In this document: positions 1-23,709 of the stretch, in pieces
Position numbering within the stretch: the stretch's first letter is position 1
How the letters are laid out: the number at the start of each line of letters is the position of its first letter
IMG/VR virus record: IMGVR_UViG_3300018420_000118
Location: 1 to 23,709 of that record
Direction: 5' to 3' (one strand)
DNA length: 23,709 bases
Source: a virus
Notes under the pieces: model-generated
Database searches by the model: none
What the model was told of the DNA's origin: nothing
The model's input: only the letters and a program-made list of their open reading frames with translations
Made by a program: the position numbers and the translations under genes

Positions 1-128
1 TCATAACCAAAGTCAATCTTTAGTTCTTTGAGATAGTCGGATATCTTAATCTCTAAACCTGACCTATACCCATACTTACGTGCTGCTCTAAACTGCTTGT
101 ACTTAGGCGACATCTTTTTTGTACTCAT
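1..128 (-). CDS. T7 gp3-like endonuclease I (Holliday junction resolvase), N-terminal fragment
   Basis: Only the first 42 or so residues lie in the window; the gene runs off the left edge. The stretch YRSGLEIKISDYLKELKIDF aligns closely with phage T7 endonuclease I, which has FRSGLEDKVSKQLESKGIKF at the equivalent place; the conserved Glu of this segment is catalytic in T7. The T7 enzyme cleaves branched DNA and Holliday junctions and clears replication and recombination intermediates before packaging. Two in-frame ATGs exist, at 128 and at 113; neither has a strong Shine-Dalgarno site, so the start is uncertain. It overlaps the end of the exonuclease gene and is the last visible gene of the leftward replication arm. 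The PD and ExK residues of the nuclease core lie outside the window and could not be checked. Confidence 0.8.
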   Translation of the reverse strand, partial: MSTKKMSPKYKQFRAARKYGYRSGLEIKISDYLKELKIDFGY

Positions 129-969
129 CTTTGAGTTCAACATAGTCTACCAACTTAGGCATTGCTGCCTTTGACATAACTGCAGGACGTTGTATTATGT
201 TGGGCCAACAATCATTTTTATAAGCGCAAAATGAACAGTTCTTATTTAGAACTTTGTTTCCTGTTGGCTTGCCTCTGAACTTCTCTTCCTCTGGTTCAAA
301 ACAACGCTCAAACTTATTGTTTTCTACATCAGCAACAAGTTTCTTTATCTTGTCTACTTCATTGTCCACGTCAATACCATCTGCAGGTACATACTTAAAC
401 TGTCCATTGGCTTTATTTACAACCCACCAACCACCAGCTTTCTTGCCTGATGCTTTTGCATACCCTGCTAGTTGTGCAACATATCCAAATGAATCGTTGC
501 TTGCCAGAGTGTCGAAGGATTCAAATTTGTGTTTATATGACCAGTCTGAAGCTGATTTAATATCATCAACTGCATCCCGAATGACAATATCATATGACCC
601 GTTAATGCTAGTATCACCGATGTCCAAGCTAACCTTTTCAGTATCTTCATATTTTACTCCTGCTTCTTTTAACAGACCTTTAAATACTGCCTCGACAATA
701 TCACCAAGCATCATGTTCATTACAAACGTAGTTGGTTTGGGAAGGGCAACTTCAGGCTTGTTCTTCTCATACCAAAGTTGACACGCTGGTCTTCCAACAT
801 TTGACATGCGAAACCTAAAGTCACCCCTCTTGCCCCCACCGAACTGGCGTTGCAATGCTTCTGCCACATCATTGGCTACTTGCTTGATAGTGCTTTCTGA
901 CATTTTAGTTTTGCCATGTGTTGCGTCTTCCATATATTGGTGCAACGCTAGTTCAGCCGGGTGATTCAT
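103..969 (-). CDS. Cas4/RecB-like PD-(D/E)XK exonuclease with probable Fe-S cluster
   Basis: 288-residue nuclease. The PD-(D/E)XK core is visible as GSYD (Asp127), DIK (Asp136, Lys138) and the QxxxY motif (Gln166, Tyr170). One cysteine in the N-terminal part (Cys63) and a C-terminal CxxCx5C group (Cys245, Cys248, Cys254) match the four-cysteine arrangement that binds a 4Fe-4S cluster in Cas4 and AddB nucleases; Cys223 is an extra candidate. In a T7-like replication module it takes the place of T7 gp6, so the likely role is 5' resection during recombination, concatemer processing or host DNA breakdown; that role is inferred. The start overlaps the stop of the preceding gene as TAATG. No CRISPR array or cas1/cas2 is present, so it should not be read as part of a CRISPR system. 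Confidence 0.85.
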   Translation of the reverse strand: MNHPAELALHQYMEDATHGKTKMSESTIKQVANDVAEALQRQFGGGKRGDFRFRMSNVGRPACQLWYEKNKPEVALPKPTTFVMNMMLGDIVEAVFKGLLKEAGVKYEDTEKVSLDIGDTSINGSYDIVIRDAVDDIKSASDWSYKHKFESFDTLASNDSFGYVAQLAGYAKASGKKAGGWWVVNKANGQFKYVPADGIDVDNEVDKIKKLVADVENNKFERCFEPEEEKFRGKPTGNKVLNKNCSFCAYKNDCWPNIIQRPAVMSKAAMPKLVDYVELKDEYKKDVA

Positions 970-1865
970 TACGCTACCTCGTCTTCCTCAATGTCTACCA
1001 ACTCAGCAACCATAACCTCATCGTCTTCTTCCATAGAAGAGTTTGCTTTCTCTGCCCATGTGTTTGCGATGTATGAGTTATAGTTATCTACCCACGACAT
1101 AAAGTCCATGAACATTTCTTGGTCTTTGTCTGTGATGTCGATAGTCTTTGATACATCCAGCGATACTGTTGGAAGGTAAAAGGCATTGCCATTTGGCAAC
1201 TTTCTTTCCTGAGTATTAGCCGTAATGATATGCTGCAGTGGCATCCGTTGCATCTTCTTGAGGGAAGCAAAGCTATCGCCCACAATTTTAAATGCGTCAC
1301 GATTATCAATCTCCCAGATGAACGGGGTAGGCTCAACATCAACTGCATCTCCATTTGAAGTTACAGCATCAATAAGTTCAACCGTACCTAGTACCACACG
1401 AACACGTTTAATCTGCCGTATCAAATCCTGTGTCTTCTGAGGCAGTGCCTTGAAGTCTTGGATATAACCAGCAGGTTTACCGCAGTTAAAACCACCATCA
1501 TTATCCTTGAGGTCTACGTTCAAGTCATCATTCATAAGTGTCTTAACATAACGATTTGGTTTATCACCTGCACCCTTTACAAAACGCTTGTACATAAAAC
1601 GCTGCAAGAATGGGCGAAGTTTAATTGATGGGGCATACAGAGTATCACCATCAGGTATCTCTAGTTTGTATGTACCACCAGATACAACTTCCATGTTTAC
1701 TGTCTTACCCTTTACTTCGGTCTGACCCATGATAGCTGAGTGATTAATCCGAAGACGTGCAAGACTACTAGACTTTTGCTTCTGGGCTGGGCCTTCGCCA
1801 GCAATACCCATAGCCTTTGCCATAGCTGCATAATTGTTAGTATCGATAGTAGTTAATTGTGTCAT
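969..1865 (-). CDS. candidate single-stranded-DNA-binding protein with acidic tail
   Basis: 298-residue protein without a motif that I recognise with certainty. Three things suggest an SSB. It sits between DNA polymerase and exonuclease, where T7-like modules keep their ssDNA-binding protein. Its first 240 or so residues are rich in beta-type sequence with basic and aromatic residues. Its last 25 residues are strongly acidic (SSMEEDDEVMVAELVDIEED region), like the C-terminal tail of T7 gp2.5 that contacts polymerase and helicase. The ATG at 1865 is preferred because GGAG lies seven bases upstream; a TTG two codons earlier is less likely. A promoter-like element at 1898-1926 lies just upstream. 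A recombination mediator or annealing protein is an alternative. Confidence 0.5.
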   Translation of the reverse strand: MTQLTTIDTNNYAAMAKAMGIAGEGPAQKQKSSSLARLRINHSAIMGQTEVKGKTVNMEVVSGGTYKLEIPDGDTLYAPSIKLRPFLQRFMYKRFVKGAGDKPNRYVKTLMNDDLNVDLKDNDGGFNCGKPAGYIQDFKALPQKTQDLIRQIKRVRVVLGTVELIDAVTSNGDAVDVEPTPFIWEIDNRDAFKIVGDSFASLKKMQRMPLQHIITANTQERKLPNGNAFYLPTVSLDVSKTIDITDKDQEMFMDFMSWVDNYNSYIANTWAEKANSSMEEDDEVMVAELVDIEEDEVA

Positions 1866-1897
1866 ATTCAATCTCCTTTTGTTGCGAAAGTTCGGTA

Positions 1898-1926
1898 GTT
1901 ATATCAGATTACATCCTTGGTGTCAA
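1898..1926 (-). promoter_or_regulatory. sigma70-type promoter with extended -10
   Basis: Reading leftward: TTGACA (1926-1921), 17-bp spacer ending in TGA, then TATAAC (1903-1898). The -35 is perfect, the -10 matches 5 of 6, and TGn directly before the -10 makes it an extended -10 promoter. It overlaps the last codons of the polymerase gene, and the predicted transcription start is about 25 bases upstream of the candidate SSB start codon. Confidence 0.75.
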
Positions 1927-3943
1927 GCCAATTCGGACCTATTTTTGCCTCTAGTAGAAGTGGTACATTGAAGTCTATACCCCACTGTAGTTTAATTAAG
2001 TTGGGTAAGTCTCTGTTTGTACTACTGATTGCCTCTACAACTGCTCTCTCTTCCTCTGGATGAACATCAATAACGATGCTATCATGTACTGTGTTTACCA
2101 CACATGACCGCATGTTGTCAAGTAGTTTTTGTATGTGCATAAGTGCTATTGGCACAATGTCTGCTGTAGCAAACGACTGCACAGGGTAGTTTTTTATCTG
2201 CGTAAAGTGTGATACACGACCACTTGTTTTACGTACTACGTTTGGAAAGGCAAACTCCCGGCCTGAAGGTGTTCGTATTACGCCTGTGTTCAAAGCCTCT
2301 TTAGCCAATCTGGTATGCCAAAACCCAATTCCTTCGTACTTTTGCGTGAAGTGTTCGTAGTATTTTGCTTCGGCAGGTGTGCGTCCGAACCCCGTTGCCC
2401 CGTAAAGGGGCGCAAAGGTGTGCGCTTTCGCAGTCTGTCTATCCGTAGGTTGACCAGCTTCAGTAATAACTTTAGCGGTATATGAGTGTACATCAAACCC
2501 AGTAGATACTTCTTCAATTGCTACTCCATCTTGTGATAAATATGCGGCAGTGCGAAACTCCAACTGAGCAAAGTCAGCTTCTAGTATCTTGCCTTTGTTC
2601 CATCTTGATACAAACACTTTCTTCACAGGGAATGTACCACCTCTTGGCATGTTTTGCATGTTAGGGTCAGCACCAGAGAACCTACCAGTAGAGGTGCGGT
2701 GCTGTAGCAGACGGACATGCAGCTTACCGTCAGCCTTAGTGTGTATGTTAATACCCTCTACAAATGATGACAGATAAGTTTCTACTGCAGATAGTCTGCG
2801 TACCTTCGATAGAAAATCAACTGCATCATCCATACCCTTTGCTCTTGCAGAAGTCTCAAGCAACTCTAGGTTCTGCTTACTTGTGCTAAAACCATTTGCA
2901 CTTGCCCACTTAGGTGATGGTGGTTTGAACTTGAGGCCAGCTAAATCGGAAGTAGGATTGAAAAGGAAACCCATATTACCGCAAGTATTACATCTATTCT
3001 CTTTTGCATAGGGTGTACCATCTTTCTTGAGTTTTCTGATGTATCCCGTTCCATTACAATCCCCACATTTCTCTGCCTTTGTTTTGTATATTCTATCTGT
3101 TCCAGATGCAATCAGACTACGAAAGTCTGCATCATCCATGTAGGGGTCAATGCTGTTTGCCCAATAGGTCTTGTCCTTTACTCTCCTACCATATATAACC
3201 CAAGACAATTGCTCTGGTGAATTAAGATTGATAGGTGTATCACCCATAAGATTGCGAACATGAGCCTGTAATCCATTTACCAGTTCCTCTCTTTCCTGTT
3301 CAAACTCCTTCTTCACACTGTCTAATGCATCTCTGTCAACCTTAAAACCTGCTTGATATATCCTTGCTAGAGATACACAAACTTGGTTAGTCAGTTGAAC
3401 TGTATTCATCAGGCTTGCATCTTTGCTGTTAAGGCGATAAATAAGTTTGTCAGCCAACTGCTGTGTAGCATTAAGGTCAGCAGACAAATATTCACATAGT
3501 TCATTGTATGGTATATCACGTGTTGATAATCCTTTCTTGAAGTATTCTTTCAGTGTGTCTTGTTTCTTCGTGTCCAACTCATAGCGTTCTGCACAAGCCT
3601 CAAGTGATAGCGGCTCTTTAATACCACGCTGTAGTACATACTCAGCAAGCATTGTATCAAACACAGGTCCATCATACTTGAAGCCTGACTCCCACAACCA
3701 CAACAGGTCATGTGCTGCATTGTGCATGATGAGTACAGTTGCTTCATCTAAGAACCATTGCACACGCTCATGATAATCCTTTTGATTAGGAACATCTACG
3801 TGGTCAAATGGAAAGTGTTGTTCAACACCTTGGTCAGTTAACACACCTACCATGACCAGTGTATTCTCTGGCTCAAACGGGTCAAGGTGCATCTTACCAT
3901 CACGATGCGTTACTGTATTTTCTACGTCTAATACTATTTTCAT
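1904..3943 (-). CDS. polA: family A DNA polymerase with 3'-5' exonuclease and DnaJ-type zinc-finger insertion
   Basis: 679 residues. The N-terminal proofreading exonuclease has Exo I (Asp6, Glu8), Exo II (HNAAHD around 74-79) and Exo III (Tyr152xxxAsp156). Between it and the polymerase domain is a zinc finger: Cys293xxCys296xGxG, then Cys318xxCys321. This DnaJ-like central piece is the known signature of the SAR116 phage HMO-2011 polymerase group. The polymerase domain has motif A (ADFAQLEFR, Asp457), motif B (Arg502, Lys506, Phe510, Tyr514-Gly515) and motif C (His620-Asp621-Ser622). Motif C reads HDS where HDE is usual. The residue equivalent to Klenow Phe762 is Phe510. This is the replicative polymerase. 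The start overlaps the helicase stop as TAATG, and a promoter-like element lies about 40 bases upstream inside the helicase gene. Confidence 0.97.
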   Translation of the reverse strand: MKIVLDVENTVTHRDGKMHLDPFEPENTLVMVGVLTDQGVEQHFPFDHVDVPNQKDYHERVQWFLDEATVLIMHNAAHDLLWLWESGFKYDGPVFDTMLAEYVLQRGIKEPLSLEACAERYELDTKKQDTLKEYFKKGLSTRDIPYNELCEYLSADLNATQQLADKLIYRLNSKDASLMNTVQLTNQVCVSLARIYQAGFKVDRDALDSVKKEFEQEREELVNGLQAHVRNLMGDTPINLNSPEQLSWVIYGRRVKDKTYWANSIDPYMDDADFRSLIASGTDRIYKTKAEKCGDCNGTGYIRKLKKDGTPYAKENRCNTCGNMGFLFNPTSDLAGLKFKPPSPKWASANGFSTSKQNLELLETSARAKGMDDAVDFLSKVRRLSAVETYLSSFVEGINIHTKADGKLHVRLLQHRTSTGRFSGADPNMQNMPRGGTFPVKKVFVSRWNKGKILEADFAQLEFRTAAYLSQDGVAIEEVSTGFDVHSYTAKVITEAGQPTDRQTAKAHTFAPLYGATGFGRTPAEAKYYEHFTQKYEGIGFWHTRLAKEALNTGVIRTPSGREFAFPNVVRKTSGRVSHFTQIKNYPVQSFATADIVPIALMHIQKLLDNMRSCVVNTVHDSIVIDVHPEEERAVVEAISSTNRDLPNLIKLQWGIDFNVPLLLEAKIGPNWLDTKDVI

Positions 3944-5163
3944 TATGCTTCATACCTCGCTGTTTTGTAATCTAGTTCACAGTGTACCACACCATGCCAT
4001 CCTGTCAACTTATTTTTTACTACGTTCAGATGGCGTTGGTTGTCTTCTTCGTCCTGTCCATCGACAGGTGGGTTCTTTGCAATCAGCACCATGAGGTCTG
4101 CCTCTGCTGCTTTACCTGTGCGTGACCCTTCCATCATACTCTGGTTCAAGAGTACCTTGCCCTCTGCCTCTGCTGATAGCTGAGACATATAGAAGACAGC
4201 ACACTCATGCTCCTTTGCAATCTGTCTTGCATGTACTGCATTAGCCTTCAGTGCTTCATCTTGCCTTGCGTAACCGCCCTTGGCAAACTTATCTCCCATG
4301 TCAAGCAGTACAATGTCTGGCTGATATGTCTTACATATAGACTCTACCCAATTCATATCACGTCCTGTGGCATCCTTAATCTTGATGCGTTCCTTTACGG
4401 GTGCATATAGATTACGTGCCTTCGCTGGTTCTTTCTTTATCTCCTGCATAGTCATACCTGTAGCAGCAGTTAGATATCTTGCACCAACACGATGATACCC
4501 TTCTTCGTTACATAAGATAATACAGTTAGCACCTTGATGTGCAAACCCACCGGGGCTGGCAATCAAACTCGCATGGAAGGATGTCTTGCCTGTGTTTGGT
4601 CTCGCACCAATCTCAATCAGGTGTCCAGCATTTACCCCTTCAACCTTACGTGTAAGGCTAGGTATGTTGAATGTCCACCGTGCCTCTAGGTCTGCCTTTG
4701 CCATCAGTGTGTCAAGTTCGATGTCGTCCCATTCTACATTCAGGTTAGGCGTGAAGTCATCTCCATATTGCTCAAGCAATAAACGCAGTGGCTCAAGGCT
4801 TGACTTCTCACCGTTGACATAATCGAAACCAAGGTTGGCAATGTCCTCTCCAATTACCTGTTGGAATAACTTGGACAACACCTCTTGTGATACATCACTG
4901 CCAAGTGGCTGTTCCTTTTTGATTGTATGAAACAATGCAGAGTACGCTTGCTTTTGTGCCGTAGTCAGTGTTGGATTGTTGGACATAAACAATGCCTCAA
5001 TCTCATCTGGTGTTACGGTACGTTCATATCTTTGCATTGCTGCATCAATAGCTTGTTTGATTTTACGGACATCTTTGCTGAACAATCTATCGGGGCAACG
5101 TGCGCCACGATGGTCATCATAGAATGACTTGTTCATCAGACTCCTTATTAGTGATAGTTCCAT
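3943..5163 (-). CDS. DnaB/T7 gp4-like replicative DNA helicase
   Basis: 406 residues. The RecA-type ATPase fold of the DnaB family occupies the C-terminal half: Walker A GARPNTGKT (186-194), the catalytic-glutamate strand ILCNEEGYHR (Glu220/221), Walker B-like IVLLDMGD (Asp288), a MSQLS sensor-like segment near 326 and a KNKLTG segment near 383 that matches the DnaB C-terminal KNR.G motif. The roughly 150 residues before it are probably the N-terminal domain that contacts the primase. It would unwind the fork ahead of the polymerase as a hexamer. It lies directly downstream of a separate primase gene, so the primase-helicase functions fused in T7 gp4 are split here. GGGAG lies eight bases before the ATG. 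Confidence 0.93.
   Translation of the reverse strand: MELSLIRSLMNKSFYDDHRGARCPDRLFSKDVRKIKQAIDAAMQRYERTVTPDEIEALFMSNNPTLTTAQKQAYSALFHTIKKEQPLGSDVSQEVLSKLFQQVIGEDIANLGFDYVNGEKSSLEPLRLLLEQYGDDFTPNLNVEWDDIELDTLMAKADLEARWTFNIPSLTRKVEGVNAGHLIEIGARPNTGKTSFHASLIASPGGFAHQGANCIILCNEEGYHRVGARYLTAATGMTMQEIKKEPAKARNLYAPVKERIKIKDATGRDMNWVESICKTYQPDIVLLDMGDKFAKGGYARQDEALKANAVHARQIAKEHECAVFYMSQLSAEAEGKVLLNQSMMEGSRTGKAAEADLMVLIAKNPPVDGQDEEDNQRHLNVVKNKLTGWHGVVHCELDYKTARYEA
3981..4008 (-). promoter_or_regulatory. candidate promoter upstream of DNA polymerase
   Basis: Leftward TTGACA (4008-4003), 16-bp spacer ending TGG, TACACT (3986-3981). The -35 is perfect, the -10 is 4 of 6, and a TGn precedes it. It lies inside the 3' end of the helicase gene, with a predicted start of transcription about 30 bases from the polymerase ATG. 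It is weaker than the sites at 1898 and 5969. Confidence 0.45.
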
Positions 5164-5166
5164 ATA

Positions 5167-5934
5167 TTATTCTCCCATGTTGTTTAAGTTGGCTATGTCA
5201 ATACTATTACGATATTTCAAATCATCTGTCAACCGTAGAACCTTAACATTATCTACGTGACCTCTCAATTCCTTTGCAAACGCTAGAGTCTTTGGTAATG
5301 CATCTGGGTCTAGCGCAATGATTGCTGTCGAGAACTGTGCAAGATACCTCTTGTGTCCTTCTGATAATGATGTACCCAACACAGCTACACCAACAAATAC
5401 ATCATCACCTACAACTGCGGCACTCACACAGTCCTCAACAACTACAGCTACCCTACCACAACCAGATGAATAAGGCAAGCTACTTTTTCCATATCGCTTC
5501 CACTTAGGCAATCTCTTCATCACAGCACGACCTGCTGCATCTACAATCTTGCCATCATGTACGACAGGAAATACAACTCTGTCTTCTTTGACATCATACA
5601 TAAGATTGTGCTTGTCATAATCTAAATCCCACATAGCACAGAACTTATCTGTATAATAGTTAGTATGGTTTCTTACCACATAGGGTGGCAACTCAAATAC
5701 CTCATCAGCAAAACGCTGAACGTCACGCATATTATCACGTATATCATCAACAGACAAGTGAACACGTGTACCACCCTTTGTACCACAAGATGCTTTGTAG
5801 CAATTCCATACAAGTGAACCCATGTTATTGGTCACTGTGAATGTCTTGTAGCCACCACACTCAGGACAATTCATCCTCTTTGTAGTTCCATTAGGTATAT
5901 CCATATCACTTATAGTGTTATATATATTATACAT
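5167..5934 (-). CDS. DNA primase, zinc ribbon plus TOPRIM
   Basis: 255 residues, about the size of the primase half of T7 gp4. The N-terminal zinc ribbon is CPEC (Cys23, Cys26) with Cys45 and Cys50, which reads the priming template. The TOPRIM catalytic domain shows VVVEDCVSA (Glu167) and ALDPDA (Asp209, Asp211). It would make RNA primers for lagging-strand synthesis and work with the adjacent helicase. No helicase domain follows in the same chain. The ATG at 5934 has no strong Shine-Dalgarno site; the internal Met codons at residues 11 and 21 are alternatives, but the second would remove residues just ahead of the first zinc ligands. A strong extended -10 promoter sits about 35 bases upstream in the end of the integrase gene. 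Confidence 0.9.
   Translation of the reverse strand: MYNIYNTISDMDIPNGTTKRMNCPECGGYKTFTVTNNMGSLVWNCYKASCGTKGGTRVHLSVDDIRDNMRDVQRFADEVFELPPYVVRNHTNYYTDKFCAMWDLDYDKHNLMYDVKEDRVVFPVVHDGKIVDAAGRAVMKRLPKWKRYGKSSLPYSSGCGRVAVVVEDCVSAAVVGDDVFVGVAVLGTSLSEGHKRYLAQFSTAIIALDPDALPKTLAFAKELRGHVDNVKVLRLTDDLKYRNSIDIANLNNMGE
5204..5232 (-). promoter_or_regulatory. weak candidate promoter upstream of helicase
   Basis: Leftward TTGACA (5232-5227) with a 17-bp spacer and TAATAG (5209-5204), only 3 of 6 in the -10 and no TGn. It is listed because its placement in the 3' end of the primase gene, about 40 bases before the helicase start, matches the other elements. A second TTGACA follows at 5200-5195 without a -10. 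Confidence 0.25.
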
Positions 5935-5937
5935 GTA

Positions 5938-6855
5938 TTAATCACTTTCCTTTGCGGCACTTGTAATGCTTATATCATGATTTTTACGCTGTGTCAATGC
6001 ATAATCTGCACTTGCCAGTGTATTTTTTATGTACGGCTGCACACTCTGTGGGTTAGCATGTCCTGTAACCGACATTATCTGTCCGATACCGACACCTGCC
6101 TCTACCATTTCAGTTGTTCCTGTCCTACGTAAGTCAGATAACCGTAACTCCTTGGGTAATCCTGCTACATCCATTATGTCACGTGCATGTAGAGGAAGTT
6201 TCTGTAACGAGTATGGAATAAACTCACCACGTATGGGGTTTGGTCTTGGTGCAACGTATGGTTGAAATCCAAAGTCTTCATTTTGTTGTACCAACATTTG
6301 GAATAACTCATCTGAGATAGGCAGTGATACTTCAGCCCTTCGCTTTGACTGTTCAATATGCACTGTCTGGTCAACAAGATTGATGCTATCCCATGTGAGC
6401 ATACGCATATCACCTAATCTCTGACACCATTCGTATGCCATCTGTGCTATAAGCCCTATGTTTCGCCATTTAAAGTCGCTGTAGGCGGTATCTAGGAACT
6501 TCTGTACGTCACCCCTACTCCAAACAACCTTGCGCCTCTGTGCGGCTCTTTTGCGAATGTTTGCAAACGGATTTGTTTGTATAAGTTCTTCACGCACACC
6601 GTGATTAAAAACAATACGTGTTACTGAGATGGTATGGTTCGCAAGATGCAATCCTCTCTCACACCAATCGTTGTAGGCTGACTTTGCAATACGTGTTGTA
6701 ATTTTGTCACAGTAAAAGTGACAGAGGGGTTTACCCTCTGCCTCAGTGTTAAGCAGCACGTTGATAAAGTATTTATACTGTGCTTTAGTTTCATCCCTTA
6801 ACTGTTTGAAATCAAAGGAAGAAGTATAGTCATGTACTAGCTTTTGAAGTTTCAT
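5938..6855 (-). CDS. int: tyrosine recombinase / phage integrase
   Basis: 305 residues. An N-terminal SAM-like core-binding domain (about 10-95) precedes the catalytic domain. Catalytic residues in order: Arg146 (YEWCQRLGDMR), Lys171 in the beta hairpin (SKRRAEV), Arg243 in SDLRRTGTTEM, His266 in VTGHANPQ and the nucleophile Tyr275 in QPYIKN. The spacing is normal: 23 residues from Arg to His and nine from His to Tyr. The box II histidine of HxxR is Ser240 here. It would integrate phage DNA at an att site or resolve dimers. It is embedded in the replication arm between DUF932-side genes and the primase. The Shine-Dalgarno site AAGGAGG is near perfect. No tRNA-like attP was found next to it. 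Confidence 0.92.
   Translation of the reverse strand: MKLQKLVHDYTSSFDFKQLRDETKAQYKYFINVLLNTEAEGKPLCHFYCDKITTRIAKSAYNDWCERGLHLANHTISVTRIVFNHGVREELIQTNPFANIRKRAAQRRKVVWSRGDVQKFLDTAYSDFKWRNIGLIAQMAYEWCQRLGDMRMLTWDSINLVDQTVHIEQSKRRAEVSLPISDELFQMLVQQNEDFGFQPYVAPRPNPIRGEFIPYSLQKLPLHARDIMDVAGLPKELRLSDLRRTGTTEMVEAGVGIGQIMSVTGHANPQSVQPYIKNTLASADYALTQRKNHDISITSAAKESD
5969..5997 (-). promoter_or_regulatory. sigma70-type promoter with extended -10 upstream of primase
   Basis: Leftward TTGACA (5997-5992), 17-bp spacer ending TGA, TATAAG (5974-5969). Perfect -35, 5 of 6 in the -10, plus TGn. It lies wholly within the C-terminal codons of the integrase gene. The predicted transcript starts about 30 bases upstream of the primase ATG. 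Confidence 0.72.
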
Positions 6856-6864
6856 AGTGCCTCC

Positions 6865-7164
6865 TTAGTCTCTGTGTCCATACTGTTCCGCATTCCTACC
6901 GTTCTTAACAACACAACCTCTCGGTGCTTCATCACAATTAGGATAACTGTAACAAGCAACGTGTGCGTCTTCTTCGTATATTTTTTCACTTAGTATCTTA
7001 ACTCTCTGCAAGTTTGGATAACTAGGAATACAACAACCTGCAACCATAGAAAGAAACTTCTCCTTTGCAGCATCACTTGTTTCTGCAACAACCTCTGCTG
7101 TTAAAGTGCCAGTAACAAACCACGGTTTGAACTCTATCTTAAATTTTGTAAATTCTTCACTCAT
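6865..7164 (-). CDS. hypothetical protein, cysteine-containing
   Basis: 99 residues, not recognised. The N-terminal half (KFKIEFKPWFVTGTLTAEVVAETSDAA) looks like a small beta-alpha domain; the C-terminal half has five cysteines (Cys-Cys pair near 44, then three between 71 and 84) and could bind a metal. The start overlaps the stop of the DUF932 gene (ATGA), and its own stop is followed directly by the strong ribosome-binding site of the integrase, so it is co-transcribed with both. Confidence 0.7.
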   Translation of the reverse strand: MSEEFTKFKIEFKPWFVTGTLTAEVVAETSDAAKEKFLSMVAGCCIPSYPNLQRVKILSEKIYEEDAHVACYSYPNCDEAPRGCVVKNGRNAEQYGHRD

Positions 7165-8015
7165 GCTGCCACCAGATTTTGAAACAGTGAACTGTCAATC
7201 CACTGACCAACTTTGTTCTCTCTGTTGAACATAGTGACTGCGGCAGTATCGTGTCCAGTATTTCGCATTGTGAAACCGTTGCGTTCATCTGCGTATGTAG
7301 CGTAGTTAGTAAACGCTGAGTACAGAGCGAACACATTACGTCCACGTATTGCTACCTCTTGATTGTACAAGGTAAACATCTTGTCTGCGGCACGGTCTGA
7401 CTTCATTAACTTTTCCAAGAAAGCCCGGACATCTACAGTTGCAAGGCTCTGATTAGCCCACTGCTGTAAACGTCTGGTCTGCATCTGGAAGTCTTGGTTA
7501 GACTTACGTAGTTGTGTAATGAACCGTTCAACGCTGAATCCTGAAGTGTTCTTGCGTCTTACTTTGTCATGGTCTCCACGAATCATTCCGTTTGTACAGA
7601 AGAAATCAATAGCCCCAAAGAACACTTGATTGGAACAGCTACCGTCCACGGCACGTAATCCTATGATACGCTGTGCTACCGTTGTTTCATGTTTGTTGGT
7701 TACAATTTTAGTTTTTACATTAGGCAATGTGATATCCATAGAAGCCCATGCATTGTTTCTGGCTGACTTCCAGTTGACCTCTGCACCTTGCACTTCATAG
7801 GGTGACAGCTTCTCCATCATGGTGTCCTGCACCTTGTTGAAGAACTTAGTATGGGTCTCTGTCGTGAAGTCATTGCCAACTACACCCAGATATTCTCCTG
7901 TGTCTGCATTGATGACGTATTTCTTGTCCGTCACTTTGGTTGGTTCATAAGCCAGTTTGAAATCAAGGTTCTCTGGCACTTCATCAATTAGTTTCGATAC
8001 ATAATCCAATGGCAT
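7161..8015 (-). CDS. DUF932/DUF945-type phage protein
   Basis: 284 residues resembling the DUF932 (phage/plasmid-like TIGR03299) proteins: an N-terminal segment with a TGEYLGVVG-like turn, a central FFCTNGMIRGDH segment that matches the family's conserved CxNG region, and a helical C-terminal third. Such proteins are widespread in phages and plasmids and have no settled function; a DNA-linked role is often supposed. The start is well supported by AAAGGAGATTTATT before the ATG. Two promoter-like elements upstream (8064 and 8124) suggest strong separate expression. Assignment rests on overall pattern, not on a search. Confidence 0.75.
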   Translation of the reverse strand: MPLDYVSKLIDEVPENLDFKLAYEPTKVTDKKYVINADTGEYLGVVGNDFTTETHTKFFNKVQDTMMEKLSPYEVQGAEVNWKSARNNAWASMDITLPNVKTKIVTNKHETTVAQRIIGLRAVDGSCSNQVFFGAIDFFCTNGMIRGDHDKVRRKNTSGFSVERFITQLRKSNQDFQMQTRRLQQWANQSLATVDVRAFLEKLMKSDRAADKMFTLYNQEVAIRGRNVFALYSAFTNYATYADERNGFTMRNTGHDTAAVTMFNRENKVGQWIDSSLFQNLVAA

Positions 8016-8063
8016 AATAAATCTCCTTTCTCTGCCGTTAACTGATATTATCTTATAGCGTCA

Positions 8064-8092
8064 AATATAGCGACAACAAAGCATATTGTCAA
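8064..8092 (-). promoter_or_regulatory. sigma70-type promoter upstream of DUF932 gene
   Basis: Leftward TTGACA (8092-8087), 17-bp spacer, TATATT (8069-8064). Perfect -35, -10 5 of 6. It lies in the 147-bp gap before the DUF932 gene and gives a leader of about 40 bases. Confidence 0.75.
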
Positions 8093-8123
8093 GTACAAAT
8101 AAACATACTCTGCTAATCCCATA

Positions 8124-8153
8124 AGAATATCACCATAATAATTATAATGTCAA
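8124..8153 (-). promoter_or_regulatory. second, tandem promoter upstream of DUF932 gene
   Basis: Leftward TTGACA (8153-8148), 18-bp spacer ending TGA, TATTCT (8129-8124). The -35 is perfect, the -10 is 4 of 6 and is preceded by TGn. The spacer is unusually AT-rich. Together with the site at 8064-8092 it fills the only real gap in this part of the arm. Confidence 0.55.
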
Positions 8154-8162
8154 GCACTGTCA

Positions 8163-8396
8163 TTACTCGTCATCCTCTAGTTCTTCAAGCACATAGTCTG
8201 CATAATACTTTGGTCTGCCCTCATCATCCATTGGGGGAACAAACTTCATCACGCTGTGCAATAAACACTCAAGACTTTCCAATTTACCTACATCAGAAGT
8301 CCATAGGTCATTGCACTCATGTATTGTCATAATCATACTCTTCAAGTCATTGTGAGCCTTGAGAAATTTTACTCTTTCTTCGTGTGTTATATTCAT
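8163..8396 (-). CDS. hypothetical small protein with acidic C-terminus
   Basis: 77 residues, mostly helical, ending in an acidic run (LEELEDDE). Not recognised. Its ATG is preceded by AAAGGAGAAGTAGC, a good ribosome-binding site, and overlaps the stop of the next gene upstream by four bases, so it is translationally coupled to it. Its stop is close to the tandem promoters of the DUF932 gene. Confidence 0.7.
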   Translation of the reverse strand: MNITHEERVKFLKAHNDLKSMIMTIHECNDLWTSDVGKLESLECLLHSVMKFVPPMDDEGRPKYYADYVLEELEDDE

Positions 8397-8902
8397 GCTA
8401 CTTCTCCTTTCATCCAGTTGGGTGTTTCATTTATCTTGTTCAGCTTGCACCAATCAGTGCTTGTGTATTTCCATTTGTAATAGCTACGATATGCAGCTAT
8501 AGGCCAATCTTCCTGCGTCTTGAGATGGTCATTGTCTTTGCCAAAGCATTGTGGGTGTGGCGTAATCCTGCCATCAGGTATATACTTAGCACACTCTCGT
8601 AGCTTTGGTATTAGAAGTGAGCATTTGTGTACCTTGTGATAACGCTTGGTATATTCAAGGCTCATCTGCTCAAGCAGGGTCAATGCCCATTCATAGTTAG
8701 CACGAGTCTCGCCAGCCCACAGTGTACATGGATGCTTGGCGTGTGCGGCGGGTGCATTTTGCAACCCTTCAATGTCTGGCGCATAACGCTTGACAGCATA
8801 TGACAGCATCTGTGCTTCTTCCAATGGCATCTTGACAATATGTTTATCGCATAGTGACTTGGCAATGTCGCTTTGGAAACATTCAATAAGAAATCTATTC
8901 AT
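8393..8902 (-). CDS. conserved phage protein of the CDKHxVKM family
   Basis: 169 residues. The opening, with SLCDKHIVKMPLEEAQMLSY at about 16-36, is a pattern I know from many phage proteins (usually CDKHVVKM.LE.AQML), followed by WAGETRANYEWALTLLE and a YHKVHKC segment and a C-terminal YRSYYKWK / PNWM region. The conserved Asp, Lys and His residues suggest an enzyme or nucleic-acid-binding site. Some members are labelled as pyrimidine-dimer-glycosylase-like in databases, but I do not see a T4 DenV-type active site, so function is left open. Start supported by GAGGAGAAGTAGT before the ATG. Confidence 0.75.
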   Translation of the reverse strand: MNRFLIECFQSDIAKSLCDKHIVKMPLEEAQMLSYAVKRYAPDIEGLQNAPAAHAKHPCTLWAGETRANYEWALTLLEQMSLEYTKRYHKVHKCSLLIPKLRECAKYIPDGRITPHPQCFGKDNDHLKTQEDWPIAAYRSYYKWKYTSTDWCKLNKINETPNWMKGEVA

Positions 8903-8903
8903 A

Positions 8904-9104
8904 CTACTTCTCCTCTGTTGGGTAACATTTAATAAGTATCTTATAATACTTATCCTGATTCTCGTGATGTCTCATCTCCTCGTGTGATAAGAACTGACAA
9001 TACTCTTGGGATAGTTCTTCTGTCAATATGGATTGGTTGTCTATAAACTGCCACTCCACACCTGTATGACCCCACATACTTATGACAAGGGCAAACTCTT
9101 TCAC
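8904..9104 (-). CDS. hypothetical small protein, GTG start
   Basis: 66 residues, not recognised; contains WGHTGVEWQFID near the N-terminus and two cysteines. The start codon is GTG, overlapping the TGA of the upstream gene as GTGA, with GAGGTG five bases before it. Stop lies two bases from the start of the next gene, as expected for a tight operon. Confidence 0.6.
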   Translation of the reverse strand: MKEFALVISMWGHTGVEWQFIDNQSILTEELSQEYCQFLSHEEMRHHENQDKYYKILIKCYPTEEK

Positions 9105-9274
9105 TCTATCACCTCATAGGTTGTAAACTCTGCCAAACCCTCACGCCAATCTGTCTCATCATAGTTCATCCACTCGTCTGACCTATCACGATTTATTTCT
9201 TCCAGTATCATTGGCAGTGTCATGTTATAAACAGACCCATCTTCTACATCACGAATTTTGTATAGCTTATTCAT
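9101..9274 (-). CDS. hypothetical small acidic protein
   Basis: 57 residues, acidic, not recognised (NKLYKIRDVEDGSVY at the N-terminus). The ATG at 9274 is chosen because GGAG lies seven bases upstream; the in-frame GTG five codons earlier overlaps that ribosome-binding site. It overlaps the end of the zinc-ribbon gene upstream by a few bases. Confidence 0.6.
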   Translation of the reverse strand: MNKLYKIRDVEDGSVYNMTLPMILEEINRDRSDEWMNYDETDWREGLAEFTTYEVIE

Positions 9275-9401
9275 CTGGTATCTCCTCACGCTTTATCTCA
9301 TTGTTACACGCATAACATACCAGCTTGTGTGCATACATCAGCCACTCTTTGGGTATGTGCATCACGTTCTTGCAGTGTTGGCATATGTGCTTAATCACCA
9401 T
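9267..9401 (-). CDS. zinc-ribbon miniprotein (44 aa)
   Basis: 44 residues with a CQHC pair at the N-terminus and a CYAC pair about 20 residues later, the spacing of a small zinc ribbon. The ATG at 9401 lies inside the final codons of the preceding gene, with GGAG four bases ahead; a longer reading frame upstream overlaps the neighbour entirely and is rejected. It is one of at least three such miniproteins in this arm. Confidence 0.65.
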   Translation of the reverse strand: MVIKHICQHCKNVMHIPKEWLMYAHKLVCYACNNEIKREEIPDE

Positions 9402-9597
9402 GATTCTCCATGTACCAATCCTTGTATGTTTTGTATGCCAATAGTTTGTATGCATACAGGTCTGCAAACTCCCAATCTGCAATCGGGTCAATCCCACCGT
9501 ATTCAAATATTGTTTCTATCTCACTTTCAATCATCACCATCAAGGCGTTGGCCTGTTCTGGTGTTAGTTCAAGTGCCTTTGTCTTTTTCTTAGTCAT
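9391..9597 (-). CDS. hypothetical small protein
   Basis: 68 residues beginning with a lysine-rich stretch (TKKKTKALEL), then LTPEQANALMVMIESEIE, probably a helix, and an aromatic C-terminus (YKTYKDWYMENHGD). Not recognised. The ATG at 9597 has GGAG seven bases upstream; an ATG two codons earlier is only one base from the GGAG. Uses the start cassette GGAGAATGAAGATG. Confidence 0.65.
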   Translation of the reverse strand: MTKKKTKALELTPEQANALMVMIESEIETIFEYGGIDPIADWEFADLYAYKLLAYKTYKDWYMENHGD

Positions 9598-9766
9598 CTT
9601 CATTCTCCTCAAATGTCATGTCTGCATGAATTTCCCAATCACCACCGACTGTAATCCAATCTACGTTATCTGCCTGTGCTTTTTCATATGCTTCCTCTGC
9701 ATCCTTTGCCTCAATCAAGGCATCCTTGTATACGTACTCTGTTGCCATTACTTTGTACTTAGGCAT
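9590..9766 (-). CDS. hypothetical small acidic protein, DpnD/PcfM-like fold possible
   Basis: 58 residues: KYKVMATEYVYKDALIEAKD then AEEAYEKAQADNVDW, a beta-beta-alpha pattern seen in small phage and plasmid proteins where a strand pair leads into a helix starting AEEA. The acidic tail FEENEDD is encoded by DNA that is also the ribosome-binding site and start of the next gene. Start at 9766 by the GGAGAATGAAGATG cassette. Function unknown; the fold suggestion is a guess. Confidence 0.6.
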   Translation of the reverse strand: MPKYKVMATEYVYKDALIEAKDAEEAYEKAQADNVDWITVGGDWEIHADMTFEENEDD

Positions 9767-9887
9767 CTTCATTCTCCTCTTCGTCAATCTCAAACAATAT
9801 ACGGATGTACCCTTCATCCTCGCCTACCCAATGATACCCATTTGTGGGGCAGGTCTGAAGCCAATCAAACAATTCTTCTCTAGTCAT
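9759..9887 (-). CDS. hypothetical 42-aa acidic protein
   Basis: 42 residues (TREELFDWLQTCP at the start, then GYHWVGEDEGYIRILFEIDEEENEDA). It begins with the same GGAGAATGAAGATG cassette as its neighbours and its stop overlaps the start of the next gene by eight bases, which is why I accept so short a frame. An N-terminal helix followed by a beta hairpin is likely. Not recognised. Confidence 0.6.
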   Translation of the reverse strand: MTREELFDWLQTCPTNGYHWVGEDEGYIRILFEIDEEENEDA

Positions 9888-10035
9888 CTTCATTCTCCTT
9901 TGGATACCATACATCTACATCACACCCACAGTTAGGGCAGTGTAGGTTTGTGACCATAGCCATGTTCTCAGACTCATCCGATATGTCATGGTCACATTGC
10001 CATATCAGTTCTGTTTTACAGTGCCAGCAATTCAT
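9880..10035 (-). CDS. zinc-ribbon miniprotein (51 aa)
   Basis: 51 residues with CWHC at positions 3-6 and CPNCGC around 33-38, a classic two-knuckle zinc ribbon, and an acidic tail (ENEDD) encoded by the start cassette of the following gene. The start at 10035 is preceded by GGAGATGACAG. It overlaps the 3' end of the upstream gene by 20 bases. Possible roles include binding nucleic acid or a host protein; none can be read from the sequence. Confidence 0.7.
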   Translation of the reverse strand: MNCWHCKTELIWQCDHDISDESENMAMVTNLHCPNCGCDVDVWYPKENEDD

Positions 10036-10204
10036 CTGTCATCTCCACTAAGTAGCCCTCATCGTGACTATCAACAAACGTAATACCACGCAACTTATCC
10101 AAAAAATCTTCACCATCTTCATGGGGTATAGCATTACCCCAACGGTCAATCATATCATCAAGATACATAAACTGCAATTCATTAACGTATTCTGTCTCAT
10201 TCAT
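10016..10204 (-). CDS. hypothetical small acidic protein
   Basis: 62 residues, acidic, not recognised (NETEYVNELQFMYLDDMIDRW at the start, split by one conserved-looking aromatic pair). Start at 10204 is supported by GGAG six bases upstream. Overlaps both neighbours by a few bases. Confidence 0.6.
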   Translation of the reverse strand: MNETEYVNELQFMYLDDMIDRWGNAIPHEDGEDFLDKLRGITFVDSHDEGYLVEMTDELLAL

Positions 10205-10386
10205 TTGTCTCTCCATCCTATGTACAGCAGTATAAGTATGCCTGTCAGGTATGTCAACAGTAGCCCTATGTTAAACATCTCTTCACCTGTCATGTCACAG
10301 TCTCCCTGTATAAAGTGATGCAGGGCGTATCCATTACGCATTTTCGAGGGGTGTTCTGGCTGGACGCACCATTCACCCTGCATCAT
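10201..10386 (-). CDS. small single-pass membrane protein
   Basis: 61 residues. A hydrophobic helix, FNIGLLLTYLTGILILLYIG, occupies about residues 38-57 and is followed by WRDK, consistent with a single membrane span with a short positive end. An alternative ATG at 10293 with GGGAG upstream would give a 30-residue protein that is almost only the membrane helix. The longer start has AAAGGA eight or so bases upstream. Function unknown. Confidence 0.5.
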   Translation of the reverse strand: MMQGEWCVQPEHPSKMRNGYALHHFIQGDCDMTGEEMFNIGLLLTYLTGILILLYIGWRDK

Positions 10387-10399
10387 CCCCTATTCCTTT

Positions 10400-10552
10400 C
10401 TACTTCCTGTCTTTTGTCATGCTATCAAGATGCTTCTTGATTTCATGCACTTGCATCCACGCTTCTTGGAAATGCCACTTGTGTTTACGCACCTGTTTCA
10501 TTTCCATTGTCTTGCGCTTTTCTGTCTTGCGCTTTAAGTTTGTTGCGGTCAT
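10400..10552 (-). CDS. hypothetical 50-aa basic protein
   Basis: 50 residues, strongly basic: TATNLKRKTEKRKTMEMKQ then a helix with HKWHFQEAWMQVHEIKKHL. The ATG has GGAG four bases upstream (GGAGAAGC). It could bind nucleic acid. Not recognised. Confidence 0.5.
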   Translation of the reverse strand: MTATNLKRKTEKRKTMEMKQVRKHKWHFQEAWMQVHEIKKHLDSMTKDRK

Positions 10553-10626
10553 GCTTCTCCTTTCTCTTTCTGTTAGGCACTACTTGTGTGCGTCTCCTCG
10601 AAGATAACATAGCCTTCGCTACTGGA

Positions 10627-10788
10627 TTAACCTTTGAGAACCGCACGAATACCTGCCCCCACCAGTAGTATAGCGATTGTGTACGCCACTAGCGGTACTA
10701 TCCCGGCTGACCAATAGATATCAGAACCAGCCATATATGTCAATATACTACCTGCACATAAGCAGGTTACTGTCAAAACCTTTTCCAT
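10627..10788 (-). CDS. small two-span membrane protein
   Basis: 53 residues. Two hydrophobic segments, VLTVTCLCAGSILTYMAG (about 4-21) and GIVPLVAYTIAILLVGAGI (about 29-47), with a short aspartate-containing loop between. The start at 10788 has AGGAG ten bases upstream and lies two bases past the preceding stop. Membrane miniproteins in this early-type cluster may be superinfection-exclusion or host-takeover factors, but that is speculation. Confidence 0.55.
   Translation of the reverse strand: MEKVLTVTCLCAGSILTYMAGSDIYWSAGIVPLVAYTIAILLVGAGIRAVLKG
10715..10743 (-). promoter_or_regulatory. candidate extended -10 promoter inside a small gene
   Basis: Leftward TTGACA (10743-10738), 17-bp spacer ending TGA, TATCTA (10720-10715; 3 of 6). 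It matches the TTGACA-N14-TGATA pattern of the stronger sites but is inside coding DNA about 165 bases from the next start. Confidence 0.3.
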
Positions 10789-10790
10789 GT

Positions 10791-11132
10791 CTAGTCGCTC
10801 CTGTAGATTTCTTCTACGTCAATTTCTATCAGTTCTTCTCTCTTGAAGTCCTGATACTCCTCGTGTAAATCTGCTATACTGTCCAGCCAATCGTCATAGT
10901 GGCTGTGTGAGCAGATATATTCCTTGTGGCCTATCGAATTGCAATCAGTGCCACCTTTCCTATTCAAATAGGCATGGGCAAATGCCACCGCATCTGCCGC
11001 CCTGTCTAATCCCTTTATGAGATAGTCAGTGCCACCCTTAAATTTCCACCTAGCGTTGCCATTAACGTAACGCCCATCCTCTGTATGTGCGCCATAGTTT
11101 TCCAGCACCTGTGTTGATATTACATATGCCAT
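10791..11132 (-). CDS. conserved hypothetical protein
   Basis: 113 residues. Starts AYVISTQVLENYGAH, followed by WKFKGGTDYLIKGLD and an acidic C-terminus. The combination of a beta strand, ENYGAH and a WxFKGG segment is a pattern I have seen in phage and plasmid hypothetical proteins; no function is known to me. Start preceded by the cassette GGAGATTGACACATG. Confidence 0.65.
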   Translation of the reverse strand: MAYVISTQVLENYGAHTEDGRYVNGNARWKFKGGTDYLIKGLDRAADAVAFAHAYLNRKGGTDCNSIGHKEYICSHSHYDDWLDSIADLHEEYQDFKREELIEIDVEEIYRSD

Positions 11133-11135
11133 GTG

Positions 11136-11261
11136 TCAATCTCCTACATCATTTTGTTCTGCCCATGTGCTACCACACTCAGGACACGCATCTTCTGCCT
11201 CACTTATAGCATGATTACCACATTCTTGGCAAGACCAATCGTCTACATACTCATTATCCAT
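11136..11261 (-). CDS. zinc-ribbon miniprotein (41 aa)
   Basis: 41 residues with CQECG and CPECG knuckles about 18 residues apart, rubredoxin-like in spacing, and an otherwise acidic sequence. Its TGA stop is part of the GGAGATTGACACATG cassette that starts the next gene. Start at 11261 follows GGGGTATTGACAG. It is the third zinc ribbon of the cluster and unlike the other two in charge. Confidence 0.65.
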   Translation of the reverse strand: MDNEYVDDWSCQECGNHAISEAEDACPECGSTWAEQNDVGD

Positions 11262-11264
11262 CTG

Positions 11265-11462
11265 TCAATACCCCGCATCTTGTTTAAAGTTCTCATATAA
11301 ATCACGCCACGCCTGTTGAATTGCATCATCAAAGACATGTTGCCTGTCCATTACATAGTCGGCAAACTCTTTTTGTTCAGACCGTTCCATGTATGGATTG
11401 ACCCGATACTTACACTCTTGGCGCACGTTTTCCAATGCACTTATCTTTTCATCATAATCCAT
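11265..11462 (-). CDS. hypothetical small helical protein
   Basis: 65 residues, charged and probably all helical (DYDEKISALENVRQECKYRVN, then a second helix from about residue 30). Not recognised. ATG at 11462 chosen because GGAG lies eight bases upstream; the ATG five codons earlier overlaps that site. Confidence 0.6.
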   Translation of the reverse strand: MDYDEKISALENVRQECKYRVNPYMERSEQKEFADYVMDRQHVFDDAIQQAWRDLYENFKQDAGY

Positions 11463-11476
11463 GCTACACTCTCCCA

Positions 11477-12181
11477 TTAGCAGTCAATTACAAAACCAGT
11501 GCGGTCATTCTTAGCCTTACCCTTGGCCTTCAGTCCCACGATTACACCTTGTGGGTCAAGAAAGCGCAGGTCATCTTTGTCACCGTCAATGACAGGCAGA
11601 CCCTTGAATGTCTTGGGCAGCTTGCCACGAAATACCACTGCCGCATTGATACCAGTTTCACGCACCGCTGTCAATACCTGCTCTGCATAGTCAGGGTCAG
11701 CCTCAGAATATGACAGGGTTAGGTGATAGTTCTCTGGCATTTTAGCATAAGCACGTTTGACAATCTTTGTGTAATCATAGAACTGTATCTCTGGAAACTG
11801 TTCCATGATACCTGTCTTTTCATACTGAATGTCAGACGTACCGTTCAGACGGACGCAAGGTTTTACGCCCTTTTTTGTGTTGCGCTTGCTGAACCTTGTC
11901 AAGTCCTTGTAAAGCGCATCCATGTAGCCAATACGGTCTGATAGATAGAACACAGTCTTGCGTTCACGTCCACGCTGAACCACGCCCATTTGACCACGCC
12001 CTGCGCTATTGAGGCAACCCTCATGACACTTGGCCTTGTCAGCCAAGGCGCACAGATTATGCACCTTGCCTCTGAACACGGTTTTGTACGGCTTCATGTA
12101 CTGGATGCCAGTCTCATACTCAGAGCCGTCACCCTTGATTGTTTTGGCATTATTGCCAACACCTATAAGATTATAAGTCAT
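11477..12181 (-). CDS. Gp88 (gene product 88)-family phage protein
   Basis: 234 residues. The signature of the family is visible: a cysteine group CALADKAKCHEGCLNSAGRG (about 44-63), followed by VQRGRERKT, an LYKDL helix and VRLNGTSDIQYE (about 109-120). Family members are common in actinophages and plasmids; function is not settled. The Cx7Cx3C spacing plus the downstream RLNGTSD strand resembles a metal- or Fe-S-binding site, which is inference. Start preceded by GGGAGATTGACAG. It is by far the largest gene of the small-gene cluster. Confidence 0.75.
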   Translation of the reverse strand: MTYNLIGVGNNAKTIKGDGSEYETGIQYMKPYKTVFRGKVHNLCALADKAKCHEGCLNSAGRGQMGVVQRGRERKTVFYLSDRIGYMDALYKDLTRFSKRNTKKGVKPCVRLNGTSDIQYEKTGIMEQFPEIQFYDYTKIVKRAYAKMPENYHLTLSYSEADPDYAEQVLTAVRETGINAAVVFRGKLPKTFKGLPVIDGDKDDLRFLDPQGVIVGLKAKGKAKNDRTGFVIDC

Positions 12182-12199
12182 CTGTCAATCTCCCGTTAG

Positions 12200-12223
12200 T
12201 GATGCACTTACTAGGTACAACCC
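12200..12223. repeat. left arm of inverted repeat flanking 12249-12617
   Basis: Reads, on the minus strand, GG(G)TTGTACCTAGTAA(G)TGCA(T)CA. It matches the plus-strand copy at 12660-12683 at 21 of 24 positions. It lies in the leader of the Gp88 gene, between its ribosome-binding site and the candidate promoter at 12224. Confidence 0.6.
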
Positions 12224-12252
12224 ACGTTAGCAGGTTGCACGCCTAGTGTCAA
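12224..12252 (-). promoter_or_regulatory. candidate promoter upstream of Gp88-family gene
   Basis: Leftward TTGACA (12252-12247), 17-bp spacer ending TGC, TAACGT (12229-12224). Perfect -35, poor -10 (3 of 6) but with TGn. It starts in the stop codon of the preceding gene and would give a leader of about 35 bases carrying the inverted-repeat arm. Confidence 0.4.
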
Positions 12253-12617
12253 GCGGCTTGCTTGGAAGCCTTGCGTCCACGAGAAGCGCAACATAAATCC
12301 TTGATGTTTGTAACATCGAAAGAACCCATGTCGAGATTGTGTGGACGCTTTGACAATTCCTTATCAACCGCAGTCAATATCAATTCAAAGCAAGCAATAG
12401 AGTGAGACAAAATACGTCCACCATATTCAGCCTTGAGTTGTCTAGCCGCATGACGTGAAGCCTTGTAAAGTTTCATCTTAGACAGATGAGTCCCTGTCTT
12501 TTTGTGATACTTTTTGGCAACCCGACTAAACTTGAACTGATTACGCTCAGACAAGTTTTGACCAGTTAGACCTGTTGACTGCTTCCAATAAGAAACCACG
12601 AATGATACATTTGCCAT
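12249..12617 (-). CDS. hypothetical basic protein flanked by inverted repeats
   Basis: 122 residues, basic, not recognised. Helical middle (KYHKKTGTHLSKMKLYKASR, then HAARQLKAEYGG) and a C-terminus with a Cys-Cys pair followed by ASRGRKASKQ. The charge fits nucleic-acid binding. ATG at 12617 with GGGAG ahead (GGGAGATTTTCTC). It stands alone: about 70 bases to the next gene downstream and about 150 bases upstream, with repeat arms on both sides. Confidence 0.6.
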   Translation of the reverse strand: MANVSFVVSYWKQSTGLTGQNLSERNQFKFSRVAKKYHKKTGTHLSKMKLYKASRHAARQLKAEYGGRILSHSIACFELILTAVDKELSKRPHNLDMGSFDVTNIKDLCCASRGRKASKQAA

Positions 12618-12659
12618 GAGAAAATCTCCCTTGTGTTGTAGGTTGGCAGGTTAGGCACA

Positions 12660-12683
12660 GGATTGTACCTAGTAAATGCACCA
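12660..12683. repeat. right arm of inverted repeat flanking 12249-12617
   Basis: Plus-strand copy of the TTGTACCTAGTAA(A)TGCA element, inverted relative to 12200-12223, 21 of 24 matches. Lies in the leader of the 122-residue protein gene. Confidence 0.6.
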
Positions 12684-12730
12684 CTATATATGAAGCTGGA
12701 TTTACCCGTTAAGCACCTAGCTGGATGTAA

Positions 12731-12763
12731 GACAAGGCTATCACCTTGTCGGATTTATGTCAA
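12731..12763 (-). promoter_or_regulatory. candidate promoter with hairpin/operator over the -10
   Basis: Leftward TTGACA (12763-12758), 17-bp spacer ending TGA, TAGCCT (12740-12735). A perfect 7-bp inverted repeat, GACAAGG / CCTTGTC (12731-12737 and 12744-12750), covers the -10. The -10 is weak. This could be a promoter with a repressor site over it. A terminator is less likely because no T-run follows. Confidence 0.4.
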
Positions 12764-12769
12764 GTGCTA

Positions 12770-12988
12770 TTAACCCTTAGCGGATTGGCACTTGTCGAAT
12801 ATGCAATCGCTAGGCCTAGGCTTTGCAATCGTACCCTTGATATTCTGACATACCTTGCCCGAATAATTTTCCCAATACCTTGCACGCATTGTGCTAGTGT
12901 GAATTTTGAAGCTGAAGTCTGTGGCATATTTATCACGCACTTCTCTCAGCTTGGCACGCTCGCGCTTGCCTAGTCTAGTTTTTGCCAT
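12770..12988 (-). CDS. hypothetical small basic protein, first gene of the leftward arm
   Basis: 72 residues, basic N-terminal half (AKTRLGKRERAKLREVRDKY), two cysteines in the C-terminal part. Not recognised. The ATG at 12988 is preferred over a much longer frame because AGGGG lies seven bases upstream and the extension has unlikely composition. The leader repeats the GGTAAATCC and GGTGCTT words found near 12690-12712. As the promoter-proximal gene, a regulatory or host-takeover role is possible. Confidence 0.55.
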   Translation of the reverse strand: MAKTRLGKRERAKLREVRDKYATDFSFKIHTSTMRARYWENYSGKVCQNIKGTIAKPRPSDCIFDKCQSAKG

Positions 12989-13238
12989 GGATTTACCCCT
13001 ATAAAAAGCACCACTTGATTTTAGTCCAGACGGATTGCTCCCCTGAGTCAGGTATCCACATAACAGAGTTATCGTATTCAGCCGCAAGGCTATTGTATGC
13101 TTTCTCTGTCGGCTTTGTTGCCGTCTGTTGATGATTGGATTAGAACACAATGGGAAAGAGAAGTAAACACCCAATCTGTAAGCTATTGATTTTATTCAAT
13201 TCTTATATTCCAGCTGGATGATATTCATGTTTTGTTTC

Positions 13239-13258
13239 TGTTTCGTTCCTGTTTCGTT
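13239..13258 (+). repeat. tandem TGTTTCGTT repeat
   Basis: TGTTTCGTT occurs at 13239-13247 and again at 13250-13258, eleven bases apart, about one helical turn, and a degenerate third copy precedes them. A related inverted word (AACGAGAACG) occurs near 13289. Spacing of one turn suggests protein-binding sites on one face of the helix. Confidence 0.5.
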
Positions 13259-13340
13259 TTAGTATTCGCAGCATGGATGAGAACAAAACGAGAACGCTAT
13301 TCGCGTATATATATGGTGTCGATATTTGATAGGGGTATAG

Positions 13341-13384
13341 GCTAACAATGTAGACCGATACTAACAAAGTTAGTCTATGCTAAC
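13341..13384. repeat. operator-like CTAAC/GTTAG cluster
   Basis: Four half-sites: GCTAAC (13341), ACTAAC (13360), its inverse GTTAGT (13369) and GCTAAC (13379). The middle pair forms a perfect ACTAAC-AAA-GTTAGT dyad. Starts are spaced 19, 9 and 10 bases apart, close to one or two helical turns. This looks like a cooperative repressor or activator binding site. Confidence 0.5.
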
Positions 13385-13718
13385 TTTCTTAGCTTTTTCT
13401 TAGCTGGTTTTCTCGATAACTCATATGGTATCAGTTAACGATTGCAGTCTATTTGTTTGTTTTTATTGGTTTTTATTCTGATTTAGTGGCATTTTTTACA
13501 ACTAATGGTAGCAAAACCAAAATCTTTTACAATTCAAGAGGGTACGGCAGGATGCCACCCCCCGCCCCTCTGTTACGTATACACATAAATACACAGATTA
13601 GGAATATTAAGTGTTAACCACAGCGATAACTGTTAATGAGATACATGACTAGCTACACACGGGGTACATGGATATTGCACAAAAAATAGGCAGAAAGATG
13701 TTAAATACATTTTAGGGG

Positions 13719-13747
13719 TTGACAAGTTTCGTAAAATCGGTTATAAT
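13719..13747 (+). promoter_or_regulatory. perfect consensus sigma70 promoter for the rightward arm
   Basis: TTGACA (13719-13724), exactly 17 bp, TATAAT (13742-13747): full match to the consensus with optimal spacing. The predicted start near 13754 leaves an untranslated leader of about 165 bases before the first rightward gene. That leader carries all five CACTTA elements. Confidence 0.9.
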
Positions 13748-13763
13748 TATAGTATAACAAGAA

Positions 13764-13867
13764 CACTTAAAGTGATATCACTTACAAATGTCTTTTACTA
13801 TAATATATAATATCACTTAAATGCATATTACTTTACCTTGTTAAATACACTTACAATGTATCACTTA
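13764..13867. repeat. five CACTTA iterons with a 14-bp palindrome
   Basis: CACTTA starts at 13764, 13779, 13814, 13848 and 13862; spacings 15, 35, 34 and 14 are nearly mirror-symmetric. Copies two, three and five extend to TATCACTTA. A perfect 14-bp palindrome, AAGTGATATCACTT (13770-13783), contains most of copy two. They lie just downstream of the rightward promoter, so a repressor bound here would block early elongation; replication iterons are an alternative. Confidence 0.65.
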
Positions 13868-13920
13868 TAATGATACCTTTGTACTGGTAAAATACGTGCA
13901 AATAAAAAAAGTCCTTGACA

Positions 13921-14136
13921 ATGGCGAAGAAATCAGTAAAACTATACACAGACAATGTACTTGATGCATTCTATGAAGCAATACGTACAAACACATTAGA
14001 CCGCTTACATATACCTCACAGTGATGTATTTTACGTGCGACAGGCAGTTGAGGCACATTATGGGCGGTCATTCTCGTTGAAACATGTAGAAGATGCTATG
14101 AGAGCAGAGGGCTGGAAAGAGCCGAATGAGTTATGA
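13921..14136 (+). CDS. hypothetical small protein, first rightward gene
   Basis: 71 residues, not recognised; begins AKKSVKLYTDNVLDAFYEAIR and has a helical C-terminal half (VRQAVEAHYGRSFSLKHVED) that could be a helix-turn-helix, with a closing GWKEPNEL. A small DNA-binding regulator is a reasonable guess given its first position after the promoter and iterons. ATG at 13921; the only upstream purine run is weak. Overlaps the next gene as ATGA. Confidence 0.6.
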   Translation: MAKKSVKLYTDNVLDAFYEAIRTNTLDRLHIPHSDVFYVRQAVEAHYGRSFSLKHVEDAMRAEGWKEPNEL

Positions 14137-14360
14137 CTTTTACCGCAATGATAATTGCATGTCACGTAGCTAACAATGCAATGTGCATGACAATTACAGA
14201 TAATCGTGGTCCATACAAAACCTCAGAAAGATGCGAGGAACGTATAGAAGAAATGATTGGAGACCTGATTAGCCTATGGACGTATACACGTACTCCTATG
14301 GTATTTAAGTGGACAGGTTGTCTTGACCCATTTGAGCAAAGTAAAGGTACATCTACCTAA
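14133..14360 (+). CDS. hypothetical cysteine-containing small protein
   Basis: 75 residues with four cysteines (around 10, 18, 34 and 63) and the segment MTITDNRGPYKTSERCEERI. I have seen this style of small protein in marine phages but know no function. The even cysteine count could mean disulphides or metal binding. No clear signal peptide. Coupled to both neighbours by ATGA and TAATG overlaps. Confidence 0.6.
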   Translation: MTFTAMIIACHVANNAMCMTITDNRGPYKTSERCEERIEEMIGDLISLWTYTRTPMVFKWTGCLDPFEQSKGTST

Positions 14361-14653
14361 TGGCTATACCTGAACGTGTAAAGAACAAGATGAAGGAAGA
14401 AGGCTTGTCAGGTGTGAACAAGCCAAAGCGTACTCCCAAGCATCCAACCAAGTCACATGCAGTGATGGCATCGGAAGGTGGGAAGTACAAATTTATTCGC
14501 TTTGGTCAACAAGGCGTAAAGGGTGCTGGTAAAAGTCCTACCACAGCGAAGGACAAGGCACGTAAGAAGTCGTATTATGCTAGACATAATGCACAGGGCA
14601 AACCAACGACCAAGCTATCCGCAAAGTATTGGTCACATAAAGTGAAGTGGTAG
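14360..14653 (+). CDS. conserved marine-phage basic protein (RFGQQGVKG)
   Basis: 97 residues, strongly basic. The order LSGVNKPKRTPKHPTKSH, a short strand pair ending in IRFGQQGVKG, then KKSYYARHNAQGK and SAKYWSHKVKW is a pattern widespread in marine phage genomes, including cyanophages. Function unknown; abundance in structural arms suggests a virion or packaging role. Joined to the previous gene by TAATG. Confidence 0.75.
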   Translation: MAIPERVKNKMKEEGLSGVNKPKRTPKHPTKSHAVMASEGGKYKFIRFGQQGVKGAGKSPTTAKDKARKKSYYARHNAQGKPTTKLSAKYWSHKVKW

Positions 14654-14664
14654 GAGACTAACCA

Positions 14665-15666
14665 ATGGCTAAAGAGAAAAGTAAGATGACTCCTAAAGAG
14701 CGTAGGGAACAACTAATTAAAGACCGTGCTGCACGTTTGAAGAGAGATGCAGCAAAGCAAGGTATCACACCTGCAGAACTTGCAAAGAAAAAGAGAGACA
14801 CGTATGTAAAGGTAGTAGGTGGTGCAGCATCTATGCTTCCTATAACACGTATTATTTCTCTTGCTGGTAAAGGTGTAAAGGCTCTGACCGCAGGTGCTAA
14901 AACAACTAAAGCTGCTACAAAGACAACAAAGGCAGCATCCAAAGCAAAGACAGCTACAAAGAAACCTGCAGCTAAAAAACAAACTGCGGCTAAAAAGCCA
15001 GCAGCTAAACCTACATCTAAAGCGGCACAAAAAACTGCAGCAGCTAAACGTACAATGACCAAAGCTGAAGCAGCAGGTCGTGCAGTAGCGGCAGGTGCAG
15101 CAAGAACAAAGGGTGCGGCAACCAGTGCTGCTTCTAAAACACGTGCAGCAGCAAACAGGATGAAGTCACGTGCAACTGCAGCAGCCAAGAAGCCGGGTGT
15201 AGGACAGAGAGCAAGAAATGCAATTCTGGGTGGTGCAGTTACATCTGCAGCACTTAATGTGGCAGACCAATCTCGTAAGTCAGGTGCATCACAAGCAAGC
15301 ACAAGCAAAGCAACTGTAACAGGTCCAAAGTCTCGTCCAAAGCGTAGAACAGGTATGAGTGAAGGTAACACTGTAGCTGGTTCATCAGGTAGAAAGCCAA
15401 GTAGGAATGCACCTAACTTTGGTTTAGGTAAAATGAGAAAAACAGAGGGTAGTTCTGGCAAGCCACAAGCAAGACGTAAAGCACTTGATAAAATGAAAGG
15501 GCCATTAGCTAGTGCTAGAAAAGAATACCCCGTAACTGGACCAAAGAAAAAAACTGAGACCAAACCAGCAATACCAGCAGGTGCAAAGCCGTTTAGAGGT
15601 TCTTATAATAAGAAAACAGAAAAGCTGAAGAACATTGGTGGCAAGACATACGTATTAAAGAGGTAG
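14665..15666 (+). CDS. histone-H1-like Lys/Ala-rich protein
   Basis: 333 residues. An N-terminal helical region (to about 65) leads into a long low-complexity section (about 70-190) of repeated AKKPAAK / TKAASKAK type, like histone H1 tails and bacterial AlgP or Hc1. The C-terminal third is basic and Gly/Ser-rich, carries the tag VTGPKSRPK (around residue 217) which recurs in the gene at 16620, and ends in GKTYVLKR. The composition fits non-specific DNA binding, for example condensing DNA in the head or on the host nucleoid. The large opposite-strand reading frame over it is a mirror of this bias. GGAG lies eight bases before the ATG. Confidence 0.75.
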   Translation: MAKEKSKMTPKERREQLIKDRAARLKRDAAKQGITPAELAKKKRDTYVKVVGGAASMLPITRIISLAGKGVKALTAGAKTTKAATKTTKAASKAKTATKKPAAKKQTAAKKPAAKPTSKAAQKTAAAKRTMTKAEAAGRAVAAGAARTKGAATSAASKTRAAANRMKSRATAAAKKPGVGQRARNAILGGAVTSAALNVADQSRKSGASQASTSKATVTGPKSRPKRRTGMSEGNTVAGSSGRKPSRNAPNFGLGKMRKTEGSSGKPQARRKALDKMKGPLASARKEYPVTGPKKKTETKPAIPAGAKPFRGSYNKKTEKLKNIGGKTYVLKR

Positions 15667-15668
15667 CT

Positions 15669-16106
15669 ATGAACGCAGGTGAAAGAGCAAATCTTCAGGA
15701 AGCTGTCAGAGTATCTCGTGACCCTAACGCTACAAAAGAACAGGTGCAGGAAGCAGGTAGAGTGCAACGGGAACTTCGTAAGAAGTATCCTGACACCTAC
15801 GGTGCTATTCGTGGTGAGATGTTTGAAAATGTAGCAAACATGTCTGAGGGTGGTGACGCAAAAAAGAAGCGTAAAAAAGTGCCAGCTATAGCTATTAGCA
15901 TTGGCATGGTGGACGCACCTAAGAATGGCAAAGGTAAAGCTGCTATGATGCGTGGCGGCATGGCAAATAAAAAGGTACACATGTATGCTGGTGGTGGAGA
16001 TGTAACGGATAACTTAAAACCACTTCCTAAAGGACCAAAAGGTAAAGGTGTAAGAAACCTTCCTGCTTCTGTACAAATGAATATGGGCTTTAAGCCAAAT
16101 AGCTAA
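15669..16106 (+). CDS. hypothetical protein with MRGGMA and AGGGDVTD motifs
   Basis: 145 residues. N-terminal helices (RANLQEAVRVSRDP and VQEAGRVQRELRKKYPDTYG), a lysine-rich linker, then MMRGGMANKKVHMYAGGGDVTDNL and a C-terminal LPASVQMNMGF. The Gly/Met-rich tail is typical of short proteins in marine phage structural regions. It shares an exact 23-bp DNA match with the gene at 16620 (15945-15967 and 16851-16873). Function unknown. Confidence 0.7.
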   Translation: MNAGERANLQEAVRVSRDPNATKEQVQEAGRVQRELRKKYPDTYGAIRGEMFENVANMSEGGDAKKKRKKVPAIAISIGMVDAPKNGKGKAAMMRGGMANKKVHMYAGGGDVTDNLKPLPKGPKGKGVRNLPASVQMNMGFKPNS

Positions 16107-16627
16107 TGCATCCCGTAGAAGCTGACATCCGAAAATGGTCTCACGAGTTTCTTGAAGTACCCAGCAAGATGCTAAACGGGCTACCGCCCTGCCCATATGC
16201 CAAGCAAGCATGGCTTGATAACAAAGTTGTATTCAGTATCAATACAGGCATAGATGGTTTAGCAAAAGAAGTTGCAGACTTTGACCAGCATGAGTATGAC
16301 ATTGTTATATGGGCAAGTGAACATCTACCTGTCATGGAATATTTAGACGGGTACTGTGATGGCATAAACGAAGCCATGTCCATTGCAGGTAGAGATATGC
16401 ACCTGATGGTGTTTCATCCAGACTACGATGCAAATGAAGCAGGTCTGGATTTCCTAGTAGATGATGTTACAGATGAAGACCTAGATTATTGCATGGTCTT
16501 TGTACAGAGATTGTCCACACTGGATGATGCATCATTGAGTTTAGAAAAGTCAGGATACTACCAGCACTTTCCTGACGATGTATATGAGTCACTCGTGCTG
16601 GATAGACGGAGACTTCGCAATGGCTAA
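16106..16627 (+). CDS. DUF1415-like protein
   Basis: 173 residues, acidic. Contains PPCPYAK (Cys29-Lys33), and LMVFHPDYD (Phe103-Tyr107), the two most telling motifs of DUF1415 proteins, in which CPFAK and FHPDY recur. After that comes DYCMVFVQRLSTLDDA. Bacterial DUF1415 proteins have no known function; phages carrying one are unusual in my knowledge. Opens directly on a TAATG with no Shine-Dalgarno site and overlaps the next gene by eight bases. The similarity is by eye and partial. Confidence 0.55.
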   Translation: MHPVEADIRKWSHEFLEVPSKMLNGLPPCPYAKQAWLDNKVVFSINTGIDGLAKEVADFDQHEYDIVIWASEHLPVMEYLDGYCDGINEAMSIAGRDMHLMVFHPDYDANEAGLDFLVDDVTDEDLDYCMVFVQRLSTLDDASLSLEKSGYYQHFPDDVYESLVLDRRRLRNG

Positions 16628-16982
16628 TGTTACTGGGCCAAAGTCAAGGCCAAAAAATAAAAAGACAGCACAGGCAAAAGCTGACTTTAATAAAGCTGTT
16701 CGGGTAGTTTCTAAATCCTTGGGATTACCTGCTGCAGCTTTTAAAGGCAAAGAAGCACTTGCTTCAGCAGTGCAATCTTTGTTAAATGAACGGGATAGAA
16801 TGAATAGAGGTGGTATGATGGCTGGCAAAACAAAAATGGCTAAAAAGAAAATGATGCGTGGCGGCATGGCAAAAAAGAAAATGCGTGGCGGTGGCATGGC
16901 TAAGATGGCGCAGAAGAAAATGATGCGTGGTGGAATGGCTAAGAAAAAGATGATGCGTGGTGGCGCAGTTAAGAAGAAGTAA
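16620..16982 (+). CDS. basic protein with decapeptide repeats (MAKKKMMRGG)
   Basis: 120 residues. The first 60 or so form a conventional domain (NVTGPKSRPKNKKTAQAK, then helices with VSKSLGLPAAAFKGKEALAS). The rest is four repeats of MAKKKMMRGG type ending in AVKKK. Arg/Gly/Lys repeats suggest RNA or DNA binding or a flexible virion tail. It shares VTGPKSRPK with the H1-like protein. Chosen start lies inside the previous gene. Confidence 0.7.
   Translation: MANVTGPKSRPKNKKTAQAKADFNKAVRVVSKSLGLPAAAFKGKEALASAVQSLLNERDRMNRGGMMAGKTKMAKKKMMRGGMAKKKMRGGGMAKMAQKKMMRGGMAKKKMMRGGAVKKK
16836..16964 (+). repeat. in-frame 30-bp coding repeats
   Basis: Four units: 16836-16865, 16866-16895, 16896-16934 (39 bp, with a three-codon insertion) and 16935-16964. 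Each starts ATGGC and contains ATGCGTGGYGG. Every unit is a multiple of three, so copy number can change without a frameshift. Confidence 0.85.
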
Positions 16983-17095
16983 TGGCTAAGTTCTACAGCA
17001 CAGAAAAACTAATAAAGCCTAAAACTAAACGTAGACCGGGTGTGCATAAAAAGAATGTCAATAAACGTAACAAACCTAAAACGTACTTTGGTTAG
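16982..17095 (+). CDS. 37-aa basic protein (RRPGVHKKN)
   Basis: 37 residues, basic, with KRRPGVHKKNVNKRNKPK. A short RR.GVH..N element of this sort is widely conserved in marine phages, which supports the small frame. It starts on a TAATG shared with the preceding stop. Function unknown. Confidence 0.65.
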   Translation: MAKFYSTEKLIKPKTKRRPGVHKKNVNKRNKPKTYFG

Positions 17096-17120
17096 ACACC
17101 TTGGATTGGCTTTGCTCAAA

Positions 17121-17195
17121 ATGGGCAAGCCTTTCACTTCTGTGGGCAACTGGTTTTGGCGTAAACATAGAACTGTGTTAGGTTGGAATGACTAA
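17121..17195 (+). CDS. possible 24-aa protein
   Basis: A short frame GKPFTSVGNWFWRKHRTVLGWND ends in TAA that overlaps the next ATG (TAATG), matching the neighbours' junction style. No ribosome-binding site is seen, and it may start at an upstream TTG. Without it, a 100-bp gap would be unusually long for this arm. Confidence 0.35.
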   Translation: MGKPFTSVGNWFWRKHRTVLGWND

Positions 17196-17554
17196 TGCCT
17201 GTACTTGCTTCTGGTTCAAAGTTTGTGACACATGCTACTGCTCTTACAGGCACAAGTGATACAGACTGCTACGTTGTACCTAAGAACTTTTCATCTCACG
17301 TAGAACATTTGATGATTGCTAATAATGATTCTAGCAATCGTAACTACACACTTAAATATTATGAGAAAGATGCAAACACTACACATACACTTGTATCTAG
17401 TCACGCAGTATCTGGTGCGTCAATAGAATCTGTGTTTACAGTAGACAAACCTTTATATATTCATGCTGAAGATAAAATCATAGTAGCCGCAACAACAGGA
17501 AATACACTAACTGTGGTTATAGCCGCAGAAGAGTTCTATGACCCGAATAGGTAA
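17195..17554 (+). CDS. probable small virion protein
   Basis: 119 residues, almost entirely beta-type sequence: alternating hydrophobic and polar residues, many Thr/Ser, no long helices, and repeated DKPLYIHAEDKIIVAATTG-type strands. That composition is typical of head-decoration, neck or tail-accessory proteins. Not recognised specifically. Preceded by a TAATG overlap. Confidence 0.6.
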   Translation: MPVLASGSKFVTHATALTGTSDTDCYVVPKNFSSHVEHLMIANNDSSNRNYTLKYYEKDANTTHTLVSSHAVSGASIESVFTVDKPLYIHAEDKIIVAATTGNTLTVVIAAEEFYDPNR

Positions 17555-17559
17555 TAACT

Positions 17560-17766
17560 ATGGCAACACGTAAAGCACCAAAGAAACCTGCTAAAAAGAA
17601 AAGCACTGTAAACAAGGCAGGTAACTACACCAAGCCTGAAATGCGAAAGCGTTTGTTTAACAGAATTAAAGCAGGTTCAAAGGGAGGGAAGCCGGGTCAG
17701 TGGTCAGCGAGAAAAGCCCAAATGCTGGCCCTTGCTTATAAACGTGCAGGTGGCGGTTATAAGTAA
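17560..17766 (+). CDS. conserved basic protein (GNYTKPEMRKRL...GQWSARKAQ)
   Basis: 68 residues. After a lysine-rich start come NKAGNYTKPEMRKRLFNRIK and GGKPGQWSARKAQMLALAYK and a final GGGYK. This strongly conserved small basic family is common in marine phages and also found in some large algal viruses. Function unknown; nucleic-acid binding is plausible. Joined to the next gene by TAATG. Confidence 0.75.
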   Translation: MATRKAPKKPAKKKSTVNKAGNYTKPEMRKRLFNRIKAGSKGGKPGQWSARKAQMLALAYKRAGGGYK

Positions 17767-18170
17767 TGGCTGCAAAACTAAGCGAGAACACAGAGGTTGC
17801 GTTACCCCTTCGCAACATCATCAGTATGGTTGCTGCAGCGTCACTCGCAACGTGGGCATACTTTGGTATCATAGAGCGTCTTAATCAGATAGAGACAAAC
17901 ATCACAATGATGGAGTCTGACTTAGGACAGAATACTGAGTTTCGTATTAAGTGGCCTCGTGGCGAGATGGGCAGTCTACCTGCCGACAGTGAACAGTTCA
18001 TGTTGATTGAACACCTTGCTGACCAGTTAGATGAACTGACAGCGCAGATAGATGAAGGTCGTGCGCCACATGACCAACAACAGAAATTAACTTTGGAGTT
18101 TTATGAGAAACGTATCAGTGCCATAGAAGCACGTCTTGAGAAAATGAGAAACGGAAACTATGGTGACTGA
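17766..18170 (+). CDS. membrane-anchored coiled-coil protein
   Basis: 134 residues. One membrane helix near residues 16-36 (LRNIISMVAAASLATWAYFG), then a long helical, charged region with coiled-coil pattern (LADQLDELTAQIDEG and KRISAIEARLEKM). N-in topology with a periplasmic coiled coil would fit a spanin-like or virion-membrane role near the lysis genes; unproven. Confidence 0.65.
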   Translation: MAAKLSENTEVALPLRNIISMVAAASLATWAYFGIIERLNQIETNITMMESDLGQNTEFRIKWPRGEMGSLPADSEQFMLIEHLADQLDELTAQIDEGRAPHDQQQKLTLEFYEKRISAIEARLEKMRNGNYGD

Positions 18171-18378
18171 AACAATTACTTTGATACTTTACCTTGCGGG
18201 GAATGTAGCTGAACACACAGCATTTGAAAAGCTGTCAAAGTGTTTAAAAGCTAAACGCACGATAGAAAGAAACTTGTACAAAGACACAGGCAATGTACGA
18301 TATTCTTGTGAAAATAAAACAGTTGAAATTAGCAAAGGTCCAGACGGTAAGAATTACATCGTAAAGATTGTGGAGTAG
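18160..18378 (+). CDS. hypothetical small protein with two cysteines
   Basis: 72 residues; short hydrophobic N-terminus (TETITLILYLAG), then HTAFEKLSKCLKAKRTIERNLY and a C-terminal strand pair (KTVEISKG, NYIVKIVE). Cys28 and Cys50 could form a disulphide if exported. Overlaps the preceding gene by eleven bases. Confidence 0.6.
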   Translation: MVTETITLILYLAGNVAEHTAFEKLSKCLKAKRTIERNLYKDTGNVRYSCENKTVEISKGPDGKNYIVKIVE

Positions 18379-18381
18379 CAA

Positions 18382-18819
18382 ATGTTAGCAGAGATAGCCG
18401 CAGCCAATGCAGCATTTGCAGTAATTAAGGGGGCTATCCGAAACGGTAAAGAGATAGCTGACGTTGCTTCACAGGTAGGTAAGTATGTAAATGCCACAGA
18501 AGACTTACGTAGAAAAGGCGAAAAGAAAAGACGTAGTGTAGGTGGTGCAGACTTAGAAGAGTTTATGCATCTTGAAAAGCTGAAGCAGCAAGAAGAAGAA
18601 CTCAAGCAGCTTATGATATACACAGGCAGACCCGGACTGTGGCATGATTGGATAAAGTTTCAGGCACAGGCACGTAAAGATAGATTAGCTGCAGCAGAGG
18701 CACGTAGACGAAAAATAAAACAGTGGACTGAGATAGCTATTATTGTTTTCCTATGTGTGCTTGGTTTAGTTGCTCTTGCTGCACTATTTAGCTGGGCTAT
18801 GTTTTTAAGGAATTTATAA
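18382..18819 (+). CDS. coiled-coil protein with C-terminal membrane anchor
   Basis: 145 residues. Alanine-rich helix at the start (AEIAAANAAFAVIKGAIRNG), coiled-coil region around 40-75 (LEEFMHLEKLKQQEEELKQL), GRPGLWHDWIKFQAQARKDR, and a membrane helix at about 115-140. Proteins of this layout are common in marine phages next to holins. Possibly a lysis or virion-associated membrane protein. Confidence 0.65.
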   Translation: MLAEIAAANAAFAVIKGAIRNGKEIADVASQVGKYVNATEDLRRKGEKKRRSVGGADLEEFMHLEKLKQQEEELKQLMIYTGRPGLWHDWIKFQAQARKDRLAAAEARRRKIKQWTEIAIIVFLCVLGLVALAALFSWAMFLRNL

Positions 18820-19067
18820 TGGCACTTAAAGGACCACAGAAAAGTTTAAAGGCTTGGGGCAAACAAAAGTGGGGAACAAAGAGTGGGAAACCGTCCAGTG
18901 AAACTGGTGAACGGTATTTACCGAAGGCCGCTATCCAAGCCCTATCACCGCAGGAGTATGCAGCGACAACCGCTGCTAAAAGAAAAGGAACTCGTGCTGG
19001 TAAGCAGTTCGTCAGACAGCCTAAAGCGATATCAAAGAAAACAGCCAAATTCAGAAGAGGCGTATAA
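18819..19067 (+). CDS. DUF5872-like basic protein
   Basis: 82 residues: LKAWGKQKWGTKSGKPSSETG, ERYLPKAAIQALSPQEYAAT, KRKGTRAGKQFVRQPKAISK, then KTAKFR. This run of motifs is what I recall for the DUF5872 family shared by marine phages and giant algal viruses; the family number is from memory. Basic throughout, function unknown. TAATG overlaps at both ends. Confidence 0.7.
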   Translation: MALKGPQKSLKAWGKQKWGTKSGKPSSETGERYLPKAAIQALSPQEYAATTAAKRKGTRAGKQFVRQPKAISKKTAKFRRGV

Positions 19068-19450
19068 TGTTAACAGCACTGATAGGTCCAATAGCTAATT
19101 TAGCAGGGAGTTGGATGGATGGAAAAGTTGCTCAAACGAAAGCTGCAGCGACAGCTAAAGTTGCAAAAGCGAATGCTGAAGCAGCTATCATGGAGAAAAA
19201 AGCCACTGGTGAAATTGATTGGGACATTGAAATGGCTAAGTCTTCGTCTACGAGTTGGAAAGACGAATGGCTAACAATTTTATTTTCTATACCACTTATA
19301 CTAGCTTTTATTCCCGGCATGGAAGATGTGGTACAAAATGGATTTGAACAACTCAACAAAATGCCTGAGTGGTATCAATATTCCTTGGGAGTTATCGTTG
19401 CCGCTTCTTTTGGAGTTCGTTCAGCTACAAAATTCTTTGGTAAAAAATGA
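19067..19450 (+). CDS. holin of the GTA_holin_3TM type
   Basis: 127 residues. Hydrophobic N-terminus (about 1-15), an Ala/Lys-rich helix, SSSTSWKDEWLTILFSIPLI leading into a membrane span at about 68-84, then a QLNKMPEWYQYSLGVIVAAS span at about 104-118. The WKDE...SIPL...F.PG and WYQY.LG motifs are those of three-span holins related to gene-transfer-agent holins. It would form the membrane lesions that let the lysozyme at 19764 reach the cell wall. Followed by a second holin candidate at 19554. Confidence 0.8.
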   Translation: MLTALIGPIANLAGSWMDGKVAQTKAAATAKVAKANAEAAIMEKKATGEIDWDIEMAKSSSTSWKDEWLTILFSIPLILAFIPGMEDVVQNGFEQLNKMPEWYQYSLGVIVAASFGVRSATKFFGKK

Positions 19451-19554
19451 AACACATAATAACTCTACTCAAAGAAATGTTTACGTACAACCACGTGGGT
19501 GATTTGTCTCAGCATAGACAACACACACTTCGCTATGAGGACTTGTGTAAATAA
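19447..19554 (+). CDS. 35-aa hypothetical protein
   Basis: 35 residues, histidine-rich (KHIITLLKEMFTYNHVGDLS, then QHRQHTLRYED). Accepted because the start overlaps the holin stop as ATGA and its stop overlaps the next start as TAATG, so no base is left unused. Not recognised. Confidence 0.55.
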   Translation: MKHIITLLKEMFTYNHVGDLSQHRQHTLRYEDLCK

Positions 19555-19763
19555 TGGTTGATTGGTGGAAAAGATGGCTGCAATTTAATGTTACAGCAAA
19601 GCTAACTATGATTGCTTCAGTTGCAATGTCGTGGCGTTGTGCAGAATGGTTTATGAATTTGGAAGACCCGACAACACAACAGTCTGCATTTGTTTCTGTT
19701 ATTATGGGTGTTATGACAGGTGTGTATGGTATCTATCTAGGCAGGGAAGCAAAAGGCAAGTAG
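19554..19763 (+). CDS. small two-span membrane protein, possible second holin
   Basis: 69 residues. Charged N-terminus (VDWWKRW), span one about 12-28 (VTAKLTMIASVAMSW), span two about 45-62 (FVSVIMGVMTGVYGIYLG), basic C-terminus. Size, topology and position directly before the lysozyme fit a class II holin; an antiholin to the holin at 19067 is also possible. Function inferred. Confidence 0.6.
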   Translation: MVDWWKRWLQFNVTAKLTMIASVAMSWRCAEWFMNLEDPTTQQSAFVSVIMGVMTGVYGIYLGREAKGK

Positions 19764-20252
19764 ATGAAATACATTCGCACACATTTAATTAAACAGCTTG
19801 TTCAGAGTGAAGGTTTGCGTCTTGAAGTCTATCAGGATACACTTGGTATTGATACAATAGGTGTGGGCAGAAATCTTGAAGACAGAGGCATTACTGAAGA
19901 AGAACTTGATGCTTTGGACTTTCCAAACATAGAAGCAGTGTATGAGCATGGTATTACTGAGTCTGACGCTGCATATCTATTAGAGAATGACGTGCAGATA
20001 GTCGAGGATGAACTGCTTAAAGCGCACCCTTGCGTGGCAGAATTAGACGCTGTACGTCAGCTTGTACTTGTAGACATGGCATTTAATATGGGTGTGCCAC
20101 GACTATGTAAGTTTAAAAAAATGTGGGCTGCTGTGCATGAAGGAGACTTTCCTACTGCATCACGTGAGATGTTAGACAGCCGTTGGGCTGTGCAGGTAAA
20201 AGGACGCAGCCATAAGTTAGCACATGCTATGCATCATGGAGAGTTAAAGTAA
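19764..20252 (+). CDS. T4-type lysozyme endolysin (GH24)
   Basis: 162 residues. The catalytic triad of T4 lysozyme is present with exact spacing: Glu16 (QSEGLRLEVY), Asp25 (YQDTLGI) and Thr31 (DTIGVGRN), equivalent to T4 Glu11, Asp20 and Thr26. Later motifs RQLVLVDMAFNMG and SRWAVQVKGR match the C-terminal lobe. It cleaves the glycan strands of peptidoglycan at lysis. No signal peptide, so holin release is expected. Starts one base after the preceding stop. Confidence 0.95.
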   Translation: MKYIRTHLIKQLVQSEGLRLEVYQDTLGIDTIGVGRNLEDRGITEEELDALDFPNIEAVYEHGITESDAAYLLENDVQIVEDELLKAHPCVAELDAVRQLVLVDMAFNMGVPRLCKFKKMWAAVHEGDFPTASREMLDSRWAVQVKGRSHKLAHAMHHGELK

Positions 20253-20605
20253 TGGCTAATGAATTTGTTAAAAGAGGTAAGGATGGAGTTGCCCGATTAT
20301 ACAGAGGTAAATTTGGCGGAGACTCACAGCTTATAGGTAAAGCATCTAAAGATGACATAAAAAGACTAGGTATTAAAGGTGAGATTGGCGCACTAGAAGC
20401 TGCTAAAAAAGCTATATCAGGTTTGTTTTCAGGTGATGATAAAAAGAAAAGCAAATCTATTTCTGAGGGCTTGGGTTCTTTTGTTTCTAGCCTTTCAAAA
20501 AATAAAGGCGGTTATATTGGTAAACCACGCACGGGTCACACAGATTATCGTTTCAACAAAGGTGGCATGGTTATGTCATCTACAAACAATATGAAAAAGA
20601 AATAA
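20252..20605 (+). CDS. hypothetical protein with GGM tail
   Basis: 117 residues. Beta-type start (VKRGKDGVARLYRGKFGGDS), an alanine/glycine helix in the middle and a C-terminal GGYIGKPRTGHTDYRFNKGG followed by MVMSS and lysines. The tail resembles the Gly/Met/Lys tails at 15669 and 16620. Lies between lysozyme and terminase with TAATG at both ends. Unknown function. Confidence 0.65.
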   Translation: MANEFVKRGKDGVARLYRGKFGGDSQLIGKASKDDIKRLGIKGEIGALEAAKKAISGLFSGDDKKKSKSISEGLGSFVSSLSKNKGGYIGKPRTGHTDYRFNKGGMVMSSTNNMKKK

Positions 20606-20976
20606 TGGCTAGAGAACTAAACGAAAGACAACAGAAGTTTCTGGAAGTCCTTTTTGAAGAGGCTGGCGGTGACGTAGTTGCCGCTAAGAAACTGGCAGGG
20701 TATTCAGAGACTACTGCTACAACTGCAATTGTAAGAGGTCTCAAGGAAGAGATACTTGAAGCAACGCAGATGTACATGGCACGTAACGCACCTAAAGCTG
20801 CTATGGCTGTAACAGGCGCACTGTACGACCCAACTGAACTTGGTATTCGTGATAAGATGGCAGCAGCTAAAGAACTGCTTGACCGTACAGGTCTAATTAA
20901 AACTGAAAAGGTACAGGTAGAAGCCGCTGGCGGTGTTATGCTTATGCCTCCTAAAGCAGCAAGTGCCGATGACTAG
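20605..20976 (+). CDS. terS: terminase small subunit
   Basis: 123 residues. N-terminal NERQQKFLEVLFEEAGGDVV, then AAKKLAGYSETTATT, is the helix-turn-helix start of small terminase subunits (usual form: ...Q..F....F.......AA..AGYS). It would recognise the packaging site and hand DNA to the large subunit two genes on. The middle is helical and may oligomerise. Overlaps the next gene by eight bases. Confidence 0.8.
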   Translation: MARELNERQQKFLEVLFEEAGGDVVAAKKLAGYSETTATTAIVRGLKEEILEATQMYMARNAPKAAMAVTGALYDPTELGIRDKMAAAKELLDRTGLIKTEKVQVEAAGGVMLMPPKAASADD

Positions 20977-21370
20977 AACAGCAGGGCAGTGGAAGTTACC
21001 ACAGCCAACAGATATTAAAGAACAAAACGAATGGGTACAGATACCACGCATTGCACGTACTGTTCCGTTTGGTTATAAGCAAAATGAAGAAGACCCCGAC
21101 ATTCTTGACCCCATTCCAACTGAGTTGGATTTGCTTGAAAAAGCCAGAGCGTACATAAATCAATATAGCTATCGTGAAGTAGCTAACTGGCTAAGTACAA
21201 ATAGTGGTAGATACATATCACATGTAGGATTAAGAAAGCGGTTAAGTAATGAGCGACAGCGTAAGAACCAAGCTAAAAGCCTCCGTCAGTGGGCAGAATA
21301 TGCGGAAAAGGCAATCGCCAAAGCGCAAAAAATCGAAGCCCAAAGAACGGGTGCAACAGCAGCAGGTTGA
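20969..21370 (+). CDS. helix-turn-helix protein between terminase subunits
   Basis: 133 residues. SYREVANWLSTNSGRYISHV followed by GLRKRL (about 68-93) reads as a recombinase-like helix-turn-helix; the rest is charged. It sits between small and large terminase genes, which suggests a packaging accessory or a second DNA-recognition factor. Its 3' end overlaps the large-subunit gene by 71 or 122 bases, depending on which start is used there. Confidence 0.65.
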   Translation: MTRTAGQWKLPQPTDIKEQNEWVQIPRIARTVPFGYKQNEEDPDILDPIPTELDLLEKARAYINQYSYREVANWLSTNSGRYISHVGLRKRLSNERQRKNQAKSLRQWAEYAEKAIAKAQKIEAQRTGATAAG

Positions 21371-22817
21371 GATACAAGAGGTAGAGTCTGAGGCTGCTGA
21401 GTTTGAAAGTATAGAAGAGACAGCTAACGTACTCTTTAAACCTAACCCCGGCCCACAGACAGACTTTCTTGCAGCAAGTGAACGTGAAGTTCTTTACGGT
21501 GGTTCAGCAGGTGGTGGTAAATCATATGCCATGCTTGCAGACCCGCTTCGCTACATGGGGCATCCACAGTTTAGTGGTTTGCTGCTCCGACACACCACGG
21601 AAGAGTTACGTGAACTGATATTTAAATCACAGGAACTCTATCCAAAAATCTGGCCCGGAATAAAGTGGTCAGAACGTAAGATGCAGTGGACTGCGCCATC
21701 TGGAGCGAGGTTGTGGATGTCATACCTCGATAGAGATGAAGATGTCCTGCGTTATCAGGGTCTGGCTTTTAGCTGGATAGGCTTTGACGAACTGACCCAA
21801 TGGGGAAGCCCATATGCATGGAACTACATGCGAAGTCGTCTACGGTCCACTGCCCCTGACCTGCCCATCTTTATGAGGGCAACTACAAACCCCGGTGGAA
21901 GAGGTCATCACTGGGTAAAGAAAATGTTTATTGACCCAGCACCATACAATAAGGCATACGATGCGACAGATATTGAAACAGGTGAAACTCTCAGGTATCC
22001 AGCAGGGCATAGCAAGGCTGGGAAGCCACTATTTAAACGTAGGTTCATTCCTGCTAGATTATCTGACAACCCGTATCTCTCTGAAGCAGGTGACTACGAA
22101 GCTATGCTCTTGTCGCTCCCAGAGCAACAGCGCAGACAACTCCTCGAAGGTGATTGGGATATTAAAGAAGGTGCTGCGTTCACAGAGTTTGACCGTAGTG
22201 TTCATGTTATTGAACCTTTTAATATTCCTAGCAATTGGGTTAAGTTTAGAGCATGTGATTACGGGTATGGTTCTTACAGCGGTGTTGTTTGGTTCGCTGT
22301 CGCACCGTCTGAGCAACTCATTGTGTACAGGGAATTGTATGTGTCAAAAGTCCTAGCTACGGACTTAGCTGACATGGTATTAGAATTAGAGGCTGAAGAT
22401 GGAAATATTAAATATGGTGTCTTGGATAGCAGTCTTTGGCATAAGCGTGGTGATACTGGACCGTCTCTTGCGGAACAGATGATAAGCAGAGGTTGTAGGT
22501 GGAGACCATCAGACCGTAGCCGTGGTAGTCGTGTAGCAGGTAAAAATGAAATACACAGACGTTTACAGATAGATGAATTTACAGAAGAGCCTAGACTTGT
22601 TTTCTTTGATAGTTGCACAAACATTATCTCCCAGATACCATCCATACCTCTGGATAAGAAAAATCCAGAAGATGTGGACACGAAAGCAGAAGACCACTTG
22701 TACGATGCATTAAGGTATGGTATAATGTCACGACCAAGGTTCAGTATATTTGATTATGACCCTATGGGTAGACCCGGTGGTGGTATGCAAGTTGCAGACG
22801 CTACCTTTGGATACTAA
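21249..22817 (+). CDS. terL: terminase large subunit
   Basis: 522 residues from the first ATG. ATPase: Walker A GGSAGGGKS (84-92), Walker B SWIGFDE (Asp180, Glu181) and the coupling motif RATTNPGG (about 210-217). Nuclease domain (RNase H fold): Asp337 in FRACDYGY, Asp393 in VLDSSLW and Asp482 or Asp486 in EDHLYDALRYG. It drives ATP-dependent DNA packaging and cuts the concatemer. A second ATG at 21300 is possible; the first 50 residues are charged and linker-like, so either could be real. Upstream overlap is with the helix-turn-helix gene in another frame. Confidence 0.95.
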   Translation: MSDSVRTKLKASVSGQNMRKRQSPKRKKSKPKERVQQQQVEIQEVESEAAEFESIEETANVLFKPNPGPQTDFLAASEREVLYGGSAGGGKSYAMLADPLRYMGHPQFSGLLLRHTTEELRELIFKSQELYPKIWPGIKWSERKMQWTAPSGARLWMSYLDRDEDVLRYQGLAFSWIGFDELTQWGSPYAWNYMRSRLRSTAPDLPIFMRATTNPGGRGHHWVKKMFIDPAPYNKAYDATDIETGETLRYPAGHSKAGKPLFKRRFIPARLSDNPYLSEAGDYEAMLLSLPEQQRRQLLEGDWDIKEGAAFTEFDRSVHVIEPFNIPSNWVKFRACDYGYGSYSGVVWFAVAPSEQLIVYRELYVSKVLATDLADMVLELEAEDGNIKYGVLDSSLWHKRGDTGPSLAEQMISRGCRWRPSDRSRGSRVAGKNEIHRRLQIDEFTEEPRLVFFDSCTNIISQIPSIPLDKKNPEDVDTKAEDHLYDALRYGIMSRPRFSIFDYDPMGRPGGGMQVADATFGY

Positions 22818-22828
22818 GGAAGAAAAGT

Positions 22829-23709
22829 ATGGATGAAGATGACATCATGATTGAAGATGACGCTATTGCGTTAGAGGACACAGATGACTCTGTTGTTTTT
22901 GATGCAGACGTGTCAAACATCATTCCATTTATCGTAGAACGATATCAACGTGCAGAAGACTATAGATATCAAGACGAAGAGCGTTGGTTAAGAGCCTATC
23001 GCAATTATCGTGGTTTATATGGCCCGGATGTTCAGTTTACAGAAGCGGAGAAGTCACGTGTCTTTATTAAAGTTACTAAGACCAAAACGCTTGCTGCATA
23101 TGGTCAAATCGTTGATGTTTTATTTGCTAGTAATAAGTTTCCTTTATCTATTGAGCCTACAACACTTCCTGAAGGGGTAGTTGCCGATGTACACTTTGAC
23201 CCAAAAGAACCGGAACAGATGCAAGCGTCTACTTCGCTTACAAGCCCGTATGGCTTTAAGGGAGATGGAAAGGATTTGCCACCGGGTGCAACAGCTACGA
23301 GTTTGTCTGAGAAACTTGGCGCACTCGAAGAAAAATTAGAACCTGTTCAAGATAAACTGAAAGAAGGTCCGGGTAAAACACCTACTGCAATTGAATTTAG
23401 TCCAGCAATGATTGCTGCTAAAAAGATGCAAAAGAAAATACACGACCAGCTTGAAGAGTCAGGTGCTAACAAAAACTTGCGTAGTAGTGCATTTGAGATG
23501 GCACTGTTTGGCACAGGCATCATGAAAGGTCCATTTGCAAAGGACAAAGAATATCCTAACTGGGATGATGAGGGTAACTACGACCCTATGTTTAAAACTG
23601 TGCCACAGGTAGACCATGTGTCTGTGTGGAACTTTTATCCAGACCCAGATGCTAATAATATGGATGAGGCACAGTACGTTATTGAACGTCATAAAATGTC
23701 ACGTTCACA
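22829..23709 (+). CDS. portal protein, N-terminal part (cut by window edge)
   Basis: 293 codons without a stop, running off the right edge. Acidic start (DEDDIMIEDDAIALEDTDDS), then ERYQRAEDYRYQDEERWLRA, TKTKTLAAYGQIVDVLFASN and, later, SAFEMALFGTGIMKGPFAK and DHVSVWNFYPDPDANNMDEA. Position straight after the large terminase and the FYPDPDA and GTGI segments fit podoviral-type portal proteins. It would form the dodecameric portal of the head. AAGGAAGAAAAGT precedes the ATG. Confidence 0.8.
   Translation, partial: MDEDDIMIEDDAIALEDTDDSVVFDADVSNIIPFIVERYQRAEDYRYQDEERWLRAYRNYRGLYGPDVQFTEAEKSRVFIKVTKTKTLAAYGQIVDVLFASNKFPLSIEPTTLPEGVVADVHFDPKEPEQMQASTSLTSPYGFKGDGKDLPPGATATSLSEKLGALEEKLEPVQDKLKEGPGKTPTAIEFSPAMIAAKKMQKKIHDQLEESGANKNLRSSAFEMALFGTGIMKGPFAKDKEYPNWDDEGNYDPMFKTVPQVDHVSVWNFYPDPDANNMDEAQYVIERHKMSRS

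Follow-up and report, generated by a model that had tools for sequence, protein, structure and literature searches.

Predicted conserved promoters of host type within the replication arm of an HMO-2011-type marine phage

The leftward replication arm of the phage studied here very probably has a small number of conserved internal promoters, rather than one per gene, at which host primary-sigma RNA polymerase starts transcription. The best conserved of these, P_ssb, lies across the end of the DNA polymerase A gene (polA) and appears to be a clear example from nature of a promoter encoded within replication-gene codons, for which relocated copies in relatives serve as built-in controls. The window, by which we mean the whole stretch of 23,709 nucleotides analysed, covers part of the genome of a marine phage of the HMO-2011 type. 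Its polymerase is 75% identical to that of HMO-2011, and polA (1904..3943, minus strand) has the domain order PF01612, PF00684 (below its cut-off) and PF00476, with the mark of these phages, a partial DnaJ central domain, between the exonuclease and polymerase domains. HMO-2011-type phages are a dominant, abundant and widely distributed marine group. We found no description of their promoters in the group's genome literature, and a transcriptome study concerns other pelagiphages.

Promoters sorted by conservation among relatives

A preliminary description of this DNA listed eight leftward sites and proposed that the replication genes are individually promoted. All eight are present on the minus strand, with TTGACA starting at 1926, 4008, 5997, 8153, 10743, 12252, 12763 and 8092, spacers of 16–18 and -10 hexamers ending at 1898, 3981, 5969, 8124, 10715, 12224, 12735 and 8064, respectively. 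The TGATA said to recur is found in five of seven sites, the others carrying TGG or TGC. The pattern TTGACA-N13..15-TGnTA has nine occurrences on the arm's sense strand and none on the opposite strand. In codon-preserving shuffles, a check that the preliminary description had proposed and which kept proteins and codon usage, it occurred 2.67 ± 0.79 times, and 0 of 500 shuffles reached nine; shuffling intergenic DNA as well lowered the expectation to 0.21. TTGACA words in coding DNA number 16, against 6.5 expected after codon shuffling. The corresponding arms of HMO-2011, CRP-345, CRP-1 and CRP-2 hold one exact-pattern site each, and the eightfold recurrence is peculiar to the window. The statement that other TTGACA words lack a -10 did not hold: a mid-polA site at 2121 (TGGTAAACA) and a mid-gene site at 11674 (TGGTATCAA) pass the same rule, and the word at 10257 (TTGACA-17-TATACT) scores 11/12.

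We sorted the sites by comparison with >400 related loci. A matrix trained on relatives only scored 25.5 for the site at 1926, 15.4 for 5997, 14.3 for 8153, 10.3 for 8092, 9.5 for 10743, 8.0 for 12763, 6.1 for 4008 and <6 for 12252, with the mid-gene words at 11674 and 2121 reaching 13.5 and 12.7. For comparison with gene interiors we used a matrix trained on pelagiphages, since an ssb-trained one would be circular for the ssb gene. With it a promoter was found in 49/50 ssb upstreams (0/522 gene interiors), in 27/54 primase upstreams (9/391 internal, p 8e-21) and in 11/24 DUF932 upstreams (4/160 internal, p 2e-8), about half of relatives being positive for the latter two at the threshold used. 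The same matrix found promoters in 2/144 polA upstreams versus 24/4512 internal (p 0.19), in 0/55 GP88 upstreams versus 12/413 internal, and in 1/89 helicase and 0/44 integrase upstreams, neither above gene interiors. Exonuclease upstreams had an own promoter in 0/115, again not above gene interiors.

About three of the eight sites (1898, 5969 and the 8064 region) stand as predicted promoters, and those at 3981, 8124, 10715, 12224 and 12735 are not supported. It is very improbable that all eight are active and the replication genes individually promoted by host sigma70 polymerase. The enrichment over shuffles and the empty opposite strand favour that reading, but polA, helicase, integrase, exonuclease and GP88 upstreams lie at gene-interior background in relatives, the scores of four sites (3981, 10715, 12224, 12735) do not rise above those of mid-gene words, and two -10s (12224, 12735) lie in hairpins. 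The site before polA (3981..4008, minus strand) consists of helicase codons (Leu-Thr ... Val-His-Cys), and its -35 decays to TTGAAT or TTGAAC in most relatives; it is a coding coincidence. Chance likewise remains the best reading of the site at 10715..10743 (minus strand), within a small membrane-peptide ORF. At 12215..12252 (minus strand) the GP88 gene leader contains a hairpin (12240-12233 pairing with 12222-12215, -18.2 kcal/mol, one compensated pair), and its loop is the -10 of the site, TAACGT. Sites 3981 and 12224 fail because polA and GP88 upstreams are at background. The -10 of the site at 12731..12763 (minus strand) overlaps a hairpin, GACAAGG-TGATAG-CCTTGTC (12750-12731); this site and 10715 score at mid-gene level, at positions that few relatives cover. 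The leaders of 25–40 bases described earlier fit four sites (32–42 from -10 to start for 1926, 5997, 4008 and 12252) and not 8153, 12763 and 10743 (108–162 with the gene set used). We also rejected the notion that every TTGACA is a -35 box: several are plain codons drifting among relatives, including TTGACAGATGA before the helicase gene, which encodes LTDD. Further TTGACA words fall at ribosome-site/start junctions (11139, 11268 and 12188).

The second conserved promoter, P_prim (5969..5997, minus strand; TTGACA 5997-5992, spacer 17, TGA-TATAAG 5974-5969), sits within the integrase 3' end, 34 bases ahead of primase. It is seen in about 50 relatives and persists in those with another integrase stop and frame. 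P_DUF932 (8064..8092, minus strand; TTGACA-17-TATATT) precedes the DUF932 gene (7161-8015, minus strand). Relatives carry TTGACW-17/18-TATAAC or TATAAG near that gene, and P_DUF932 is conserved as a function, its -10 position being new in the window and shifting between relatives. A candidate second promoter of this gene (8124..8153, minus strand; TTGACA-18-TGA-TATTCT) scores 14.3 and is not seen in relatives.

A set of overlapping operons (DUF932-int; primase-helicase-polA; ssb-exonuclease) that contain internal promoters describes the arm better. Host primary-sigma RNA polymerase would transcribe it from P_ssb, P_prim and P_DUF932, the last a third promoter whose exact position turns over between relatives. 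Transcripts for helicase and polymerase would start at P_prim, within the integrase end, or arise by read-through, and P_ssb would start a transcript shortly ahead of a gp32-like gene, followed by a Cas4-type exonuclease gene. We propose that, as a consequence of such a start, ssb and exonuclease mRNA would exceed helicase and polymerase mRNA. Most likely P_ssb gives an extra supply of phage single-strand DNA-binding protein; we infer transcription start at these sites, extra ssb dosage as the reason, and the function of the ssb gene. On the rightward side, P_R (13719..13747, plus strand) reads TTGACA-17-TATAAT without mismatch, lies ahead of the first rightward gene (13921-14136, plus strand) and is followed by AAGTGA/TCACTT repeats. 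It is the strongest promoter and the sole perfect 12/12 match in the window, and was absent from the preliminary, leftward-only list. Among 53 non-redundant relatives it matches 12/12 in 41 and 11/12 in 9. A search for a conserved leftward promoter beside P_R, at the arm head, gave best matches equal to those in shuffled sequence. Together, P_R, P_ssb, P_prim and P_DUF932 make a testable transcription map.

The RNA polymerase that reads the promoters

Host primary-sigma use is supported by the form of the sites, and the earlier assignment to host sigma70-type promoters agrees with the comparison: the consensus fits the alphaproteobacterial CTTGAC-17-TAT, and the search of relatives gave no T7-type RNA polymerase. 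The primary-sigma consensus of S. meliloti is CTTGAC-~17-cTATat and that of R. etli has CTTGAC (PMC4943231). The C before TTGAC in the phage sites fits both. Shared with alphaproteobacterial primary-sigma (sigma70/SigA) promoters are CTTGAC(A), a spacer of 16–17 bases, a TATA-type -10 and often a TGn ahead of it. In contrast to those promoters, the sites are carried by a phage, most members have TATAAC as their -10, and P_ssb has its -35 in polymerase codons and its -10 joined to a stop codon.

The preliminary description had seen no phage RNA polymerase in the window, which is itself a fragment. A search for single-subunit RNA polymerase (PF00940) found none in eight complete isolates and nine long contigs of the group, with T7 as positive control (E 1e-109). 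Like T7, with its host-type early promoters A1-A3 (T7 record), the phage appears to use host RNA polymerase promoters, P_R at 12/12 among them; in contrast to T7, no phage RNA polymerase that would take over was found in the group, and further host-type promoters stand inside the replication arm. The comparison supports a reliance of HMO-2011-type phages on host-type promoters, and we infer host primary sigma to be what recognises them.

It is conceivable, though very unlikely, that a factor encoded by the phage reads the polA-end element, or that the element is a binding site of another kind (for replication or a regulator). In favour of this, the TATAACTA tail and the C preceding TTGACA vary less than the general host consensus, the arm has many small genes without known function, and its first promoter was not found. 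However, two hexamers 16–17 apart with a free spacer and TGn before the -10 form the primary-sigma pattern, the element stands shortly before starts with ribosome sites, as primary-sigma promoters do, and pelagiphage versions differ in detail while keeping the pattern.

The element at the end of polA

P_ssb (1898..1926, minus strand) reads TTGACA-N17-(TGA)TATAACTA and is placed shortly before a gene start. Its -35 (1926-1921) lies inside the last polA codons, Leu-Asp-Thr, and its extended -10, TGA-TATAAC, has TATAAC (1903-1898) directly past the polA stop TGA (1906-1904). The two hexamers match 11/12 of the sigma70-type consensus. Across relatives, identity is 98.8% in the -35 and 99.8% in the -10, versus 76% in the spacer and 59% in the leader. 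The spacer is 17 in 69/69 matches of the window's group, and in the CRP-2 group it stays at 16–17 while the distance from stop to -10 varies; versions at the polA end of the CRP-3 group are weak. CTT-GAC for Leu-Asp is unchanged in 75/75 non-redundant relatives, and these are the gene's sole invariant Leu and Asp codons. Four CRP-2-group sequences without Leu-Asp (L182, L183, L187, L226) have an intact P_ssb relocated downstream of the polA stop, and P_ssb is wholly intergenic exactly in these four and in pelagiphages. The check in relatives suggested earlier thus upheld 1898 and 5969, kept beyond protein coding, and not 3981, and P_ssb is, on this comparison, a deeply conserved predicted promoter. 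That the sequence is kept only for the polymerase C-terminus N-W-L-D-T-K-D-V, with the remainder chance, can be dismissed almost entirely and is refuted for 1898 and 5969 by the relatives. The protein end is indeed conserved within the window's group, but its synonymous codons and the bases past the stop are fixed, the promoter turns up outside polA when Leu-Asp changes, and pelagiphages carry it intergenically.

We lean towards the reading that the promoter dictates the polymerase C-terminus, Leu-Asp being kept because its codons, CTT-GAC, form the -35 box. Among 122 distinct sequences that have the promoter within polA and possess the Leu-Asp pair, 121 use CTT-GAC for the two codons following the conserved Trp. 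Where the promoter lies outside polA (pelagiphages and the four relocated cases), Leu is encoded by TTA or CTA in 54/54, and the next residue drifts between Asn, Gln, Glu and Asp. If true, a regulatory element limits which codons and amino acids a replicative polymerase uses in an ocean-wide phage group, and such an element can move from coding into non-coding DNA or back. Internal promoters are known from phage operons, lambda and the T4 middle genes being examples. P_ssb would have in common with them a boost to the downstream gene, in this phage probably an SSB; it differs in being shown independently of the protein, by synonymous constraint and by relocation in many relatives.

The gene behind P_ssb

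The gene that P_ssb would drive (969..1865, minus strand) encodes 298 aa with an acidic disordered tail and is annotated hypothetical in deposited relatives. The Cas4-domain exonuclease gene (103..969, minus strand; phrog_1990, E 5e-42) overlaps it by one base, and the two are likely co-transcribed. PHROGs, Pfam and PDB-sequence searches with the ssb gene gave nothing usable, and Foldseek with an AlphaFold2 model of its product (pLDDT 80.5) gave no significant match. VIA-align placed the model on the T4 and RB69 gp32 cores with Z 7.9 over ~171 residues, a score below the level trusted alone. Compared with T4 gp32, the product has 8–10% identity and no sequence-family match; the two share the acidic C-terminal tail and, on the alignment above, may share the OB-rich core. 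The model thus suggests that the product is a probable gp32-like single-strand DNA-binding protein, which gives a likely SSB name to a gene deposited as hypothetical.

Recurrence of the motif in the leftward arm

The complete IMG/VR record, 23.7 kb, is a phage fragment of the HMO-2011 type; its polymerase shares 75% identity with the HMO-2011 enzyme and 67–68% with those of roseophages CRP-345 and CRP-1. In order of transcription, its leftward replication arm carries small genes, a GP88-family gene, a pyrimidine-dimer-glycosylase-like gene, a DUF932 gene, integrase, primase, a DnaB-type helicase, polymerase A with a partial DnaJ domain, gene 969–1865 and a Cas4-type exonuclease. All the leftward promoter-like sites listed in the preliminary description (1898, 3981, 5969, 8064, 8124, 10715, 12224 and 12735) are present in the sequence. 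The arm's sense strand has nine occurrences of TTGACA-N13..15-TGnTA, and the opposite strand has none. Synonymous-codon shuffles gave 2.67 ± 0.79 sites, none of 500 reaching nine, and shuffles that also included intergenic DNA gave 0.21, so the recurrence is beyond chance. The list was nonetheless selective: mid-gene sites 2121 and 11674 fit its rule and were omitted, and the hexamer pair at 10257 is better than most of those chosen. Because the exact pattern occurs once each in the corresponding arms of HMO-2011, CRP-345, CRP-1 and CRP-2, the eightfold recurrence is not a group feature. Within the arm (1–13000, minus strand), sense coding sequence contains the TTGACA word itself 16 times versus 6.5 in codon shuffles, an excess of about 2.5-fold, and the majority of these words are not conserved promoters.

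A probable promoter at the polymerase gene end

Site 1898 (1898–1926, minus strand) lies at the 3′ end of polA. The comparison drew on about 280 such gene ends, representing four subgroups. In the window's group the end reads TGG-CTT-GAC-ACN-AAR-GAY-GTN-NNN-TGA-TATAACTA. All 75 non-redundant polymerase sequences encode Leu673 as CTT and Asp674 as GAC. Of the Leu and Asp codons scored in the gene (55 and 43, respectively), these alone are fully invariant, while the adjoining codons vary. Past the stop, identity is 99.8% in the −10 and 59% in the leader. Members of the CRP-2 group differ in how far the −10 lies from the stop, but all have a spacer of 16–17. Four distinct members of this group (loci L182, L183, L187 and L226) have polymerases ending in W-L-E or W-L-N, and precisely these carry CTTGACA-17-TATAAC in intergenic DNA 3′ of the polymerase gene. 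Pelagiphages have an extra gene after the polymerase, with the promoter between it and the 969–1865 homologue; a matrix trained on these intergenic promoters alone and then applied to the other groups recognised 49 of 50 upstreams of 969–1865 homologues and 0 of 522 gene interiors. The fixed codons, the −10 fixed beyond the stop, the relocated intergenic copies and the matrix result lead us to read site 1898 as a promoter, which can explain its conservation where protein conservation does not. The comparative proof for a promoter embedded in, and apparently constraining, the polymerase gene end is unusually clean. The strongest synonymous-constraint windows in the polymerase gene lie elsewhere, at 2440–2520 (minus strand; polA codons ~476–500).

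Gene 969–1865 (minus strand) is unannotated and has no family match; every subgroup keeps it behind the polymerase. The closest structural matches to its AlphaFold2 model (pLDDT 80.5, 52 sequences) were the RB69 and T4 gp32 cores, at Z 7.9 across ~171 residues (a Z under 8 is not proof), with many further single-strand DNA-binding proteins in the lower rows; Foldseek alone gave no significant match with this model. The product has an acidic, disordered tail and, from the model, is probably a gp32-like single-strand DNA-binding protein. Such a protein is required in stoichiometric amounts, whereas helicase and polymerase are not, and this demand may be why an extra promoter would supply this gene.

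Other sites along the arm

Site 5969, before primase, is also conserved. The integrase end carries TTGACR-17-TGnTAnAAG in ~50 relatives, whether the integrase stop falls just after the −10 or ~30 bases further on; L025, a related locus, has an 18-base spacer, and HMO-2011 reads TTGACA-17-TAAAAG. Promoters were found in 27 of 54 primase upstreams versus 9 of 391 interiors (p = 8e-21). Upstreams of the DUF932 gene, where site 8064 lies, had promoters in 11/24 cases versus 4/160 (p = 2e-8), in many relatives as TTGACW-17-TGATATAACA. In three near relatives (L006, L035 and L037) a spacing of 18 bases joins TTGACA to TATAAG. The window's counterpart of that TATAAG is separated from the −35 by 29 bases, and a new TATATT occupies the 17-base position. 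The function of the predicted promoter is retained and its position has moved. Neighbouring site 8124 has a good matrix score, yet is absent from relatives.

The remaining listed sites are not supported as promoters. At 3981, TTGACA is replaced by TTGAAT or TTGAAC (Leu-Asn) in most relatives that share the gene order, and promoters are no commoner upstream of polA than in the background (2/144 vs 24/4512). The −10 of site 12224 is the loop of a hairpin, GTGCAACC-TGCTAACGTG-GGTTGTAC (12215–12240, minus strand; −18.2 kcal/mol), in the leader of the GP88-family gene, whose upstreams are likewise at background. Six near relatives keep this hairpin; its loop is unchanged among them and one base pair shows compensation, a single change and so modest evidence. 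A second hairpin, GACAAGG-TGATAG-CCTTGTC (12731–12750, minus strand), overlaps the −10 of site 12735, and both hairpins may act as RNA elements in the leaders of early genes. Site 10715 lies within a small ORF and scores at mid-gene level.

Proposed operon structure and a predicted rightward promoter

Helicase, polymerase, integrase and exonuclease upstreams in relatives have no promoters, and these genes adjoin or overlap, which leaves unsupported the proposal that the replication genes are individually promoted. Sequence comparison instead supports an arm of overlapping operons with internal promoters. A search that recovered T7 itself at 1e-109 detected no T7-type RNA polymerase in the group, across eight complete isolates and nine long contigs. 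The C preceding TTGAC in the phage promoter consensus, (C)TTGACA-17-TATAAC, has also been reported in primary-sigma promoters of S. meliloti and R. etli (PMC4943231), a match of sequence fitting alphaproteobacterial hosts. The element appears to be of a known type, the host primary-sigma promoter; within the literature searched, such promoters are newly described for HMO-2011-type phages.

Absent from the preliminary list is a rightward promoter at 13719 (plus strand), TTGACA-17-TATAAT, a perfect 12/12 consensus before the first rightward gene. Among 53 non-redundant relatives it matches 12/12 in 41 and 11/12 in nine, the best match always having a 17-base spacer. AAGTGA/TCACTT repeats that look like operators follow it (promoter and repeats, 13719–13860, plus strand). 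No conserved consensus-like leftward promoter was found at the arm head (13000–13720, minus strand), where leftward matches equal those of shuffled sequence. In the late arms of roseophage relatives, a promoter-like TTGACA-16-TATAAC or TAAAAC recurs in intergenic DNA before the coat-protein gene (L084:40787, L091:14024, L085:42295 and L086:43219; CRP-1, CRP-345, CRP-2 and CRP-603).

Follow-up and report, generated by a model that had tools for sequence, protein, structure and literature searches.

The operators of lambda-type CI and Cro proteins are made up of several near-palindromic sites at fixed spacing within a divergent control region. Autoregulated ribbon-helix-helix (RHH) repressors are small proteins encoded directly downstream of repeated short sites. 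Replication iterons of plasmids and phages are short sites repeated directly and at even spacing in an AT-rich region, and integrase arm sites resemble paired direct repeats of 10-11 bp. Operator arrays and elongation-blocking sites as such are already known: according to PMC9283540, the stoperators of Cluster A mycobacteriophages (L5, TipsytheTRex) are asymmetric 13-mers spread across the genome, to which a monomer binds.

HMO-2011-type phages are dominant and widespread in the ocean, according to the abstract of PMC9038755. A term search of the main text of that paper found no mention of a repressor, promoter or terminator, and the searched literature on HMO-2011 and HMO-2011-type phages, from which many subscription papers are missing, gave no description of the array reported here.

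The DNA analysed (the window) is the whole of a 23,709-base virus contig recorded in IMG/VR, with DNA matches to Puniceispirillum phage HMO-2011 and Roseobacter phage CRP-345. Judged by its genes, it is a fragment of an HMO-2011-type phage, a group marked by a DnaJ-like CXXCXGXG insert in DNA polymerase A, a helicase, a primase, a conserved gene order and a structural operon. Pfam matches of its proteins were DNA_pol_A, exonuclease and DnaJ_CXXCXGXG, the last below its own curated cut-off, and the helicase was 75-83% identical to those of HMO-2011, CRP-1 and CRP-345. Besides the family A polymerase and the helicase, the window encodes a Cas4-like exonuclease and an integrase, whose gene (5938-6855) lies inside the replication operon without adjoining intergenic space for attP. 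At the equivalent region of HMO-2011, two gene blocks diverge, with replication genes running rightward and structural genes leftward from ~53.2 kb to 16.9 kb (about 36 kb). The promoter and array described below stand at the head of the structural-gene block, the array in its 5' untranslated leader; in HMO-2011, the densest windows of CAY-N4-RTG and of TAAGTG both lie at 53,150-53,250.

An earlier note on this DNA had described five mirror-spaced CACTTA copies and a 14-bp palindrome below a perfect promoter, and each of these elements was found exactly as described. CACTTA occurs on the + strand at 13764, 13779, 13814, 13848 and 13862 (spacings 15, 35, 34 and 14), the palindrome AAGTGATATCACTT at 13770-13783, and TTGACA-17-TATAAT at 13719-13747 as the sole 12/12 promoter match within 12000-16000. 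The features of the region are as follows; units 1, 2, 3, 5 and 6 were read from the sequence and parsed in register with relatives.

13719..13747, + strand: sigma-70 consensus promoter TTGACA-17-TATAAT (12/12 match)
13764..13774, + strand: unit 1, CACTTAAAGTG
13770..13783, no strand assigned: 14-bp palindrome AAGTGATATCACTT at the junction of units 1 and 2, read from the sequence
13779..13790, + strand: unit 2, CACTTACAAATG
13814..13823, + strand: unit 3, CACTTAAATG
13826..13836, + strand: possible decayed unit 4, TATTACTTTAC, inferred from relatives with a full second pair
13848..13858, + strand: unit 5, CACTTACAATG
13862..13872, + strand: unit 6, CACTTATAATG
13921..14136, + strand: gene of the 71-aa protein p71, first of the structural operon and candidate binder (open reading frame; conserved family)

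The clustering is beyond chance. Five CACTTA within 104 nt were reached in 0/300 dinucleotide shuffles of the whole window (maximum 3), and 5000 shuffles of 13701-13921 alone gave a maximum of 3 CACTTA. When any hexamer of three or more letters was allowed, 60 shuffles never yielded five non-overlapping copies; the maximum of 4 was seen once. CACTTA shows no enrichment in the window as a whole (21 vs 17.9 expected) and stands at background level outside the array, so that the signal is the cluster.

For comparison with relatives we collected 414 sequences: the window, 400 IMG/VR loci, 4 loci from a genome collection and 9 stretches of named phages. Each collection search contributed the best 80 of 163 to 581 relatives. 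The p71 gene was found by tblastn in all 414, a usable gene start in 404 (10 were dropped) and at least 450 nt of upstream sequence in 355; since the loci were gathered via p71, this sampling accounts in part for the co-occurrence of p71 and the array. Of the 82 loci in the window group that extend 450 nt or more upstream, 72 had perfect hexamers spaced by 17 nt above the array, and in 5/82 the promoter was absent by the criteria used.

The conserved unit proved to be longer than CACTTA, which is the better-kept half of a 10-11 bp near-palindrome, CACTT-N-AAGTG. In 33 representative leaders the dyads CAY-N4-RTG and CAY-N5-RTG occurred 53 and 69 times, compared with 4.2 and 4.0 in 200 shuffles. 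This enrichment identifies the unit as a near-palindrome, ideally CACTTNAAGTG. The 14-bp palindrome, although present, is only a junction, to which unit 1 contributes its 3' half and unit 2 its 5' half on either side of a 4-nt linker; AAGTGATATCACTT occurs in 4/78 leaders, and linkers are mostly 2-4 nt long (33 representatives).

Units lay 12-15 bp apart within pairs in 16 leaders that had been selected for three parsed pairs. The first pair-to-pair interval was 45-48 bp in 15/16 of them, and the second was 44-48 bp in 13/16 and 62-63 bp in three. The pair parser over-calls the last pair in some leaders and limits linker length, and an unconstrained spacing test was done separately; in the window group it gave peaks (observed/shuffled) at 14 (39/4.2), 34 (24/3.8) and 46 (35/2.6). 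The 15/35/34/14 pattern arises because there are two repeat distances, 12-15 bp in a pair and ~46-48 bp between pairs, and it appears mirror-like since only one clear unit is left of the second pair in the window. Identity between the 16 leaders was 71-80% in the units and 59-63% in the spacers. The sequence and spacing of the units are thus kept among relatives while the bases between them drift more, as the earlier note had proposed to check. It had named free variation of both number and spacing as contrary evidence; spacing was kept, whereas the number of pairs varies and some leaders (e.g. L011) have two pairs only.

Above the promoter, at 13591-13621, the motif GTTAACCAC was present in 37/37 and ACACAGAT(T/C)AGG in 27/37 window-group representatives. 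We take these motifs to resemble DnaA boxes; they could mark an origin or a leftward promoter. Between the conserved upstream block and the promoter, at 13675-13693, many relatives carry a TTGCACAA / AAAAAATAGGC motif or its reverse complement.

Sister clades have different units at the same position, TACTTNAAGTA and AGTTNAACT. De novo dyad counts gave CAC-N5-GTG in the CRP-345/CRP-1 group, TAC-N5-GTA in the CRP-9 and CRP-13 groups, GTT-N-AAC together with AGT-N3-ACT in the CRP-207 group, and GTT-N-AAC only in the CRP-2 group. Spacing peaks near 12-16 were found in all groups, with further peaks at 28-34 and 44-51 in the window, CRP-345/1, CRP-207 and CRP-2 groups. Single peaks (observed/shuffled) were at 14 in the CRP-345/1 group (44/2.5) and the CRP-2 group (33/4.1), at 34 in the CRP-207 group (31/5.3), at 12 in the CRP-9 group (26/7.9) and at 13 in the CRP-13 group (21/2.8). 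The units of the CRP-13 and CRP-9 groups are AT-rich and their totals only modestly exceed shuffles (152 vs 136 and 172 vs 151), so that the spacing peaks are the better evidence there. The units also differ in their placement relative to the promoter. A unit overlaps the promoter in 2/38 window-group representatives. Between the -35 and -10 elements of the gene-nearest promoter, a unit was present in 8/12 CRP-9-group representatives (shuffled 0.38, maximum 3) and in 8/10 CRP-2-group representatives (shuffled 1.49, maximum 5); the corresponding numbers for a unit within this promoter were only 1/10 in the CRP-13 group and 3/16 in the CRP-207 group.

Repeated near-palindromic sites, conserved in sequence and spacing and tied to a promoter, are what characterizes a transcriptional operator array. 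From this sequence evidence we consider it somewhat probable that the array is a double-stranded DNA operator array of a phage-encoded regulator, located in the leader of the ~36-kb structural operon. The earlier note's operator reading is supported in kind by the kept units and spacing and the in-promoter units of two sister clades; lysis-lysogeny control in particular is not supported. The unit would be an odd palindrome of 11 bp, here CACTTNAAGTG, arranged in tandem pairs, and we infer binding of a protein to the units, repression and cooperativity: a dimeric, phage-made DNA-binding protein probably fills the pairs in a cooperative manner and dampens the strong promoter immediately upstream. 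In the window clade, where the sites come after the -10 element, it would block either escape from the promoter or elongation soon afterwards; in the two sister clades with a unit inside the promoter, initiation would be blocked. The most likely binder would be the 71-aa protein that the operon encodes first, which would result in negative autoregulation and timing of the late genes. An array that is found clade-wide, with a code that differs by clade, and that heads the structural operon offers a defined and testable control point with a candidate regulator, in phages and hosts that are in culture.

The isolates point to a phage-made factor. Host strain FZCC0023 is recorded for CRP-1, CRP-2, CRP-13 and CRP-9, yet their units differ; within 400 nt, CRP-1 has five CACTT, CRP-2 six AAGTT-type, CRP-13 five TACTT and CRP-9 seven TACTT units. 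CRP-207, from another host strain, has mixed units. With four isolates on one host strain differing in their units, a host protein is an unlikely binder.

Of the two small proteins suggested earlier as binders, the one encoded at 12770 was found in 2/44 loci of the same group and in none of the other groups, and the one encoded at 13921, p71, is the best candidate. Its gene heads those below the array in the collected clades, and the protein is conserved (67 sequences, 56% mean column identity). The window copy had no match in Pfam or PHROGs and no convincing match among PDB sequences or folds. Its AF2 monomer model (pLDDT 77.6) has helices at residues 13-23, 34-47 and 53-62 and gave no Foldseek match below E 5, and no DNA-binding domain was recognised in the Pfam, PHROGs, PDB-sequence and Foldseek searches. 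An RHH fold, proposed for p71 from its sequence pattern, was dropped after no RHH family match was obtained in Pfam, PHROGs or PDB sequences. At the start of p71, 13915-13923 reads TTGACAATG; some relatives lack the ATG and have TTGACAAAA, which suggests that translation may begin at TTG 13915.

In favour of p71, arrays of these unit types were absent from the equivalent region of four isolates in which p71 was not detected (CRP-3, CRP-235, CRP-212 and CRP-738), although this region may be incomplete because their records are linear. Its phyletic pattern, taken from three genomes vs two, also fits: by inspection of the HMO-2011 ORFs, only an endonuclease gene and p71 are annotated-strand genes with matches in CRP-13, CRP-9 and CRP-207 and none in CRP-3 and CRP-212. 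To sample loci independently of p71, we also took 80 via the gene at 14360, some of which are on contigs already among the earlier loci. The p71 gene was present in 41/80 and absent in 39. Three or more units were found in 30 of the 38 loci with p71 and 320 nt upstream, and of the 24 loci that lacked p71 and extended 1.5 kb or more upstream, 23 showed no promoter matching at 11/12 or above, though operon starts may be further upstream.

The distance between p71 sequences was correlated with that between arrays after controlling for other proteins (partial r 0.17-0.22; 2-20 of 500 permutations). Linkage alone could explain this Mantel signal, which is common to the protein encoded at 12249-12617 (o12249) and exceeded there (partial r 0.28; 0/500). 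This fast-evolving basic protein, whose divergence tracks that of the array, was rejected as the general binder, as its 22 hits are confined to the window group. It counts against p71 that within the window group CACT-type and CATT-type arrays accompany nearly identical p71. The idea that a strand residue of p71 (K/Q) sets the unit was also rejected: in the CRP-207 and CRP-2 groups, members with K have AGTT units as well. Taken together, these sequence comparisons leave p71 as the favoured candidate, and we regard its binding to the array as possible but doubtful. Somewhat less probable still is the wider proposal that p71 founds a new, non-CI-like family of small DNA-binding regulators, which would control the late operon of HMO-2011-type phages with or without an integrase and read clade-specific palindromic site codes (CACTTNAAGTG, TACTTNAAGTA and AGTTNAACT). 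If true, a site code of its own in each clade would keep regulation separate among phages that share one marine host, much as in heteroimmunity, and this within a phage group that ranks among the most abundant of the ocean.

The earlier note had proposed, besides replication iterons, a lysis-lysogeny operator in a phage with an integrase but no recognised CI-like repressor. The latter observation held, as no match to such a repressor was found among the window proteins scanned (two sets of ten). In a tblastn search with the window integrase (E 1e-4), which could miss divergent integrases, integrase-like sequence was detected in nearly all loci of five groups that had sufficient left flank (42/44, 15/15, 8/8, 14/14 and 12/12), whereas the CRP-9 group had it in only 1/6 loci and the CRP-13 group in 0/8; no integrase is annotated in CRP-13 1-50000 or CRP-9 2001-52000. 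Arrays occur in both of the latter groups and are thus not restricted to phages with a detected integrase, which argues against a specific lysogeny operator. The same distribution bears on the proposal that the tyrosine integrase of the phage uses the units as arm-type sites, with attP in this intergenic region. The likeness of the units to paired 10-11 bp repeats and the embedding of the integrase in the replication operon, with no intergenic space beside it, would fit; the arrays of the CRP-9 and CRP-13 groups nevertheless have the same layout, and in CRP-3, for which integration is described in the literature, the single attL primer that could be placed in the genome ends examined lies at 2829, off the divergent region. 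We therefore rejected the integrase as the binder and hold arm sites to be very improbable.

Replication iterons bound by an initiator, with the region serving as origin, are improbable as well, if less so than arm sites. This is the largest AT-rich intergenic region, it lies between divergent gene blocks close to a minimum of the cumulative GC skew, and above the promoter are the conserved motifs that we take for DnaA-box-like. The skew check proposed earlier did reveal a turn near 12-13 kb, but this coincides with the divergence of the gene blocks and is also the turn of transcription direction. Moreover, the units are placed after the promoter, with overlap in two clades, no Rep-type initiator was recognised among the window proteins scanned, and no positive evidence for iterons was found. 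The leader could also act as RNA, its complementary units folding into hairpins (an antiterminator, attenuator or protein-binding RNA) that control the late operon; this is unlikely, though less so than iterons. Unit 1 of L029, L042, L053 and L075 (CACTAAAGGTG) is not self-complementary and pairs with unit 4, partly by G-U; a near-perfect 20-bp stem with G-U pairs joins pair 1 to pair 2 in L029, L042 and L060; and native P1:P2 pairs were more complementary than swapped ones (z 3.8-4.4; 17 leaders). The 41 leaders with three usable pairs supplied 17 to 19 non-redundant ones for the swap tests, L028 and L079 being omitted from the unit test. The U1:U4 signal was gone (z 0.2-0.9) once L029, L042, L053 and L075 as well as L046 were left out, so that complementarity in excess of the repeat similarity depends on a few related leaders. 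Both strands fold alike (mean z -2.66 for minus and -2.30 for plus), the plus strand being more stable in 5/33. RNAalifold on 16 leaders found no conserved structure (best -0.36 kcal/mol), Rfam had no match in 13200-14200, and two sister clades have units above the -10 element. The hairpin model was dropped, with neither compensatory pairing nor strand preference nor an Rfam match to support a structured RNA. These negative RNA tests and the in-promoter units of two clades make a DNA operator array the best reading.

As a candidate operator array, the locus shares traits with four of the systems introduced above. It is like iterons in its directly repeated, evenly spaced short sites in an AT-rich region, but its units are near-palindromic, paired 12-15 bp apart and tied to a promoter, and no initiator gene was recognised. 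As with autoregulated RHH repressors, a small protein, p71, is encoded directly downstream of repeated short sites; p71 differs in having no sequence match to that family and a three-helix monomer model without the strand. Cluster A operators and stoperators are likewise many short repressor sites, some of them downstream of promoters, where they stop elongation; the sites here are, unlike stoperators, near-palindromes that sit together in a single leader, and a repressor of that kind was not recognised. With the lambda CI/Cro operators the array has in common several near-palindromic sites at fixed spacing in a divergent control region. It differs from them in that no CI/Cro homologue was recognised among the window proteins scanned, and in its architecture of 11-bp units in up to three pairs with a period of ~47 bp, placed downstream of the promoter in the window clade.
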